From Sphaerotilus hippei (GTDB lineage Bacteria; Pseudomonadota; Gammaproteobacteria; Burkholderiales; Burkholderiaceae_C), in NCBI RefSeq assembly GCF_003201595.1, contig NZ_QJJS01000016.1, forward strand, positions 1-64,000: a stretch of 64,000 bases of DNA, given 5' to 3'. The position numbers were made by a program, and so were the translations under genes. Below are positions 1-64,000 of the stretch, piece after piece (position 1 is the stretch's first letter; each line of letters opens with the position of its first letter). Below the pieces are notes generated by a model that did no database searches, was not told the DNA's origin, and was given only the letters and a program-made list of their open reading frames with translations.

Positions 1-50
1 GCGGCAGCGGCGAGGGCGGTCAGGGCCAGGCGGGTGGCGGAACGGCTCAT
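1..50 (-). CDS. N-terminus of an exported protein, cut by window edge
   Basis: Only the first 16 codons are inside the window, reading MSRSATRLALTALAAA on the minus strand. Positively charged residues followed by an Ala/Leu run look like the start of a Sec signal peptide. A good ribosome site (AGGAGAC) lies 5 nt before the ATG at position 50. The gene lies 65 nt downstream of iolB on the same strand, so it is probably the last visible member of the iol operon and may encode a periplasmic protein. The product cannot be identified from this fragment. Confidence 0.5.
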   Translation of the reverse strand, partial: MSRSATRLALTALAAA

Positions 51-115
51 GGGTTTGTCTCCTGTGGTGTGGGCGGGAAAGTGCCGCTGTCGCGGCGGGG
101 AAACTCGGTGGCGGT

Positions 116-925
116 TCAGCTCTTGGGCTGCAGCATCCATTCGTGGGCGGGATCGTTCTTGAAGTGCCAGGCGCGGCCGGGGCCGGCCATCACGTTGAGG
201 TAGTACAGGTCGTAGCCGTGCGGGGCCACGCAGGGGTGGTAGCCCCGCGGCACCATCACCACGTCGTGGTCCTCGACGACGCAGGCCTCGTCCAGGCTGC
301 GGTCGTCGGTGTAGACGCGCTGGAACGCGAAGCCCTGGGGCGGGTTGAGCCGGTGGTAGTAGGTCTCCTCGAGCAGCGTCTCCTCCGGCGCGGCCTCCCG
401 GTCGTGCTTGTGCGGCGGATAGCTGCTGGAGTGGCCACCCGGCGTGATGACCTCGGTCACCAGCAGGTGGTCGGCGGTCGGGTCGTCGGCCATCAGCACG
501 TCGCAGACGTAGCGCGTGTTGCTGCCGGCCCCGCGCACGCTGCGGCGCATGGCTGCGCCGTCGAGGCGCCTCACCTGCTTGCCTCCTTCGTAAGGGGCGG
601 TGCACAGCGCCACCTCGGCGTCGCGGCGCGCGGTGATGAGCACCGCCTGGCCACCCGGCACGTAGAGTGCATCGGGCGACACCTCCTCGAACACGCTGGC
701 GCGCTTGCCGAGCGCCTCGTGCACGATGCCGTCCACGGTCACGTCGACCGTGCCCGACAGCACCACCAGGCACAGCTCGCGGGCACCGGTGTCGAGGCTT
801 TCCTGGTCACCGGCCTGCAGCCGCAGCGCACGGAAGCCCACATGGGTCCAGCCGGCCTTCTCGGGGGTGACGTCGCAGATCTGGCGGCCGGCATCGGCCT
901 TGACCAGCAGGGGGGAGATGGGCAT
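116..925 (-). CDS. iolB: 5-deoxy-glucuronate isomerase IolB
   Basis: IolB converts 5-deoxy-D-glucuronate to 5-dehydro-2-deoxy-D-gluconate, the third intracellular step after inositol oxidation and dehydration. The 269-residue protein has the usual family length and the bicupin layout. The metal-binding region is visible around residues 165-245: a SSYPPHKHD stretch, then an EETYYHR segment, then VPRGYHP. It is cytosolic. It is the fourth gene of the minus-strand iolC-iolD-iolE-iolB series and starts 14 nt after the iolE stop, so the genes are almost certainly cotranscribed. Nothing appears truncated. Confidence 0.95.
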   Translation of the reverse strand: MPISPLLVKADAGRQICDVTPEKAGWTHVGFRALRLQAGDQESLDTGARELCLVVLSGTVDVTVDGIVHEALGKRASVFEEVSPDALYVPGGQAVLITARRDAEVALCTAPYEGGKQVRRLDGAAMRRSVRGAGSNTRYVCDVLMADDPTADHLLVTEVITPGGHSSSYPPHKHDREAAPEETLLEETYYHRLNPPQGFAFQRVYTDDRSLDEACVVEDHDVVMVPRGYHPCVAPHGYDLYYLNVMAGPGRAWHFKNDPAHEWMLQPKS

Positions 926-939
926 GTCGGGCTCCTGGC

Positions 940-1869
940 TCAGGCGCTGAGCTGGTCGACCAGGCGACGCAGCGTGTCGTAGCCCTTCTTGGCGTACGGG
1001 TAGCTGGGCGCGACGGCGGGATCCTGCTCGGCCTCGACGACCAGCCAGCCTTCGTAGCCCGAGGCCTTCAGCGTGGCCAGCACGGCGGCGTAGTCGATCA
1101 CGCCGTCACCGGGCACGGTGAAGGTGCCGTTGATGACGCCGTTGAGGAAGCTCCAGCCGTCGTTGCGGGCCTGGGCGATGACCTGGGCCCGCACGTCCTT
1201 GCAGTGCACGTGCACCACCCGGCCGACATGCTTCTTCAGCACCGCGACCGGATCGGCCGCACCGCCGAAGTAGGCATGGCCGGTGTCGAACAGCAGGAAG
1301 ACCTTGGCCGGATCGGTCAGGGCCATCAGCTTGTCGATGTCGGCGGGCGACTCGACATAGGCGCCCATGTGGTGGTGGTAGGCCAGCTTGATGCCGTAGG
1401 TCTCGATCAGGTGCTGGCCGAAGGCGTCCAGGCGCTCGGCATAAGCCTGCCAGGCGGCTTCGTCGGCAAAACGCGGGCGCTTGGCGACCGGCGTGTCGAT
1501 CTGGCCCTGGATGGTGCCGGCGCACTCGCCGTAGACCACGACCTTGACGCCGTTGTGCTGCAGCTTGCTCATGTGCGCCCGGCAGCGCTCGATCTCGGCG
1601 GCCACGGCATCGGCGTTGCCCTGGCCGGGCGCCACCTCGGCCAGGAAGCCCGAATACCAGCCCGACACGCAGGCCAGGCCGAACTCGTCGAGCTTGGCCT
1701 TCAGGCCCGGGCCATCCTTGGGGAACTTGTTGCCCAGCTCGAAGCCTTCGTAGCCGATCTCCTTGCCTTCGGAGAGCGCGGTCTCCAGCGTGGTCTCGCC
1801 GCCCAGCGAGGGCAGGTCGTCGTTCATCCAGGACAGGGGGTTGATGCCGATGCGGACGTTCCAGGTCAT
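940..1869 (-). CDS. iolE: myo-inosose-2 dehydratase IolE
   Basis: IolE dehydrates 2-keto-myo-inositol to 3D-(3,5/4)-trihydroxycyclohexane-1,2-dione. The start is taken at the ATG at 1869 (MTWNVRIGINPLSW), because the frame's upstream extension is low-complexity shadow sequence and family members begin at this point. The resulting 309 residues match the family. Landmarks of the xylose-isomerase-like TIM barrel are GINPLSWMNDD near the N-terminus, YHHHMGAYVE, LLFDTGHAYFGG and HVHCKDV, which supply metal ligands. It lies between iolD (56 nt gap) and iolB (14 nt gap). Confidence 0.95.
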   Translation of the reverse strand: MTWNVRIGINPLSWMNDDLPSLGGETTLETALSEGKEIGYEGFELGNKFPKDGPGLKAKLDEFGLACVSGWYSGFLAEVAPGQGNADAVAAEIERCRAHMSKLQHNGVKVVVYGECAGTIQGQIDTPVAKRPRFADEAAWQAYAERLDAFGQHLIETYGIKLAYHHHMGAYVESPADIDKLMALTDPAKVFLLFDTGHAYFGGAADPVAVLKKHVGRVVHVHCKDVRAQVIAQARNDGWSFLNGVINGTFTVPGDGVIDYAAVLATLKASGYEGWLVVEAEQDPAVAPSYPYAKKGYDTLRRLVDQLSA

Positions 1870-1925
1870 GTCGGTGCTTTCGTGTTCGGTGGAGGGGTGC
1901 AGCAGGTCGGGCGTGGCCGCGGGGC

Positions 1926-3809
1926 TCAGCGCTTCTGCTTCTTCTTGGCTTCGAGGTAGCGTGCGTGGGCCTCGAGCACCTCGGGACGCTCGGAGACCTC
2001 GGGGATCGCGACTTCCCACCAGGCGCCGCCGTCACCGGTGGTGCGGTGGTGGGTGGTGTCGATGACCAGCACCTGGCTCCTGGTGGCGGCGCGGGCGCGC
2101 ACCATCTCGCGCCGCAGTTCGGCCACGTCCTTGACGTGCACCGCCTCGGCCCCCATCGAGCGGCCGTGCATCGCGAAGTCGATGCTCGAGGGCTCGCCGC
2201 CCTCGGGGATGCAGTCGTCGAGCATGTTGTTGAAGCTCGCGCCACCACTCTTGACCTGCAGGCGCTCGATGCAGCCGTAGCCGCGGTTGTCGAGGATGAC
2301 GACGATGATCTTGCGGCCCAGCATCACCGAGGTGGCCAGTTCGGCGTTGAGCATCATGTAGGAGCCGTCGCCCACCATGACGATCACCTCGCGCTCGGGG
2401 CGGGCCAGCTTCGCGCCCAGGCCCCCCGCGACCTCGTAGCCCATGCACGAGTAGGCGTAGTCCATGTGGTAGTTGCCCGGCACCCCGGCGCGCCAGAGCT
2501 TGTGCAGCTCGGCTGGCAGCGTGCCGGCGGCGCAGACGACGATGTCGCGCGTGCCGCTGTCCAGGCCGCTGTCGGTGGCGGAGTCGCGCACCGCGCCGAT
2601 CACCTCGGCGTCGTAGGGCAGCACGTCATGCGGCACGTGGGTCGTCAGCTCGTCGACCCGGTGGACCCAGCCGGCGGCCAGGTCGCGGCACTGCGCGGTC
2701 CAGGCGCCGTCGGCCGTCCAGCCGGCCAGCGCGGCGCCGAGCTGTTCCAGGCCGGTGCGGGCGTCGGCGAGCAGCGACTGGCCGCCCTTCTTGCCGGCGT
2801 CGAAGGCCTGCACGTTCAGGCTCAGCAGCTTCGCGTGGCCGAACAGCGCATGCGAGCCGGTGGTGAAGTCCTGCAGCCGGGTGCCCACTGCGAAGACCAC
2901 GTCGCACTGCTCGGCCGCGCTGTTGGCGGCCGGGGAGCCGGTCACGCCGATCGAGCCCAGGTTCAGCGGATGATCCCAGGCCAGGCTGCTCTTGCCGGCC
3001 TGCGATTCGACCACCGGCAGGCCGTGGGCCTCGGCGAAACGGCGCAGCGCGTCCCAGGCCTGGCTGTAGAGCACGCCGCCGCCGGCGACCAGCATCGGCT
3101 TCTTCGCGCTGCGCAGCAGCTCGGCCGCCTCGGCCAGTTCACGGGCTTCGGCCGGCGGGCGGCGGAACCGGATCAGCGCCGGCTTGAAGAAGCTCTCGGG
3201 CCAGTCGTAGGCGTGGGTCTGCACGTCCTGCGGCAGCGCCAGGCAGACCGGGCCGCAGGTGGCCGGATCGCTCATCACCTGGATGGCCCGCGGCAGCGCG
3301 ACCAGCAGCTGTTCGGGGCGGGCGATGCGGTCGAAGTAGCGCGTGACGGAGCGGAAGCAGTCGTTGGCGCTGACGTCGCCCTGCTCGAAGCTCTCGACCT
3401 GCTGCAGCACCGGGTCCGGCAGGCGCGACTCGAAGCTGTCGCCCGGCAGCAGCAGCACGGGAATGCGGGCCACGTGGGCCAGCGCAGCGGAGGTCACCAT
3501 GTTGGTGGCGCCCGGGCCGATGCTGGAGGTCACCGCCATGATGCGCTGGCGGAAGTTGGTCTTGGCATAGGCCACGGCCGCGTTGGCCATGCCCTGCTCG
3601 TTGTGGGCGCGATAGGTGGGCAGCACAGCCCGTTCGGCGTGCAGCGCCTCGCCCAGCCCGGCCACGTTGCCGTGGCCGAAGATCGAGAACACCCCGCCCA
3701 CGTAGGGCAGGACCTCGGTGCGGCCGTCGGGATGGGTCATCTCGACGCGCAGGGCGGCCAGGTAGCGCACCAGCGCCTGGCTGACGGTGAGTCGTACGGT
3801 TGCTTCCAT
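1926..3809 (-). CDS. iolD: 3D-(3,5/4)-trihydroxycyclohexane-1,2-dione acylhydrolase IolD
   Basis: IolD is a thiamine-diphosphate enzyme that opens the inositol ring, hydrolysing trihydroxycyclohexanedione to 5-deoxy-glucuronate. The 627 residues from the ATG at 3809 (MEATVRLTVSQALVRYLAAL) agree with the usual length of about 630. The N-terminal pyrimidine-binding domain contains HNEQGMANAAVAYAK with the catalytic-type glutamate. The C-terminal diphosphate-binding domain contains GDGSYMMLNAEL and later DNRGYGCIERLQ. The longer frame upstream of 3809 overlaps iolC and is rejected. The start is 17 nt after the iolC stop, consistent with one operon. Confidence 0.95.
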   Translation of the reverse strand: MEATVRLTVSQALVRYLAALRVEMTHPDGRTEVLPYVGGVFSIFGHGNVAGLGEALHAERAVLPTYRAHNEQGMANAAVAYAKTNFRQRIMAVTSSIGPGATNMVTSAALAHVARIPVLLLPGDSFESRLPDPVLQQVESFEQGDVSANDCFRSVTRYFDRIARPEQLLVALPRAIQVMSDPATCGPVCLALPQDVQTHAYDWPESFFKPALIRFRRPPAEARELAEAAELLRSAKKPMLVAGGGVLYSQAWDALRRFAEAHGLPVVESQAGKSSLAWDHPLNLGSIGVTGSPAANSAAEQCDVVFAVGTRLQDFTTGSHALFGHAKLLSLNVQAFDAGKKGGQSLLADARTGLEQLGAALAGWTADGAWTAQCRDLAAGWVHRVDELTTHVPHDVLPYDAEVIGAVRDSATDSGLDSGTRDIVVCAAGTLPAELHKLWRAGVPGNYHMDYAYSCMGYEVAGGLGAKLARPEREVIVMVGDGSYMMLNAELATSVMLGRKIIVVILDNRGYGCIERLQVKSGGASFNNMLDDCIPEGGEPSSIDFAMHGRSMGAEAVHVKDVAELRREMVRARAATRSQVLVIDTTHHRTTGDGGAWWEVAIPEVSERPEVLEAHARYLEAKKKQKR

Positions 3810-3826
3810 GTCGGTCTCGTCGGATC

Positions 3827-5779
3827 TCAGGCAGCGGCCTGCACGGTGTCGCGGCGGCGCTTCCAGGCGTCGACCAGCGTGGCGAAGTTGTGGGCCACCT
3901 CGTTGATGAAGGCGGTGTCGTCGAGCTCGCCGCGGAACCACTTCAGCGAGGCGTCGACCCACAGTGTGCGGCCGACCATGAAGCCCTTGACCATCGGGTT
4001 GGTGGCCTGCGCGAAGCTGTCGGCCAGGTACTGCAGCGGCTGGTTCAGCCCGAGGATGACCGCGCCGCGGCAGTGGGCGTCACGCTCGGCCATCAGCGCC
4101 TCCAGCGCGCTCCAGCCGGCGGCGCTCATCGGCGCGAGCTTCCACCACTCGGGCTTGACGCCCAGGTTGTAGAAGCGCTTGACCGCACGCAGCACCGCTT
4201 CGTCCTCGGTGCCCGCCGGCGTCATGGCCTTGGGCGGAATGATCTCCAGCAGCAGCTCGTTGCCGCTCTCGCGGGTGGCTTCCCAGAGTTCGAGCACCTT
4301 CTGCTCCTGCTCCAGGCGCAGGTCGACCGCGTCGTCGGGGTGGTAGTGCACCAGGCACTTGACCACCTGCTCGGTCGGCCAGTGGATCAGCGCGCTGCCC
4401 ACCGACAGCGTGCCGTCGAAGCGCAGCGGGCGCGAGCCCGGCAGCTCCACCGGACGGCCCACCCACCAGCCGCGGCCGGTGGCGCTGGCCAGCGCATCAC
4501 GGCCGTAGTCGCCCCCGTCGATCAGCACCCCGGTGTGGCCCTGCAGCTGACGGCTGCGCTCGACCTGTTCGGCCGCCTTCACCAGCAGCTTCTTGAGCTC
4601 GGGCACCCGGCTGTCGTCGACCCCGGCCTCGCGGGCGATGTCGTAGAACTGGCTGCGGTGGTCGAAGGCCATCACGCACAGCTCGTCCCAGCTCGGGCGG
4701 GCGGCGGTGACCCGGTGCAGGTGGGCGAGCTGCTGGTCGGCGTCGACCTTGGGGTTGCGGCTGCCGCCGAACCAGTGTTCCAGCTCGGCCGGCGTGGGCA
4801 TCGCGGCCGAGCAGGCATGGCGCGAGACCACGATCGCGCCGCAGGCGTTGGCCATGCGGGTGGCGTCGGCCCAGTCCTTGCCCTGCAGCAGGCCGGTCAT
4901 CAGGCCCGACAGGAAGGCGTCGCCGGCGCCCAGCACGTTGAGCACCTCGACCCGCTCGCCGCGGTAGGTCGGCGCGTCCTCGATGCGATCGGGGATCCGG
5001 CCCTCGATCACGCAGCAGCCCAGCGCGCCGCGCTTGACCACCAGCGTCGCGGCCGACACGTCGCGCACCGCCTTCAGCGAGGCGATCAGGTCGTCCGGCA
5101 CGCCCCCGGCGATGAAGAACTCCTCCTCGGTGCCCACCAGCAGGTCGAAGTCACCCAGCACCTGCTGCAGCTGCAGCGTCACGTTGGCATCGGGCACGAA
5201 GCGGTTCTCGCCCGCGCCGCGGGTCGTCAGGCCCCACAGCACCGGGCGGAAGTCGATGTCGAGCACGCGCATGACCCCGTGGCGGCGTGCCAGGCTCAGC
5301 GCCCGGGTGGCCGCGCGGCGGGTCGCCGGCGTCGACAGGTGCGTGCCGGTGATGGCCAGCGCGCGGCACTGCGAGATGAAGTCCTCGCGGATCTGGTCGG
5401 CGTCGATGGCCATGTCGGCGCAGTTCTCGCGCATGAACAGCAGCGGGAAGGTGTCGCGGTCCTTCAGGCCCAGCAGCACCAGCGCGGTCAGGCGCTCCGG
5501 GTCGACCTGCAGCTGGCTGACGTCGCAGCCCTCGCGGGACAGGGTCTCGCGCAGGAAATTGCCCATCTGCTCGTTGCCCACCCGCGAGATCATGGCGCTG
5601 CGCAGCCCCAGGCGGGCCACGCCGAAGGCCAGGTTGCCCGACGAACCCCCGAGGTACATCGCCATGCTGCGGGCGTCCTCGAGGCGGCTGCCGAACTGCT
5701 GGGCATAGAGGTCCACCGCAACCCGGCCCAGGCAGGCCAGGTCGATGCGACGACCGTTGGGAAAGTTCAAGGTGCTCAT
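3827..5779 (-). CDS. iolC: IolC kinase fused to DUF2090 aldolase-like domain
   Basis: The first half (about residues 1-330) is a PfkB-family sugar kinase, 5-dehydro-2-deoxygluconokinase. It has the glycine-rich GGSSGNLAFGVARLG motif and the C-terminal signature NVLGAGDAFLSGLMTG carrying the catalytic Asp. The second half (about residues 345-640) is a DUF2090 domain, starting near CVMAFDHRSQFYDIA, which resembles class I aldolases. Proteobacterial fusions of this kind are annotated as doing both the phosphorylation and the following phospho-aldolase step, replacing a separate IolJ. It is the first gene of the minus-strand iol operon. The 296-nt region upstream is shared with the divergent importer and holds an IolR-type site at 5866. 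Confidence 0.93.
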   Translation of the reverse strand: MSTLNFPNGRRIDLACLGRVAVDLYAQQFGSRLEDARSMAMYLGGSSGNLAFGVARLGLRSAMISRVGNEQMGNFLRETLSREGCDVSQLQVDPERLTALVLLGLKDRDTFPLLFMRENCADMAIDADQIREDFISQCRALAITGTHLSTPATRRAATRALSLARRHGVMRVLDIDFRPVLWGLTTRGAGENRFVPDANVTLQLQQVLGDFDLLVGTEEEFFIAGGVPDDLIASLKAVRDVSAATLVVKRGALGCCVIEGRIPDRIEDAPTYRGERVEVLNVLGAGDAFLSGLMTGLLQGKDWADATRMANACGAIVVSRHACSAAMPTPAELEHWFGGSRNPKVDADQQLAHLHRVTAARPSWDELCVMAFDHRSQFYDIAREAGVDDSRVPELKKLLVKAAEQVERSRQLQGHTGVLIDGGDYGRDALASATGRGWWVGRPVELPGSRPLRFDGTLSVGSALIHWPTEQVVKCLVHYHPDDAVDLRLEQEQKVLELWEATRESGNELLLEIIPPKAMTPAGTEDEAVLRAVKRFYNLGVKPEWWKLAPMSAAGWSALEALMAERDAHCRGAVILGLNQPLQYLADSFAQATNPMVKGFMVGRTLWVDASLKWFRGELDDTAFINEVAHNFATLVDAWKRRRDTVQAAA

Positions 5780-5865
5780 GTGGGATCCGTGCCGGGTCAG
5801 GTGTTCATCGAAACTGGGACGGAGTCTAGGTCGGTCGAAAATGCGATTCTCTAGGTGTATTCCTG

Positions 5866-5881
5866 TAGAAATCCATTTCCA
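5866..5881. promoter_or_regulatory. IolR-type operator in the iolC/importer divergent promoter region
   Basis: TAGAAATCCATTTCCA fits TGGAAA-N4-TTTCCA with one mismatch in 12 fixed positions. It is one of four such sites in this window, all in front of cyclitol genes. A TAAAGT element at 5901-5906 lies 19 nt downstream of the TTTCCA half, so the site may cover the -35 region of the importer promoter. Most likely binder is the RpiR-family protein encoded at 16979. The rest of the 5780-6075 gap shows no gene. Confidence 0.6.
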
Positions 5882-6075
5882 AAAAACTTCGATCTGAAGC
5901 TAAAGTGGCGTCGTGTTGAAAGCGCCTCGCAACGCTTCCAACCGACGGAAAGCAGAGCGGGCAGGACCTGCACGCTCTGGGTTTCAAACGGCCGGAGTCC
6001 GCCCAGGCGGATGGATCCACCCAGGGAGGCGTCGCGACGCCCCCGTTCCACACAGACTTTTAGGAGACAAAGATC

Positions 6076-7002
6076 ATGAAGAAGATGCTGTTGGTTGCCG
6101 CTGCTGCCGCCTCGCTGGTGTCCCCGCTGGCCCACGCCGAGAAGGTGGGTCTGGCCATGGCACAGCTCGACACGTTCCTGACGATCCTGAAGAACGGCAC
6201 GCTCGAGGCAGGCAAGAAGGCTGGCGCGACCGTGCAGGTGGAAGATGCCCAGAACGACGTGGGCAAGCAGCTCAGCCAGATCCAGAACCTGATCGCGCAG
6301 AAGGTCGACGCGATCATCGTCAACCCGGTCGACACCGACGCGACGCCCAAGATCACCAAGATGGTGACTGCCGCCGGCATCCCGCTGGTCTACGTGAACC
6401 GAAAGCCGGTCGACTTCGACAAGCTGCCGGCCGGTGTCGCGGTCGTGGCCTCCGACGAGAAGGTCTCGGGTACGGTGCAGACCCAGGAAGTCTGCCGCCT
6501 GCTCAAGGGCAAGGGCTCGGTGCTGGTGCTGATGGGCGAGCTGTCCAACGAAGCCGCACGCACCCGCACCAAGGACATCGAGGAAGTGGTCGCCACCAAG
6601 GAGTGCAGCGGCATCAAGATCGCTGACAAGCGTGAAGGCAAGTGGGATCGGACCCAGGGCCAGGACATCACGACCAACTGGCTGTCGACCGGTGTCAAGT
6701 TCGACGCGATCATCGCCAACAACGACGAGATGGCCATCGGCGCGATCAATGCGCTGAAAGCCGGCAAGAAGTGGACGTCGAGCTCGATCGTCGCGGGCAT
6801 CGATGCCACGCCGGACGCGCTGGCATCGATGAAGGCGGGCGACCTGAAGGTCACCGTGTTCCAGAACGCCGCCGGCCAGGGCGCTGGTGCGGTGGAGACG
6901 GCCCTGAAGCTGATCAAGAAGCAGCCGGTCGACCGTTTCGTGAACGTGCCTTTCGAGCTGGTGACCCCGGCCAACCTGAGCAAGTACAGCGGCAAGAACT
7001 GA
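6076..7002 (+). CDS. Sugar (probably inositol) ABC transporter substrate-binding protein
   Basis: A 308-residue periplasmic binding protein of the RbsB/IbpA type (Peripla_BP_4). Residues 1-21 are a signal peptide ending SPLAHA, with mature sequence starting [15 protein letters not shown] ribosome site AGGAGAC precedes the ATG. The binding-fold segments ending in [22 protein letters not shown] and [11 protein letters not shown] are typical. The gene is divergent from iolC and leads the importer operon, so inositol or a related cyclitol is the likely ligand; this comes from context, since specificity cannot be read from sequence. An intercistronic hairpin follows it. Confidence 0.9.
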
Positions 7003-7028
7003 TCTGGTTCCTGTCGTCGAGTCTGTCT

Positions 7029-7052
7029 GGAGCCACTCCCCGGAGTGGCTCC
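7029..7052 (+). terminator. Intercistronic hairpin after the binding-protein gene
   Basis: GGAGCCACTCC, a two-base spacer and GGAGTGGCTCC form a perfect 11-bp stem. There is no T run after it, so complete termination is unlikely. Hairpins at this place in binding-protein operons usually allow partial read-through or protect the upstream message, giving more binding protein than ATPase and permease. Confidence 0.6.
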
Positions 7053-7114
7053 AACCCCGCAGCGGCACGCCCCTCCCGTGCGTCGCTGCTGTAGGTGAGT
7101 GTCAAGGAAGCTCT

Positions 7115-8662
<1,548 letters not shown>

Positions 8663-8694
8663 GCGAGGCCCCCACAACTACCCGGAGACTTCCT

Positions 8695-9720
8695 ATGGCC
8701 ATCAGCAATCCATCCGTGGGCGCCCAGTCCATGACCTTCCGGCCGCCCAAGCGCAAGTGGCCGCCCGAACTCAGCATCTTCCTCGTGCTGGTCGGCATCA
8801 GCCTGTTCTTCGAGATGCTGGGCTGGTACATCAACGGCCAGAGCTTCCTGCTCAACCCCGAGAGACTGCAGATCATCATCCTGCAGATGTCGGTGATCGG
8901 CATCATCGCCATCGGCGTGAACCTGGTCATCATCACCAGTGGCATCGACCTGTCTTCAGGGTCGGTGGTGGCGGCTGCCGCGGTGGTCTCTGCCAGCCTG
9001 GCTCAGGTGTCGGACTTCCCGCGCGCCGTGTTCCCGGGGCTGACTGACCTGCCGGTGTTCTGGCCGCTGCTGGCCGGCATCACGACCGGGCTGGTGATCG
9101 GACTGATCAACGGCACGCTGATCGCGAAGACAGCCATTCCGCCCTTCATCGCGACGCTGGGCACGATGGTGGCAGCCCGCGGTTTCGCGAAGTGGTTCAC
9201 CGGCGGGATGCCCGTGTCGATGCTGACCGACGATTTCGCCTGGATCGGCTCGGGCCTGAATCCTGTGATCATCTTCCTGGTCGTCGCGCTGATCTTCCAC
9301 ATCGTGCTGCGCTACACCCGCTTCGGCAAGTTCTCCTATGCCATCGGCGCCAACCGCCAGGCGGCGCTGGTGTCGGGCATCAACGTCAATCGCCATCTGA
9401 TCTGGGTCTACACGATTGCCGGTCTGCTCAGCGGCATTGCCGGGTCGGTCACCGCAGCACGTGCCATCTCGGGCCAGTCGAGCATGGGCGTGATGTACGA
9501 GCTCGATGCGATCGCCGCGGTCGTCATCGGCGGTACCTCGCTGGTCGGTGGCGTGGGCCGCGTGACGGGCACGGTGATCGGCGTGCTGATCCTGGGCGTG
9601 ATGACCTCGGGCTTCACCTTCATCCGCATCGACGCCTACTACCAGGAGATGGTCAAGGGCGCGATCATCGTGGCCGCTGTGGTGGCCGACCAGTACCGCC
9701 AGCGCAATCGTCGCGGCTGA
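8695..9720 (+). CDS. Sugar ABC transporter permease (RbsC type)
   Basis: A 341-residue hydrophobic inner-membrane permease of the BPD_transp_2 (RbsC/IatP) family. The ATG at 8695 is chosen because GGAG lies 7 nt before it; a GTG at 8659 overlapping the ATPase stop is possible but less likely. Characteristic segments include GVNLVIITSGIDLSSGSVVA, NGTLIAKTAIPPFIATLGTM and AIAAVVIGGTSLVGGVGR, the last being the loop that contacts the ATPase. It is the third and last gene of the importer operon and is followed by a strong hairpin terminator. Confidence 0.93.
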   Translation: MAISNPSVGAQSMTFRPPKRKWPPELSIFLVLVGISLFFEMLGWYINGQSFLLNPERLQIIILQMSVIGIIAIGVNLVIITSGIDLSSGSVVAAAAVVSASLAQVSDFPRAVFPGLTDLPVFWPLLAGITTGLVIGLINGTLIAKTAIPPFIATLGTMVAARGFAKWFTGGMPVSMLTDDFAWIGSGLNPVIIFLVVALIFHIVLRYTRFGKFSYAIGANRQAALVSGINVNRHLIWVYTIAGLLSGIAGSVTAARAISGQSSMGVMYELDAIAAVVIGGTSLVGGVGRVTGTVIGVLILGVMTSGFTFIRIDAYYQEMVKGAIIVAAVVADQYRQRNRRG

Positions 9721-9749
9721 TCCGGTCCAGCCTCCAGCGTCAGGCCATA

Positions 9750-9778
9750 GGGCGCGCAGCGCAAGCTGCGCGCCCTTT
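9750..9778 (+). terminator. Rho-independent-like terminator of the importer operon
   Basis: GGGCGCGCAGC, tetraloop GCAA, then GCTGCGCGCCC and TTT. The stem is 11 bp and perfect with a GNRA loop; the T run is short. It lies 30 nt after the permease stop and may serve both directions, because the LacI gene converges from the right. Confidence 0.75.
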
Positions 9779-9875
9779 CCCATGGCGGTTGCTCCTCGTT
9801 CCGGAGCGAGAACGATGTTCCGTCTGGATCACCTCGGTGACCTGCGAGCGCTGGTGAACCGCACGCCCCGCCACT

Positions 9876-10931
9876 TCACATGTTCTCTGCTGTGTAGACC
9901 TCCACGGGCAGTGTCATCTGCACGCCGTGCGGTCGCATCTGCTGCGGCCGCTCCAGCGCATCGAGCATGGCCTGCACCACGGTGCGGGCGATGGCGGCCT
10001 GGGGCGTGCCCAGCACCAGGTCGATGACCCCGTCGGCCAGCGCGGCCCGGTGCTCGGGGGTGAGTTCGTTGCTCACCGTCACCACGTGGCCGAGCGCATG
10101 GCCGGGCGGCCGTTCGGCCTGCAGCGCCCGGATGGTGCCGGCCATGCCGCCACCGCCGGCGTCGTACAGGCCGGCCAGGTCCGGGTGGCGGCGCAGCAGG
10201 TCCAGCGTGGCCTCGTGGGCCAGCTGCGCGTCCTCCAGGTTGACCTGCGTCTCCAGCACGCGGAAGTCCGGCGCATGCTCGCGCAGATGGGCCCGGAAGC
10301 TCATCTCGCAGGCCTCGTGACCCAGGTAGCGGTGGCTGCCGACGAAGACGCCCACCGGCCCGGGCCGCCGGGCCAGGCGGCTGATCGCCCAGGCGGCGGT
10401 GCGGCCGCTCTTGCGTGGATCGACCCCCACGAAGCCGGCGCGCAGCGGCGCGCTCAGGTCCGACAGCAGCGCGAAGGTCGGGCAGCCCCGGCCGTGCAGG
10501 GCCTCCACGGCCGCGCTGACGTGCGGGTGGTCCACCGCCACCACGCCCAGCGCGTCGGTCTCCCGGCCCAGCTGCAGCATGCGCTCGGCGATCGCCGCCG
10601 GCTCGAGCTCGTCCATGTACTCGATGACCGCCACGCACGGGCTCGCGTGCTGGCTGGCCGCGGCCGACAGCTCGCGCCCGAAGGCGCGGTAGAAGGCCTC
10701 ATGGCGCCGCAGCAGGCAGAACCCCAGCGTGCGCACTTCCCGCTCGCTGCGCTCCGTCAGCCGGGCGCGCATCAGCGGGGCCCCGTGGTAGCCGATGCGC
10801 TCGGCCGCCTCGATCACCCGCATGGCCGTCGCCGAGCGCACCGGCAGGCGGCTGTTGAGCACCCGGTCGACGGTGGCGGTGCTGACCCCGGCCGCCTCGG
10901 CCACCGCCGCCAGCGTCGGGCGGCGGCTCAT
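9876..10931 (-). CDS. LacI-family transcriptional regulator divergent from mocD-like gene
   Basis: A 351-residue LacI-type regulator. The N-terminal helix-turn-helix and hinge read TLAAVAEAAGVSTATVDRVLN. The remainder is a periplasmic-binding-protein-like effector domain with GVVAVDHPHVSAAVEAL and the VFVGSHRYLGHEAC segment that often contacts cyclitol or sugar ligands. It is transcribed away from the desaturase/Rieske genes, with the 187-nt gap holding a promoter, 20-nt-spaced direct repeats and an IolR-type site. I infer that it controls the mocDEF-like operon in response to a cyclitol, or itself. No truncation is seen. Confidence 0.88.
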   Translation of the reverse strand: MSRRPTLAAVAEAAGVSTATVDRVLNSRLPVRSATAMRVIEAAERIGYHGAPLMRARLTERSEREVRTLGFCLLRRHEAFYRAFGRELSAAASQHASPCVAVIEYMDELEPAAIAERMLQLGRETDALGVVAVDHPHVSAAVEALHGRGCPTFALLSDLSAPLRAGFVGVDPRKSGRTAAWAISRLARRPGPVGVFVGSHRYLGHEACEMSFRAHLREHAPDFRVLETQVNLEDAQLAHEATLDLLRRHPDLAGLYDAGGGGMAGTIRALQAERPPGHALGHVVTVSNELTPEHRAALADGVIDLVLGTPQAAIARTVVQAMLDALERPQQMRPHGVQMTLPVEVYTAENM

Positions 10932-11000
10932 CGGACCGGCTCCCGAGGGTTGTCACCCGGGAGGCGTGATGGAAATGCAATGCTGCTGCGCCGCATGGAT

Positions 11001-11033
11001 GATGGATTCTGATATCAAATGATGGAATCTGAT
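11001..11033. repeat. Two 13-bp direct repeats, 20 nt apart, next to a promoter
   Basis: GATGGATTCTGAT (11001-11013) and GATGGAATCTGAT (11021-11033) differ at one base and are spaced two helical turns apart, so a protein could bind both on one face. They abut the -35 element of the mocD promoter and lie upstream of the LacI gene on the other strand. They are candidates for the LacI operator or an activator site. Confidence 0.45.
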
Positions 11034-11061
11034 TGTCCATCAAGGACGAGCTGACTAGCAT
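11033..11061 (+). promoter_or_regulatory. Probable sigma-70 promoter for the mocDEF-like operon
   Basis: TTGTCC (11033-11038) and TAGCAT (11056-11061) are separated by 17 nt; each matches four of six consensus positions. The expected start of transcription, near 11068, is just upstream of the IolR-type operator at 11078, which would then block initiation or early elongation. Confidence 0.45.
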
Positions 11062-11077
11062 CCGCCTCATTCCGGTG

Positions 11078-11093
11078 TGGAAATTTTTTTCCA
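11078..11093. promoter_or_regulatory. IolR-type operator upstream of mocD-like gene
   Basis: TGGAAATTTTTTTCCA matches TGGAAA-N4-TTTCCA in all fixed positions (also GGAA-N6-TTCC). Its presence in the leader argues that the real mocD start is downstream, at 11119 or 11137, not at the in-frame GTG at 11077. Confidence 0.65.
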
Positions 11094-11118
11094 GTCGACC
11101 GAATACTCGAAAACCCTG

Positions 11119-12198
11119 ATGAGCACGGACGCAGACATGAACAGTCAGACGATGAGGGGCCCGGCGCCCAGCCTGGACGACTACCGCCTGATCGGTGGCG
11201 CCGGCGAGCGCGCCCAGGCGGCCGGCCTGGTGAGCGCCGAGTGGTACCGGTGCCCGGTGCCGCGTGCGGTGATGAAGGAGCTGATGAAGCGCAGCGACGG
11301 CCCGGCGATCCGCGACACGCTGCTGTGGTTCGCGCTGGTCATCGCGGCGGGGGTGGCGATGTGGTTCACCCGCGAGTCGCCCTGGTTCGCGCTGACCTTC
11401 TTCGTCTACGCGACGCTGTACTGCGGCCCGGCCGATTCACGCTGGCACGAGTCCAGCCACGGCACGCCGTTCAAGACCCGCTGGATGAGCGATGCGCTCT
11501 ACCAGGTGGCCAGCTTCATGGTGCTGCGCCGCGCCACCCGGTGGCGCTGGAGCCACACCCGCCACCACACCGACACGCTGGTGACCGGGCGGGACCCCGA
11601 GGTGGCCGTGCCCGTGCCGTCCGACATCGTCGGCCTGCTGCTGAACCTCTTCGCGCTCAGGAGCGGTCCGAAGGAGCTGGGCCGGGTGCTGATGAACGCC
11701 GCCAGCCGCATGGACGAGGAGGAGAAGACCTTCGTGCCCGAGATGGAGTGGCACAAGGTGCGGCGCGAGGCCTGCCTGTGGGTGCTGATCTACGCGGTGG
11801 TGATCGGCTCGGCGCTGTACTTCCAGAGCTGGCTGCCGCTGTTCTACATCGGCCTGCCCTCGTTCGCCGGCGCCTGGCTCTACAGCTTCTTCGGCCTGAC
11901 CCAGCACGCCGGCCTGCCCGAGAACGTGCTCGACCACCGCCAGAACTGCCGCACGGTCCACATGAACCCGGTGTTCCGTTTTCTGTACTGGAACATGAAC
12001 TACCACATCGAGCACCACATGTTCCCGATGGTGCCCTACCACGCGCTGCCTCGGCTGCACGAGGTCATCCGGGCCGACTGCCCGCCGCCCTATCAGGGCA
12101 TGGCCGAAGCCTACGCCGAGATCATTCCTGCGATCCTTCGACAGAGCACCGAGCCGACCTGGCACGTGGTGCGTCCGATCCCCCGGCCCCAGGCCTGA
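11119..12198 (+). CDS. Fatty-acid-desaturase-fold di-iron oxygenase, MocD-like
   Basis: A membrane di-iron protein of 359 residues from the ATG at 11119 (a second ATG at 11137 is possible; neither has a strong ribosome site). The three histidine clusters of the desaturase/hydroxylase superfamily are present: WHESSH, HTRHH and NYHIEHHMFP, interleaved with hydrophobic segments. The gene order desaturase-Rieske ferredoxin-ferredoxin reductase is that of mocD-mocE-mocF from rhizobial rhizopine catabolism, where the trio removes the O-methyl group of 3-O-methyl-scyllo-inosamine. With inositol genes on both sides, a cyclitol O-demethylase is the best reading. A true lipid desaturase is the main alternative. 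Confidence 0.8.
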   Translation: MSTDADMNSQTMRGPAPSLDDYRLIGGAGERAQAAGLVSAEWYRCPVPRAVMKELMKRSDGPAIRDTLLWFALVIAAGVAMWFTRESPWFALTFFVYATLYCGPADSRWHESSHGTPFKTRWMSDALYQVASFMVLRRATRWRWSHTRHHTDTLVTGRDPEVAVPVPSDIVGLLLNLFALRSGPKELGRVLMNAASRMDEEEKTFVPEMEWHKVRREACLWVLIYAVVIGSALYFQSWLPLFYIGLPSFAGAWLYSFFGLTQHAGLPENVLDHRQNCRTVHMNPVFRFLYWNMNYHIEHHMFPMVPYHALPRLHEVIRADCPPPYQGMAEAYAEIIPAILRQSTEPTWHVVRPIPRPQA

Positions 12199-12238
12199 TC
12201 CCTTCAACAGACTGCCCAGCAGCACCCAGGAGACCGAC

Positions 12239-12547
12239 ATGAGCGAATGGATTTCCGTCTGCGATTTCGACGACATCGACGACGAGGACATGGTGCGTTT
12301 CGATCACGCCGGCCACACCTATGCGGTCTACCGCGTCGAGGAGCGTGTGCATGCGACCGACGGCCTGTGCACCCACGAGAAGATCCACCTGTGCGACGGC
12401 CTGGTGATGGGCCATGTCGTCGAGTGCCCGAAGCACAACGGCCGCTTCGACATCCGTGACGGCCGGGCGCTGGGCGCACCGGTGTGCGTCAACCTGAAGA
12501 CCTACCCGGCCAAGGTCGAGGGTGGTCGTGTGCTGATCCAGATCTGA
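12239..12547 (+). CDS. Rieske-type [2Fe-2S] ferredoxin, MocE-like
   Basis: A 102-residue stand-alone Rieske ferredoxin. The cluster ligands are CTH at about residues 42-44 and CPKH at about 61-64, the C-x-H ... C-x2-H pattern. It is small, soluble and complete, and follows the oxygenase gene by 40 nt with an AGGAGAC ribosome site. In MocE-like systems it carries electrons from the flavin reductase to the oxygenase. No catalytic Rieske-oxygenase domain is attached, so it is an electron carrier only. Confidence 0.9.
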   Translation: MSEWISVCDFDDIDDEDMVRFDHAGHTYAVYRVEERVHATDGLCTHEKIHLCDGLVMGHVVECPKHNGRFDIRDGRALGAPVCVNLKTYPAKVEGGRVLIQI

Positions 12548-12560
12548 GGGCGAGGCGCTC

Positions 12561-13793
12561 ATGCATCAGATCCGAGCCATGGTGATCGTCGGTGCCGGCC
12601 ATGCCGGTGGCCGTGCCGGTCAGGCCCTGCGTGAACTCGGCTGGAAGGGGCCGATCGTGATGATCGGTGCCGAGACGCACCTGCCCTACGAACGCCCGCC
12701 GCTGTCCAAGGGGCTGCTGACGGGGGCGCAGGACGCGGTGTCCTGCGCGCTGCGCCCGGCCGCCGACCACGACCGTGACCTGATCACCCACTGCGTGGCC
12801 TGGGTCGATCGCATCGACACCCGGCGTCGCGAGGTGGTGCTCGACGGCGGGCGCCGCATCGCCTACGAGGCGCTGCTGCTGGCCACCGGCGGGCACCTGC
12901 GGCGCCTGTCGGTGCCCGGCGCCGGCGGGGCCGGTCTGCTCGGGCTGCGCACGCTCGACGATGCGGCCTCGCTGCAGCCGCGCCTGACGCCCGGGGCCCG
13001 CCTGGTCATCGTCGGCGGCGGTTTCATCGGCCTGGAGGTGGCCGCGTCCGCCCGCCAGCGCGGCTGCGAGGTCACGCTGATCGAGGGTGCGGCCAGTCTG
13101 CTCGGCCGGGCCGTGCCGCCCGCCATCGGCGCGCGGGTGCTGGCCCTGCACCGGGCGCATGGCGTCGACGTGCGCCTGCAGGCCAGCCCGACGGCCTTCG
13201 GCACCGACGGCCAGGGCCACCAGACCGTGCAGCTGGCCGACGGCAGCGTGCTGACGGCCGACACGGTCGTGGTGGGCGTGGGCATCGTGCCCGCCACCGA
13301 GCTGGCCGAAGCCGCCGGCCTGGCGGTGGCGCGTGGCATCCGGGTCGACGCGGGCCTGCGCACCAGCGATGCCCACGTGTTCGCCGCCGGGGACGTGGCC
13401 GAGTTTCCCAGCCCGCTCAGCGGCGAGCCGATCCGCCAGGAAACCTGGCACAACGCCGAGACCCAGGCCCGCGTGGCCGCGGCCAACATGCTCGGCGGCC
13501 ACGAGACCTGCAGCCAGCTGCCCTGGTTCTGGTCCGACCAGTACGACCACCAGCTGCAGGTCAGCGGCGAGCCGGCGCTGGGCGTGCGCCGCGTCAGCCG
13601 CCTGCTGGGCGACGAGGCCCAGATCGATTTCCACCTCGACGGCGACGGGCGCCTGGTCGGCGCCAGCGGTTTCGGGCCGACCACCGTGGTCGCCCGCGAG
13701 CTCAAGCTGGCCCGGCTGCTGGTCGAGCGCCGCCGCCAGCCGGCGGCCGAAGCCCTGGCCGACCCGGGCGTCAAGCTCAAGTCGCTGGCCTGA
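12561..13793 (+). CDS. FAD-dependent ferredoxin reductase, MocF-like
   Basis: A 410-residue NAD(P)H:ferredoxin oxidoreductase of the rhodocoxin/putidaredoxin-reductase class. The FAD dinucleotide fold VIVGAGHAGGRAGQALRE is at the N-terminus with the class motif YERPPLSKGLL, the NAD-binding motif VIVGGGFIGLEVAASAR is near residue 150, and the second FAD motif is SDAHVFAAGDVAEFP. The C-terminal reductase domain includes WFWSDQYDHQLQ. It is separated from the Rieske gene by 13 nt. It completes a three-part oxygenase system: reductase to ferredoxin to di-iron oxygenase. Confidence 0.9.
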   Translation: MHQIRAMVIVGAGHAGGRAGQALRELGWKGPIVMIGAETHLPYERPPLSKGLLTGAQDAVSCALRPAADHDRDLITHCVAWVDRIDTRRREVVLDGGRRIAYEALLLATGGHLRRLSVPGAGGAGLLGLRTLDDAASLQPRLTPGARLVIVGGGFIGLEVAASARQRGCEVTLIEGAASLLGRAVPPAIGARVLALHRAHGVDVRLQASPTAFGTDGQGHQTVQLADGSVLTADTVVVGVGIVPATELAEAAGLAVARGIRVDAGLRTSDAHVFAAGDVAEFPSPLSGEPIRQETWHNAETQARVAAANMLGGHETCSQLPWFWSDQYDHQLQVSGEPALGVRRVSRLLGDEAQIDFHLDGDGRLVGASGFGPTTVVARELKLARLLVERRRQPAAEALADPGVKLKSLA

Positions 13794-13827
13794 TCACCCC
13801 CGTGATTTCCCCCTTTCCGGAGACCCC

Positions 13828-14172
13828 ATGAAAACAGCCCACCGCCCGACGATCGCCGACCTGCGTGCCCTGAAGGGCCGCCGGCAGCTCAGCATGCTGC
13901 GGGTCGAGATGGGGGCCGGCGCCGGCTGCGATGCGCAGTACCTGTTCGCCAGCGACGTGCTGGGCAGCAACCGCGGCCACGTGCCCCGCCACGCCAAGGT
14001 CTACCGCGACTTCGCGGCCGAACACGAACGCCTGCAGGCCGAGCGCGTGGCGGCCTTCCGGGAGTACCAGCAGGACGTGGCGGGTGGTGCCTACCCGCAG
14101 GCCGGGCACATGGTGGGCGTGAGCCCCGAGGTGCTCGGCGAGTTCCGGCAGTTCCTCGACCAGGCGCACTGA
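13828..14172 (+). CDS. PanB-like hydroxymethyltransferase, internally deleted
   Basis: A 114-residue protein whose ends match ketopantoate hydroxymethyltransferase (PanB) while the middle is missing. Residues 7-20 (PTIADLRALKGRRQ) resemble the PanB N-terminus. From about residue 27 the GAGAGCDAQYLFASDVLG and RGHVPRHAKVYRDF segments correspond to the last third of PanB (GAGNVTDGQILV, GGHIPKFAKNFL). PanB is about 264 residues, so some 150 are absent, including the metal-binding Asp and Glu positions. The reading frame is intact and has a GGAG ribosome site. A normal PanB activity is excluded. It may be a decayed partner that once linked methylene-tetrahydrofolate to the demethylation genes. Family assignment is from my own recall of PanB. 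Confidence 0.65.
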   Translation: MKTAHRPTIADLRALKGRRQLSMLRVEMGAGAGCDAQYLFASDVLGSNRGHVPRHAKVYRDFAAEHERLQAERVAAFREYQQDVAGGAYPQAGHMVGVSPEVLGEFRQFLDQAH

Positions 14173-14242
14173 GGTCCGGCCGGCCCGGGCCTCGCCGCCC
14201 GCGACCGACCGACCGCGCTCCTCCTCTCCCGCAGGGTGGCTC

Positions 14243-14266
14243 ACCCGGTGCGCCTGCGCACCGGGT
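14243..14266 (+). terminator. Perfect hairpin between the PanB-like and purU-like genes
   Basis: ACCCGGTGCGC, a CT loop and GCGCACCGGGT form an 11-bp perfect stem in the 152-nt gap. No T run follows, so it may attenuate or protect the message and not terminate. The rest of the gap holds a short GACC tandem run and no gene. Confidence 0.5.
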
Positions 14267-14324
14267 CGGGCATCGCCTTGCCTCCACGTCCAGACCTCCG
14301 CCCCGACACCGACGAGATCACCCC

Positions 14325-14954
14325 ATGGCCAGCACCTACATCCTCACGCTCTCCTGCCCCGACCAGCCCGGCATCGTGCATGGCGTCTCCGGGCTGCTGT
14401 TCCAGCATGGCGCCAACATCGAGGAGGTCGCCCAGTACAACGACCAGCAGACCGGCCTGTTCTTCATGCGCGTGCAGTTCGCCTGCGGCCAGGTCAGCAT
14501 GGAGCAGCTCGACGCCGCGCTGCAGGAGCTGGCCGCCGTCTGGACCATGACGGTCGAGCTGCACCGCGCCGACCAGCGCATGCCGGTGGTCATCATGGTG
14601 AGCCAGCAGGGCCACTGCCTCAACGACCTGCTGTTCCGCTGCAAGAGCGGGCTGCTGCCGGTGGACATCAAGGCCATCGTCTCCAACCACCGCGACTTCT
14701 ACCAGCTCGCGGCCAGCTACAACATCCCCTTCCACCAGAAGCTGATCGGCGCGACGGCCCACTACGTGACGGCCGACCTCGACGAGGGCCCGATCATCGA
14801 GCAGGACGTGGCCCGGGTGGACCACAGCCGCACCGTCGACGACCTGACCGCGCTGGGCCGCGACACCGAGAGCCAGGTGCTGGCGCGCGCCGTCAAGTGG
14901 CACAGCGAGCGCCGCGTGCTGCTCAACGGGCACAAGACCGTGATCTTCAAGTGA
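14325..14954 (+). CDS. purU: PurU-like formyltetrahydrofolate deformylase with an internal deletion
   Basis: A 209-residue relative of PurU, which hydrolyses 10-formyl-tetrahydrofolate to formate and tetrahydrofolate; typical length is about 280. The N-terminal ACT domain is present (LTLSCPDQPGIVHGVSGLLF) and so is the start of the formyltransferase fold to YNIPFHQ. The sequence then jumps directly to KLIGATAHYVTADLDEGPII. About 76 residues are absent, including the segment that normally contains INIHHSFLP with the catalytic Asn and His. The Asp in TADLDEGP remains. The frame is open throughout, so this is an in-frame loss. Enzyme activity is therefore doubtful. Next to an O-demethylase, PurU would fit one-carbon disposal. 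Confidence 0.8.
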   Translation: MASTYILTLSCPDQPGIVHGVSGLLFQHGANIEEVAQYNDQQTGLFFMRVQFACGQVSMEQLDAALQELAAVWTMTVELHRADQRMPVVIMVSQQGHCLNDLLFRCKSGLLPVDIKAIVSNHRDFYQLAASYNIPFHQKLIGATAHYVTADLDEGPIIEQDVARVDHSRTVDDLTALGRDTESQVLARAVKWHSERRVLLNGHKTVIFK

Positions 14955-14968
14955 GCATCGATCCGTCC

Positions 14969-15970
14969 ATGTCAACCCCGCCGCGGGCGCTGCAGGTCGG
15001 CATCAACATCGACGGCGTGCTGGTGCACGACGGCCTGGCCACGCCGCAGCCGGCGACCCGCTTCGCCTGGATCCGCCACAGCGGGGCCTTCGACTACATC
15101 GAGAAGAACATCGATCCGGGCGAGGACTTCGCGCCGTACTTCGACCTGGTCGAGCGCCACGGCGTGCCCATCCGGGTCTTCGGCGGCATCTTCTGCGCCG
15201 GCGTGGACGAGCCGCGCATGCGCTGGGGCCTGGCCACCGGCGGACGGCTCGGCGCGCCGGTGTTCAACATGCAGCTCTACGCCCGCCATGCCGATGGCCA
15301 TGCGCTCGGCGACGAGGAGGTGGCCCGCTTCTTCCTCGAGGCGATGGAGCATGGCAGCCGCAGCGGCTGCCTGCCCAGCCTGGAGGTGCACGTGGACATG
15401 TGGAGCGAGTCGTTCCGGCGCGTCGAGCGGGTGGCCGAGCGGCTGGCGCGCTCGAACGTGCGGCTGCGCCTGACGCTGGACCACTCGCACCTGATCTTCA
15501 AGATCGGCCACGCCGCGGAGCTGGCCCTGAGCGGCCTGGCCGACGAGCCCGACGGTGCCCGCGCGCTGCTGGCGCCCGATGGCGCCGCCACCTTCTACCG
15601 CCAGTGGCTGCAGGAGGGCTGGGTCGCCCACGCCCACGCCCGCAGCGTGGCGCCCGGCGTGAGCCACAACGCCGCGGCGAACCGCCGCCGCGGCCTGCCG
15701 GGCCGGGCGATCCAGTATCCGCTGATCGAGCCGCCGCCCGGCAGCTTCCACGCCGGCTGGCAGGCCGAACGCCTCCAGCCCTGGAAGGACGCGGTGCTCG
15801 ACCTGCTGCGCTGCATGCGGGCGCAGCCGCAGCACGCGCCGCAGCGCATCAGCTGCGAGTTCATCCCCTTCGCCGACTACGGTGGCGGGGCCCGCTACTC
15901 GATCTGGGACAACAACCTGGCCTGCGCACGCTGGCTGCGCGAGCAGTGGGGCGCGCTGCAGGCCGGCTGA
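14969..15970 (+). CDS. Sugar-phosphate isomerase/epimerase-like TIM-barrel protein, unknown role
   Basis: A 333-residue protein that I cannot assign to a named enzyme. It resembles the xylose-isomerase-like TIM-barrel group: metal-site-like segments occur at SLEVHVDMWSES, LTLDHSHLIFKIG and AHAHARSV, and the C-terminus has ISCEFIPFADYGGG. The ATG at 14969 is used; a GTG at 14951 would overlap the purU stop by 4 nt, giving coupled translation, and is also plausible. It is the last gene of the mocDEF-like run. A role in isomerising the demethylated cyclitol or a downstream keto-sugar is inference from position. Confidence 0.6.
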   Translation: MSTPPRALQVGINIDGVLVHDGLATPQPATRFAWIRHSGAFDYIEKNIDPGEDFAPYFDLVERHGVPIRVFGGIFCAGVDEPRMRWGLATGGRLGAPVFNMQLYARHADGHALGDEEVARFFLEAMEHGSRSGCLPSLEVHVDMWSESFRRVERVAERLARSNVRLRLTLDHSHLIFKIGHAAELALSGLADEPDGARALLAPDGAATFYRQWLQEGWVAHAHARSVAPGVSHNAAANRRRGLPGRAIQYPLIEPPPGSFHAGWQAERLQPWKDAVLDLLRCMRAQPQHAPQRISCEFIPFADYGGGARYSIWDNNLACARWLREQWGALQAG

Positions 15971-15996
15971 GACCGCGCTGGGCTAGAGTGAGCGGC

Positions 15997-16797
15997 ATGA
16001 CCGACGACCTGCCCATCCTCTGGCGCGACGAGCACCTCATCGCCATCCACAAGCCGGCGGGCTGGCTGGTGCACCGCACCGGGCTGGATGCGCAGGAGAC
16101 CCGCTTCGTCGTGCAGACGCTGCGTGGCCAGCTGGGCGGGCGGCATGTGCATCCGGTCCACCGGCTCGACAAGGGCACCTGCGGGGTGTTGCTGCTGGCC
16201 CTGCACCCGGAGGCCGCCAGCAGGATGGCGCGGGCCTTCGAGGCGCAGGCGGTGCACAAGACCTACCTGGCGCTGGTGCGCGGCTGGGCGCCGGTCAGCG
16301 CCGACGTGGACCACGCGCTGCGGCCCGACGACGCCCCCGCCGACGCGCCGGCCCAGCCGGCCCGCACCCGCTTTCGGCGCCTGGCGACGCTGGAGATCGC
16401 CGAGTCGGCCGACGGTCGTTTCCCGACCACGCGGGCGTCCCTGGTCGAGGCGCAGCCGCACAGCGGCCGGCGCCACCAGATCCGCCGCCACCTCAAGCAC
16501 CTGGCCCATCCCATCCTGGGCGACGCGACCCACGGCAAGGGACCGCTGAACCGCTGGTGGGCCGAACGGCTCGGGCGGCAACGCCTGTGGCTGCACGCCT
16601 GCACGCTGGGCTTCCGCCATCCCTGGAGTGGCGCCGAGGTGCTGCTGCACAGCGGCCTGGGCTGGCAGGCGGGCACCGGGCTGTCGGCGTCGGCGGAGGC
16701 GCCGGACGATCTGCAGCACTGGCAGGCGCTGACACGGCAGCTGCCACCGTGTGCGGAGGAGGGCGCCTCGCCGGCCTCGGGGTGGGAGACGCCGTGA
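15997..16797 (+). CDS. truC: tRNA pseudouridine synthase TruC-like (RluA family)
   Basis: A 266-residue RluA-family pseudouridine synthase. The catalytic motif reads HRLDKGTCGVLL, with the invariant Asp; Cys replaces the more common Ser after Thr. Further family segments are AIHKPAGWLVHR at the N-terminus, KTYLALVRG and the LVEAQPHSGRRHQIRRHLKHL stretch (key residues HSGRRHQIR). Length and single-domain form without an S4 domain fit TruC, which modifies U65 of certain tRNAs. It is a housekeeping gene placed inside the cyclitol island, 26 nt after the TIM-barrel gene. Another small RluA paralogue cannot be excluded. Confidence 0.8.
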   Translation: MTDDLPILWRDEHLIAIHKPAGWLVHRTGLDAQETRFVVQTLRGQLGGRHVHPVHRLDKGTCGVLLLALHPEAASRMARAFEAQAVHKTYLALVRGWAPVSADVDHALRPDDAPADAPAQPARTRFRRLATLEIAESADGRFPTTRASLVEAQPHSGRRHQIRRHLKHLAHPILGDATHGKGPLNRWWAERLGRQRLWLHACTLGFRHPWSGAEVLLHSGLGWQAGTGLSASAEAPDDLQHWQALTRQLPPCAEEGASPASGWETP

Positions 16798-16879
16798 AGG
16801 CCCTGTCGCCCCACCCCTCTCACGCGGTGGCCGCTGGTGCCGTCCGGCCTGCGGGCCCCGTGGCCGGGACCCGCACAGA

Positions 16880-16895
16880 TAAAAATCAATTTCCA
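16880..16895. promoter_or_regulatory. Imperfect IolR-type operator upstream of rpiR gene
   Basis: TAAAAATCAATTTCCA matches the shared pattern in 10 of 12 fixed positions, with a perfect right half. It lies 83 nt before the regulator's start codon, which suggests autoregulation. The surrounding stretch (16870-16970) is AT-rich compared with its neighbours, as expected of a promoter region. Confidence 0.5.
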
Positions 16896-16978
16896 ATGTC
16901 AATGCACGGGGAAATCCTTGTTCTGTTGTTTGCGAACATCCGGGAACATGGCGACTCTCGACATCAATCAGGACCCAC

Positions 16979-17863
16979 ATGACCGCAGCGCAGACCCAGA
17001 TGACGGTCGAGCAGTTCCTCCAGCGTGTGTCGCAGGAGTACGAGGGACTGAGCAAGCAGCTCAAGCTGATCGCCCGACATGTCGAGTCCCACCGGGATCA
17101 CCTGGGCCTCGAAGGCATCCAGGAGGTGGCCGCCCAGTGTGGTGTGCAGCCCTCGGCCGTGGTGCGTTTTGCCAAGCACTTCGGCTATTCGGGCTACATC
17201 GAGCTGCAGCGCATCTTCCGTGACGGCCTGTCGCAGCAGATCGCGCCCAGCCGCAACTACCAGTCGCGCATCCGCGACGTGATCGAGTCCGGCGACGGTC
17301 CGCTGTCGTCGACGCAGATCGCCCACGAGTTCCTGGCCGGCAGCATCGCGGGCATGCAGGAGCTGCAGGGCTCGCTCGATGAGCCCGTGTTCCAGCGCGC
17401 GATCGACCTGCTCGAGCAGGCCGAGACGATCTGGATCGCCGGGTCGCGCCGCTCCTTCCCGGTGGCCGTCTACCTCGACTACGCGCTCCAGCACACCGAC
17501 AAGCGCATCGGCCTGATCCACTCGCTGGGCAGCATGCACGAGGGCCAGATGCGCTCGGTGCGTCCGGGCGACGTGCTGGTGGCCGTGTCCTTCGCGCCTT
17601 ATGCCGAGGAGACGGTGCTGGTCGCGCAGCAGGCGGTGCAGCGGGGCGCCCAGCTGATCGCGATCACCGACAGCCGCATGAGCCCGCTGTCGCGCGAGGC
17701 CGAGGCCTGCCTGATCGTGCAGGACAACGCCACCTTCGGCTTCCGTTCGCTGACCGCGACGATGGGCCTGGCGCAGAGCCTGTTCATCGCGCTGACCTAC
17801 CGGCTGGAGCTGCCTTACCGCCCGACCAGCCGGCGCACCGTGGTGCGCGGGCCTGGCGGCTGA
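16979..17863 (+). CDS. MurR/RpiR-family transcriptional regulator, probable IolR
   Basis: A 294-residue RpiR-type regulator. The N-terminal helix-turn-helix domain (about residues 10-85) includes LEGIQEVAAQCGVQPSAVVRFAKHFGY. A SIS sugar-isomerase domain follows (about 130-270), with IWIAGSRRSFPVAVYLDYAL and VAVSFAPYAEETV. RpiR-type proteins named IolR repress inositol genes in Sinorhizobium and Salmonella, responding to a pathway intermediate bound in the SIS domain. The gene lies in the middle of the cyclitol island and is preceded by a variant of the shared operator, making it the best candidate for the island-wide repressor. It converges with the LacI gene, with only 3 nt between the stops. 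Confidence 0.88.
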   Translation: MTAAQTQMTVEQFLQRVSQEYEGLSKQLKLIARHVESHRDHLGLEGIQEVAAQCGVQPSAVVRFAKHFGYSGYIELQRIFRDGLSQQIAPSRNYQSRIRDVIESGDGPLSSTQIAHEFLAGSIAGMQELQGSLDEPVFQRAIDLLEQAETIWIAGSRRSFPVAVYLDYALQHTDKRIGLIHSLGSMHEGQMRSVRPGDVLVAVSFAPYAEETVLVAQQAVQRGAQLIAITDSRMSPLSREAEACLIVQDNATFGFRSLTATMGLAQSLFIALTYRLELPYRPTSRRTVVRGPGG

Positions 17864-17866
17864 GCC

Positions 17867-18964
17867 TCAGGCGCCTGCCTCGTGATCGAGGTAGGCGTGG
17901 CGCCCCAGGTTCTCGGCGCAGAACAGCCGGAACTCGTTGGGCTCGCCGGGTGCGGGCTGCTCGACGTAGCCGGTGGCGTGCAGCAGGTGGTGCAGGCTGG
18001 TGGCGACCTGGCCGTCGGGATCCTGGTCGATGACCAGGTCCATCAGGCCCAGGCGCACCAGGTTGCGGTGCTCGTCGCTGATCTCGTGGCCGATCCAGAC
18101 CGGCCGATGGGCCGGCGTCAGGCGCTGCAGCACCGCGGCGATGCCGGCCGAGCCCGCGCCGCTGTGATACAGGCCGACCAGCGGCACCTGGTCACGCTGC
18201 GCCTGGGCGAGGGCCTGGCGCAGCTCGATCTGGCAGCGGTCGGGGTCGTCCAGGCAGGTGACCGGGGCGCTGCAGGCCAGCTGCGGATGGCGTTCGGCCA
18301 GCACCTCGGTGGCGCCCTGCATGCGCTCCACGTGGGCGCGGTAGTCCAGCGAATTGGTCAGCAGCAGCACCCGCCCCGGACCCCGCGCGAGCCGGCCGAT
18401 GAAGTGGCCGGCGGTGCGCCCGGCGTGGTGGTTGTCGATGCCGGCGTAGTGCAGCCCGGGCACGTCGCCGATGCCGCTCATCAGCGTGGCCACCGGCACC
18501 CCGCGCTCGATCTGGCTGCGCAGCGCCTCGCGCACGACCTCGCTGTCGTGCAGCGCGACGATCAGGCCGTCGCGGCGGTGGCCGGGCCGGGTCAGCGCAG
18601 CCTGCACCCGAGCGACATCGTCGGCGTCGACATGGTGGCGGTGGATCAGGATGCGGGGATCGAGCGTCTGCGCCGAACGCTGCAGCGCCCGGTCGAGGCG
18701 GCGGAAGTAGGGCGTCGGGCTGTCGGCCAGCACCACGTCGAAGCGGGTCAGGCCATGGCGCGGGTCGGGCAGCAGGCGCGGCACGCCCAGCTGCTTGGCC
18801 GCCGCCACCACCCGGGCGCGGGTGGCGGCCGACACGCTGCCCCGTTCGTTGAGCACCCGGTTGACGGTGGCGGTGCTGACCCCGGCGGCGGCGGCGATCT
18901 CGATGAAACGGGCGCTGCGCTTGCGCCGGGGCGGCCCCGGGGGGCGGGAGGATGCGTCGCTCAT
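17867..18964 (-). CDS. LacI-family transcriptional regulator, second copy
   Basis: A 365-residue LacI-type regulator with helix-turn-helix RFIEIAAAAGVSTATVNRVLNERG after a basic N-terminal tail. The effector domain has FDVVLADSPTPYFRRLDRAL and LIVALHDSEVV segments, and resembles the LacI protein at 9876 in size and layout. Both are closer to the RbsR/CatR style of solute-binding regulators than to LacI itself. It is transcribed after the IolI/MocC-like gene with an 18-nt gap, so the two form an operon. I infer it senses a cyclitol or keto-inositol. Confidence 0.85.
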   Translation of the reverse strand: MSDASSRPPGPPRRKRSARFIEIAAAAGVSTATVNRVLNERGSVSAATRARVVAAAKQLGVPRLLPDPRHGLTRFDVVLADSPTPYFRRLDRALQRSAQTLDPRILIHRHHVDADDVARVQAALTRPGHRRDGLIVALHDSEVVREALRSQIERGVPVATLMSGIGDVPGLHYAGIDNHHAGRTAGHFIGRLARGPGRVLLLTNSLDYRAHVERMQGATEVLAERHPQLACSAPVTCLDDPDRCQIELRQALAQAQRDQVPLVGLYHSGAGSAGIAAVLQRLTPAHRPVWIGHEISDEHRNLVRLGLMDLVIDQDPDGQVATSLHHLLHATGYVEQPAPGEPNEFRLFCAENLGRHAYLDHEAGA

Positions 18965-18982
18965 CCCGCCTTCATGCCACGA

Positions 18983-19822
18983 TCAGGCCGACGTGGCAAG
19001 CGCGGCCACGCGCTGGCGCAGGTGGGCCATGCTGGTGGCGAGCTGTGCCTCGATGTCGGTCGCCGCGGCGATCTGCTCGGCGAAGGGCTCGAAGGAGACG
19101 CAGCCGGTGTAGCCGGCATCCAGCAGCGTGCGCAGCTGCGCCACGTTGCCCAGGCGGTCGGCGCTGCCCACCAGCACGCGGTGGCCGTCGCGCATGTCGG
19201 GCACGGTGACGGCCGAGTCCTCGACGCCGGAGATGTGGATCAGGCCGGTCCACTCGGGGAAGAACAGGCCCTCGCCGGCGAGGTGGTGGTGGAAGGTGTC
19301 GTGCACCAGGCGGAAGGTCGCGTCCGCGCCGATCTCCTCGAACGCACGCACCGCCTGCGACTTGCGGCGCACCGCACATTCCTCGAAGCCCAGCGGCTCG
19401 ACCAGACCGACGATGCCGTGGTCGGCCAGGATGGGCTGGAGCGACTTCAGCGCATGCACCAGCGCGGCGTGGCGCGCGTCGGCCGAACGCGCGTCGGCGC
19501 GGCTGTTGGTCGGGCACAGCACCAGGGCCTCGGCACCGCAGTCGCGGGCATAACGGGCCAGCGCGACGGCCTCGGCCTCACGCTCGGCGGTGAACTGATC
19601 GAAGCGCTGCAGCGCGTTGATCGAGCGGATCACCAGGCCGTGCGCCCGGGCGATCGTACCGATGTCGCCGGCCGGCACGCCGTCGCCGATCTCGATGCCC
19701 GGCAGGTCGTTGCGGATCTCGATCGCGCCCACGCCCAGGCGGCGCGTCATCGCGGCGAAGTCGGCGAAGGACAGGCGCGGAACGGCCATGCGGTTGAGGG
19801 CGAAGCGGATGTCCTGGCTCAT
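18983..19822 (-). CDS. IolI/MocC-like inosose isomerase (TIM barrel)
   Basis: A 279-residue AP-endonuclease-2-like TIM barrel related to IolI (2-keto-myo-inositol isomerase) and rhizobial MocC. Shared landmarks are IEIRNDLPG, RSINALQRF (an NAL motif also seen in IolI), VEPLGFEECAVR, LVHDTFHHHL, HISGVED and SFEPF; the Glu, Asp, His and Glu in these segments form the metal site. A ribosome site GGAG precedes the ATG. In the pathway it would interconvert keto-inositol isomers, feeding 2-keto-myo-inositol to IolE. It is divergent from iolG. Whether it acts on inosose or on a rhizopine-derived ketone cannot be told from sequence. Confidence 0.82.
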   Translation of the reverse strand: MSQDIRFALNRMAVPRLSFADFAAMTRRLGVGAIEIRNDLPGIEIGDGVPAGDIGTIARAHGLVIRSINALQRFDQFTAEREAEAVALARYARDCGAEALVLCPTNSRADARSADARHAALVHALKSLQPILADHGIVGLVEPLGFEECAVRRKSQAVRAFEEIGADATFRLVHDTFHHHLAGEGLFFPEWTGLIHISGVEDSAVTVPDMRDGHRVLVGSADRLGNVAQLRTLLDAGYTGCVSFEPFAEQIAAATDIEAQLATSMAHLRQRVAALATSA

Positions 19823-20040
19823 GGGGGGTCTCCTGGCTCGAGGCCGTTGGTGTTGGGGGGGCAGCGGGGGTGAACGGTCGTCACTCTAGGCAAGCCCGTG
19901 GCCGACGGCAGCAGCAGATTTGACTCTTTATGATCAAGATTCGAAATGCGCCCCGGACGGTGATTCCGGCTGATTTCATGAGGTCTTTTCCCCATGGAGA
20001 CGGGGTCGATGCGCAATGAAAATTCCATGGAAAACACTGA

Positions 20041-20056
20041 TGGAAAATTATTTCCA
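20041..20056. promoter_or_regulatory. IolR-type operator upstream of iolG
   Basis: TGGAAAATTATTTCCA is an exact match to TGGAAA-N4-TTTCCA. Its right half also forms the -35 region of the promoter described next, so binding would exclude RNA polymerase. A second palindrome, TTCCATGGAA at 20023-20032, lies directly upstream and may widen the site. Confidence 0.7.
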
Positions 20057-20080
20057 TATTCAGGGAGGCCTAGCTATAGT
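20051..20080 (+). promoter_or_regulatory. Probable iolG promoter
   Basis: TTTCCA at 20051-20056 and TATAGT at 20075-20080 are separated by 18 nt. The -10 element matches five of six consensus positions. The expected transcript starts near 20087, about 50 nt before the ATG at 20138. The rest of the 19823-20137 gap shows no coding sequence. Confidence 0.55.
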
Positions 20081-20137
20081 GCGGCCATGCTGATGGCAGC
20101 AAGGACTGCACCCCACAGCCAACCCCCAGGAGACTCC

Positions 20138-21133
20138 ATGAAAAATGTCGCCGTCTTCGGCGCCGGCCGCATTGGCCGCATCCACGCCACCAACCTGGCC
20201 AACCTGCCGGGCGTCCAGCTCAAGTTCATCTGCGACCCGGTCGGCGACAGCGCGTCGCAGCTGGCGTCGCAACTGGGGGCCAGTGTCTCCACGATCGAGG
20301 CGGTGCTGGACGACTCGAGCATCGACGTGGTCGCGATCACCTCGCCGACGTCGACCCACTCCGACCTGATCACCCGTGCGGCCGCCGCCGGCAAGCACAT
20401 CTTCTGCGAGAAGCCGGTCGACCTGTCGGTGCCGCGCGCCATCGCCTGCGGCGAGGCCGTCCAGGCCGCGGGCGTGGCCTGCATGATCGGTTTCCAGCGC
20501 CGCTTCGACCCGACCTTCAACGAAGCCCGCACCCGCATGGACGCCGGCCAGATCGGCAACCCCGAGATGCTGGTCATCACCAGCCGCGACCCGGGCGCGC
20601 CGCCGGCCGAATACATCAAGGCCTCGGGCGGCATCTTCCGCGACATGCTGATCCATGACCTGGACGTGTTCCGCTGGATCCTGTGCGCCGACGGCGACGA
20701 GGCCGAGTGGCTGAGCGCCACCGGCTCGGTGCTGACCGATCCGGCCATCGCCGCCCTGGGTGACGTGGACAGCACGGCCGTGACGATCCGCACCAAGAAG
20801 GGTCGCCTCTGCCAGATCAACACCAGCCGCCGCGCGGCCTACGGCTACGACCAGCGCTTCGAGGTGCTGGGCTCGCTCGGCCTGCTGCAGTGCGGCAACC
20901 ACACGCCGAGCGAAGTCGTGCAGTGGGACGCCAGCGGCGTGCGCGCCGACAAGCCCGAAGCGTTCTTCCTGCAGCGTTATGCCGCCGCCTACAAGGCCGA
21001 GATCGCGCACTTCTTCGAGTGCCTGCAGTCCGGTGGCAGCTTCCGCACCACGGTGGCCGATGGCGTGAAGGCGCAGATCCTGGCCGACGCGGCCGCCGAA
21101 AGCTGCCTGAGCGGCCAGCCGGTCCGCTTCTGA
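20138..21133 (+). CDS. iolG: Inositol 2-dehydrogenase IolG (Gfo/Idh/MocA family)
   Basis: A 331-residue NAD-dependent dehydrogenase. The Rossmann motif VAVFGAGRIGRIHATNLAN opens the protein, followed by the family EKP motif (HIFCEKPVDL) and the catalytic-region segment GGIFRDMLIHDLDVFRW with the conserved Asp and His. The ATG at 20138 follows an AGGAGAC ribosome site; the in-frame extension upstream crosses the promoter and operator. It oxidises myo-inositol to 2-keto-myo-inositol, the first step of the pathway. Strong family resemblance plus iol context supports IolG; activity on other inositol isomers is common in this family. Confidence 0.9.
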   Translation: MKNVAVFGAGRIGRIHATNLANLPGVQLKFICDPVGDSASQLASQLGASVSTIEAVLDDSSIDVVAITSPTSTHSDLITRAAAAGKHIFCEKPVDLSVPRAIACGEAVQAAGVACMIGFQRRFDPTFNEARTRMDAGQIGNPEMLVITSRDPGAPPAEYIKASGGIFRDMLIHDLDVFRWILCADGDEAEWLSATGSVLTDPAIAALGDVDSTAVTIRTKKGRLCQINTSRRAAYGYDQRFEVLGSLGLLQCGNHTPSEVVQWDASGVRADKPEAFFLQRYAAAYKAEIAHFFECLQSGGSFRTTVADGVKAQILADAAAESCLSGQPVRF

Positions 21134-21231
21134 GCTGACGGCTGGTCCCGCGGCCGCCGCCCCCGGTGCGGCGGCCATCAGAGGCGAGCGTGGGGCTCGC
21201 CTCTTCTGCATCCGGATCCCGGAGATCGAAC

Positions 21232-22275
21232 ATGAGCCATTCCCCTTCTTCCTCTTGCGCCGCGCCCCTGCGCGTGGGCATCGTCGGCCTCGGCCGCCTG
21301 GGGCGTCGCCACGCCGAGGCGCTGGCGTTCGCCACCCGCCATGTGCAGCTGGTGGCCGCCTGCAGCCCGGTCGAGTCCGAGCGTGAATTCGCGCGCGGCG
21401 AGCTCGGCGTGCCGCGCATCCACGCCGACTACGAGGCCCTGCTGCAGGACCCCGAGGTCGATGCCGTCGTGCTGGTCACGCCGACCTCGCTGCATGCCGA
21501 CCAGACCATCGCCGCGCTGCGCGCGGGCAAGCATGTCTTCGTCGAGAAGCCGCTGGCCCTGAACGTCGAGGACTGCGAGCGGGTGCTGGCGGTCGCCGCC
21601 GAGCACCCGGACCGGGTCGCGATGGTGGGTTTCGTGCGCCGCTTCGACCCGAGCTACCAGAGCGCGCAGGCGTCGGTGGCGGCCGGCGAGATCGGCCGGC
21701 CCTTCCTGGTGCGCTCGCAGACCTGCGACCGCAACGATCCGGACGGCTTCTTCGTGCGCTTCGCGCCGACCTCCGGCGGCATCTTCATGGACTGCAGCGT
21801 GCACGACATCGACCTCGCGCGCTGGCTGCTGGGCCGCCCGAAGGCGCTGCGCGCCTTCGCCTCCGGCACGATCGCGCTGCACCCCGGCCTGGCCGAATGC
21901 GGTGACGTCGACAACGGCCTGGCGATCGTCGAGTTCGAGGGCGGCGCGCGGGCGGTGTTCTACGCCTCGCGCACGATGGCGCACGGCCACGAGACCAGCA
22001 CCGAGGTGATCGGCACCGAAGGCAAGCTGCTGGTGGGCGAACACGCCGCCCGCGACCGGGTCGTGCGCAGCGATGCGCGCGGCGTCGGCCATGCGGTGCT
22101 GGCCGATTTCCACGAGCGCTTCGAGGCGGCCTTCTCGCGCGAGATGATCGCCTTCGTCGCGGCCTGCCGCGGCGAGCAGACGCTCGACCTGACCCTGTCG
22201 GACGCGGTCGAGGCCACCCGCATCGGCGTGGCCATCACGCGCTCGCTGATCAGCGGGCAGGTCGCGCCGGTCTGA
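21232..22275 (+). CDS. Gfo/Idh/MocA-family dehydrogenase, second cyclitol dehydrogenase
   Basis: A 347-residue paralogue of the preceding dehydrogenase. The Rossmann motif is VGIVGLGRLGRRHAEAL, the EKP motif is HVFVEKPLAL, and the active-site segment is GGIFMDCSVHDIDLARW. The ATG at 21232 follows GGAGATCGAAC. It is the second gene after the IolR-controlled promoter, 98 nt from iolG. Candidates are scyllo-inositol or chiro-inositol dehydrogenase, or MocA, which oxidises scyllo-inosamine or its product in rhizopine catabolism. The family does not allow substrate prediction by eye. Confidence 0.85.
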   Translation: MSHSPSSSCAAPLRVGIVGLGRLGRRHAEALAFATRHVQLVAACSPVESEREFARGELGVPRIHADYEALLQDPEVDAVVLVTPTSLHADQTIAALRAGKHVFVEKPLALNVEDCERVLAVAAEHPDRVAMVGFVRRFDPSYQSAQASVAAGEIGRPFLVRSQTCDRNDPDGFFVRFAPTSGGIFMDCSVHDIDLARWLLGRPKALRAFASGTIALHPGLAECGDVDNGLAIVEFEGGARAVFYASRTMAHGHETSTEVIGTEGKLLVGEHAARDRVVRSDARGVGHAVLADFHERFEAAFSREMIAFVAACRGEQTLDLTLSDAVEATRIGVAITRSLISGQVAPV

Positions 22276-22284
22276 GCGGGCCGC

Positions 22285-22321
22285 GGTCGCGGAGCCTGAC
22301 ATCCATGCAGGCGCCGCGACC
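22285..22321. terminator. Hairpin between convergent dehydrogenase and PRC-barrel genes
   Basis: GGTCGCGG (22285-22292) pairs with CCGCGACC (22314-22321) across a 21-nt loop. No T run is present on either strand. Its place between converging genes suggests a bidirectional terminator, but the signal is weak. Confidence 0.35.
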
Positions 22322-22347
22322 AGCCGTCCTTGGCGCCGCCGTGCTGA

Positions 22348-23028
22348 TCAGCCGGCGGTCGAGTCGAGCGATTTGCGCAGGCGTGCGGTGGCGGCGTTCA
22401 CGTTGGCCTCGAACTCCTTCCAGCGCCTGGCGCCGGCGCGCTTCATCTGGCCGAGCATCTCCTCGCTGGCCTGGAGCTCCTGCTGCAGCGCGGCGATCTG
22501 CTGATCGATCCTGACCTTGACGTCGGCGGCGGCGGCGGCCGCGGACTGCTTCTGCAGCTCGGCGATCCGGACCTTGGCCCTGGCCACGTCCTGCTCGGCC
22601 GCGGCGACGAACTGGTCGCGCCGGGAGGTGTCGCTGGTGTCGTCGAACCCGGGCAGCGCCTGCAGGCTCTCCTTGGTGGCACCGGTCATCACCAGCCTGC
22701 CGCCCTGGTCCCGGATCTGCGAGACCGGGACGGCCACGTCGTGCCGGCCGATGCCGATGAAGCCCCCGGCACCGACGATGACGTAGGTGACGTTGCGCTC
22801 CGGCGCCACGATCAGGTCCTCCACCTTGCCGATGCGGGCACCGGTGTCGTTGTAGACGGTCTTGCCCAGCAGCGTCTTGCGCACGCTCCAGCCTCGGGCG
22901 ACCTGCGTGGCGGTGGTGACGCTGGCCTCCACCGTGGTGGAGGTGCCGGCCACCTGGGCGGCGGCCGTTGCGACGGTGAGGCCGGTGCCTGTCAGGGCGA
23001 AGGTGGCGATCAGCAGCATCTTGTTCAT
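22348..23028 (-). CDS. Exported PRC-barrel protein with coiled coil
   Basis: A 226-residue protein with a signal peptide (MNKMLLIATFALTGTGLTVA ending near residue 24). A PRC-barrel follows at about residues 45-125, including LLGKTVYNDTGARIGKVEDL and VAVPVSQI. The C-terminal 90 residues are rich in Ala, Gln, Glu and Lys (VARAKVRIAELQKQ, QQIAALQQELQASEEMLGQM) and should form a coiled coil. Such proteins are common periplasmic stress-type proteins in Burkholderiales, but no precise function is known to me. It converges with the cyclitol operon and marks its right border. Confidence 0.75.
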   Translation of the reverse strand: MNKMLLIATFALTGTGLTVATAAAQVAGTSTTVEASVTTATQVARGWSVRKTLLGKTVYNDTGARIGKVEDLIVAPERNVTYVIVGAGGFIGIGRHDVAVPVSQIRDQGGRLVMTGATKESLQALPGFDDTSDTSRRDQFVAAAEQDVARAKVRIAELQKQSAAAAAADVKVRIDQQIAALQQELQASEEMLGQMKRAGARRWKEFEANVNAATARLRKSLDSTAG

Positions 23029-23225
23029 GGGTCGGGTCCGTTCGAAGGGTGAAGGTCAGGCGCCGTTTGTAGTGAGCCGGGTGCGCAGCGTCTGTTCGTC
23101 AACGCACACCGTTGCGGCGCGCCCGGCTCGAGGCAGTGGCTGTCTGCCAGCGCACCGACGCCTGGCGGCCTCGACTTGTACCGTCGTGGTCCCGAACGAA
23201 TGAAGCTGCATGGAGGCAGATCCGC

Positions 23226-24812
23226 ATGACCCCACTCTCCAACAAGGCCGGCCGGGCTCATCTGCTGGGCGGTGGCATCGGCTCGCTGGCGGCGGCGGCT
23301 TTCCTGATCCGCGATGCCGGCATGGCCGGCCACGACATCTCGATCCTGGAGGCCGCGCCCCGCATGGGCGGCAGCCTGGACGGAGTGGGGGATCAGGAGG
23401 AGTGGGGGCATTCGATGCGGGGCGGGCGCCTGCTGACCACCGACCCCTACGAGTGCACCTGGGACCTGTTCCGCTCGATCCCCTCGCTGGTCCATCCCGG
23501 GCGCTCGGTCTTCGACGAGACGGTCGAGTTCAACGAGCGGCACCGCTCCTGCGCCATGGCCCGGCTGGTCGATCGCCGCCGCGCCGGCACGCCGGCGGCC
23601 TCGACGGGGTTCTCGATGCAGGACCGCCTGGATCTGCTGCGTCTCAGCCATGCGCAGGAGTCCGAGCTGGGCAGCCGCTGCATCACCGACTGCCTGTCGC
23701 CGGCCTTCTTCGAGACCGCGTTCTGGCGCGTGTGGTCGACCACCTTCGCCTTCCAGCCCTGGCACAGCGCGGTGGAGTTCAGACGCTACCTGCACCGCTT
23801 CATGCTGGAGTTCTCCCGCATCGAGACGCTGGCCGGCGTCCGGCGCACGGTCTGCAACCCGCACGACTCGCTGGTGCTGCCTCTGCAGTGCTGGCTGCAA
23901 AGCCAGGGTGTGCGCATGATCGGCCACTGCACCGTGACCGAACTGGAGCACGAGAGCCGCGAGGGCGGGCTGGTGATCACAGGCATCCGCTGCGAGCTGC
24001 AGGGCCGGCCCCGACTGCTGGGCGTCGACGACGGTGACCTGGTCTTCCTGCAGAACGGCTCGATGACCGATGCCTCCAGCGTCGGCTCCATGACCCGTGC
24101 GCCGGCCCACCTGACCCGGGCCGACAGCACGAGCTGGGCCGTCTGGGAGAAGCTGGCCGAAGGCCGCCCGGCCTTCGGCAACCCGGCCGCGTTCAAGCGC
24201 TGCATCGTGCAGTCCTACTGGCAGTCGTTCACCGTCACGCTGCGCGGCACCGCCTTTCTCGAGCAGATGCAGCGCTTCACGGGCAACGAGGCCGACACCG
24301 ACGCGCTGGTGACCTTCAAGGACTCGAACTGGCTGATGTCGATCGTGCTGGTGCATCCGCCGCACCTCGCCCACCTGCCCGCCGACGTGCTGGTGTTCCG
24401 GGGTCATGCCCTCTTTCCCGACCAGATCGGCAACCACGTGCCCAAGGCCATGGCCGACTGCAGCGGCGCGGAGATCCTCCAGGAGCTCTGCGGCCACCTG
24501 GGCGTCGATCCCGCCACGGTGGCGTCCGCCCGCTGCATTCCCTGCCGCATGCCCTACCTCACCAGCAGGTTCATGCCACGCGGGCCGGGTGAGCGCCCGC
24601 AGCCCGTGCCGCCGGGCTCGAGGAACTTCGCCTTCATCAGCCAGTTCGTCGAAGCGCCGGAGGACGTGGTCTTCACCGTCGAGCACTCGGTGCGCACGGC
24701 CCGGACGGCGGTCTACCAGCTGACGGGCGTGCGGCGGGCGATGCCGCCGGTGACGCCTCATGAGCGCTCGCTGCACGCCCAGTTCGACGCGCTGATCCAG
24801 GCGCTGGAATGA
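23226..24812 (+). CDS. ohyA: Oleate hydratase (myosin-cross-reactive antigen family)
   Basis: A 528-residue FAD protein of the MCRA/oleate hydratase family, which adds water to the cis-9 double bond of oleic acid to give 10-hydroxystearate. Visible features are the FAD fold HLLGGGIGSLAAAAFLIRDA, MGGSLDG, MRGGRLLTTDPYECTWDLF (compare the family RGGR and YECLWDLF), and the C-terminal PYLTSRFMPR. Family members run from about 530 to 650 residues, so this is at the short end. It stands alone between a PRC-barrel gene and parA. Membrane lipid detoxification is the usual proposed role. Confidence 0.88.
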   Translation: MTPLSNKAGRAHLLGGGIGSLAAAAFLIRDAGMAGHDISILEAAPRMGGSLDGVGDQEEWGHSMRGGRLLTTDPYECTWDLFRSIPSLVHPGRSVFDETVEFNERHRSCAMARLVDRRRAGTPAASTGFSMQDRLDLLRLSHAQESELGSRCITDCLSPAFFETAFWRVWSTTFAFQPWHSAVEFRRYLHRFMLEFSRIETLAGVRRTVCNPHDSLVLPLQCWLQSQGVRMIGHCTVTELEHESREGGLVITGIRCELQGRPRLLGVDDGDLVFLQNGSMTDASSVGSMTRAPAHLTRADSTSWAVWEKLAEGRPAFGNPAAFKRCIVQSYWQSFTVTLRGTAFLEQMQRFTGNEADTDALVTFKDSNWLMSIVLVHPPHLAHLPADVLVFRGHALFPDQIGNHVPKAMADCSGAEILQELCGHLGVDPATVASARCIPCRMPYLTSRFMPRGPGERPQPVPPGSRNFAFISQFVEAPEDVVFTVEHSVRTARTAVYQLTGVRRAMPPVTPHERSLHAQFDALIQALE

Positions 24813-24866
24813 GGGCGTTGCCCGGTCGCGCCTGAGCGGGGCTGGTGCGCATTTGCTCCTTGCTGG

Positions 24867-24906
24867 ATTTCGAGGTTGTTGAGAAAATCGCCGAAGACCT
24901 CGAAAT
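24867..24906. promoter_or_regulatory. Inverted repeat before parA, probable autoregulatory operator
   Basis: ATTTCGAGGT (24867-24876) and ACCTCGAAAT (24897-24906) are perfect 10-bp inverted arms with centres 30 nt apart (three helical turns). They lie 13 nt or more upstream of the ATG at 24920. ParA proteins with an N-terminal helix-turn-helix, as here, repress their own promoters at such sites. The position also argues against the upstream GTG at 24845 as start, since the repeat would then be coding. Confidence 0.5.
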
Positions 24907-24919
24907 TCCAAGGAAGCTG

Positions 24920-26107
24920 ATGACTGCATCGAGACAAGCCGGCGCGCAGCGTTTTTCGCTGCCCGATCTGGTCGAGCTGGCCGAGGTGGCCAGCGCCACG
25001 CTGGACGGTCTGCGCACCAAGATGCTCGAGCCGCATCCCCGCAAGCGCCCGCCGGTCTACACCGGGGCGCAGCTGGCCGCGCTGTGCGGGATCGAGCCCA
25101 AGCAGGTGACCTACCTGGCCCGGCGCGGGGACCTGCCGCCGGGTCGCCACGAGTCCAACGGCAAGCGGCGCGAGTTCTCGCTGGCCGAGGCCCGCACCTG
25201 GGTGCAGCGCCTGGCCAGGATCCCGCCACGTCCGCCGGGCGCGCGGGCGGCGACGCTGTCGGTCGTCAACTTCAAGGGCGGCTCGACCAAGACCACCACC
25301 GCCTTCAACCTGGCCCAGGGGCTGACCCTGCGCGGGCGCCGCGTGCTGCTGGTCGACCTGGATCCGCAGGGCTCGGCCACCACGCTGACGGGCATGCTGC
25401 CCGCCGCGGAGGTGATGGAGGAGCACACCATCGCGCCGATCACCTATCCGCCGCTGTCGCAGGCGCCCAAGGACATCCGCTACGCCGTGCAGAGCACCTA
25501 CTGGGACGGGCTGGACCTGATCCCCGCCGCACCGCACCTGTTCAACGCCGAGATCTTCCTGCCCATCCACTCGCGCGACCCCGACATCGCGTGGTGGAAC
25601 ATCCTCAACCAGGCGATCGAGCCGCTGCGCGACGAGTACGACGTCATCATCTTCGACACCGCGCCGGCGCTGTCCTACCTGGCGGTCAACGCGGTGATCG
25701 CCTCCGACGGGCTGCTGATGCCCATCCCGCCGGACAACCTCGACTACGCCTCGTCGGTGGCGTTCTGGAACCTGCTGTCGGAGACGCTGGGCGCGCTCAA
25801 GAACAGCCGCGGCTTCGAGAAGGACTTCGCCTTCATGCGGGTGCTGCTGTCGCGGGTGGACACCACCTCGATCTCGGCGGCGGTGGTCAAGGACTGGATC
25901 ATCCGCACCTACGGGCCCTACGTGCTGACCGTCGAGATCCCCAAGAGCCAGGTCAGCAACGTCGGTGCGGTGCAGTTCGGCACCGTCTACGACATCGCCC
26001 GCTACGACGGTGCGGCCAGGACCTATTCGAAGATCCGGGATGCGTACGACAAGTTCGTCGAGATGATCGACCAGTCCATCCTCTCCACCGTCTGGAAGGC
26101 GAACTGA
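24920..26107 (+). CDS. parA: ParA partition ATPase with N-terminal DNA-binding domain
   Basis: A 395-residue Walker-type partition ATPase. Residues about 40-95 form a MerR-like helix-turn-helix (GAQLAALCGIEPKQVTYLARRGDLPPG). The ATPase domain begins near 110 with the deviant Walker A VVNFKGGSTKTTTAFNLA, followed by LLVDLDPQGSATT and VIIFDTAPAL. Such an N-terminal domain marks type Ia ParA of plasmids and secondary replicons; chromosomal ParA proteins lack it. ATG 24920 follows AGGAAG; a GTG at 24845 is in frame but crosses the inverted repeat. parB starts 2 nt after the stop. Confidence 0.93.
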   Translation: MTASRQAGAQRFSLPDLVELAEVASATLDGLRTKMLEPHPRKRPPVYTGAQLAALCGIEPKQVTYLARRGDLPPGRHESNGKRREFSLAEARTWVQRLARIPPRPPGARAATLSVVNFKGGSTKTTTAFNLAQGLTLRGRRVLLVDLDPQGSATTLTGMLPAAEVMEEHTIAPITYPPLSQAPKDIRYAVQSTYWDGLDLIPAAPHLFNAEIFLPIHSRDPDIAWWNILNQAIEPLRDEYDVIIFDTAPALSYLAVNAVIASDGLLMPIPPDNLDYASSVAFWNLLSETLGALKNSRGFEKDFAFMRVLLSRVDTTSISAAVVKDWIIRTYGPYVLTVEIPKSQVSNVGAVQFGTVYDIARYDGAARTYSKIRDAYDKFVEMIDQSILSTVWKAN

Positions 26108-26109
26108 CC

Positions 26110-27114
26110 ATGGGACTCAAGGACCTCAAGTCGAAGAGCGATCAGGCGCTCGCGAGCATCGGCAGCGCCCGGCCGGCCGAGGCGCGGCCGGTGCGCCCGA
26201 CCACCGCCCCCGGCGCCACCGCCTTCATGCAGCCGACCATCGACGCGCTCAACCAGCGTGCCAAGGCGGCCGAAGCCATCGCGCAGGACTACAAGGCGCA
26301 GCTCGAGCGCCAGCCGGTGGAACTGGCGCTGGACCTGCTGATCGAGGTGCCGCACCGGCGCCGGCGCCTGACGCCCGAGCAGTTCGACGAGCTCAAGGGC
26401 AACCTGGCCAACAACCCGCTGATCCACCCGGTCACCGTGCAGCGCACGGCCGAGGGACGGTTCGAGATCCTGTCGGGCCACAACCGGGCCGAGGCCTACC
26501 GGGCGCTCGGCCGGGCGACGATCCCGGTGGTGATCCTCGAGCTCGACGAGGCGGACGTCGAGCGCTCGGCCTTCTACGCCAACCTGCTGCAGCCATCGCT
26601 GCCCGACTTCGAGAAGTACCTCGGCTTCCGCCAGGAGCGTGAGCGCTCGGGCCACACGCAGAAGCGGATCGCCAAGGATGCGGGCATCTCCGAGTCGGTC
26701 GTCTCGATGCTGTTCGCCTTCGACCAGCTGCCCGAGGCGGCGCTGCAGTGGATCGAGAGGCGCCCGGACGCCATCGGCATGAGCTGCGCGGCCGAGATGG
26801 CCAAGCTCTGCCGCGCCGGGCGGGCCGAGCAGGTCATCGAGGCGATCGAGCTGCTGGTCGAGGGCCAGCTGTCGCAGAAGGAGGCGGTGCGCCAGGCCGG
26901 ACGCCAGGCTTCGCTGCCCCGCACCCGGGAGGCGGCGGCCAGCGGTCCGGTGCGGGTGCGGGTCGGGCGGCTGGAGTTCTGCCAGTACCAGTCGCGCGGC
27001 ACCTCGCTGCGCATCGAGTTCAGGAGCGAGGAGCAGCGCATCGAGGCCGAAGCCGCGATCGCCGCGACCCTGCAGGCGCTGGCCGAGCAGGCCCGCAACG
27101 CCTCGGGGCGCTGA
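26110..27114 (+). CDS. parB: ParB partition protein
   Basis: A 334-residue centromere-binding protein. The ParB/Srx nucleotidase domain (about residues 75-165) contains FEILSGHNRAEAYRALGR, corresponding to the GERR/GHNR CTP-binding motif, and an ANLLQPSLPDFEKYLGF segment. A helix-turn-helix follows (KRIAKDAGISESVVSMLFAF), and a C-terminal dimerisation region ends the protein. It binds parS, spreads with CTP, and stimulates ParA. Translation is coupled to parA. A 17-bp palindrome directly after the stop codon is a parS candidate. Confidence 0.93.
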   Translation: MGLKDLKSKSDQALASIGSARPAEARPVRPTTAPGATAFMQPTIDALNQRAKAAEAIAQDYKAQLERQPVELALDLLIEVPHRRRRLTPEQFDELKGNLANNPLIHPVTVQRTAEGRFEILSGHNRAEAYRALGRATIPVVILELDEADVERSAFYANLLQPSLPDFEKYLGFRQERERSGHTQKRIAKDAGISESVVSMLFAFDQLPEAALQWIERRPDAIGMSCAAEMAKLCRAGRAEQVIEAIELLVEGQLSQKEAVRQAGRQASLPRTREAAASGPVRVRVGRLEFCQYQSRGTSLRIEFRSEEQRIEAEAAIAATLQALAEQARNASGR

Positions 27115-27131
27115 GGTTCAAAGTTTGAACC
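27115..27131. promoter_or_regulatory. Palindrome after parB, parS candidate
   Basis: GGTTCAAAGTTTGAACC is a perfect palindrome with a single central base, starting at the base after the parB stop codon. Its 17-bp size and position are like ParB-binding centromere sites on secondary replicons. It has no T run, so it does not look like a terminator. I saw only one copy in this window. Confidence 0.5.
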
Positions 27132-27179
27132 CCTTGTGGATCAAGCACTTGGAGCCGGCCCTGGCGTTTGCCCGCGCCG

Positions 27180-28220
27180 TCAGACGGCCTGCTGGTCGGG
27201 CTTGATCGTCAGGTGGCGATAGCGTTTCATCTGGCTGGTGTCGACCTGGCCCAGCCAGGCCGCGACGTCCTCTTCCGGGCGGCCCTGGTCGAGCTGGCGC
27301 ACCGCATAGGTGTGGCGCAGGCGGAAGGGGCTGTCGCTGCGCACCTGGGCGGCGGCCAGCGTGCGGGTGAGCGCGAGGTGGCAGCCCTGGTGTGACCAGG
27401 GCTTGCCCTGGGCGGTGGACGGAAACACCCGATCCCCCGGCAGCCGCAGCAGGCTGCGCTGCGCGATCCAGCGCGCCAGCACCGTGGCGGCCCAGGGCGC
27501 GACCGGCGCGACATGCAGCGGCGACGTGCCATCGGCCACCACGATGAGCTTCCACGGCAGGCGCTCGCCGCTGCGGTGCTGCCAGTCGACGTGTTCCAGC
27601 GTCAGCGCCCGCAGGTCGCCGGGCGACAGGCCGGCGCCGAGCATCAGCGCGATGGCCGCGCGGTCGCGCGACAGCTTCCACGGCGCGCCGTCGATCGCCT
27701 CGGCCGAGGCCCCGTCCTGCCGCAGGAAGGCCATCAGCTGCTCGACCTCGCCGGCCGACAGGATGTCGACCTCGGGCTCCTTGTCGCGGGCATTGGCGTG
27801 CACGAACGGCGGCTCCTGCAGCAGCTCCGCCGCCACCTGCCGCGTCAGCCCGTGGGCCGGCTCGCTCGCATGTTCCAGCACCCGGTCGATCAGGTGCAGC
27901 ATGCGCCAGGCGTAGCGGTCCGACAGGTCCCCTTCACCGGCCTCCCGGCGCACCGGCAGGTCACGCAGCCGGGCGGCATGCGTGCCGCGGTTGAGGAAGT
28001 GCAGCAGGTCGTCGCGCCGCAGCCCCCCGGCGGCCCGTTCGGTCGATTCGGCGGCGATCGCGATCCAGTAGCGCACCAGGCTGGTCCACATGTCGCGGTA
28101 GATGCTGACCGACTCGTCGCGCAGCTCCCCGCTCCAGGCGGCGTGCCGCCCCCGTGCCGGACGGGCCTCCACCCAGCGGTCGAAGCACTGCATCAGCGTG
28201 ACAGGAGGGTGTTCCGCCAT
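27180..28220 (-). CDS. Tyrosine-recombinase-like protein with degenerate active site
   Basis: A 346-residue protein with the layout of phage-integrase-type recombinases: an N-terminal DNA-binding half and a C-terminal catalytic-fold half. The tyrosine is kept (MKRYRHL) and so is the second arginine (FRLRHTYAVRQL). The first arginine position reads GAGLSPGDL where GLR is expected, the box II His position is Phe, and the usual LGH reads LGQ. Three of the conserved residues are thus changed, so strand exchange is doubtful. It converges on parAB and is preceded by a promoter full of inverted repeats. A binding, copy-control or replication role at the par locus is possible; XerC/D-like resolution is the textbook alternative. 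Confidence 0.72.
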   Translation of the reverse strand: MAEHPPVTLMQCFDRWVEARPARGRHAAWSGELRDESVSIYRDMWTSLVRYWIAIAAESTERAAGGLRRDDLLHFLNRGTHAARLRDLPVRREAGEGDLSDRYAWRMLHLIDRVLEHASEPAHGLTRQVAAELLQEPPFVHANARDKEPEVDILSAGEVEQLMAFLRQDGASAEAIDGAPWKLSRDRAAIALMLGAGLSPGDLRALTLEHVDWQHRSGERLPWKLIVVADGTSPLHVAPVAPWAATVLARWIAQRSLLRLPGDRVFPSTAQGKPWSHQGCHLALTRTLAAAQVRSDSPFRLRHTYAVRQLDQGRPEEDVAAWLGQVDTSQMKRYRHLTIKPDQQAV

Positions 28221-28297
28221 AAATGGACTAACCGATTGGACCTGATCACAGTCTAGACTGGTTTCGAGTTCCGGATCAAAAGGCAGTTAGTCCATTT
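28221..28297 (-). promoter_or_regulatory. Palindrome-rich promoter region of the recombinase-like gene
   Basis: AAATGGACTAAC (28221-28232) and GTTAGTCCATTT (28286-28297) are perfect 12-bp inverted arms flanking the region. Between them is a perfect 12-bp palindrome, CAGTCTAGACTG (28249-28260). On the minus strand a promoter can be read: TTGATC (28279-28274), 18-nt spacer, TAGACT (28255-28250), so the palindrome covers the -10 element. The segment is AT-rich relative to its surroundings. Confidence 0.55.
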
Positions 28298-28301
28298 GTT
28301 T

Positions 28302-28330
28302 CCAGGATCAGCCCGAAGGGATGATCCTGG
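28302..28330 (-). terminator. Hairpin downstream of the FAD-dependent dehydrogenase gene
   Basis: CCAGGATCA (28302-28310) and TGATCCTGG (28322-28330) form a perfect 9-bp stem; on the minus strand the loop contains CCCTTCGGG, which can extend the stem over a TTCG loop. No T run follows. It is 33 nt after the dehydrogenase stop. Confidence 0.5.
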
Positions 28331-28363
28331 AGGATGCCGGGCGGCCGAAGTCACGGCCGGGTT

Positions 28364-29788
28364 TCAGCGGCCCGGTGTCGACGGGTTCGAGAAGATCTTG
28401 CCCGGGTTCAGGATGTTCTTCGGGTCGAGTGCCTGCTTGATCGCCCGCATCATCGCCACCGCGCCCGCACCGGTCTCGTCGACGAGGAAATCCATCTTGT
28501 GCAGGCCGATGCCGTGCTCGCCGGTGCAGGTGCCCTGCATCGACAGCGCGCGGGCGACCAGCTGGTGGTTCAGTGCCTCGGCCCGCTCCCGCTCGGAGGG
28601 GCTGTCCGGGTCGATCAGGTAGCCGAAGTGGAAATTTCCATCCCCGACGTGGCCGACGAGGAAATAGGGCAGGCCCGAGGCGTCGGCCTCGGCGATCGAG
28701 TCGAGCAGGCAGTCGGCCAGGCGCGAGATCGGCACGCAGGTGTCGGTCGAGATGGCCCGGCAGCCCGGGCGCGACTGCAGCGCGGCGAAGTACGCGTGGT
28801 GACGGGCGGTCCACAGGCGGGTGCGAGCCTCGGGCGTGGTGGCCCACTCGAAGGCCTGGCCGCCGAAGTCGCCGGCGACGGCCTGCACCGTCTCGGCCTG
28901 CTCACGCACCCCGGCCGGCGAGCCGTGGAACTCCATCAGCAGCATCGGCTCCTCGCGCAGGGTCAGGCCGGAGTGGCGGTTGACCATGCCCACCGAGCGG
29001 CCGTCGAGCAGCTCGACGCGCGCGATCGGCACGCCGAGCTGGATGACCTGGATCGTCGTGCGCACCGCTGCCTCGATGCTCGGGAAGGAGCAGATCGCCG
29101 CCGACACCGCCTCGGGCAGCGGATAGAGCTTCAGCGTGACCTCGGTGATCACGCCCAGCGTGCCTTCGCTGCCCACCATCAGCCGGGTCAGGTCGTAGCC
29201 GGCCGAGGACTTGCGCGCCCGGGTGCCGGTGCGGATCACCTCGCCGGCGGCCGTCACCACCTCGAGCGCGAGCACGTTCTCGCGCATCGTGCCGTAGCGG
29301 ACCGCGTTGGTGCCCGAGGCACGGGTGGCGCACATGCCGCCGATGGAGGCGTCCGCGCCGGGGTCGATGGGAAAGAACAGGCCGCTGTGGCGGATGGCCT
29401 CGTTGAGCTGCTGGCGGGTGATGCCGGGCTGCACCGTCACGGTCAGGTCGTCGGCGTCGAGCGACAGCAGGCGGTTCATGCCCCGCAGGTCGATGCTGAT
29501 GCCGCCCTGCACGGCCAGCAGCTGGCCCTCGATGGACGAGCCCGCGCCGAAGGGGATCACCGGTACCCCGTGCAGCGAGGCCAGCTGCACCGCGCTGGCC
29601 ACGTCCGCCGTGTCGCGGGCGAAGACCACCGCTGCCGGCGGCGGCGCAACGAAGGACGACTCGTCGCAGCCGTGCTGCTGGCGCACCGCCAGCGCCGTGG
29701 AGCAGCGCTCGCCGAAGGTCTGCTGCAGCGCGTCGAGGAAGGCCGGGGGCATCTCGCGCGGCTCGATCCGGGGCAGGGGGGCGTTCAT
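28364..29788 (-). CDS. FAD-linked D-2-hydroxyacid dehydrogenase (D-lactate dehydrogenase, cytochrome type)
   Basis: A 474-residue flavoprotein of the GlcD/Dld family. The PCMH-type FAD-binding domain (about residues 40-220) shows PFGAGSSIEGQLLAVQGGIS, PIDPGADASIGGMCATRASG and LMVGSEGTLGVITEVTLKLY. The C-terminal FAD-oxidase domain has HVGDGNFHFGY and GTCTGEHGIGLHKMDFL. The ATG at 29788 has an AGGAAA ribosome site; the ATG at 29806 lies before that site and is less likely. It oxidises D-lactate or a related D-2-hydroxy acid and passes electrons to a cytochrome or quinone. Substrate is not resolved; D-2-hydroxyglutarate or glycolate are alternatives. Confidence 0.87.
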   Translation of the reverse strand: MNAPLPRIEPREMPPAFLDALQQTFGERCSTALAVRQQHGCDESSFVAPPPAAVVFARDTADVASAVQLASLHGVPVIPFGAGSSIEGQLLAVQGGISIDLRGMNRLLSLDADDLTVTVQPGITRQQLNEAIRHSGLFFPIDPGADASIGGMCATRASGTNAVRYGTMRENVLALEVVTAAGEVIRTGTRARKSSAGYDLTRLMVGSEGTLGVITEVTLKLYPLPEAVSAAICSFPSIEAAVRTTIQVIQLGVPIARVELLDGRSVGMVNRHSGLTLREEPMLLMEFHGSPAGVREQAETVQAVAGDFGGQAFEWATTPEARTRLWTARHHAYFAALQSRPGCRAISTDTCVPISRLADCLLDSIAEADASGLPYFLVGHVGDGNFHFGYLIDPDSPSERERAEALNHQLVARALSMQGTCTGEHGIGLHKMDFLVDETGAGAVAMMRAIKQALDPKNILNPGKIFSNPSTPGR

Positions 29789-29863
29789 GGCGGTTTCCTC
29801 AGGCATGGCGGCGCCGGCACGGCAGCGCGGGCCGCCATTATCCCGGCCGCCTCCCTGCGTGCG

Positions 29864-30781
29864 TCAGTCGAGCGGGATGAGCGTGTCCTGTGCCTGCGGC
29901 ACGCAGCCCTCGGCCAGCGCGCTCCAGCCATGCCGGATGAGCACATGCCGATCGGTGTGGCAGAACTCCATGCGGGTGGCCCCCGGCACCGTGGCCTGGA
30001 CAAAGGCCTCGATGGCCGCGGGCATGCTGACCTGGTAGCGCCCCTGCGCCAGGTCCTCGTCGGGGTGGTCGTCGTCGTGCAGCCACGGCACGAAGGCGCC
30101 CAGCCACATCAGCGGGCGCCAGCCGACCTCGATGCGGCTGGGCTGGTAGCCCTGCGTGCGCAGCCACCGCTGGGCGGCGGCGCGCCGCTCGATCAGGTCG
30201 CCGCCGCCCTCCAGCCGGCCCCGGGCGGACGCGATCAGCTCCACCAGCCACTGGTTGCAGTTCTGGTAGCGCAGGCCGTAGGCGTGGGCGTTGGCGCTGT
30301 AGTCGGGCGCCAGCAGCCCGGTGGCCCGGTGCGGATCCAGCGCGGCCCGGGCCAGCTCGGCCTCGTCGTCGGGAGGCAGGAAGACCAGCGACAGGTAGCC
30401 GCGCGACGGGTCGTCGGTGCCGAGCAGGAAACCGGGCACGCCCTGGTCGAAGAGGCGGGGCCGCTGCTCGTCGCAGGCGTAGTAGAGCTGGCGCACCGAC
30501 CACGGGGCGTTCGGGTGGTCCTGCAGGCTGAAGCCGGCGTGGGAATAACGCACGCCGAGGCGGGACAGGTCGAGCCCGGAGCGTGACATCAGGGCCAGCC
30601 GGTGGCCGGAGCGGTCCAGCTCGGCCTTGACGATGGCGCTGACGCGCAGCAGCCGGTCCTGCTGCGCCGCGCTCAGCTGCGCCGGCCGGTCGCAGAAACG
30701 CGGCAGGCCGGCCTGGCAGGCCGTTGCCGCGGTCCACAGGGCCAGCGGCAGCAGCACCCGGCGGGCGCCACGCAGGTTCAC
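29864..30781 (-). CDS. DUF2145-family exported protein
   Basis: A 305-residue protein that I place in DUF2145, a family of unknown function in Beta- and Gammaproteobacteria. The start is a GTG at 30781 overlapping the stop of the upstream gene by 4 nt (coupled translation); the longer frame to 31315 is shadow. The N-terminus (RVLLPLALWTAATACQAG) is a signal peptide. Conserved-looking segments include GVRYSHAGFSL, YQNCNQWLVEL and EFCHTDRHVLI, with Cys and His residues that suggest a catalytic cysteine fold similar to NlpC/P60-type or YiiX-type hydrolases; that last point is inference only. Confidence 0.7.
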   Translation of the reverse strand: MNLRGARRVLLPLALWTAATACQAGLPRFCDRPAQLSAAQQDRLLRVSAIVKAELDRSGHRLALMSRSGLDLSRLGVRYSHAGFSLQDHPNAPWSVRQLYYACDEQRPRLFDQGVPGFLLGTDDPSRGYLSLVFLPPDDEAELARAALDPHRATGLLAPDYSANAHAYGLRYQNCNQWLVELIASARGRLEGGGDLIERRAAAQRWLRTQGYQPSRIEVGWRPLMWLGAFVPWLHDDDHPDEDLAQGRYQVSMPAAIEAFVQATVPGATRMEFCHTDRHVLIRHGWSALAEGCVPQAQDTLIPLD

Positions 30782-31260
30782 AGCACGACGGCGCGCGAGC
30801 CCAGTTCGTGGTGCCAGTCGTCGCGCAGCACCAGGTAGAAGGCCTCGCGGGTGTCGGCCCGGGCGAACTCCAGGCCGTAGGCCCGCGCACGGGCGCTCAC
30901 CACCTCGCCCCGGGCCAGCCGGCCCTGCTCGAAGGTCTGCTGCGGCAGGTAGAGGAAAAACTCGTCCGCGGCCGCGGCCGCGGCGGCCTGCGGATCGGCC
31001 AGGGCCTGCAGCCGCAGGCGCACCTGGCCAGGCCGCTCGGCCAGCGTCGCGACGTCGAGCACGCGGTAGTCGCCGGCGGCCACGTCCTTGTCGCCGGTCG
31101 AGCTTTCGCTCGACTTGCCGATCGACGTCGACAGGCTGCCCACCGAGGTGGAGGCGCTGTCGGAGGCCGACGAGGCGGCCGTGCTGGAGGCCAGCGCGGG
31201 CAGGGCGCTCACGCCGAGCAGCAGGGTGACGGTGGCAAGGCAGGTCCGGAGTCGGTTCAT
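30778..31260 (-). CDS. Exported hypothetical protein, partner of DUF2145 gene
   Basis: A 160-residue protein with a clear signal peptide (MNRLRTCLATVTLLLGVSAL, cleavage near ALPALA). It continues with a Ser/Thr-rich linker (residues about 24-55) and a folded C-terminal part containing EFFLYLPQQTFEQGRL and FYLVLRDDWHHELGSR. An alanine run (about residues 91-97) comes from a GCGGCC simple repeat near 30970. I do not recognise the family. The 4-nt overlap with the DUF2145 gene implies joint function. The 31261-31511 gap upstream shows only a possible promoter and no gene. Confidence 0.65.
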   Translation of the reverse strand: MNRLRTCLATVTLLLGVSALPALASSTAASSASDSASTSVGSLSTSIGKSSESSTGDKDVAAGDYRVLDVATLAERPGQVRLRLQALADPQAAAAAAADEFFLYLPQQTFEQGRLARGEVVSARARAYGLEFARADTREAFYLVLRDDWHHELGSRAVVL

Positions 31261-31511
31261 GGGCGTACGGGCTGAGGTTGGGGGTCCGCCAGACGGCGGA
31301 TGCACCGGAAAGCATAGCCGCAACACCCCCGCCCGCGGCCGCGGCACGTGGCTGGATCCGGCCTTCGGGGCCGGATCGGGCGCCTCATTCACGAGCAATC
31401 CAGGTAAAAGTACCGCCTGACATCGGGTTGTCACACCCCACCACACCTTCTGCACAGGGTTGTGCACAGCAGCGGGGGACAACTGCCGCGGCGCGGCCGC
31501 CTGTGGACCGT

Positions 31512-32681
31512 TCAGCGCATGGCCCCACCCTGGTGCAGGGCCTGGATGGCCTCGGCGGACCAGCCCCAGCGGGCCAGGCCGTCCCGGCCGTCGAGCTCGG
31601 CCCGCACCGCGGCGGGCGCCGCGGCCGGGGTGCGCGAGAACCGGGGGGCCGCCGCCGGGTGCAGCCGGCCCTGCACATCGACGAAGGTGCCCCGCGCCCG
31701 GTGGTGCGGGTGGGCCGGTGCCTCGCCCAGGCTCAGCACCGGCGCGACGCAGGCGTCGCTGCCCTCGAAGCGCCGGGTCCACTCGTCACGCGGGAGCTGG
31801 CGCAGCACCTCGGCGATGCGGGCCTTCTGCTGCGGCCAGCGCCGCGGGTCGTCACGGTCCTGCAGCAGCGGGTCGTCGGCCAGGCCGGCGCGTTCGAGGA
31901 AGACCTGCCAGAAGGCCGGCTCGATCGGGCCGATCGCCAGGTGGCGGCCGTCGGCGCATTCATAGGTGTCGTACCAGGGCGCGCCCCCGTCGAGCAGATT
32001 GCTCTGGCGCCGCTGCTGCCAGCGGCCCATCGCCTGCATCGACATCGTCATGGCCATCAGCAGCGCGCAGCCGTCGGTCATCGCCGCATCGACCACCTGG
32101 CCCAGGCCCGAGCCGCGCGCCTCGATCACCGCGGCCAGCACGCCCACGGCCAGCAGCATCGCCCCGCCGCCGAAGTCGGCCACCAGGTTCAGCGGCGGCA
32201 CCGGCCCGCCCTCGGCGCGGCCGATGGCGTGCAGCGCGCCCGACAGCGCCAGGTAATTGATGTCGTGGCCGGCGGTGGCCGCCAGCGGGCCGGTCTGGCC
32301 CCAGCCGGTCATGCGGCCGTAGACCAGCTTCGGCTGGAGCGCCAGGCAGGGTTCGGGCCCCAGGCCCAGCCGCTCCATCACGCCGGGGCGGAAACCCTCG
32401 ATCAGCACGTCCGCCTCGCCCGCCAGCCGCAGCGCGGCAGCGCGGCCCTCGGGGCGTTTCAGGTCCAGTGCCACCGCGTCACGGCCGCGCTGCAGCAGGT
32501 CCAGCGCGGGGTCGAACAGCGCCGCGCTGCCCCCGCCCGGTGCCAGGCGGTCGACGCGCAGCACCTGCGCGCCCAGGTCGGCCAGCAGCATGGCGCAGAA
32601 GGGCGCCGGCCCGAGCCCGGCGAACTCCAGCACCCGGACGCCGGCCAGCGGGCCGGATCCGGCGTTCGGGGGCGAGGCCAT
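31512..32681 (-). CDS. CaiB/BaiF-family CoA-transferase
   Basis: A 389-residue class III CoA-transferase, or alpha-methylacyl-CoA racemase. Features are [20 protein letters not shown] at the N-terminus, the nucleotide-binding region [27 protein letters not shown], and [12 protein letters not shown]; racemases of this family share LEGLGPAPF-type and GDTG segments. It starts 5 nt after the acyl-CoA dehydrogenase stop and ends the operon. The motif set [17 protein letters not shown] is particularly typical of alpha-methylacyl-CoA racemase (Amacr/Mcr), which would epimerise 2-methyl-branched acyl-CoA thioesters for the dehydrogenase upstream. Confidence 0.85.
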
Positions 32682-32686
32682 CGCGC

Positions 32687-33823
32687 TCAGCCCCGGGCCA
32701 GCGCCCGCCCGATCACCAGGCGCTGGATGTCGCTCGCGCCCTCGTAGATCTGGCAGACCCGCACGTCGCGGTAGATGCGTTCGACCGGGAAGTCGCTGAC
32801 GTAGCCGCAGCCGCCGTGGATCTGGATCGCGTCGGAGGCGACCTTCTCCGCCATCTCGGAGGCGAACAGCTTGGCCATCGACGCCTCGGTCAGGCAGGGC
32901 TGGCCGGCGTCGCGCAGCATCGCCGCGCGCCAGACCATCAGCCGGGCCGCATCGAGTTGCGTGGCCATGTCGGCGAGGCGGAAGTTGACCGCCTGGTGCT
33001 CGATGATCGGCTGGCCGAAGCTCTCGCGCTGCTTCGCGTAGGTGATCGCCGCCTCGAGCGCGGCGCGCGCCATGCCCACGCTCTGCGCGGCGATGCCGAT
33101 GCGCCCGGCCTCGAGGTTGGACAGCGCGATGCGGTAGCCCTCGCCGAGGCCGCCCATCAGCGCATCGGCCGGCACCCGGCAGCGCTCGAACAGGATCTGC
33201 GCGGTGTCGCTGGCATGCTGGCCGAGCTTGTCCTCCAGCCGCGCGACGACATAACCCGGCGTGTCCGTGGGCACCAGGAAACAGGAGATGCCCTTCTTGC
33301 CGGCCTCCTTGTCGGTCACGGCCAGCACGATCGCCACGTCGGCATGCTTGCCAGTGGTGATGAACTGCTTGACGCCGTCGATCACCCAGTGGTTGCCATC
33401 GCGGGTCGCGGTGGTGCGGATCGCCGACGCGTCCGAGCCCACGTGCGGCTCGGTCAGGCAGAAGCAGCCCAGCGCCTGGCCACGCGCCAGCGGCACCAGC
33501 CAGCGCTGCTTCTGCGCCTCGCTGCCGTACTTCAGCGTGATGCCGCAGGCCAGCGAGTTCTGCACGCTGACGATGGTCGAGGTCGCGCCGTCGGCCGCGG
33601 CGATCTCCTCGAGCGTCAGCACCAGGCTCATCGTGTCCAGCCCCGCGCCGCCCCAGGCCTCGGGCACGGTCATGCCCATCGCCCCCAGCTCGCCCAGCTC
33701 CTTGAGCACCTGGACGGGAAAGGTCCGGTCGCGGCTCCAGGCTGCCGCGTGCGGAGCGATGCGTTCCTGCGCATAGCTGCGCATCGCGTCGCGGATCATC
33801 ACCTGTTCGGTGGTCAGCAGCAT
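32687..33823 (-). CDS. Acyl-CoA dehydrogenase (short/branched chain)
   Basis: A 378-residue FAD-dependent acyl-CoA dehydrogenase introducing a trans-2 double bond into acyl-CoA. Both family signatures are visible: [20 protein letters not shown] (first) and [20 protein letters not shown] (second). The catalytic Glu position lies in [12 protein letters not shown]. Two adjacent ATG codons occur at 33826 and 33823; the second has better spacing from GGAG and is used here. It lies between the thiolase and CoA-transferase genes. Its context with a type-II 3-hydroxyacyl-CoA dehydrogenase suggests 2-methylbutyryl-CoA (isoleucine breakdown), but an enoyl-CoA hydratase is absent here. Confidence 0.92.
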
Positions 33824-33836
33824 CATCGACTCCGTT

Positions 33837-35045
33837 TCAGACCCGCTCGACCGCGATCGCGGTCGCTTCACCGCCCCCGATGCACAGGCTGGCCACGCCG
33901 CGGCGGGCGCCGCGCTGTCGCAGCGCCCCCAGCAGCGTCACCAGGATGCGTGCGCCCGAGGCACCGATCGGGTGGCCCAGCGCACAGGCACCGCCGTGCA
34001 CGTTGACCCGCTCGTGCGGCAGGTCGAGCGCCTGCATCGTGGCCATCGCCACGACCGCGAACGCCTCGTTGATCTCCCAGAGGTCGACCTCGCCGGGGGT
34101 CCAGCCGACCCGGTCCAGCAGCTTGCGCATCGCGCCCGCCGGGGCGGTGGTGAACCACTGCGGCTCCTGGGCGTGGGTGGCGTGGCCGCGCACGATGGCC
34201 AGTGGCGCCAGGCCGTGGCGCCCGGCGGTCGAGCGGCGCATCAGCACCAGCGCGGCCGCCCCGTCGGAGATCGAACTGGAGTTGGCTGCGGTCACCGTGC
34301 CGTCGCGGGCGAAGGCCGGTTTCAGCGTGGCGATCCTGTCCAGCCGCGCCTGGGGCGGCTGCTCGTCGCGGGTGACGAGCCGGTCACCGCCGCGCTCCGG
34401 CACGGTCACGCCGGCGATCTCCCAGTCGAATCGGCCCGCCTCGATCGCCTGCTGCGCCCGGGTCGTCGAGGCGACCGCGTAGGCGTCCTGCGCCTCGCGG
34501 CTGAAGTGGAAGTGCGTCGCGCAGTCCTCGGCGAAGGCGCCCATCAGCCGGCCGCGGGTGGCGGTTCCGCAGGCGTCCTCGAGCCCGTCGAGGAACAGGT
34601 GGTCGAGCATCTGGCCGTGGCCCAGGCGCTGGCCGCCACGGGCCTTGGGCAGCAGGTAGGGCGCGTTGCTCATCGACTCCATGCCCCCGGCGACGATCAC
34701 CTCGCCGCTGCCGGCCACGATCAGGTCATGCGCCAGCATCACCGCCTTCATGCCCGAGCCGCAGACCTTGCTGATCGTGGTGCAGCCCGCCGCCAGCGGC
34801 AGGCCCGCGCCCAGCGCGGCCTGGCGGGCCGGCGCCTGGCCCAGACCGGCGGGCAGCACGCAGCCCATCAGCACCTCGTCGACCTGCGCGGCCGGCAGGC
34901 CGGCCCGCTCGACCGCGGCGCGCAGCGCCACCGCGCCGAGCTGCGGCGCGCTCAGCGCGGCCAGATCGCCCTGGAAAGCGCCCAGCGGGGTGCGCGCGGC
35001 GCTGACGATGACGACCGGGTCGTCGGTGGCTTGGGGGGTGTGCAT
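33837..35045 (-). CDS. Acetyl-CoA acyltransferase (thiolase)
   Basis: A 402-residue thiolase that cleaves 3-ketoacyl-CoA with CoA. The nucleophilic Cys is in TTISKVCGSGMKAVMLAHD, the catalytic His in CALGHPIGASGARILVTLL, and the second Cys in GVASLCIGGGEATAIAVER. A GGAGAC ribosome site precedes the ATG. It follows the SDR gene by 23 nt and precedes the acyl-CoA dehydrogenase by 10-13 nt, so it belongs to the same minus-strand operon. In isoleucine breakdown the substrate would be 2-methylacetoacetyl-CoA. Confidence 0.93.
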   Translation of the reverse strand: MHTPQATDDPVVIVSAARTPLGAFQGDLAALSAPQLGAVALRAAVERAGLPAAQVDEVLMGCVLPAGLGQAPARQAALGAGLPLAAGCTTISKVCGSGMKAVMLAHDLIVAGSGEVIVAGGMESMSNAPYLLPKARGGQRLGHGQMLDHLFLDGLEDACGTATRGRLMGAFAEDCATHFHFSREAQDAYAVASTTRAQQAIEAGRFDWEIAGVTVPERGGDRLVTRDEQPPQARLDRIATLKPAFARDGTVTAANSSSISDGAAALVLMRRSTAGRHGLAPLAIVRGHATHAQEPQWFTTAPAGAMRKLLDRVGWTPGEVDLWEINEAFAVVAMATMQALDLPHERVNVHGGACALGHPIGASGARILVTLLGALRQRGARRGVASLCIGGGEATAIAVERV

Positions 35046-35068
35046 CGATGTCTCCTGCCGGGTTCAGT

Positions 35069-35836
35069 TCAGCGGGCGGCCATGCGGATCGCGCCGTCCA
35101 GGCGGATCACCTCGCCGTTGAGGTAGCGGTTCTCGATCAGGTGCTGCGCCAGGTGGGCGTACTCGTCGGGATCCCCCAGGCGCGACGGGAAGGGCACCAT
35201 GCGCCCGAGGGCGTCCTGCACCTCCGCGGGCATGGCGGTCAGCATCGGCGTGGCCATGATGCCGGGGGCGATCGTCATCACGCGGATGCCGCTGCGGGCC
35301 AGCTCGCGGGCGACGGGCAGCGTCATCGCGACGATGCCGCCCTTGGAGGCGGCATAGGCCGCCTGGCCGATCTGGCCGTCGCTGGCCGCCACGGACGCGG
35401 TGTTGATGATCACGCCGCGCTCGCCGCCCGCGTCTGCCGCGCCGGCGGCCATCGCCGCGGCGGCCAGGCGCAGCATGTTGAAGCTGCCGATCAGGTTGAC
35501 CTGCACCGTGCGGGCGAAGCTCTCCAGCCGGTGCGGTCCGTCACGGCCGAGCACCTTCTCGGCCGGGGCGATGCCGGCGCAGTTGACCAGACCGTGCAGC
35601 GCGCCAAAGCGGTCGAGCGCGGCGGCCACGCAGGCCTGCGCGCTGGCCGCATCGGTGACGTCGGTGGCCACCGCCAGCGCGGCCTCGCCCAGCGTGGCGG
35701 CCATCGCCTGGCCGGCCTCGTGGTTCAGGTCGGCCAGCACCACCCGGGCGCCCGCACCGACCAGGCGCCGGGCCGTCGCGGCCCCGAGTCCGGAGCCGGC
35801 TCCGGTGACGATGAAGACATGGTCATGGATCTGCAT
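35069..35836 (-). CDS. SDR 3-hydroxyacyl-CoA dehydrogenase, type II-like
   Basis: A 255-residue short-chain dehydrogenase closest in style to 17-beta-HSD10/type II 3-hydroxyacyl-CoA dehydrogenase. The NAD fold is [19 protein letters not shown], with NCAG in [14 protein letters not shown] and the catalytic YxxxK in [20 protein letters not shown]; the catalytic Ser precedes it in TASVAASDG. The C-terminus ([17 protein letters not shown]) is typical of this subgroup. It is the first gene of the operon. The expected reaction is NAD-dependent oxidation of 2-methyl-3-hydroxybutyryl-CoA or a short 3-hydroxyacyl-CoA. Confidence 0.88.
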
Positions 35837-35865
35837 GGCACGAGCTTAGGCCGGCCGGCCGGGTC

Positions 35866-35935
35866 ACGCCATGCCCGATCACCCCGGGGAGGCTGGCGCC
35901 CGCGGACATCAGGGTCAGCCCGGAGACCGGGCCGC
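35866..35935 (+). promoter_or_regulatory. Possible remnant of a cobalamin riboswitch (B12 box)
   Basis: AGCCCGGAGACCGGGCC at 35917-35933 closely resembles the B12-box consensus AGxCAGGAGACCxGCC. The preceding bases include GGGGAGGCTGGCGCCCGCGG, like the GGGAAGGC and following stem of the riboswitch 3' half. The 5' half would have to overlap the start of the SDR gene, where I see no matching elements, and no plus-strand gene follows. It lies close to a cobalamin gene, which points to a decayed riboswitch. The remaining gap to 36076 shows no gene. Confidence 0.3.
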
Positions 35936-36076
35936 GGCCTCAGCGCCGCAACAGCCGCTGGTCATCGAAGGGCCGCAACGCCCGGGTCGCCAGGCGCGCC
36001 GCATCGGACCCGATCACCGGGGCATGAGCAAACGGGCCGCCGGCAGAACGTCGGCCGTGCGGGTCTGGCCCGCCGC

Positions 36077-37414
36077 TCAGGCGGGATCAGGCCGGAACAG
36101 CGCGGCGGCGGCCTGCGGGTTGGACGGGAAGTACAGGTGCAGGAAGGACGCGTGCAGCCGGCCGCGCCGCCACAGCGCCTCGGGCCGGCCCTGGTGACGC
36201 AGCGCCCGGGTGTGGCCGACGGGGGCCAGCGGGCTGTCGAAGCGGCCGTGGTGGAAGGTGTGGCCACGCAGCGTGCCTTCCGGCAGGTCGGCGCTGTGCA
36301 TGCCCAGGTTGACCAGGCGACGGGTCATCAGCGCGTCCCCCGGCATCAGGCCCCACAGCGGCGCGTGGTGGCCGTCGGCATCGGTCAGGCGCTCGGCCAG
36401 GGCCAGCAGGCCGCCGCACTCGGCCACGATCGGGCGGCCGGCGGCGTGGTGGGCCCGCACCGAGGCGCGTGTGCGGCCGGGCCGGCCCAGTGCCTCCAGG
36501 TGCAGCTCGGGATAACCGCCGGGCAGGTAGAGCGAACGCGCCGCCTCGGGCACCGGCTCGTCGGCCAGCGGGGAGAAGAAGACCAGCTCGGCCCCCATGC
36601 GCTCCAGCAGCTCCAGGTTGGCCGGATAGACGAAGGAGAAGGCCGCGTCGCGGGCCACCGCCACGCACACGCCGGCCAGCGGGCGTCCGGGGTCGGGCTC
36701 ACGGTCCTGCGGGGCCGGGGGCAGGAAGCACACCGGCGGGGGCAGCGGCAGCGCCATCGCGACGAGCCGGTCCGCCGCCCGGTCCAGGCGCTGGTCCAGG
36801 TCCTGCAGTTCGTCGGCCTGCACCAGGCCGAGGTGGCGCGAGGGCAGGGCGATGGTGTCGTCGCGGGGCAGGGCGCCGAACCAGGTCATGCCCTCGGGCA
36901 GGCTCTCGCGCAGCATGTCCGCATGGCCGGGACTGCCTACGCGGTTGGCCAGCACGCCCGCGAACGGCAGCCCGGGGCGGTAGCTGCGCAGGCCCAGGGC
37001 CAGCGCCCCGAAGGTCTGCGCCATCGCCGCCGCATCGATCACCACCATCACCGGCAGGCCGAAGCGCACGGCCAGGTCGGCGCTGGAGGACTGGCCGTCG
37101 TGCAGGCCCATCACGCCTTCGACCAGGATCACGTCATGATCCTGCGCCGCCCGCCACAGCAGCTCGCGGCAGTGGGCCTCGCCGCCCATCCACAGGTCGA
37201 GCTGATGGCAGGGCGCACCGCTGGCCCGTGCGTGCACCATCGGGTCGATGAAGTCAGGGCCGGTCTTGAACACCCGCACCCGCAGGCCCTGTCGGCCCCA
37301 GGCCCGGGCCAGCGCGGCCGTGACCGTGGTCTTGCCCTGGCCGGAAGCCGGGGCGCTGATCAGCAGCGCGCGGCAGCGCGCCGCCTCCGTTGCAGGAAAA
37401 ACATCTGTCGCCAT
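36077..37414 (-). CDS. cobB: Cobyrinate a,c-diamide synthase (CbiA/CobB)
   Basis: A 445-residue amidotransferase that amidates the a and c side chains of (hydrogeno)cobyrinic acid with glutamine and ATP in cobalamin synthesis. The N-terminal dethiobiotin-synthetase-like ATPase has the P-loop SAPASGQGKTTVTAALARAW and VEGVMGLHDG. The C-terminal class I glutaminase domain has the nucleophile in VAECGGLLALAE and YLPGGYPELH. The ATG at 37414 is favoured; the extension to 37435 has no ribosome site. No other cobalamin gene is adjacent in the window, so the gene stands alone beside the fatty-acid operon. Confidence 0.92.
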   Translation of the reverse strand: MATDVFPATEAARCRALLISAPASGQGKTTVTAALARAWGRQGLRVRVFKTGPDFIDPMVHARASGAPCHQLDLWMGGEAHCRELLWRAAQDHDVILVEGVMGLHDGQSSSADLAVRFGLPVMVVIDAAAMAQTFGALALGLRSYRPGLPFAGVLANRVGSPGHADMLRESLPEGMTWFGALPRDDTIALPSRHLGLVQADELQDLDQRLDRAADRLVAMALPLPPPVCFLPPAPQDREPDPGRPLAGVCVAVARDAAFSFVYPANLELLERMGAELVFFSPLADEPVPEAARSLYLPGGYPELHLEALGRPGRTRASVRAHHAAGRPIVAECGGLLALAERLTDADGHHAPLWGLMPGDALMTRRLVNLGMHSADLPEGTLRGHTFHHGRFDSPLAPVGHTRALRHQGRPEALWRRGRLHASFLHLYFPSNPQAAAALFRPDPA

Positions 37415-37554
37415 CGTCCGTGTCCGCCACACCACCGCGTGGATTCTCGACGAGGTCGGGCCGGGCGTCAGCTATTGACAGCTCCGCCCGCGCCGACCGG
37501 GTTATCTTCGGCCGATCTCCCCTGTCGGCGCCGCGGCGCCATGTCCCGTCGGCC

Positions 37555-39528
37555 ATGCTGTCCATGCACGATCCCTTCCAGCGCCCGCGCCCGGCCTCGT
37601 GCCTGTGGCCGCTCGTCCTGATGGCGCTGCTGCTGATCCAGGCCCTGCTGCCCGCACGGGGGGCCACGCTCGAGGACCAGGTGCTCGACACCCCGGCGCT
37701 GCTGTCGTCGTCGTCGGTGCTCAAGGATGTCGACGGCCGCTGGTCGCTGCAGCAGGTGCTCGAGCAGCAGGGCGCGAGCTTCCAGCCGATCGACCGACCG
37801 TTCGGGGCGGGTTATGTGCGCGACGTCTACTGGTACCGGATCGTCGTCTCGCGTGGCGAATGGGCCGCACCGACCTGGTACCTGCAGGTCGACCCGGCCT
37901 ATCTGGACGACGTCACGCTGCATCACCTGGATGCGCAGGCGCAGCTGCTGTCGACCCATCGTGCGGGTGACCGCCTGCTCGGCGGCAGCTCGGCGGTGAA
38001 TCACCGCACCTCCGTCTTCAAGCTCACCCTGCCCGCCGGGGACAATACCCTGCTGCTGCGCATCTCGACCCGCAGCACCATGGCGGTATTGCCCAAACTC
38101 ATTCCGGAATCCCGTGCCGACGGCCTCTGGCAGCGTGAATATTTCCATTTCGGCATGTATTACGGCGCGATGCTCGTGGTCTGCATCGCCGGTCTGACCA
38201 GCCTGGTCTTCCTGCGCCAGCCGGTGTATGCGGCTTATTCACTGTATGTCGCCGCCACCGCTTTCCAGTGGTTTGCCATCAATGGTTTCCTGCATCAGGT
38301 CCTGCCGCCGCAGGCCCCGCTGCTGGCCGACCAGCTGATCGCCTCCCTGCTCAGCCTGAACGGGGCGCTGGCCAATCTCTTCTATACCGTCTTCCTCGAC
38401 TTCCGGCGCCATGCACCCTGGTTGCACCGGATCATGCTGCTGTCGGCCGGGGTGATGCTGGTGGCCGCCACGCTGCCTTTCGTGCCAGGCCAGCACTCCA
38501 TCACGCCGGTCACGATGGTGCTGCACCTGCTGGTGCTGGTGATGTCGGTGCGCCCGCTGTGGCGGGCCTGGAACGGCAGCCGCTGGAATGCCCGCCTGGG
38601 CATCATCGCCTTCCTGCTGAGCGCCCTGCTGGCGGGCTGGAACATCCTGACCGTGCTGGGCCTGCTAGCGCCGACCCGGTGGTCGCTGATCGGTGGCCAG
38701 CTGGGCACGCTGTTCCAGCTGCTGCTGCTGGTGGGGGTCATGTATTTCGAGACCTTCCTGGCCCGGCGCCAGCTGCTGCAGGCCGAACGGGCGGCCGCTG
38801 CGGCCCGCGCGGAGATCGAGACCGAACGCCTGGCCCGCGCCGAGCAGGGCCACCTGATCTCGATGATCGCGCACGAGATCCGCACGCCGGTGGCCATCAT
38901 CGATGCGGCGGTGCAGTCGCTGGAGGTGCTCGACGAGCAGGCCACCCCCGAGCGCACCCGGCGCTACGAGCGCATCGTGCGGGCGGTCCAGCGCATGAGC
39001 AGCATGCTCGAGCTGGCCCTGGCCCAGGATCGCCTCGAGGTGGCGGACTGGCACAAGGACCTGGGCGAGGTCAGCCTCGAGGCGCTGACCCACGAGGTGA
39101 TCCAGACGCTGGGAGCCGCCTCTGAGGCTCGCGTCGTGCTCACGGTCGATCCGGCCTGCACGCCGATCCAGGCCGACGGACGCATGCTGCGTTTTGCGCT
39201 GCTGAACCTGATCGACAACGCCTTGAAATACTCGCCCAAGGGCTCCAGCGTCAGCATCGATCTGCTGGATTCGGAGCAGGCCGGCCGGCCGGGCTGCCTG
39301 TGGGTGATCCGGGACCAGGGCCGGGGGATCGCGGAGTCGGACCACGAACGCATCTTCCAGAAGTATTTCCGGGCTGCCGAGACCTCCGAGTCCCCCGGCC
39401 TGGGCCTCGGGCTGTACCTCGTGCGGCACATCCTGAAACGTCACGATGGCTGGGTGCGTGCGGTCGCGCCCGCCGGTCGTGGGGCCTGTTTTGAATGCTG
39501 GTTGCCCAGGCGGCAACGGGAGTCCTGA
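37555..39528 (+). CDS. Membrane sensor histidine kinase with 7TMR-DISM input
   Basis: A 657-residue kinase. A signal peptide (about residues 12-35) leads a periplasmic 7TMR-DISM extracellular domain (about 40-190; compare YVRDVYWYRI and WYLQVDPAYLD). Seven hydrophobic segments follow (about 200-400), then a short coiled coil, the HisKA domain with H-box SMIAHEIRTPVAIID, and the ATPase domain with N box NLIDNALKYSPKG, DQGRGIAES and GLGLGLYLVRHIL. A second ATG at 37564 is possible. The response regulator follows by 3 nt. DISM domains often bind carbohydrate-like ligands; the true signal is unknown. It lies upstream of the secretion operon and may control it. Confidence 0.9.
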   Translation: MLSMHDPFQRPRPASCLWPLVLMALLLIQALLPARGATLEDQVLDTPALLSSSSVLKDVDGRWSLQQVLEQQGASFQPIDRPFGAGYVRDVYWYRIVVSRGEWAAPTWYLQVDPAYLDDVTLHHLDAQAQLLSTHRAGDRLLGGSSAVNHRTSVFKLTLPAGDNTLLLRISTRSTMAVLPKLIPESRADGLWQREYFHFGMYYGAMLVVCIAGLTSLVFLRQPVYAAYSLYVAATAFQWFAINGFLHQVLPPQAPLLADQLIASLLSLNGALANLFYTVFLDFRRHAPWLHRIMLLSAGVMLVAATLPFVPGQHSITPVTMVLHLLVLVMSVRPLWRAWNGSRWNARLGIIAFLLSALLAGWNILTVLGLLAPTRWSLIGGQLGTLFQLLLLVGVMYFETFLARRQLLQAERAAAAARAEIETERLARAEQGHLISMIAHEIRTPVAIIDAAVQSLEVLDEQATPERTRRYERIVRAVQRMSSMLELALAQDRLEVADWHKDLGEVSLEALTHEVIQTLGAASEARVVLTVDPACTPIQADGRMLRFALLNLIDNALKYSPKGSSVSIDLLDSEQAGRPGCLWVIRDQGRGIAESDHERIFQKYFRAAETSESPGLGLGLYLVRHILKRHDGWVRAVAPAGRGACFECWLPRRQRES

Positions 39529-39531
39529 ATC

Positions 39532-40224
39532 ATGGTCAAGATCGCTCTGGTCGAAGACAACCCGGACCTGCGCGACGAGGTGGAGTTCCACCTGTCGCGC
39601 CTGGGGCACGCCGTGGTCGGCCTGCCCGACGGCGCGGCCCTGGACGCGCATCTGGCCGGCGACGAGCCCGAGGTGCTCATCCTCGACATCGGCCTGCCCG
39701 GCGAGGACGGCCTGAGCATCGCCGGGCGGATCCGGCAGAGCCATCCACAGATGGGCATCGCGATGCTGACCGCCCGTGGCCAGATCGAGGACCGCCTGCA
39801 GGGGCTCAAGACCGGAGCGGACATCTACCTGGTCAAGCCGGTGGACATGCGCGAGCTGGCGGCGATCGTCGACAGCCTGCATCGCCGCATCCACCGACCG
39901 GCGCCGCCGGCCCGCCCGACCCTGTCCTGGGCGCTCGACCGCCAGACGCTGGAGCTGAGCTCGCCCACGCGCCGGTCGGTGATGGTCACGCCCACGGAGT
40001 TCAAGCTGCTGGAGGCCCTCAGCCACGGCACGGCCGAGCCGGTGAAGCGCTCGGCCCTGGCCGCGGCCATCGGCCACCCCGAGCCCGACTACGACTACCG
40101 GCGGCTGGAAACCAGCATGAGCCGGCTGCGCAAGAAGATCGAGACCTACTGCGAGGACGATACCGTGTTGCGCAGCGCCCGCAATATCGGATATTTGTTC
40201 GCCGCCCCGCTCGAGGTCATCTGA
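39532..40224 (+). CDS. OmpR/PhoB-type response regulator
   Basis: A 230-residue response regulator paired with the kinase. The receiver domain has the acidic pair in ALVEDNPDLRD, the phospho-acceptor Asp in LILDIGLPGEDG, Thr in AMLTARG and Lys in YLVKPVD. The C-terminal winged-helix DNA-binding domain has TPTEFKLLEAL and RLETSMSRLRKKIE, ending near GYLFAAPLEVI. It is separated from the kinase by 3 nt. The 336-nt gap downstream, with a perfect palindrome, leads to the type I secretion genes, which makes that operon an obvious target to test. Confidence 0.92.
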   Translation: MVKIALVEDNPDLRDEVEFHLSRLGHAVVGLPDGAALDAHLAGDEPEVLILDIGLPGEDGLSIAGRIRQSHPQMGIAMLTARGQIEDRLQGLKTGADIYLVKPVDMRELAAIVDSLHRRIHRPAPPARPTLSWALDRQTLELSSPTRRSVMVTPTEFKLLEALSHGTAEPVKRSALAAAIGHPEPDYDYRRLETSMSRLRKKIETYCEDDTVLRSARNIGYLFAAPLEVI

Positions 40225-40560
40225 AACCGTGAATAAGCCGCTTTCCATGGTGTTGATCGCGGCTTGGACAGACCTCGATTCCATGTAGCGAGCCGGTTTC
40301 CCTGATGAATGCCCACCGGCCGGATGTTCAATTTTTCCGATATTGCGGTACTCATCAATTCCTGAATCACCCAAAGCGGTGATGGTCAGAAATTGACAGC
40401 TTTGATTTGCGGCTTTTGCTTATGGTGATCGTACTGAAGCAATCAGTACACATTCCATGCAGTGCAGCCGTTGTCATTCCCGTCGCCCGTCGTGCCGCGA
40501 TTCCGATCCAGCCGGTGGTTTCCATGGCGTGAAGCGTGAAACTCCGCACGGAGAGCCGGC
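40225..40560. other. 336-nt intergenic region before the secretion operon
   Basis: No gene is visible. The stretch is more AT-rich than its surroundings. It contains TTGACA at 40393-40398, a perfect -35 element, but the -10 region 17-19 nt downstream (around TTTTGCTTAT) is poor, so an activator may be needed. The palindrome at 40431 lies just downstream. GGAGAGCCGGC before 40561 provides the ribosome site of the first secretion gene. A terminator for the regulator gene is not obvious. Confidence 0.6.
40431..40449. promoter_or_regulatory. Perfect palindrome in the secretion operon promoter region
   Basis: GTACTGAAGCAATCAGTAC has 7-bp perfect arms around AGCAA. It lies near the expected transcription start after the TTGACA element at 40393, where a repressor would block initiation. 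No second copy was noticed in the window. Confidence 0.5.
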
Positions 40561-42288
40561 ATGAACGCCGACCTCGCCGCGGCACTGCAGGCCGTGCGAC
40601 CCCAGCTGCGCCGGGCCTTCGGCTTCGGCATGGTGGCCGCGCTGCTGGGCCTGACGCCATCCTGGTACATGCTCGAGGTCTACGACCGGGTGGTCAACAG
40701 CCGCAGCCACACGACGCTGCTGATGCTGACGGTGGCCGTGGTGCTGCTCTACCTGCTGATGGAGGTGCTCGAATGGGTCCGCGCCGGCATCCTGGTCGCC
40801 GCCGGACAGGCCTTCGAGCAGAAACTGCTGCCCCGCATCTTCCAGGCCGCCTTCGAGGCCGGTCGGGGCAAGGCCGGCGCCGGCTCGTCGGTGGCGATGA
40901 ACGATCTGCGCACCGTGCGCGAGCTGTTCCACTCGCCGGTGGTGACTGCCACCCTGGATGCGCCGATGGCGCTGGTGGCACTGGCCCTGATCTACGCGAT
41001 CCACCCGCTGCTGGCCGGCGTGGCCCTGGGCTGCGCCGCCGCCCAGGTCGCGGTGACGCTGCTCAACGAACGGGCCACCCGCGAGCCGATGAACAAGGCC
41101 AATGCCGGGGCGATGGGCGCACAGCTGTTCTCCGACCGCCTGCTGGCCAACGCCCACTTCATCCACGCGATGGCCATGACCTCGGCCGCGCTGCGGCGCT
41201 GGTCCTCGCGCCGGCGCGAGGCGATCGATCTGCAGTTGCAGGCCTCGAGGGAAGCCGGCACCTGGCAGGCCTGGTCCAAGCTGCTGCAGAACCTGGTCAA
41301 TTCGGCCCTGCTGGGGCTGAGCTGCTGGCTGCTGTTCGACAACAGCCTGAACGGCGGTGGCGGCATGCTGGTGGTCTCGGGCATCCTGGGCGGCAAGGTG
41401 CTGACGCCGCTGGTCCAGGTCGTCGGCCAGTGGCAGACCGTCTCCAGCGGACGTGAGGCCTGGACCCGCCTGAACCGCCTGCTGCAGGACCAGGCCGCCG
41501 CCGCGCCGGCCATGCCGCTGCCGGCCCCGAAGGGCCGGCTGGTGGTCGACCGCCTGGTGGTCACCGCCCCGGGCAGTTCGCTGCAGCTGCTCAAGGGCAT
41601 TTCCTTCACGCTGGCGCCGGGTGATGTGCTGGCGGTCGTCGGCCCGTCCGCGGCCGGCAAGACCACGCTGTCGCGGGCCCTGCTGGGCCTGGCGCCGGCC
41701 GCGTCCGGCTCGGTGCGCCTGGACGGCGTCAGCGTGCAGACCTGGAATCCGGCCGAGCTGGGACCGCACCTGGGTTACCTGCCCCAGGGCGTCGAGCTGA
41801 TCGACGGCACGCTGGCCGAGAACATCGCCCGCTTCGGTGCGGTCGACCTGGAGCGGGTCCGGGCGGTGTCCGAGGCCGTCGGCCTGGACGAGATCGTCGC
41901 CGCGCTGCCCGCGGGCCACGACACCCGCGTCGGTGCTGGCTCGACCGCCATCTCGGGCGGCCAGCGGCAGCGGGTCGCGCTGGCCCGGGCGCTGTACGGC
42001 GATCCGGCGCTGGTGGTGCTCGACGAACCCAATGCCAGCCTCGACGAGGCCGGTGACCAGGCGCTGGGTGAAGCCATCCGGGCCGCCAGCGCCCGTGGAT
42101 GCACGCTCGTGATCATGACCCACCGCGCCAGCGTGCTGGCGGTGGCCAACCGGATGCTGGTCATCAGCGAGGGCGAGCAGCGTGCCTTCGGCCCGCGCGA
42201 TGAGGTGATGGCCGCGCTGCAGAAGGCCCAGGCGCCCATGCGGCCCGAACCGGTGCCCTCCGCCCCTGCCGCGGCCCAGGCCGTCTGA
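40561..42288 (+). CDS. Type I secretion ABC transporter, PrtD type, first copy
   Basis: A 575-residue half-transporter: an N-terminal membrane domain (about residues 20-310) and a C-terminal ATPase. The ATPase has Walker A GPSAAGKTT, signature ISGGQRQRVALARALYG, Walker B ALVVLDEPNASLDEAG and the H-loop in MTHRAS, so all catalytic motifs are intact. There is no N-terminal C39 peptidase or C39-like domain, as expected for PrtD/AprD. The ATG has GGAGAGC upstream. It heads the operon and is followed by a second, similar ABC gene 24 nt on. Together with the adaptor and TolC-type proteins it exports a substrate in one step, almost certainly the giant protein at 47030. Confidence 0.92.
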   Translation: MNADLAAALQAVRPQLRRAFGFGMVAALLGLTPSWYMLEVYDRVVNSRSHTTLLMLTVAVVLLYLLMEVLEWVRAGILVAAGQAFEQKLLPRIFQAAFEAGRGKAGAGSSVAMNDLRTVRELFHSPVVTATLDAPMALVALALIYAIHPLLAGVALGCAAAQVAVTLLNERATREPMNKANAGAMGAQLFSDRLLANAHFIHAMAMTSAALRRWSSRRREAIDLQLQASREAGTWQAWSKLLQNLVNSALLGLSCWLLFDNSLNGGGGMLVVSGILGGKVLTPLVQVVGQWQTVSSGREAWTRLNRLLQDQAAAAPAMPLPAPKGRLVVDRLVVTAPGSSLQLLKGISFTLAPGDVLAVVGPSAAGKTTLSRALLGLAPAASGSVRLDGVSVQTWNPAELGPHLGYLPQGVELIDGTLAENIARFGAVDLERVRAVSEAVGLDEIVAALPAGHDTRVGAGSTAISGGQRQRVALARALYGDPALVVLDEPNASLDEAGDQALGEAIRAASARGCTLVIMTHRASVLAVANRMLVISEGEQRAFGPRDEVMAALQKAQAPMRPEPVPSAPAAAQAV

Positions 42289-42312
42289 ACTCCCTTGCCA
42301 AGGAAACCCGCC

Positions 42313-44058
42313 ATGACGTCCCCGGCCCCTGTGCGCCGACACGGTGAACTGAAGCAGGCCCTGCTGGCCCTGCGCCGCGAAGGCCTGCGGATCGGCGCGG
42401 TCAGCCTGCTCGCCAACCTGCTGATGCTGGCCCCCACGCTCTACATGCTGCAGGTCTACGACCGTGTCATGGTCAGCCAGAACCAGCTCACGCTGCTGGC
42501 GGTGTCGGCCATCACGCTGGGGCTGTTCGGGCTGCTGGCCGTGGCCGAATGGCTGCGCTCGCGCCTGCTGGTCGGGGTCAGCGAACGCCTGGACCGGCAG
42601 CTGGCCGAGCGGCTGTTCGTCGCCAGCCTCGACGAGCGGCTGAGCCCCCAGGCGGGCGAGCCGCCGCGCACCTTCTCCGACCTGACCCAGCTGCGCCAGT
42701 TCCTGACCGGCCCGGGGGTGTTCGCCTTCTTCGACGCGCCCTGGACGCCGGTCTACCTCGGCGTGCTGTGCCTGCTGCACCCCTGGCTGGGCGCTGGCGC
42801 GCTGCTGTTCGCGCTGCTGCAGGCCCTGCTGGCCTGGAGCGGCCAGCGCCGCCTGAGCGCGCCGGCCACCCGCGCGGGCGAGTCGGCCGCGACGGCCGCG
42901 GGCTTCCTGCGCGCCAAGTTCGTCCATGCCGATGCGCTGCGCTCGATGGGCATGACCGGGCCGCTGTGGCAGCGCTGGCTGGGCCTGCACCGTGCCGAGC
43001 TCGACGACGGCAACCACCTGCACCACCAGCAGCACCTGCAGACCTCGCTGAGCAAGTTCCTGCGCTACACGCAGCAGTCGTTCTCGCTCGGCCTCGGGGC
43101 CTGGCTGGTCATCGAGGGCCAGCTGTCGGTGGGCTCGATGATCGCCGCCAACGTGCTGATGACCCGCACGCTCGCACCGATCGACCAGCTGACCGGCAGC
43201 TGGCGCGCCACGCTGGGCGCCCGCGACGCCTACCGTCGCCTGGCGGGCCTGCTGGAGCGCCACCCGGTGCCGTCGCAGGAGGCGGCCCAGGCGCCCGCCC
43301 TGCGGGGCGAGCTGTCGCTGCACGGGCTCAGCGCCTGGGCCGACGGCCGGGCCACCCCGGTGCTGCGCGACATCGAGCTGACGCTGCCCGCGGGCAGCGT
43401 CACCGTGGTGATGGGCCCGTCGGGCTCCGGCAAGTCGACGCTGGCGCGGGTGCTGGTGGGCATCTGGGCGGACGTGCGCGGCCAGCTGATGCTCGATGGC
43501 ACCGAGCTGGACGCGCAGCGCCGCCGCAGCGTGGGCGAGCACATCGGCTACCTGCCCCAGGAGATCGAGCTGTTCGACGCCAGCGTGGCCGAGAACATCG
43601 CCCGGCTGGGCGAGGTCGTGCCCGACCAGGTCATCGCCGCGGCCCGGGCGACCGGTCTGCACGACATGATCCTCAGGCTGCCCAAGGGCTACGACACCAA
43701 CCTCAACGAAGCGGCCCACATGCTGTCGGGTGGCCAGCGTCAGCGCATCGCGCTGGCCCGGGCCGTGCACGGCCAGCCCGCGCTGGTGGTGCTCGACGAG
43801 CCGAACGCCCACCTCGACGAGGCCGGCGAGCACGCGCTGACCCGGCTGATCCACGAGCTCAAGCAGCGCGGCACCACCGTCGTGCTGATCAGCCACCGCC
43901 GCGCGGTGCTGGCCGCCGCCGACACGGTGGTGCTGCTGGAGCAGGGCGAGATCCGCTCCGTCACCCCGCGTCACGAATTCATCTTCCCGGTGCGGCCCGT
44001 CAAGCCCGTCACCCCTGCGCCGACGTCCGGTGGCCTGGCCCTGCAGCCAGCCACCTGA
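42313..44058 (+). CDS. Type I secretion ABC transporter, PrtD type, second copy
   Basis: A 581-residue half-transporter homologous to its upstream neighbour. Membrane domain at about residues 25-320 (LANLLMLAPTLYMLQVYDRV at the start); ATPase motifs are GPSGSGKST, LSGGQRQRIALARAVHG, ALVVLDEPNAHLDEAG and ISHRRA. All are complete, so neither copy is the inactive partner. The start is the ATG at 42313 after AGGAAA; an in-frame TTG at 42295 is rejected. Most PrtD systems use a single homodimeric ABC protein. Two adjacent intact genes suggest a heterodimer or a recent duplication with specialisation. Confidence 0.92.
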   Translation: MTSPAPVRRHGELKQALLALRREGLRIGAVSLLANLLMLAPTLYMLQVYDRVMVSQNQLTLLAVSAITLGLFGLLAVAEWLRSRLLVGVSERLDRQLAERLFVASLDERLSPQAGEPPRTFSDLTQLRQFLTGPGVFAFFDAPWTPVYLGVLCLLHPWLGAGALLFALLQALLAWSGQRRLSAPATRAGESAATAAGFLRAKFVHADALRSMGMTGPLWQRWLGLHRAELDDGNHLHHQQHLQTSLSKFLRYTQQSFSLGLGAWLVIEGQLSVGSMIAANVLMTRTLAPIDQLTGSWRATLGARDAYRRLAGLLERHPVPSQEAAQAPALRGELSLHGLSAWADGRATPVLRDIELTLPAGSVTVVMGPSGSGKSTLARVLVGIWADVRGQLMLDGTELDAQRRRSVGEHIGYLPQEIELFDASVAENIARLGEVVPDQVIAAARATGLHDMILRLPKGYDTNLNEAAHMLSGGQRQRIALARAVHGQPALVVLDEPNAHLDEAGEHALTRLIHELKQRGTTVVLISHRRAVLAAADTVVLLEQGEIRSVTPRHEFIFPVRPVKPVTPAPTSGGLALQPAT

Positions 44059-44097
44059 GCACGACCGGCACCCCCGAACCTGGCCGGAAACCCTCCC

Positions 44098-45498
44098 ATG
44101 TCCCTCGCCCGCCCCCTGCCCGAAACCCCGCTGCCGCCCGACGCCGCGGCCAACGAACCGACGCTGGCCCCCACGCCGGCCGAGGCGTCCACGCCGCCCG
44201 TGCCCCCGTCCCCCCAGGCGCGTGCCGACCGGCTGTCGCGCCACGGCCTGCAGGCCCTCGGCCTGGGGCTGCTGCTCATGCTGGGCTGGGTCGCCTTCGC
44301 CCCGCTGGACGAGGGCGTGCCCACGCAAGGCTTCGTCACCGTCGACACCAAGCGCAAGGCGGTGCAGCACCAGGCCGGCGGTCTGATCCGCTCGGTGCTG
44401 GTCAAGGAAGGGGACAGCGTGCGTGAAGGCCAGCCGCTGTTCCGCCTGGACGACGAGGAGGCCCGGGCCGGCCATGAGGCGGTCCGGCAGCGCTACCTCG
44501 GCCTGCGGGCGATGGAAGCCCGCCTGGTGGCCGAGCGCGACGGGCAGTCCACGCTGCGCTGGCACCCCGACCTGCAGTCGGCGCTGAGCGATCCGGTGGT
44601 CCAGACCCACACCCTCGCGCAGGAACAGCTCTTCAGCGCGCGGCGCTCGGCGCTGCAGGCCGACCTGCAGGGCATCGAGGAGAGCAAGCAGGCCCAGAAG
44701 GTCTCGCTGGACGCCTATGCCCAGATGCAGGCCAGCCGGCGCAACCAGCTCGCGCTGGTGCGCGACGAGCTGACCCACACCCGCGCGATGGTCCAGGAAG
44801 GTTATGCCCCGCGCAACCGCCAGCTGGAACTGGAACGCACGGTCGACGAGCTCAATGCCGGCCTGGCCGACCTCGGCGGCAACATCGGCCGCACCCAGCG
44901 CTCGATCGCCGAGCTGTCGCAGAAGGCGATCCAGCGCCGCAGCGAGCAGCGGGCCGAGATCTCCTCGCAGCTGGCCGACGTCTACCGCGAGCTGCAGGCC
45001 GATGCCCAGAAGCTGCGCTCGACCCGCGATGAGCTGGCCCGCATGGAGATCCGCTCGCCGGCCACCGGTCAGGTGGTGGGGCTGGCGGTGCAGACCGTCG
45101 GTGCGGTGATCCAGCCGGCCCAGAAGCTGATGGACATCGTGCCCGCGGGCGAGCAGCTGGTGCTCGAGGCCCGGGTGCCGCCGCACCTGATCGACCGCAT
45201 CAAGGTCGACATGCCGGTGGACGTGCGCTTCTCGGCGTTCGCCCACACCCCCCAGCTGGTGGTCGACGCCCGGCTCGGCTCGATCTCCGCCGACGCGATC
45301 ACCGATCCGCAGACCAACGTCACCTACTACCTGGCCCGCGTCGCCGTCACGCCCGAAGGCATGAAGACCCTCGGGCGGCGCGAGATGCAGCCCGGCATGC
45401 CGGCCGAGCTGGTCATCAAGACCGGCGAACGCAGCCTGCTGACCTATTTCCTGCAGCCGCTGACCCGCCGGGTGTCGGCGGCGATGACGGAGGAATGA
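44098..45498 (+). CDS. HlyD-family type I secretion membrane fusion protein (PrtE type)
   Basis: A 466-residue adaptor. A proline-rich cytoplasmic tail (about residues 1-45) precedes one membrane helix (LGLGLLLMLGWVAFAPLDEG). The lipoyl/barrel-sandwich halves are at VDTKRKAVQHQAGGLIRSVL and RSPATGQVVGLAVQTVG, with a long coiled coil between (about 120-310) and the C-terminal beta domain (RVPPHLIDRIKVDMPVDVRF). It bridges the inner-membrane ABC dimer and the outer-membrane channel. Its stop codon overlaps the ribosome site region of the next gene. Confidence 0.93.
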   Translation: MSLARPLPETPLPPDAAANEPTLAPTPAEASTPPVPPSPQARADRLSRHGLQALGLGLLLMLGWVAFAPLDEGVPTQGFVTVDTKRKAVQHQAGGLIRSVLVKEGDSVREGQPLFRLDDEEARAGHEAVRQRYLGLRAMEARLVAERDGQSTLRWHPDLQSALSDPVVQTHTLAQEQLFSARRSALQADLQGIEESKQAQKVSLDAYAQMQASRRNQLALVRDELTHTRAMVQEGYAPRNRQLELERTVDELNAGLADLGGNIGRTQRSIAELSQKAIQRRSEQRAEISSQLADVYRELQADAQKLRSTRDELARMEIRSPATGQVVGLAVQTVGAVIQPAQKLMDIVPAGEQLVLEARVPPHLIDRIKVDMPVDVRFSAFAHTPQLVVDARLGSISADAITDPQTNVTYYLARVAVTPEGMKTLGRREMQPGMPAELVIKTGERSLLTYFLQPLTRRVSAAMTEE

Positions 45499-45500
45499 CG

Positions 45501-46892
45501 ATGCGCCGCGAACTCCCGCGCCACTGGCGCCAGGGCCTGATGCTGACGGCGGCGCTGCTGGGCAGCACCGGCCTGCAGGCCCAGTCCCTCGACCTGTCCC
45601 AGGCCTACGGCGCCGCGCTGGATCAGTCGGCGAGCCTGCGCGCTGCGCGGGCGGCCGCCGCCAGCGGCCGCGAGGTGCTGCCGCAGGCCAAGGCCCAGCT
45701 GCTGCCCAACGTGACCGCCAGCGTGACCTACAGCCAGGTCGACCAGGACACCAGCACCGGCGGTGTCGCGGCCACGGACCGCTACCTCAACAGCGGCCAG
45801 AGCCTGGTGATCCGCCAGCCCCTGTACCGGCCGCTGCAGATGACCCGCTACGAGCAGGCCAGGGTGCAGCTGCGCCAGGTCGAATCGACCTTCGACCGCG
45901 AGGTCCAGGACCTGGCGATCAAGGTGGCCGAGACCTACTTCGAGGTGCTGCTGTCCGAGGACCGCGTGGCGGTCGTGCAGGTGCAGAAGAAGACCTATGC
46001 CGCGCAGCTCGACGCGGCCACCCGGTCGATGGCCGCCGGCTCGGGCATCCGCACCGACATCGACGAAGCCCAGGCCCGGCTGGACATGAGCCTGGCCCAG
46101 GAGCTCGAGGCGCGCCAGCACCTGCAGCTCGCGATGCAGCAGATGCGCACGCTGGTGACCCAGCCCTTCGATCGCCTGCAGCCGCTGGACGTGTCGCGCC
46201 TGACGCTGGGCGCGCCGCAGCCGGAATCGCTGGCCGAATGGATCCGCATCGCCGAGGACCGCAGCCCCGAGTTGCTGCAGCTGAGCGCGCAGCACGAGGC
46301 CGCCGCGCTGGAGATCGACAAGGCCCGCAGCGGACACCGGCCCACGCTGGATGCCTATGCCCAGTGGTCACGCAACCAGGGCGACAACGCCCTGCGCCCG
46401 CAGACCCGCACGACCGCCCGCACCGTCGGCCTGCAGCTGGCCATCCCGATCTACGCCGGCGGTGGCGTCGACTCCAGCGTGCGCCAGGCCATCGCCGACC
46501 ACCTGCGCCTGGAGGAGTCGCTCGAGGCCGCCCGCCGTGAGCTCGGCCTGCGGGTGCACCGCGAGTTCCGCGGCGTCACCGAAGGCCTGCTGCGCATCAA
46601 GGCGCTGGAGCAGGCCGTGCGTTCGGCCGAACAGCTGGTGCGCTCGCAGCGCCGGGCCTACGTCGCCGGATCCCGCACGACGATCGACATCCTGAACGCC
46701 GAGCAGCAGCACGCCTCCGCCGTGCTCGACCTGGCGCAGGCCCGCTACGTGCACCTGCTGTCGCACATCCGGCTGCAGGCCGCCGCCGGCGTGCTCGACG
46801 CCCAGCGCCTGACGCAGATCAACGCTTTCCTGGCCACGACGCCGGTCGCGGCCATTGCCCCGCCTTCGGGTGGGGTCGATCGCTCGCCATGA
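45501..46892 (+). CDS. TolC-family outer membrane channel of the secretion system
   Basis: A 463-residue TolC/PrtF-type protein with a signal peptide (through GLQAQS, about residue 25) and two repeats of the outer-membrane-efflux fold; landmarks are LDLSQAYGAALDQSASLRAA, YFEVLLSEDRVAVVQ, RSGHRPTLDAYAQWSRN and AGSRTTIDILNAEQQ. The ATG at 45501 is chosen because GGAGG lies 7 nt upstream; the ATG at 45495 overlaps that ribosome site. It completes the export channel. The 137-nt gap to the giant gene shows no strong terminator, so read-through is possible. Confidence 0.92.
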   Translation: MRRELPRHWRQGLMLTAALLGSTGLQAQSLDLSQAYGAALDQSASLRAARAAAASGREVLPQAKAQLLPNVTASVTYSQVDQDTSTGGVAATDRYLNSGQSLVIRQPLYRPLQMTRYEQARVQLRQVESTFDREVQDLAIKVAETYFEVLLSEDRVAVVQVQKKTYAAQLDAATRSMAAGSGIRTDIDEAQARLDMSLAQELEARQHLQLAMQQMRTLVTQPFDRLQPLDVSRLTLGAPQPESLAEWIRIAEDRSPELLQLSAQHEAAALEIDKARSGHRPTLDAYAQWSRNQGDNALRPQTRTTARTVGLQLAIPIYAGGGVDSSVRQAIADHLRLEESLEAARRELGLRVHREFRGVTEGLLRIKALEQAVRSAEQLVRSQRRAYVAGSRTTIDILNAEQQHASAVLDLAQARYVHLLSHIRLQAAAGVLDAQRLTQINAFLATTPVAAIAPPSGGVDRSP

Positions 46893-47029
46893 GCACGAGT
46901 TGACCCGCTTCTCGGCCCATCGCCTCCGTCCCTTCAGTTCTCCAATCTTCCAGTCCCCTCGCGCTGTCATCGACACCGCACCCGGCCTCACGCACCACGC
47001 ATCTCCAAGACGTACAACGGAAATCAGCC

Positions 47030-50000
47030 ATGACCATTTCGTCCACCAGCCAAATCCTGTTCATCGATGCCGCCGTTGCCGGAGTCGACACGCTGCTCGC
47101 CAGCATCGATCCGTCCATCGAGGTGATCCGCCTGAATGCCGACGAGGACGGCCTGACGCAGATCGCCCGGGCCCTGGCGGGGCGCACCGAGGTCGGTGCG
47201 CTGCACGTGATCTCGCACGGTGAAGCGGGCGCGCTGCAGCTGGGCAACGGTGTCGTCGACCTGGCGTCGATCGATGCCGGCAGCGCGCTGATGGCGACCA
47301 TCCGCGGTGCGCTGGCGCAAGACGCCGACCTGCTGCTCTACGGCTGCGACGTGGCCGAAGGCGAGACGGGCGCGGCCTTCATCGCCGCGCTGGCGGAGGC
47401 GACGGGGGCGGACGTGGCGGCGTCGGTGGACGTGACGGGCAACCTGACTGCCGGAGCCGACTGGGAGTTGGAGGCGGCAACCGGGATCATCGAGACGGCA
47501 GGCTTGTCCGTCGCCGACTATCAGGAATCGCTGGCACTGGTCAAGCAGGTGACCGTGAGCAACGGCGCAGCAGCCGAGGCGCTGCCCTTCGCTTCCGGCG
47601 TGGTGAACATCGGCTTCTTCCGTGGCTCAAGGGCAGGCTCCTACGACAACGATGTCGTGGCCTACTACAACGCTGACCCGGCACACTACTCGACCACCCG
47701 CCTGAGCAGCATCACCTCGGGGGCCGTCTCGAATCTGAAGCTGCTGTTCATCGAGATCCCGGATGCCGCCTTCAACGCGACCGAGATCGGCGTGCTCCAG
47801 ACCTTCCTGGACAACGGCGGCCGCATCATGTTCGTCGGTGAACACAACGGCTACTCACCGACGCAGAACGGCTACATCTCGCAGGCGATCACCCAGCTTG
47901 GCGGCAGCATCACCATCACCACGCTCACCAACGGTGCCGCCGGGGTGAACGATACGATGCATGACAACGTCGGCGGCTACATCGAACTGAGCGATTCGCC
48001 CCTGATGGCGGGTGTGACCAGCTTCCGCACCGCCTACTTCGCGCCGCTGCAGGTCGAGGACTCGATCTCCAAGGCCGTCATGGTGACCGACGAAAGCGGC
48101 GGCAACGGCAACGGCTGGATCGCCATCGCCGACCAGGCACTCAGCAAGGGCCGTGTCACGGTCATCGCCGACGTGAACTGGATGATGTCCACCTACATGG
48201 CGGAAGGCAACAGGACCTTCCTGCACAACCTGGCCGCCAACTCGGCGGCCAACGTGGCCACCGTGGCCTCGGGCGGCGACCCGAACGCGGGTGGCATCAA
48301 TGCCGCGGCCAATGCGGCGCCGACGCTGACGAGTTTCGCTTCCAGCGTCGATGTGGTGAACGAGGACAACACCGTCGAGCTGAGCTTCACCGATTTGCAA
48401 GCGCAGGCTGATGAAGCAGACGACGGAACCGTCGACGCCTTTGTCATCAAGGCGGTTTCCAGTGGCACGTTGCTGCTGGGCACGTCGCTCGCCACTGCGA
48501 CCGCCTGGATCCCAAGCACCAACGATGCGGTGACCAGCACCGTGCATGCCTACTGGACACCGGCAGCCAATGCCAATGGCACGTTGAACGCCTTCACCGT
48601 GGTTGCGCGTGACAATGCTGGAACCAGTTCGGCCACGCCGGTGCAGGTGACCGTCAGCGTCACCGCCGTCAACGACGCCCCCACGCTGTCCACCAACGCC
48701 ACGCTGACCCCGATCGCCGAAGACGTCGCCAGCGCCGACAACAACGGCAGCACCATCGGCAACCTGTTTGGTGGCCGTTTCAGTGACGTGGATGCCGGCC
48801 AGACCCTGGGCGGCGTGATCGTCACCGGCAACACCGCCAATGCGGGGACCGAAGGCAGCTGGCAATACCTCTCGGGCGGCGTCTGGCGCGACATCGGCAG
48901 CGTCAGCGACAGCGCCGGCCTGGCCCTGTCGGCCGGCACGTCGATCCGCTTTGCTCCGGTGTCGAACTACAACGGCACGCCCCCGTCGCTGACGGTGCAT
49001 GGTACCGACAGCGCCTACGCCGGCGGCTACACCAGCGGCGCCAGCGCCGTCACCTTCGATACCACCACCGATGCTGTCACGTCGGGCGTCACGGCAGACA
49101 GCAAGACACTGGGCATCACCGTCAGCGCGGTCAACGATGCGCCCGTGATCGACAGCGATCCGGCGACGGACACGGTCGAAGAAACCTCGTCGGTCGATAC
49201 CAGCCTCGGTGGCCAGAATGGCGCCATCAGCGGCACGCTGACCGCCGTCGACGTCGAGAGTGCCTCCAACCTGCTGACCTTCGGCATCCGTGGCGGCACC
49301 GACGGTGGAGCGACCTGGACCAAGCAGGGCATGTACGGCCTGCTGACCGTCAACGAGACCACCGGCGCCTGGACCTATGTGCCCAACCAGTACGACGCGA
49401 TCAACGCGCTGCCGGTCGGCGCGAGCGTCAGCGACGGGTTCGACTTCAAGGTCACCGATCCGGCAGGGGCCATCGGCACCCAGAGCCTGAGCATCACCCT
49501 CACGGGCAGCAACGACCTGCCGCAGCTGGCCTCCGCCATCAGCGACCAGACCTTCAGCGGCGCCGGCAGCTGGACCTACCAGATCCCCGCCGCGACCTTC
49601 ACGGATGCCGAAGGCACGGGCCTGGCCTATACCGTCGAAGTGGTGGACGCCAATGGCGACCCGGTGGGCGATGGCACCCTGGGCAGCAATGCCAGCTGGC
49701 TCAGCTTCGACGAAGGCTCCCGCACCTTCACCGGCAATCCGCCCGTCGGCTGGGCCAATGCTGGCCTGCACCTCAAGGTCACGGCCACCGATGATCAGGG
49801 TGAATCCGTCAGCGACACCTTCAGCCTCACGCTGAGCGGCACCGCCAACCAGCCGCCGGTGGTGGCTGCGCCCCTGACGTGGCATGCTGAAGACGCGCCG
49901 AGCGAAGTCACGGCCGTGACTTTCACCGGCGCACTGGGCGGTACGAGCCTGACGTTTGATGGCACGACGGTCACGCTGGGCACCACCGCGACGGGCAGCG

Positions 50001-53000
50001 ATGCCGCCAACGCCGTTGTGGCGGCGTTCGCGGCTGACGCTGCGCTCGCCAGTGATGGCGATCCGGCCACGACCTCGGTGGCCACCTACACCGCCGCCAT
50101 CAAGGCCGGTGTCGGCAATGAAAACACGGCGGTGCTCACCGCCAATTCGGGCGAAGCACGAACGGACTTCACCGATGGAGCGGTCGTCAGTCTGTCCGGT
50201 GGGTCCTACACCGTCAATGTGGTCACGGAGGGCGTGACCGCTACGGCTGAAACCGCGACCGTGCAATTCACGGCACCGCCGGCAGGTGCTTCCTCACTCA
50301 GTTTTGATGGCTTGACCATCAGCTTGGCGGGCATCAGCACCGCCTCCGGCCTGGCTGCTGCGGTAGCCTCTGCGGTCAGTGCCAGCGGATCGGTCTGGAA
50401 CGCGGTTCAGGATGGGACCCTCACGGATCAGGTCAACTTCACGGCACGCGCACCAGGCGATCTCGTCACGAACCTGACTGCCGCTGATTTTGAAGTCGTG
50501 GCGACGACCGCCCCGCTGCTGGCGACCACCACGACGGTCCAGCAGCAGGGGACAGCGGGCAGTGCCACCCAGGCAACCGTGTACTTCTGGACCAACGGTA
50601 CGGACACGACGGTCACCTTCGATGGAGTCGATGTCCTGCTGCTGGCGGCAAATAGCCACGGTGACAATGCGGCGGCCTTTGCTGCCGCGACCTTCCCGAA
50701 CTGGACGGTGGTGGATCAACTTAACGGCGGTCAGGTCATCTTGACTGCCAAGACGGCGTCACCGGTTCAGACTGCTCCTAGTGATGCTGACTTCACAGGC
50801 AGTCTTGCGCAGGTCCTGAGCTCCAATGCGGGGAGCCTGCCTGCTGCAGAGGTCGTGGATGTGACCTTCGACGCCAGACCTGCGGGCGTGACGTCACTCG
50901 ACTTCGATGGGCTGACGATCGATCTGAGTGGTGCGTCCACTGCAGCGGAGGTGGCCGCTGCCGTCCACGCGGAGATCAATGCCAATCCCGCGACATCACA
51001 TTGGAGCGCGACGGTCGTGGGTGGCGTGCTCACCCTGACGGCCGATGCCAACGAGGCTCGGACGAATCTTTCCAACTCGGATTTCACCGCAACGGCGGTG
51101 AACAACGTCTCCCTGGCCAGCAGCGTGGCGGTGTCTGATGGACTGGACGCCGTCCCCGAGGTGGTCGAACTGACGTTCACCCCGGTCCACGGCGGTCAAT
51201 CCATCAGCCTGGATGGCGTGGATGCCATCCCGGGCACAGCCCTCACTGCCGACGACGTCGCCACTGCCGTCGCCGCTGCGACCTTCACCGACTACACCAC
51301 CTCGGTCAGCGGCGACACCGTCACGTTCACGGCTATCACGCCGGGAAGCCAGAGCGACATCGTCGCGGGCGACTTCACCGGCACCTACAACGGCACGGTC
51401 ACCCCTTCGGTCACGACCGACGGCTCCGGCTGGACCTACCAGATCCCTGTCGGCACCTTCACTGATCCGGAAGGTGATGTACTCACCTACGCCGCCTACA
51501 CGGTGGATGCCGTTACGGGCGTGGCCACGCTGCTGGTCGACAGCGCCGCACTGAGCTTCGATGAAAGCACGGCCACGCTGTCGGGCAATGGCTCCGCGCC
51601 CAGCAACACGCTGATCGAGATCCGCGCGACCGATGCGTCGGGGTCGAACGGCACGGCAGCCAGCCAGTTCCAGCTGGTGGTCTACAACGACAGCCAGACG
51701 GCGAGCCTGGTCGCCGGCGTGCTGCCGGCGTCCGTGAGCTTCGTCAACGGCGCGGGGGCCGGCAGCTATGCCGTGCCAGCCACGGCCTTCAACTACCTTG
51801 CCGCCGACACGGGGGCGCTGACCTACACGGCCACCCTGGCCGACGGCGTGACGCCGCTGCCCGCATGGCTGCATCTGGACCCCGCCACGGGGGTCTTCAG
51901 CGGCAACCCGCCGGCAGGCTCCACCGATGTCAGCGTCAAGGTCACGGCCACCGCTCCGGGCGCACTGACGGCCACCACCGCCGCCATCACGCTGACGGTC
52001 GGCAGCCCGAACGATGCCCTGGTGCTCACCGACGCGATGGCGGACCAGCAGGTCGTCGCCGGGGGGGCGGTCAGCATCAGTTTTGTCAAGCCGTTCACCG
52101 ATCCCGATGGGGCGGCGGATGGCACGGCCACGAAGGTCGGCATCACTTATGAGGCCACGGCCAACGGTCACCCGCTGTCGGACTACGGTCTGACGCTGAC
52201 GGAAAGCGGCGGCAACCTGGTGCTCACGGGCAATGTGCCGGGTGGCACGCCCTTCCTGAACATCGTCATCACCGGCACGGACGCTTCGTTGGCGCTCTCG
52301 AGCCAGGCCAGCACCAGCTTCACGCTGAACCTGGCCGATGCGGGTGCCACCGGTGTCAACGTGGCCGCACTGAGCGCCAACAACGCAGGCGCGGTGACGA
52401 TCGCCAACCAGACTCGCCCCGGCCTCGCTCCTCAGCAAGGCGACGTGCTGTGGGTCGATGGCATCACCGACGAGGACGGCTACGACCCGGCCAGCGTGCA
52501 GACGCAGTGGCAGGTGTCGGCCAACGGCAGTGACTGGAGCGACGTCACCGGCAGCCGCGGCACCGCCGCCACGCTGACGCTGGCCCAGACCGAAGTCGGC
52601 CTGCAGGTGCGCGCCCAGGTGTTCTACCTGGACGGCGGCCTCGTGGCCGAAGCACCGGTCTCCAACGTGATGCCGGCGATCACCGACGTGGCCGATGCGG
52701 GCACGGTGGTGGCCTCGGGCTCGCTGCAACCGGGCCAGACCCTGTCGGCGATCATCAGCGATGCCGATGGCCTGAACCACGCCGCACCGACCTATGTCTG
52801 GCAGCGCTCCAGCGATGGTGTCAACGGCTGGGCGGCCATCAGCGGTGCGACCTACGCCAGCTACACGCTGGACAACGCCGATGGCGGCAAGTACCTGCGC
52901 GTCGTCACCTCCTACCAGGATGACGCCGGCTTCACCGAATCCAGCGTGACCTCCGTCGCCCGCGGTCCGGTGAACCTGGGCGCAGTGGCACCGGTCGCCA

Positions 53001-56000
53001 CGGACGACACCGCCAGCGTCACCGAAAACTCGGGCCTGAACAATGCGACGGCACCGGCACCGTCGAACATCGTCAGCCCGATCACCGGCAACCTGGTGGG
53101 CAACGACAGCGACAGCAATGCCGGTGACTCGAAGACCGTCACCAGTGTGCAGAAGGGCAGCCTGGAAGGCGTGGGCCTGACCGCGATCGATGGCGGCACC
53201 ACGTTCACGCTGGTCGGCACCTACGGCACGCTGGTGGTCACCAAGGCCACCGGGGCCTACCAGTACACGCTGAATCAGGACGCCACCGACGTGCAGCGCC
53301 TCAACGTGGGCAGCACCCCGTTGACCGACACCTTCAACTACACCGTGACCGACAACGACTCGCTGTCGGACACGGCGGTGCTGACCATCACCATCAATGG
53401 CGCCAACGACCTGCCGCTGGTGTCCGCAGGGATCGAAGCGACGGCCACGGTGGTCGAGGATGTCGCCACGGCCCTGCCGATCGACTTCCTTGAAATCACG
53501 GAGTGGGACAGCAACAGCGTCAGCCTGCGCCTGACGGTGGATCATGGAACGCTGCGGGCCTCGACTTCGGGCGGGGTCACGGTCAGCGGCAGCGACAGCG
53601 GCACGGTGACTCTCACCGCGTCGGATTCGGGCACCCTGGCCTCGTGGCTGTTCGAGAACGACGTGCTGTACGTCACCGCGCCGAACAGCAATGGTGCCGT
53701 GGCCACGCTGACCTACGAGACCGGAGACGGCGCCGGCTTCGTGCTCGCGTCGGGCACCACCGCCATCACGGCCACCACCACCAACGACGCCCCGATCGTC
53801 GACGCCAACGGCGCCTCGGCGGGCAACGACGCCGAAGCCACCTTCCGCCCCCGCGGCAGCGCCGTCGCCGTGGCCGCCGACCTCGTGCTGTCGGACATCG
53901 ACAGCGGCACGCTGACTTCGGCCACCGTGACGCTGGCCACCGGCGCCAGCGACAACCAGTTCGGCTCCTTCTACGAGACGCTCAGCCTCTCGGCGGCGGG
54001 CCAGACGCTGCTGTCGGGCTCCGGCCTGAGCCTGGTCAGCACCCCGAGCATCAACGGTGCGGTGCTGACGCTGACCGGCACCGCCACGCTGGCCACCTAC
54101 CAGGCCGTGCTGCGCGAGGTGCTCTACAACAACAGCAACACGAACGCGTTCGCCGGCGATCGCACCGTCACCATCTCGGTGACGGATGCGGCCAGCGCGA
54201 CGTCCAACACCGCGTCGTTCGCCACCGCCTCGGCCAATGCCCTGATCGCGGTGGGGCAGCGCATCTTCATCGACGGGGTCGACTCCGGCCATCTGGTGGC
54301 CGAGGTGCTCGATGACCAGCACTTCGTCGCGAGCGGGGCACTGGGTGACCTGGCCGATGGAATCGACCTCAGCTTCCAGGACGATACCGGCGTGGTCACG
54401 ACGGCCGTCGCGGACGGCCCGCTGGTGGCCACGACCACGGTCCACGTGCCGTGGACGCCGGTGATCGACATGAATGGCAGCAGTGCCGACCGTGACCGCA
54501 CCGTGTCGTACATCGAAGGACAGGGCGCGCTGGCCATCGCCACGTCGGACGCCAGCATCACCGACCAGGGCGGCCTGATCCGCAGCCTGACCGTCGCGCT
54601 GACGAACGCCCAGGACAACGGCGTCTCGACGCACGAGACCCTGGCCGGCCCGAGCGGCGCGGTGTCCACCTGGCTGAGCGCCCGCCTGATCACCTTCAGC
54701 GGCAACGGCAGCGGCGCCAACGGCCTGACCGGGGCGACGCAGATCACCTTCACCGCCTCGGGTGCCGGCTCGGACGCGACCAACTTCCAGGTCGCCCTGC
54801 GGGCGGTCACCTACCAGAACACGTCGCAGAACCCGGACACCACGCAGCGCGTCATCCAGGTCACCTCGATGGACGTGGACGGCAACGCCGGTGTCGAGGC
54901 CCACACCTACATCAACCCGGTGGGCGTCAACGACGCGCCCGACGGCATCAACAGCACGGTCACCGCCGTCGAGGACAACCCGTACACCTTCGCCGCGGCC
55001 AACTTCGGCTTCAGCGACCTGATCGACGACGCCGACGGTGCCCCGAATGCCCTGACGGCGGTGAAGATCAGCACGCTGCCGGCCTCCGGCACGCTGCTGC
55101 TCGACGGCGTGGCGGTGATCGCCGGCCGGACCGTGTCGCTGGCCGACATCCATGCCGGGCACCTGACGTATGTGCCGGCCGCCAACCAGAGCGGCCTGGC
55201 CAGCACCACCTTCGACTTCCAGGTGCAGGACAACGGCGGCACCAGCAACGGTGGCGTCGATCTCGATCCGGTCGCCGCGACGATGACCATCGACATCACG
55301 CCGGCCAACGATGCGCCGGTGCTGACGGCCAACGGTGCGGACCTGACGGCGATCGACGAGAACGCCACCAGCAACGCCGGCCAGTCCGTGGCCAGCCTGC
55401 TGGGCACGATCGCCGACGTGGACAGCGGCACCCATGCCGCCGACAACGGCACGCTCACCGGCATCGCGGTGCACGACGTGTCCTCCGGCGACATCACCGG
55501 CACCTGGCAGTACAAGGTGGGCGTCGGCAGCTGGACCGCGTTCGACTTCAGTGGCGCCAACGCCGGCCAGGCCTTGCTGCTGGCCAGCACCGATCTGGTC
55601 CGTTTCGTGCCTGACGCCGTCGGTGGCACCACCGCCAGCACGCTGGCCGAACCGAGCCTGCGCTACTACGCCTGGGACCAGTCCACGGGCACGGCCGGCA
55701 CCCTGGTGAGCACCGCCACCCGCGGCGGCAGCACGGCGCTGTCGAGCGTCAGCGACACGGTCGCCCTGGCGGTCACCGACGTCAACGACGCGCCGACCAT
55801 CGCCGTGCCCGCGGCACAGACGGTGGCCGAAGACGGCACGCTGTCGATCACCGGCGTCTCGTTCGGTGATGTCGACATCACCGGCCGTGCGGACGGTGAC
55901 CTGAGCAACGACACGGTGACCGTGTCGCTGAGCGTGGCCCACGGCACGCTCACGCTGGCCAGCCTGACGGGCGTGACGGTGAGCAGCGGTGCCGACGGCA

Positions 56001-59000
56001 GCGACACGATGACGCTGCAAGGCACGCTGGCCGCCATCAACGCCGCCGTGGCCACGCTGGACTACCGCCCGACCGGTGACTACACCGGTGCCGACTCGCT
56101 GTCCCTGGGCATCGACGACGGCGGCAATGTCGGCTCCGGTGGCGCGCTGACGGCATCGACCACCCTGGCCATCACGGTCACCGGCGTCAACGACGCCCCG
56201 GTGCTGACCGCGGCCGCGCCGGTCATGGCGACGCTGGATGAAGACGACATCACCAACACCGGCTCGCTGATCAGCGACCTGGTCAACGGCGCCAACCAGA
56301 CCGGCATCAGCGATGTCGATACCGGGGCGGCCAACGAATTCAGCGGACAAGGCATTGCCGTCCACGAACTGAGCCTGAGCGGCCCGGGTGAAGGCCGCTG
56401 GCAGTACACGCTCGACGGCAGCACCTGGACCGACGTCGGTGTGGTGGACGCCACCCACGCCCTGCTGCTCGAGAGCAGCGACAGCCTGCGCTTCGTGCCG
56501 GATGCGGAAAACGCCGTCGGCGCGACCGCCAGCTACTACCTGTGGGATGGCGCCACCGGCACGGCCGGCGGCAAGGTCGACGTCAGCGACGGCCACCGCG
56601 GTGGCACGAGCGCCTTCTCGCTGCTCGGCGATGCGGTCTCGGTCACGGTGACGGCGGTCAACGACGCGCCGACGGTCGACCTGAACGGCGGGGCCGCCGG
56701 CACGGGCGACACCATCGTCTTCAGCCCGCGGGGAAATGCGGTCGCCCTGTTCGACAGCCGCCTGACCCTGGGTGACGTCGACGACGGCGACCTGCTGACC
56801 AGCGCCGAGCTGGTGATGGACGCCGACGACACGCTGGACAACGCCTTCGGCACCACCTACGAGACGCTCTCCACCACGCTGGTCAGCCACGTCCACGCCG
56901 GCTCGCACGGCGACATCACCATCAGCGGCAACGGCACCGCAGCCGACCCGCTGGTGCTGTCCGGCACGGGCACGGCAGCCGACTACAAGGCCGCGCTGCT
57001 GACCCTGGTCTACGAGAACACCAACCCGAACGCCTTCTCCGGCACCCGGGCCGTGTCGGTCACGGTGCACGATGCCGCGACGACCACGGCAGGGACCGGT
57101 GCGACGAACTCGGTGGCCGCCACCCTGTCCATCGCGGTCAACTGGGGTGCGGTGGCCGACCTGAACGGCGAGGACGACGGCCGTGACCATGCGGTGACCT
57201 ACACCGAGGACACCGCCAGCGTGGCGATCACCGCCTCGGACGCGTCGCTGACCGACCAGGACGGCAACATCGCCAGCGTCACGATCACGCTGACGAATCG
57301 GCTGGACGGTGCGGACGAGAGGCTCTACGTCGATCCGGCCCAGATCACCGCGTTCGCCGGCATCGGCATCACGATCAGCGGCAACAACAGCGGCGCGATC
57401 ACGCTGAGCGGCGACCAGGACGGCACCTACTTCCAGCTCGCGCTGCGGGCGATCCGCTACATCAACGAGTCGGAGAACCCGAGCACCACGCCGCGCGTGG
57501 TGACGGTGGAGTCGGTGGACGTCGATGGCAACATCGGCGTGAGCGCGACGACCACCATCAACCTGGCGGCCATCAACGACGCGCCGGTGGGTGCCGATGC
57601 GACGATCACGCTGGCCGAAGACACCTCCAAGGTGTTCTCCGCGGCGGACTTCGCCTACACCGACCTGGAAAATCACGGCCTGCTGGCGGTGAAGATCACC
57701 ACGCTGCCCGTGGCCGGTGCCCTGACGCTCGATGGCGTGGCGGTGACCGTCGGCCAGGAAATCAGCGCAGCCGACCTGGCGGATGGCCTGCTGGTCTTCA
57801 CGCCGGCGGCGGATGCCAACGGCCTGTCGTATGCCAGCCTGGGCTTCCAGGTGCGTGACGACGGTGGCACGGCCAACGGGGGCATCGACCTGGCGGCCCT
57901 TCCCCACACCCTGACGCTGGATGTCACGGCCGTCAACGACCTGCCTGCAGGCGAGGTGACGATCTCCGGCACGGTCCAGGTCGGCGCGCTGCTGACGGCC
58001 GACGTCTCGGCCATCACCGACGTCGATGGCCTGGCCGCGATGACCTACCAGTGGCAGACCCGGGTGCTGCCGTCCGGCGCCTGGACGGACGTGGCTGTGG
58101 GGGGCACCAGCGCCACCTACACGCTGGATGCGGCGGACATCAACGAGGAAGTCCGGGTGCTCGTCAGCTACGACGACGCGCCCTCGGCGCCGGTGCTGTT
58201 CGCCTCCGACATCTCGGGCGAGCCGGCGCTGGTGGCCGATGCCAACGGCGACATCACGGTCACGCTGGACTCGAACGATCCGACGGTCATCCGCAACCCG
58301 CTGGGCAACGTCAACATCACCAACAACGGCACGGGCACCGTCACGGTGTCGGGTCTGCCGGCGGGCGCCACCGTGACCACCAGCGGCACGGGCCCGACGG
58401 TCATCGACGCGCCGCAAGGTGACGTGACGGTGAACAACGCTGGCCCGGGCACCGTCACGGTGAACGGTCTGCTGGGCACCGCCACGCTGCACACCACCGG
58501 CTCCGGTCCGGTCACCGTGGCCTCGCCGGCCGACGGCGCGACCGTGGACAACACCGGCACGGGTGTGGTCACCGTCACCGGCGTCACCGGCACGCTGCAT
58601 GTCACCGGCACGGGTCCGGTCACCGTGGCCTCGCCGGCCGACGGCGCGACCGTGGACCACACCGGCACGGGCACCGTCACGGTGACCGGAGTCACCGATA
58701 CGCTGAACATCACCGGCACGGGCCCGGTCACCGTGGCCTCGCCGGCCGACGGCGCGAGCCTGCACCACACCGGCACGGGCACCGTCACGGTGACCGGCGC
58801 CTCGGGCACGCTCGACACCAGCGGCACCGGTCCGTTCACCATCGACGCACCGGCTGCCGGCACGGTGATCAACGACACCGGCAGCGGTGCGATCACCGTC
58901 AACGACCCGGTGGGCGACCTGACGCTCAACAACGGCGGCGGGGGCACCGCCACCGTCAACGGCGCGGCCGACGGCAGCACCATCACCACCAGCGGCCCGG

Positions 59001-62000
59001 TCACCATCGCCAACCCCGATGGCGACCTGACCCTGGCGGGCACGGGCACCAACACCGTCACCGGCCTGGCGGGCACGCTCAACACCACCGGCTCGGGCCC
59101 GACCACGGTCGACAGCCCGGCCGCCGGCTCGGTGATCAATGACACCGGCAGCGGTGCGATCACCGTCAACGACCCGGTGGGCGACCTGACGCTCAACAAC
59201 GGCGGCGGGGGCACCGCCACCGTCAACGGCGCGGCCGACGGCAGCACCATCACCACCAGCGGCCCGGTCACCATCGCCAACCCCGATGGCGACCTGACCC
59301 TGGCGGGCACGGGCACCAACACCGTCACCGGTCTGAACGGCACGCTCAACACCACCGGCTCGGGCCCGACCACGGTCGACGACCCGGTCACGGGCTCGAC
59401 CGTGGTCAGCACCGGCACGGGGGCGGTGACGGTCACGAACCTCGACGGCACGCTGAACACCGCCGGCACGGCAGGCGTGAGCTTCGATGCGCCGGCCCAC
59501 GGTGCCGTGATCAACGACACCGGCAGCGGCGCGATCGACGTGACCCATCCGGTGGGTGACCTGACGCTGCGCAACGGCGGGGGCGGCAGCGCCGTGATCC
59601 ACGACGCGGCGGTCGGCAGCACGCTGACCACCAACGGCGTGGTGACGGTGGCCGATCCGCTGGGTTCGCTGTCGCTGGTCAACGAAGCTGGCGACACGAC
59701 GGTGACGGGCCTGAACGACGACGCCGTCGTCAACACCAGCGGTGCCGGTGCCACGCTGCTGCAGTCGCCTGAAGGTGACGTGGTGGTCGACAACGCCGGA
59801 TCGGGCACCAGCACGGTGTCGGGCCTGGGCGAAGGCCATCGGGTCACGTCCCTGGGCGCCGGCCCGGTGCTCGTCAGCAACCCGGTGGGCAACCTGGCGC
59901 TGGAGAATGACGGCTCCGGCCTCGTCACCGCCCAGGGCCTGCAGCCGGGCAGCACGGTCACGGTGGCCGGCGACGGCGACGTGGCGGTGGACCTGGCGGG
60001 CTTCGTGCCCAGCCGTGCCATCAGCATCGACAACACCGGCGACGCGCAGGTCGACGTGGTCAACGCACCGCTGAACGCCAATGTTCGCTCCACCGGGGAA
60101 GGTGACGTGACCGTGGTGAGCCCGACCGGCTCGCTGACGGTGGACAACGATGGCCAGGGCCTGATGACCGTCAGTGCACCGGCGGCCGACGTGGTGATCA
60201 CCAAGACCGGCGTGGGTGCCGCGCTGATCGACGAGCCGGCCGGCAGCTTCACGCTGCGCAACACCGAGCAGGGTCTGGTCACCGTGCAGGGCCTGGCGGC
60301 CGACGAGACGGTCACGCTGCAGGGCTCCGGCCCGGTCGCGGTGGTCTCCGGCCTGGCCGAGGGTGAGCACGTCACCGTCGACACCAGTGCCAACAGCAAT
60401 GTGCAGATCAGCAACCTGGGCGCCGGCACGGTCGACCTGATCGGCGGCCTGGCCCTCGACAGCGGCGATCCGATGGTGATCAAGCTGACCGGCAACGGCA
60501 CCACGCCGCTGAACGCGGTGGGCACCGTCGCGCTGAACGGCACGCCGCTGACGCTGGACCTGGACTACACCCCGGCCCTGGGCGACCAGATCACGCTGCT
60601 GGCCAACGATGGCGGCGACGCGATCACCGGCACCTTCGCCGGCAAGCCGGAAGGCGCGAGCTTCTATGTCGAGGGCCAGCTCTTCCGCATCAGCTACGCG
60701 GGGGGCAGCGGCAACGACGTGGTGCTGACCCGGGTCAACGACGCGGTCAGCGGCAGCGTCACCATCAGTGGCACGCCCATCCAGGGCGGCACGCTGACGG
60801 TGTCCGACACGCTGGCCGACACCGACGGCACGGGCACGGTCAGCTACCAGTGGCTGGCCGATGGCCAGGCGCTCGACGGCGCGACCGGCAGCACCCTGAC
60901 GCTGGGCCAGGACCAGGTGGGCCAGGCCATCAGCGTGCGCGCCAGCCTGGTCGATGGCCTGGGTTCGTCCGAGTCCAGCCTGAGCGGCGCGACCGCACCG
61001 GTGGCCAACGTCAACGACGCGCCCACCGGCGCGCTGACCCTGGGCGGCAGCGCCGAGCAGGGCGGCGTGCTGACGGTGGCCACGTCGCTGGCCGACCTCG
61101 ACGGCATGGGCGCGATCAGCTACCAGTGGCTGGCCGACGGGGAGGCCATCACCGGCGCCACGGCCGGCAGCCTCACGCTGGGCGAGGCGCAGGTGGGCAA
61201 GGTCATCAGCGTCGAAGGGCGCTACACCGATGGCCAGGGCAGCACGGAGCGGGTGCGCAGCGGCGCGACGGTGGCCGTGGCCAACGTCAACGACGCGGTG
61301 ACCGGCACCGTCGCCATCAGCGGCACGCCGACCTTCGGCCAGACGCTGGTGGCCGCCGTCAGCCTGTCCGACCTGGACGGCGCCGGCACCTACGCCTACC
61401 AGTGGCTCGCCGATGGTGCGGCCATCGCGGGCGCCACGCAGTCCAGCCACCGCCTGCAGACGGCCGACATCGGCAAGGCCATCAGCCTGATGGTCAGCTA
61501 CGTGGACGGCCACGGCCAGACCGAGACCGTGACCAGCACGGCCACGGCGATGGTCGCCGACGGCAACGGCGTCGCGGTGGTGATCGAGGCCGAAGCGCCT
61601 TCGGTCGAGCCCGATGGCGTGGCCGGCGACGGCAACGGCGACGGTGTCCAGGACTCGGTGCAGGCCGACGTGGTGTCGGCCCCGCTGCAGAGCAACGACG
61701 GCGCGACCAGCAGCTTCGTCACGCTGGTGGTGGATTCGCTCGAGGGCAAGGCGCAGGCCGGCAGCGCGGCCAGCCTGCAGAACTTCACGCAGATCAGCGT
61801 GCCGGTGGATGCACCTTCGCAGGCCATCCTGCCCGCGGGCCAGATCAGCTTCGAAGCAACGGTGGAAACCGCCGGCATTACCGAGAACTTCAGCCTCTAC
61901 GTCGACGCTAGCATGAACGTCAATGGCTACTGGAAGCAGAACGCCGACGGTGTCCTGACCAACCTGGCCAGCGAAGCCTACGGCGGCAAGATCGTGATCG

Positions 62001-62182
62001 AGGGCGACAAGATCCGCCTCGATTTCGTGATCGCCGACGGTGGCGAGTTCGACGCCGATCACACCGCCAACGGCGTGATCGTCGATCCGGGTGCCGTCGG
62101 CTTCATGCCGCTGAGCCTGATCGGTTATGCGCCGGACGCGCCGTCGGACGAGCTGAAGCCGGGCGAGTCGTTCTGGGGCTGA
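47030..62182 (+). CDS. Giant DUF4347/VCBS/cadherin-like repeat protein, probable type I secreted adhesin
   Basis: A single 5,050-residue frame of 15.2 kb without interruption. Layout by eye: DUF4347 (about 5-168, including HVISHGEAGALQLG and LLLYGCDVAEGETG); a domain resembling ThuA/GATase folds (about 185-405); VCBS and cadherin-like repeats joined by VNDAPT linkers (about 425-950); five divergent copies of an unrecognised repeat (about 962-1462); further cadherin-like, Ig-like and VCBS repeats (to about 3,730); a region of short beta-helix-like repeats rich in TGTGPVTV (about 3736-4474); an autotransporter-passenger-like segment ending GGSGNDVVLTR; three Ig-like repeats with YQWLADG; and a C-terminal choice-of-anchor U-like domain ending ESFWG. 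There is no N-terminal signal peptide and no RTX array. The adjacent secretion operon is the likely exporter. Adhesion or biofilm function is inferred. Confidence 0.9.
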   Translation: MTISSTSQILFIDAAVAGVDTLLASIDPSIEVIRLNADEDGLTQIARALAGRTEVGALHVISHGEAGALQLGNGVVDLASIDAGSALMATIRGALAQDADLLLYGCDVAEGETGAAFIAALAEATGADVAASVDVTGNLTAGADWELEAATGIIETAGLSVADYQESLALVKQVTVSNGAAAEALPFASGVVNIGFFRGSRAGSYDNDVVAYYNADPAHYSTTRLSSITSGAVSNLKLLFIEIPDAAFNATEIGVLQTFLDNGGRIMFVGEHNGYSPTQNGYISQAITQLGGSITITTLTNGAAGVNDTMHDNVGGYIELSDSPLMAGVTSFRTAYFAPLQVEDSISKAVMVTDESGGNGNGWIAIADQALSKGRVTVIADVNWMMSTYMAEGNRTFLHNLAANSAANVATVASGGDPNAGGINAAANAAPTLTSFASSVDVVNEDNTVELSFTDLQAQADEADDGTVDAFVIKAVSSGTLLLGTSLATATAWIPSTNDAVTSTVHAYWTPAANANGTLNAFTVVARDNAGTSSATPVQVTVSVTAVNDAPTLSTNATLTPIAEDVASADNNGSTIGNLFGGRFSDVDAGQTLGGVIVTGNTANAGTEGSWQYLSGGVWRDIGSVSDSAGLALSAGTSIRFAPVSNYNGTPPSLTVHGTDSAYAGGYTSGASAVTFDTTTDAVTSGVTADSKTLGITVSAVNDAPVIDSDPATDTVEETSSVDTSLGGQNGAISGTLTAVDVESASNLLTFGIRGGTDGGATWTKQGMYGLLTVNETTGAWTYVPNQYDAINALPVGASVSDGFDFKVTDPAGAIGTQSLSITLTGSNDLPQLASAISDQTFSGAGSWTYQIPAATFTDAEGTGLAYTVEVVDANGDPVGDGTLGSNASWLSFDEGSRTFTGNPPVGWANAGLHLKVTATDDQGESVSDTFSLTLSGTANQPPVVAAPLTWHAEDAPSEVTAVTFTGALGGTSLTFDGTTVTLGTTATGSDAANAVVAAFAADAALASDGDPATTSVATYTAAIKAGVGNENTAVLTANSGEARTDFTDGAVVSLSGGSYTVNVVTEGVTATAETATVQFTAPPAGASSLSFDGLTISLAGISTASGLAAAVASAVSASGSVWNAVQDGTLTDQVNFTARAPGDLVTNLTAADFEVVATTAPLLATTTTVQQQGTAGSATQATVYFWTNGTDTTVTFDGVDVLLLAANSHGDNAAAFAAATFPNWTVVDQLNGGQVILTAKTASPVQTAPSDADFTGSLAQVLSSNAGSLPAAEVVDVTFDARPAGVTSLDFDGLTIDLSGASTAAEVAAAVHAEINANPATSHWSATVVGGVLTLTADANEARTNLSNSDFTATAVNNVSLASSVAVSDGLDAVPEVVELTFTPVHGGQSISLDGVDAIPGTALTADDVATAVAAATFTDYTTSVSGDTVTFTAITPGSQSDIVAGDFTGTYNGTVTPSVTTDGSGWTYQIPVGTFTDPEGDVLTYAAYTVDAVTGVATLLVDSAALSFDESTATLSGNGSAPSNTLIEIRATDASGSNGTAASQFQLVVYNDSQTASLVAGVLPASVSFVNGAGAGSYAVPATAFNYLAADTGALTYTATLADGVTPLPAWLHLDPATGVFSGNPPAGSTDVSVKVTATAPGALTATTAAITLTVGSPNDALVLTDAMADQQVVAGGAVSISFVKPFTDPDGAADGTATKVGITYEATANGHPLSDYGLTLTESGGNLVLTGNVPGGTPFLNIVITGTDASLALSSQASTSFTLNLADAGATGVNVAALSANNAGAVTIANQTRPGLAPQQGDVLWVDGITDEDGYDPASVQTQWQVSANGSDWSDVTGSRGTAATLTLAQTEVGLQVRAQVFYLDGGLVAEAPVSNVMPAITDVADAGTVVASGSLQPGQTLSAIISDADGLNHAAPTYVWQRSSDGVNGWAAISGATYASYTLDNADGGKYLRVVTSYQDDAGFTESSVTSVARGPVNLGAVAPVATDDTASVTENSGLNNATAPAPSNIVSPITGNLVGNDSDSNAGDSKTVTSVQKGSLEGVGLTAIDGGTTFTLVGTYGTLVVTKATGAYQYTLNQDATDVQRLNVGSTPLTDTFNYTVTDNDSLSDTAVLTITINGANDLPLVSAGIEATATVVEDVATALPIDFLEITEWDSNSVSLRLTVDHGTLRASTSGGVTVSGSDSGTVTLTASDSGTLASWLFENDVLYVTAPNSNGAVATLTYETGDGAGFVLASGTTAITATTTNDAPIVDANGASAGNDAEATFRPRGSAVAVAADLVLSDIDSGTLTSATVTLATGASDNQFGSFYETLSLSAAGQTLLSGSGLSLVSTPSINGAVLTLTGTATLATYQAVLREVLYNNSNTNAFAGDRTVTISVTDAASATSNTASFATASANALIAVGQRIFIDGVDSGHLVAEVLDDQHFVASGALGDLADGIDLSFQDDTGVVTTAVADGPLVATTTVHVPWTPVIDMNGSSADRDRTVSYIEGQGALAIATSDASITDQGGLIRSLTVALTNAQDNGVSTHETLAGPSGAVSTWLSARLITFSGNGSGANGLTGATQITFTASGAGSDATNFQVALRAVTYQNTSQNPDTTQRVIQVTSMDVDGNAGVEAHTYINPVGVNDAPDGINSTVTAVEDNPYTFAAANFGFSDLIDDADGAPNALTAVKISTLPASGTLLLDGVAVIAGRTVSLADIHAGHLTYVPAANQSGLASTTFDFQVQDNGGTSNGGVDLDPVAATMTIDITPANDAPVLTANGADLTAIDENATSNAGQSVASLLGTIADVDSGTHAADNGTLTGIAVHDVSSGDITGTWQYKVGVGSWTAFDFSGANAGQALLLASTDLVRFVPDAVGGTTASTLAEPSLRYYAWDQSTGTAGTLVSTATRGGSTALSSVSDTVALAVTDVNDAPTIAVPAAQTVAEDGTLSITGVSFGDVDITGRADGDLSNDTVTVSLSVAHGTLTLASLTGVTVSSGADGSDTMTLQGTLAAINAAVATLDYRPTGDYTGADSLSLGIDDGGNVGSGGALTASTTLAITVTGVNDAPVLTAAAPVMATLDEDDITNTGSLISDLVNGANQTGISDVDTGAANEFSGQGIAVHELSLSGPGEGRWQYTLDGSTWTDVGVVDATHALLLESSDSLRFVPDAENAVGATASYYLWDGATGTAGGKVDVSDGHRGGTSAFSLLGDAVSVTVTAVNDAPTVDLNGGAAGTGDTIVFSPRGNAVALFDSRLTLGDVDDGDLLTSAELVMDADDTLDNAFGTTYETLSTTLVSHVHAGSHGDITISGNGTAADPLVLSGTGTAADYKAALLTLVYENTNPNAFSGTRAVSVTVHDAATTTAGTGATNSVAATLSIAVNWGAVADLNGEDDGRDHAVTYTEDTASVAITASDASLTDQDGNIASVTITLTNRLDGADERLYVDPAQITAFAGIGITISGNNSGAITLSGDQDGTYFQLALRAIRYINESENPSTTPRVVTVESVDVDGNIGVSATTTINLAAINDAPVGADATITLAEDTSKVFSAADFAYTDLENHGLLAVKITTLPVAGALTLDGVAVTVGQEISAADLADGLLVFTPAADANGLSYASLGFQVRDDGGTANGGIDLAALPHTLTLDVTAVNDLPAGEVTISGTVQVGALLTADVSAITDVDGLAAMTYQWQTRVLPSGAWTDVAVGGTSATYTLDAADINEEVRVLVSYDDAPSAPVLFASDISGEPALVADANGDITVTLDSNDPTVIRNPLGNVNITNNGTGTVTVSGLPAGATVTTSGTGPTVIDAPQGDVTVNNAGPGTVTVNGLLGTATLHTTGSGPVTVASPADGATVDNTGTGVVTVTGVTGTLHVTGTGPVTVASPADGATVDHTGTGTVTVTGVTDTLNITGTGPVTVASPADGASLHHTGTGTVTVTGASGTLDTSGTGPFTIDAPAAGTVINDTGSGAITVNDPVGDLTLNNGGGGTATVNGAADGSTITTSGPVTIANPDGDLTLAGTGTNTVTGLAGTLNTTGSGPTTVDSPAAGSVINDTGSGAITVNDPVGDLTLNNGGGGTATVNGAADGSTITTSGPVTIANPDGDLTLAGTGTNTVTGLNGTLNTTGSGPTTVDDPVTGSTVVSTGTGAVTVTNLDGTLNTAGTAGVSFDAPAHGAVINDTGSGAIDVTHPVGDLTLRNGGGGSAVIHDAAVGSTLTTNGVVTVADPLGSLSLVNEAGDTTVTGLNDDAVVNTSGAGATLLQSPEGDVVVDNAGSGTSTVSGLGEGHRVTSLGAGPVLVSNPVGNLALENDGSGLVTAQGLQPGSTVTVAGDGDVAVDLAGFVPSRAISIDNTGDAQVDVVNAPLNANVRSTGEGDVTVVSPTGSLTVDNDGQGLMTVSAPAADVVITKTGVGAALIDEPAGSFTLRNTEQGLVTVQGLAADETVTLQGSGPVAVVSGLAEGEHVTVDTSANSNVQISNLGAGTVDLIGGLALDSGDPMVIKLTGNGTTPLNAVGTVALNGTPLTLDLDYTPALGDQITLLANDGGDAITGTFAGKPEGASFYVEGQLFRISYAGGSGNDVVLTRVNDAVSGSVTISGTPIQGGTLTVSDTLADTDGTGTVSYQWLADGQALDGATGSTLTLGQDQVGQAISVRASLVDGLGSSESSLSGATAPVANVNDAPTGALTLGGSAEQGGVLTVATSLADLDGMGAISYQWLADGEAITGATAGSLTLGEAQVGKVISVEGRYTDGQGSTERVRSGATVAVANVNDAVTGTVAISGTPTFGQTLVAAVSLSDLDGAGTYAYQWLADGAAIAGATQSSHRLQTADIGKAISLMVSYVDGHGQTETVTSTATAMVADGNGVAVVIEAEAPSVEPDGVAGDGNGDGVQDSVQADVVSAPLQSNDGATSSFVTLVVDSLEGKAQAGSAASLQNFTQISVPVDAPSQAILPAGQISFEATVETAGITENFSLYVDASMNVNGYWKQNADGVLTNLASEAYGGKIVIEGDKIRLDFVIADGGEFDADHTANGVIVDPGAVGFMPLSLIGYAPDAPSDELKPGESFWG
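49915..51415 (+). repeat. Five divergent copies of an unrecognised ~100-residue repeat
   Basis: Copies start near 49915, 50256, 50571, 50849 and 51158. The common pattern is VxxTF, then GxxSLxFDGxT, an Ala-rich helix (AAxVAxAVAAA), and ending LTA or FTA followed by DFT. Examples are SLTFDGTTVTL, SLSFDGLTISL, SLDFDGLTIDL. Codon use here is less GC-biased than in the flanking repeats, with more CTT, TTG, AGT and CCT codons, so the block may have been acquired separately. Confidence 0.6.
58511..58834 (+). repeat. Three tandem 108-bp repeats inside the adhesin gene
   Basis: The phrase GTCACCGTGGCCTCGCCGGC begins at 58511, 58619 and 58727, exactly 108 bp (36 residues) apart. Each unit encodes GPVTVASPADGA followed by a TGTG-VTVTG segment, as expected of parallel beta-helix coils. 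Further diverged units lie on both sides. Confidence 0.85.
58865..59398 (+). repeat. Near-identical 267-bp tandem duplication inside the adhesin gene
   Basis: Unit 1 is 58865-59131 and unit 2 is 59132-59398, 89 residues each. They differ only at an AAC/AAT codon near the start, at a GGCCTGGCG/GGTCTGAAC triplet group, and near the end. Such identity implies a recent duplication or ongoing conversion. A third, clearly diverged copy begins at 59507 (VINDTGSGAIDV). Confidence 0.9.
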
Positions 62183-62226
62183 GCAGCCTGGACTGCCATG
62201 TCACCACCTACACAAGGAATCACGTC

Positions 62227-62979
62227 ATGAAATTTCGTCTGCTGGTTTCCGCCCTGGCACTGTCCCTGGCGGCTTGCGGCGGCGGTGGGGGCGATGCCCC
62301 CGCGGCCTCCCTGCAACTGAGTGATCTGCAAGGCTTCTGGTCCGGTCCGCTGACCGGGACGGACCTGCACGGCGCCACCCACGCCGACAGCGTCGTGCTG
62401 AACGACGGCACGGCCTGGACGGTGCTGCGCACCGACACGGCCACGACCACGACCCTGGTCGGCCTGGTCAAGGGCCAGCTGTCGGTCTCGGGCACGACCT
62501 ACAGCGGCAGCGGCAAGGATTACACCTTCTCGCCGGCCGCCGTGCGCGACGTGAGCCTGTCGGGCACGGCCTCGGCCGGCACGTCGCTGTCAACCAGCGT
62601 GCAGGTCAGCGGCGCCACCACGACCACGGCCAGCACCATGACCTACAACAGCCGCTACAGGACGGCAGCCGTGCAGGGTGATTTCGCGGGAGCCTGGCAA
62701 GGCTCCGTCGGGGGTGGTGCCGTGGTCGTGACCTGGACCGTCGCCACCAACGGCGCGCTGAGCGGCACCGACACCACCGGCTGCACCTATGCCGGCACGG
62801 TGCTGACCCGTCCGGAGGGCGTCGCGGTCTACAACCTGAACGTCACGGAAACCTGTGCCGGCGCCAGCAACACCTGGTCGGGCATCGCGACGCTCGACAC
62901 GGCCAAGACCAAGGCCTCGTTTGCCTTCGTGACGGCGGACGGCTCGGCCGCGAACCTGCTGATCGCCACGAAGAACTGA
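62227..62979 (+). CDS. Small secreted lipoprotein, unknown function
   Basis: A 250-residue protein with a lipoprotein signal: MKFRLLVSALALSLAACGGG, lipobox LAAC with Cys-17. After a short Gly/Asp spacer the mature part has two similar beta-rich halves, each opening with a Trp-containing phrase (LQGFWSGPLTGTDLHGA and FAGAWQGSVGGGAVV), rich in Thr and Ser. Two Cys residues near GCTYAG and ETCAGA may pair. I do not recognise a named family. It follows the adhesin gene by 44 nt with an AAGGAAT ribosome site and is closed by a terminator, so it may be part of the adhesin unit, for example a surface anchor or chaperone. Confidence 0.75.
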   Translation: MKFRLLVSALALSLAACGGGGGDAPAASLQLSDLQGFWSGPLTGTDLHGATHADSVVLNDGTAWTVLRTDTATTTTLVGLVKGQLSVSGTTYSGSGKDYTFSPAAVRDVSLSGTASAGTSLSTSVQVSGATTTTASTMTYNSRYRTAAVQGDFAGAWQGSVGGGAVVVTWTVATNGALSGTDTTGCTYAGTVLTRPEGVAVYNLNVTETCAGASNTWSGIATLDTAKTKASFAFVTADGSAANLLIATKN

Positions 62980-63017
62980 ACCTCGGCCCTTCCGCAAGGG
63001 CCACGCACCGACTCAGA

Positions 63018-63048
63018 CGGCGGACCTGACCACGGGTCCGCCGTTTTT
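63018..63048 (+). terminator. Strong rho-independent terminator after the lipoprotein gene
   Basis: CGGCGGACC, an 8-nt loop, GGTCCGCCG and TTTTT: a perfect 9-bp GC-rich stem followed by five T residues. It ends the secretion/adhesin unit 39 nt after the lipoprotein stop. Confidence 0.92.
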
Positions 63049-63158
63049 CATGGGACCGGCATCATGGCCCGCACCTCAAGTTCCGGGGCATGCTGCCGAT
63101 AGGCTGGCGTAGGCCCGCACTGGCGTCAGTGATCCGGGCCGTCCACTCGATCGCACGG

Positions 63159-64000
63159 ATGCCTCACCTCACCGATTCACTCGCGCCTGCCGTGCCGGAG
63201 CTGCCTTCCCGGCCGGCGTCCTGGAGGGCGGCGATGCGCCATTCGTGGCCGCTGATCTGCTTCTCCGGATTCCTGATCGTGGCGCTGTGGGCGGTGCTGC
63301 TCTATCAGGTCCGACGCGAGGCGGACGAGGCCATCCGGAACGCCGAGGTCAACCTCGGCAACCTGACCCGCGCGTTCTCGGAGCACACCGCCCGCACGCT
63401 CGAGGGCGCCGACCAGGCCATCCGCTTCGTGCGGTCCGAATACGCCGACCAAGGTCAGTCCCTCGACATCGGCGGCTACCTGAAGCAGAAGGCGATCATC
63501 GACTCGACCTTCCACCTGATCTCCATCATCGGCCCCGACGGCTTCGTGACGAAGTCCTCCCAGCCTTTCCAGCGGGTGGACCTGCGGGACCGCGAGCATT
63601 TCCGCATCCACGCCGAGCGTGCGCAGGACCGCCTGTTCGTCAGCAAGCCGGTGCTGGGCCGGGTCTCGGGCAAGTGGTCGATCCAGCTGACCCGCCGCAT
63701 CAGCCCGCCCGACGGCGGCTTCGGCGGCGTGGTCGTGCTGTCGCTGTCGCCCGGCTACCTGACCCGCTTCTACCGTGACGTCAACCTCGGCCCGCACGGC
63801 ACGATCACGCTGGTCGGCTACGACGGCATCGTGCGCGCCCGGGCCACCGGCCAGAGCGACCAGGCGGCCCAGGACGTCAGCGCCGGCCGGCTGTTCCAGG
63901 AGGCGATGCGCCACAAGAGCGGCACCGTGCGGGTCGCCAGCCACATCGACCAGATCGACCGGGTCTGGGCCTACCGGGCGCTGGACGACTACGGCCTGCT
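63159..64000 (+). CDS. Membrane signalling protein with Cache-type sensor, cut by window edge
   Basis: The frame is open from the ATG at 63159 to the window end (280 codons), so only the N-terminal part is seen. A membrane helix (about residues 30-50, LICFSGFLIVALWAVLLYQV) is followed by a periplasmic double-Cache-like domain: a long first helix (NLTRAFSEHTARTLEGADQA), then FHLISIIGPDGFVTKSS, DLRDREHFRIHAE, VSKPVLGRVSGKWSIQL and GHGTITLVGYDGIVRAR-like segments. This N-terminal type is common before GGDEF/EAL or histidine kinase modules; the output domain lies outside. If it is a diguanylate cyclase, it could link the adhesin to c-di-GMP, but that is not shown. Confidence 0.8.
   Translation, partial: MPHLTDSLAPAVPELPSRPASWRAAMRHSWPLICFSGFLIVALWAVLLYQVRREADEAIRNAEVNLGNLTRAFSEHTARTLEGADQAIRFVRSEYADQGQSLDIGGYLKQKAIIDSTFHLISIIGPDGFVTKSSQPFQRVDLRDREHFRIHAERAQDRLFVSKPVLGRVSGKWSIQLTRRISPPDGGFGGVVVLSLSPGYLTRFYRDVNLGPHGTITLVGYDGIVRARATGQSDQAAQDVSAGRLFQEAMRHKSGTVRVASHIDQIDRVWAYRALDDYGL

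What the first reader, a model, noticed from the sequence alone, without database searches (positions are those of the whole stretch)
5866..20056. One operator motif, TGGAAA-N4-TTTCCA, recurs before four cyclitol transcription units
Sites: 5866-5881 (iolC/importer, 11 of 12 fixed positions), 11078-11093 (mocD-like, exact), 16880-16895 (rpiR gene, 10 of 12), 20041-20056 (iolG, exact). All lie in intergenic regions, and the iolG copy overlaps the -35 element. The core GGAA-N6-TTCC is, to my recollection, the motif proposed for the RpiR-type IolR of Sinorhizobium meliloti. This ties inositol import, the iol operon, the O-demethylase genes and the dehydrogenases into one regulon, and would extend IolR control to mocDEF-like genes.
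Basis: partly seen in the sequence, partly recalled or inferred. Interest (0 to 1): 0.75.

Follow-up and report, generated by a model that had tools for sequence, protein, structure and literature searches.

The report
Inositol repressor regulon including mocDEF genes
A 16-base DNA switch, very probably read by an inositol-sensing repressor encoded in the same cluster, sits before the main inositol-use operons of this Sphaerotilus/Leptothrix-type bacterium and also before genes thought to strip methyl groups from plant inositols; the switch is of a known kind, and its use on the demethylase genes did not turn up in the papers searched.

Summary
Observation confirmed: the four sites are at the stated coordinates with the stated matches, all intergenic (0.19 expected, 4 found, 0 of 100 shuffles reach 4). 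Genome-wide the 16-mer has two exact copies, both here; the bare core GGAA-N6-TTCC is not specific (48 places).
The motif is a conserved operator, consensus TRGAAA-N4-TTTCYA: in 17 of 17 relatives' iolR loci the best matrix hit lies before iolR, iolC or an iolG gene, 6 of these held out. It follows the RpiR-type IolR, not the cluster's two LacI regulators: 9 genomes lack both and keep it. A Caulobacter IolR with the same core is published (PMC2597717), so the kind is known.
The mocD copy is real but lineage-limited: 4 of 6 mocD-bearing genomes of the genus, plus Curvibacter, an unnamed beta-proteobacterium and, weaker, Malikia; 74 of 80 named mocD loci lack it. In some relatives IolR-type sites lie between divergent iolR and mocF. 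An unlinked isomerase/IolG-like unit is a further candidate target. Binding, inducer and demethylase substrate are untested.

The parts
5866..5881 (.). IolR operator 1, TAGAAATCCATTTCCA, in the gap shared by the divergent iolC operon and importer
   Evidence: matrix score 25.9; a site with 1 mismatch or fewer to TRGAAAN4TTTCYA in the iolC/importer gap of 6 of 6 genus genomes whose iolC stretch was fetched
11078..11093 (.). IolR operator 2, TGGAAATTTTTTTCCA, before mocD
   Evidence: score 31.2; exact in G151 and G153, 1 mismatch in G154, degenerate in G150, absent in G156
16880..16895 (.). IolR operator 3 (weak), TAAAAATCAATTTCCA, before iolR; possible autoregulation
   Evidence: score 22.5; 1-mismatch sites before iolR in 8 of 11 genus stretches incl. 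own and a S. sulfidivorans plasmid, four of the eight with low scores (8-14); none in G058, G155, G156
20041..20056 (.). IolR operator 4, TGGAAAATTATTTCCA, before iolG; overlaps the likely -35
   Evidence: score 31.2; 1 mismatch or fewer before iolG1 in 4 of 10 genus stretches (own, G058, G150, G156), 2 mismatches with score 22.1 in G151, degenerate (12-14) in the other five
116..925 (-). iolB, 5-deoxy-glucuronate isomerase
   Evidence: TIGR04378 over cut-off
940..1869 (-). iolE, inosose dehydratase
   Evidence: TIGR04379 over cut-off
1926..3809 (-). iolD
   Evidence: TIGR04377 over cut-off
3827..5779 (-). iolC kinase/aldolase fusion
   Evidence: NF047869 over cut-off
6076..7002 (+). sugar-type ABC importer, binding protein
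   Evidence: RbsB/MglB-like, below family cut-offs
7115..8662 (+). importer ATPase
8695..9720 (+). importer permease
9876..10931 (-). lacI1, LacI-family regulator divergent from mocD; possible second regulator of mocDEF
   Evidence: LacI-family matches below cut-offs; conserved blocks in the lacI1-mocD gap besides the IolR site
11119..12198 (+). mocD-like desaturase-fold oxygenase
   Evidence: PF00487
12239..12547 (+). mocE-like Rieske ferredoxin
   Evidence: TIGR02377 152.5 bits, cut-off 136.15
12561..13793 (+). mocF-like ferredoxin reductase
   Evidence: PF07992, PF14759
13828..14172 (+). PanB-like short protein, 114 aa, large in-frame internal deletion relative to G150
14325..14954 (+). PurU-like formyltetrahydrofolate deformylase, 209 aa, in-frame internal deletion relative to G150
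14951..15970 (+). TIM1, protein without a Pfam or NCBIfam match that recurs beside mocF (TIM-barrel label is mine)
16979..17863 (+). iolR, RpiR-type HTH + SIS repressor
   Evidence: PF01418 and PF01380 over cut-off
17867..18964 (-). lacI2, LacI-family regulator
   Evidence: PF00356, PF13407
18983..19822 (-). TIM2, TIM-barrel isomerase-like, divergent from iolG
   Evidence: PF01261
20138..21133 (+). iolG1, inositol 2-dehydrogenase
   Evidence: TIGR04380 397.6 bits, cut-off 355
21232..22275 (+). iolG2, second inositol-dehydrogenase-like gene
   Evidence: TIGR04380 298.9 bits, below cut-off 355

Best explanation
The four palindromes are operators of the RpiR-type repressor IolR encoded at 16979-17863. 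Without inositol, IolR sits on them and blocks the divergent iolCDEB/importer promoters, iolG, its own gene and the mocDEF operon. When inositol is imported and broken down, a phosphorylated intermediate (by analogy DKGP, made by IolC) binds the SIS domain and releases IolR. mocDEF, probably an O-demethylase that turns methylated cyclitols into inositols, is brought into the same circuit in this lineage, probably with the neighbouring LacI1 as a second, substrate-specific control. Shown here: the sites, their specificity, their conservation and their co-occurrence with IolR. Inferred: binding, repression, effector, LacI1's part and the demethylase substrate.
For: Four sites against 0.19 expected. 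A matrix from 24 relatives' iol sites, with no own and no mocD site, ranks the four window sites 1-4 of 64 kb (31.2, 31.2, 25.9, 22.5; next 7.8), with 0-2 equals in 2 Mb of random sequence modelled on these gaps. Top matrix hit before iolR, iolC or an iolG gene (iolG2 in G139) in 17 of 17 relatives' loci; 6 of the 17 held out. Exact consensus in 14 of 18 IolR+ against 40 of 132 IolR- genomes, Fisher p 1.5e-4. Nine IolR+ genomes lack both LacI orthologs; 8 of them have the exact consensus at an iol promoter and the ninth (G118) a 1-mismatch site. Within the genus: iolC/importer gap 6 of 6, mocD gap 4 of 6 at 1 mismatch or fewer. Helix VQPS-x-x-VRFAK shared with an Asticcacaulis iol-cluster RpiR (38% identity) whose iolG-iolR gap holds GGAA-N6-TTCC. 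In Caulobacter, deleting this kind of IolR derepressed idhA, ibpA and iolC promoters (PMC2597717, passages).
Against: No binding or expression data for this organism. The iolR site is weak, and 3 of 11 genus stretches have none before iolR; 5 of 10 have only a degenerate copy before iolG1. At 1 mismatch the genome-wide count does not set IolR+ apart from IolR- members of the genus: IolR- G152, G157, G158 have 8, 4, 5 (controls 4, 2, 0), the ten IolR+ 6 to 14 (controls 0 to 5). One of the 14 exact-consensus IolR+ genomes (G039) has its only exact copy on a contig (C42) that I did not inspect. 74 of 80 named mocD loci lack a mocD site of score 15 or more; G074, G039 and G156 have IolR and mocD but no mocD site. 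No correction for kinship. In E. aridi, iolC was not induced in an iolR mutant (PMC8877191, passages).
Confidence: 0.82

Rival explanations
1. One of the two LacI-family regulators of the cluster (lacI1, lacI2), not the RpiR protein, binds the palindromes. LacI-type regulators named IolR for inositol exist elsewhere.
For: Two LacI genes lie next to the sites; PMC4052901 lists 7 LacI-type inositol groups (passage).
Against: 9 of 18 IolR+ genomes have no match to LacI1 or LacI2 at E 1e-20, yet 8 of the 9 have the exact consensus at an iol promoter and the ninth a 1-mismatch site. The middle of the motif is A/T-rich, not the central CG that I recall for LacI operators. A different, non-orthologous LacI in those genomes was not ruled out.
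Confidence: 0.07
2. The core iol sites are IolR operators, but the mocD copy is not used: mocDEF is controlled by LacI1 alone and the palindrome there is chance or a relic.
For: lacI1 or lacI2 relatives are divergent from mocD in many loci; the lacI1-mocD gap has other conserved blocks; G150 has only a degenerate copy and G156 none; 74 of 80 named loci have none. L169 and L170, which do, show no clear IolR ortholog in the stretch held.
Against: Sites 25-62 bp before mocD in own, G151, G153, G154, Curvibacter (25.6), L169 (23.0) and Malikia (19.2), each expected less than 0.001 times per gap, on a background taken from the own gaps and so too low for the AT-richer ones; the arms match between own, G151 and G153 while much of the surrounding gap differs.
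Confidence: 0.2
3. The recurrence is chance in AT-richer intergenic DNA of a 70% G+C genome.
For: The four gaps are 52-61% G+C against 70% for the window; IolR- genomes also have scattered exact copies (40 of 132).
Against: 0-2 hits at these scores in 2 Mb of sequence with the composition of these gaps; backwards-read control 0 in this genome; conservation across genera.
Confidence: 0.02

Closest known systems
RpiR-type IolR regulon of Caulobacter crescentus and other alpha-proteobacteria (PMC2597717, passages read)
   Same: RpiR/SIS regulator beside iol genes; GGAA-N6-TTCC palindromes before iolC, idhA (the iolG equivalent) and an ABC inositol importer
   Different: Beta-proteobacteria; outer bases fixed and middle AT-rich (TRGAAA-N4-TTTCYA against GGAANATNCGTTCCA); targets include mocDEF and perhaps a second isomerase/dehydrogenase unit
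Sinorhizobium/Ensifer IolR (Kohler 2011, seen only as cited in PMC8877191)
   Same: RpiR-like repressor of inositol catabolism; putative sites before idhA, iolY, iolR, iolC; autoregulation; DKGP proposed as inducer
   Different: iolR is transcribed within iolYRCDEB there; no mocDEF target named in the passages read
mocDEF rhizopine genes of S. meliloti L5-30 (PMC10107442, passages read)
   Same: mocD, mocE, mocF as a unit; the mocD promoter is inducible there by a cyclitol (scyllo-inosamine)
   Different: There MocR with proposed AAAGYGGYTCT boxes; here no such box in the mocD gap at 2 mismatches or fewer, but an IolR operator and a divergent LacI
LacI-mocDEF-panB locus of S. meliloti ml56 pSymB (L207)
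   Same: Divergent LacI, mocD, mocE, mocF, PanB-like gene
   Different: No TRGAAAN4TTTCYA at 1 mismatch or fewer and no GGAA-N6-TTCC in the 13-kb stretch

Membership tests
RpiR-type IolR regulon | Regulator with RpiR HTH and SIS domain | tested here: met
   PF01418 and PF01380 over cut-off
RpiR-type IolR regulon | Regulator gene linked to iol genes, also in relatives | tested here: met
RpiR-type IolR regulon | GGAA-N6-TTCC palindromes before iolC, iolG and importer | tested here: met
   Exact core at iolG; the iolC/importer site has one changed base (AGAA-N6-TTCC); A and G are equally common at that position among the 24 training sites from relatives
RpiR-type IolR regulon | Orthology to the characterised Caulobacter or Sinorhizobium IolR | tested here: inconclusive
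   Those proteins were not compared; 38% identity to the iol-cluster RpiR of Asticcacaulis, same family as Caulobacter
RpiR-type IolR regulon | Derepression in an iolR deletion or with a mutated operator | not testable with these tools
   needs strains
RpiR-type IolR regulon | Release by an inositol-pathway intermediate (DKGP) | not testable with these tools
   needs purified protein and ligand
LacI-type inositol regulator (rival) | Motif depends on the LacI gene being present | tested here: not met
   9 IolR+ genomes without LacI1 and LacI2 orthologs keep the motif, 8 exactly and 1 with one mismatch
mocDEF O-demethylase genes | MocE-family ferredoxin with desaturase-fold MocD and reductase MocF | tested here: met
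   TIGR02377 over cut-off; PF00487; PF07992/PF14759
mocDEF O-demethylase genes | Control by MocR through moc-boxes | tested here: not met
   20 hits at 2 mismatches or fewer in the window against 22.2 expected; none in the mocD gap. A MocR-type gene elsewhere in the genome was not sought
mocDEF O-demethylase genes | Activity on an O-methyl cyclitol | not testable with these tools
   needs enzyme assay

The most novel reading that the evidence does not exclude
In the Sphaerotilus/Leptothrix lineage and some other Burkholderiales, IolR has repeatedly captured the mocDEF demethylase genes, either by an operator before mocD or by one shared between divergent iolR and mocF, making one inositol-sensing circuit for plain and methylated cyclitols. 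The circuit would reach further, to an unlinked isomerase/IolG-like unit (G000:C4, about 184 kb).
Probability: 0.6. Interest if true: 0.5.

Novelty: new member of a known kind. Interest (0 to 1): 0.4.

Why it matters
It carries a known alpha-proteobacterial inositol circuit into beta-proteobacteria with a sharper operator, and it gives a testable case of regulatory rewiring: mocDEF under proposed MocR control in a rhizobium, beside a LacI gene in Burkholderia and on S. meliloti pSymB, and with an IolR operator here. It predicts that mocDEF here serves methylated inositols such as pinitol rather than rhizopine only. Pinitol was the most concentrated component of the Mimosa root exudate that raised iol genes in Burkholderia and Rhizobium, and mocDEF genes in the Rhizobium (PMC5789663, passages).

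Tried and rejected
Chance in AT-richer gaps: rejected for the set. LacI1 or LacI2 as reader of the motif: rejected as the main reading. Bare core GGAA-N6-TTCC as a regulon marker: rejected, 48 places. One-mismatch counts per genome as a marker of IolR: not useful inside the genus. Burkholderia hits such as CGGAAATCCATTTCCA near mocF: in the two loci whose frames I listed (L128, L172) they lie inside the mocF frame, and nine aligned loci keep that sequence; not counted as operators. Early impression that the mocD site is private to this genome (0 of 5 mocD upstream stretches from 3 other genomes): overturned when genus members and named loci were added, but those misses stand. Moc-boxes: none in the mocD gap. 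Azospirillum, S. meliloti ml56 and Salmonella plasmid stretches: no motif at 1 mismatch or fewer and no exact core. Literature: seven paper searches, of which I saw listings (25 of 442 papers, 10 of 11) and passages of six papers; none of what I saw reports IolR control of mocDEF. PMC5132102 (mocDEF in Pseudomonas syringae, passages) was not used further. Structure prediction was not used.
Full report
Observation. They are the only places in 64 kb with two mismatches or fewer, against 0.19 expected. All lie between genes. The iolG copy supplies a likely -35 (TTTCCA, 18 bases, TATAGT, where shuffles give 0.6 such hits). The site at 11078 lies 25 bases before the ATG that I took as the mocD start, downstream of a possible TTGTCC-N17-TAGCAT promoter that I read by eye.

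Specificity in the genome. The window lies in a 4.43-Mb genome of 46 contigs. The 16-mer with one mismatch or fewer occurs at 7 places, 3 of them here; both exact copies are here; the backwards-read control gives none. Of the other four, three lie in frames that I read as fis-, nuoF- and nnrS-like genes and one is intergenic in a polysaccharide-type region. With the consensus from relatives, TRGAAA-N4-TTTCYA, at one mismatch or fewer there are 11 places, including all four window sites, and control 0. The seven outside the window are those four and three more: one in open coding frames (C18), one just before a tatA-like gene (C7) and one before an isomerase gene (C4). At this looseness the count does not mark IolR: genus members without it (G152, G157, G158) have 8, 4 and 5 places, those with it 6 to 14. 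The bare core GGAA-N6-TTCC is not informative: 48 places, control 7.

Gene content. iolB, iolE, iolD, the iolC fusion and iolG1 pass their NCBIfam cut-offs; iolG2 does not (298.9 bits, cut-off 355); the importer is of the RbsB/MglB type and passes no specific cut-off. MocE passes TIGR02377. IolR has an RpiR HTH and a SIS domain. The genome has three HTH_6 matches over the cut-off and a weak fourth; only this one lies in the iol cluster.

Conservation and identity of the regulator. IolR orthologs (54-100% identity) occur in 18 of 150 genomes drawn from the family; the next matches in that draw are at 36% or less. The exact consensus occurs in 14 of these 18 and in 40 of the other 132 (Fisher p 1.5e-4; kinship not corrected; the only exact copy of G039 is on a contig that I did not inspect). 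I fetched 5-20 kb around each of the 17 other orthologs. In 17 of 17 the best hit of a position matrix lies before iolR, iolC or an iolG gene (iolG2 in G139). The matrix used 24 sites from 16 genomes of the genus and family, counted in both orientations, so 11 of the 17 loci contain a training site; the held-out six (G039, G066, G074, G082, G096, G118) have top scores of 19.2 to 23.9. Orthologs of both LacI regulators are missing from 9 of the 18 (G003, G004, G031, G058, G069, G118, G136, G139, G148). Eight of these have the exact consensus at an iol promoter and G118 has a 1-mismatch site before iolC. This is the main evidence that the RpiR protein, not a LacI protein, reads the motif. An Asticcacaulis iol-cluster RpiR (38% identity) shares VQPS-x-x-VRFAK and has GGAACAAATATTCC between iolG and iolR; an Azospirillum cluster showed no exact core in the stretch held.

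Site by site within the genus (best hit in 350 bp upstream, in stretches that I had fetched). iolC/importer: 6 of 6 at one mismatch or fewer. mocD: 4 of 6. iolR: 8 of 11, four of the eight with low scores (8.0 to 13.6), none in G058, G155, G156. iolG1: 4 of 10 (own, G058, G150, G156), 22.1 with two mismatches in G151, and only degenerate copies (12.1 to 13.9) in G153, G154, G159, G160 and the S. sulfidivorans plasmid. The iolC and several iolR and iolG sites of G058, G150, G151, G153 and G156 were in the training set; the mocD sites were not.

The mocD site. Six of 13 genus genomes have mocD. The gap carries the operator exactly in own, G151 and G153, with one mismatch in G154, degenerate in G150 (CGGAAAGTTTTTTCCG, 16.5), and not in G156. 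Six of the 80 score 15 or more within 400 bp: L118 (= G151), L151 (= G153), L169, L170, L178 and L196; L196 (Cytophagales, 300 bp away) is probably chance. Seven of the 80 have an IolR ortholog at 45% or more in the stretch, and 2 of these 7 have the mocD site; L169 and L170 have the site but no clear IolR in the stretch. Where mocF is divergent from iolR the shared gap carries matrix hits in L118, L144 and L163, in G150 and G153 and a weak one in G039 (17.6); those of G150, G151 and G153 were training sites, the others not. L120, also with divergent mocF and iolR, has none of score 18 or more there. L119 has a hit of 18.1 before mocF but no iolR in its stretch. The own lacI1-mocD gap aligned with G151, G153 and G154 shows further conserved blocks that could be LacI1 sites. 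Dual control by LacI1 and IolR, with IolR the lineage-limited layer, is my reading.

A further target. The C4 site (TGAAAATGGGTTTCTA, score 14.7, best of its 14-kb stretch) lies 180 bp before a hydroxypyruvate-isomerase-like TIM-barrel gene, which matches TIGR03234 below cut-off, followed by an IolG-like dehydrogenase (300.2 bits, cut-off 355). Six of 13 genus genomes have the isomerase. Its upstream stretch carries the best matrix hit of the fetched 15 kb in G150 (25.2), G151 (23.4 and 16.2), G153 (17.6 and 15.7) and G155 (24.1 and 19.4); in G158, where no IolR was found but which is only 68% complete, the best hit of 4.4 kb scores -4.1.

Literature. PMC2597717 (passages): deletion of the Caulobacter RpiR-type IolR derepressed three promoters; the motif was mutated and assayed (the outcome was not in the passages that I saw) and was found in S. 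meliloti and other alpha-proteobacteria. PMC8877191 (passages) cites Kohler 2011 for DKGP as effector and finds iolR autoregulation in Ensifer aridi, but no induction of iolC in the iolR mutant, which does not fit a pure repressor. PMC10107442 (passages) shows a rhizopine-inducible mocD promoter in S. meliloti with proposed MocR boxes. PMC5789663 (passages) reports pinitol as the most concentrated exudate component, iol genes up in Burkholderia and Rhizobium, and mocDEF up in the Rhizobium. Nothing seen in the seven searches reports IolR control of mocDEF.

Verdict. A conserved IolR operator set: a known kind in a new lineage, with a well supported but lineage-limited extension to mocDEF. Binding, inducer and substrate remain inferred.

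Noticed in passing
window 13828-14172 and 14325-14954: The PanB-like and PurU-like genes behind mocF each carry an in-frame internal deletion relative to G150 (about 459 and 219 bp by the blastn pieces). Two one-carbon genes shortened side by side; real loss or assembly artefact cannot be told here.
   Followed up: partly
L242:3880-5973 (G000:C4, about 183.9-186.0 kb): Isomerase plus IolG-like dehydrogenase unit with a weak own IolR site, and stronger, in three of four genomes tandem, sites in G150, G151, G153 and G155.
   Followed up: partly
L204 (Sphaerotilus sulfidivorans plasmid pSna507_unt10): An iolR/iolG cluster on a 303-kb plasmid, with motif copies before further TIM-barrel and Gfo/Idh/MocA genes; similar sets in L223 and L225, and a partly similar one in L224.
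   Followed up: no
window 10931-11118: Blocks conserved between own, G151, G153 and G154 upstream of the mocD operator, possibly LacI1 sites.
   Followed up: no
L207 (S. meliloti ml56 pSymB): LacI-mocDEF-PanB-like locus without an IolR motif; a PanB-like gene beside mocDEF suggests handling of the released one-carbon unit.
   Followed up: no
window 14951-15970: 339-residue protein without any Pfam or NCBIfam match (E up to 0.001) that recurs beside mocF in relatives.
   Followed up: no
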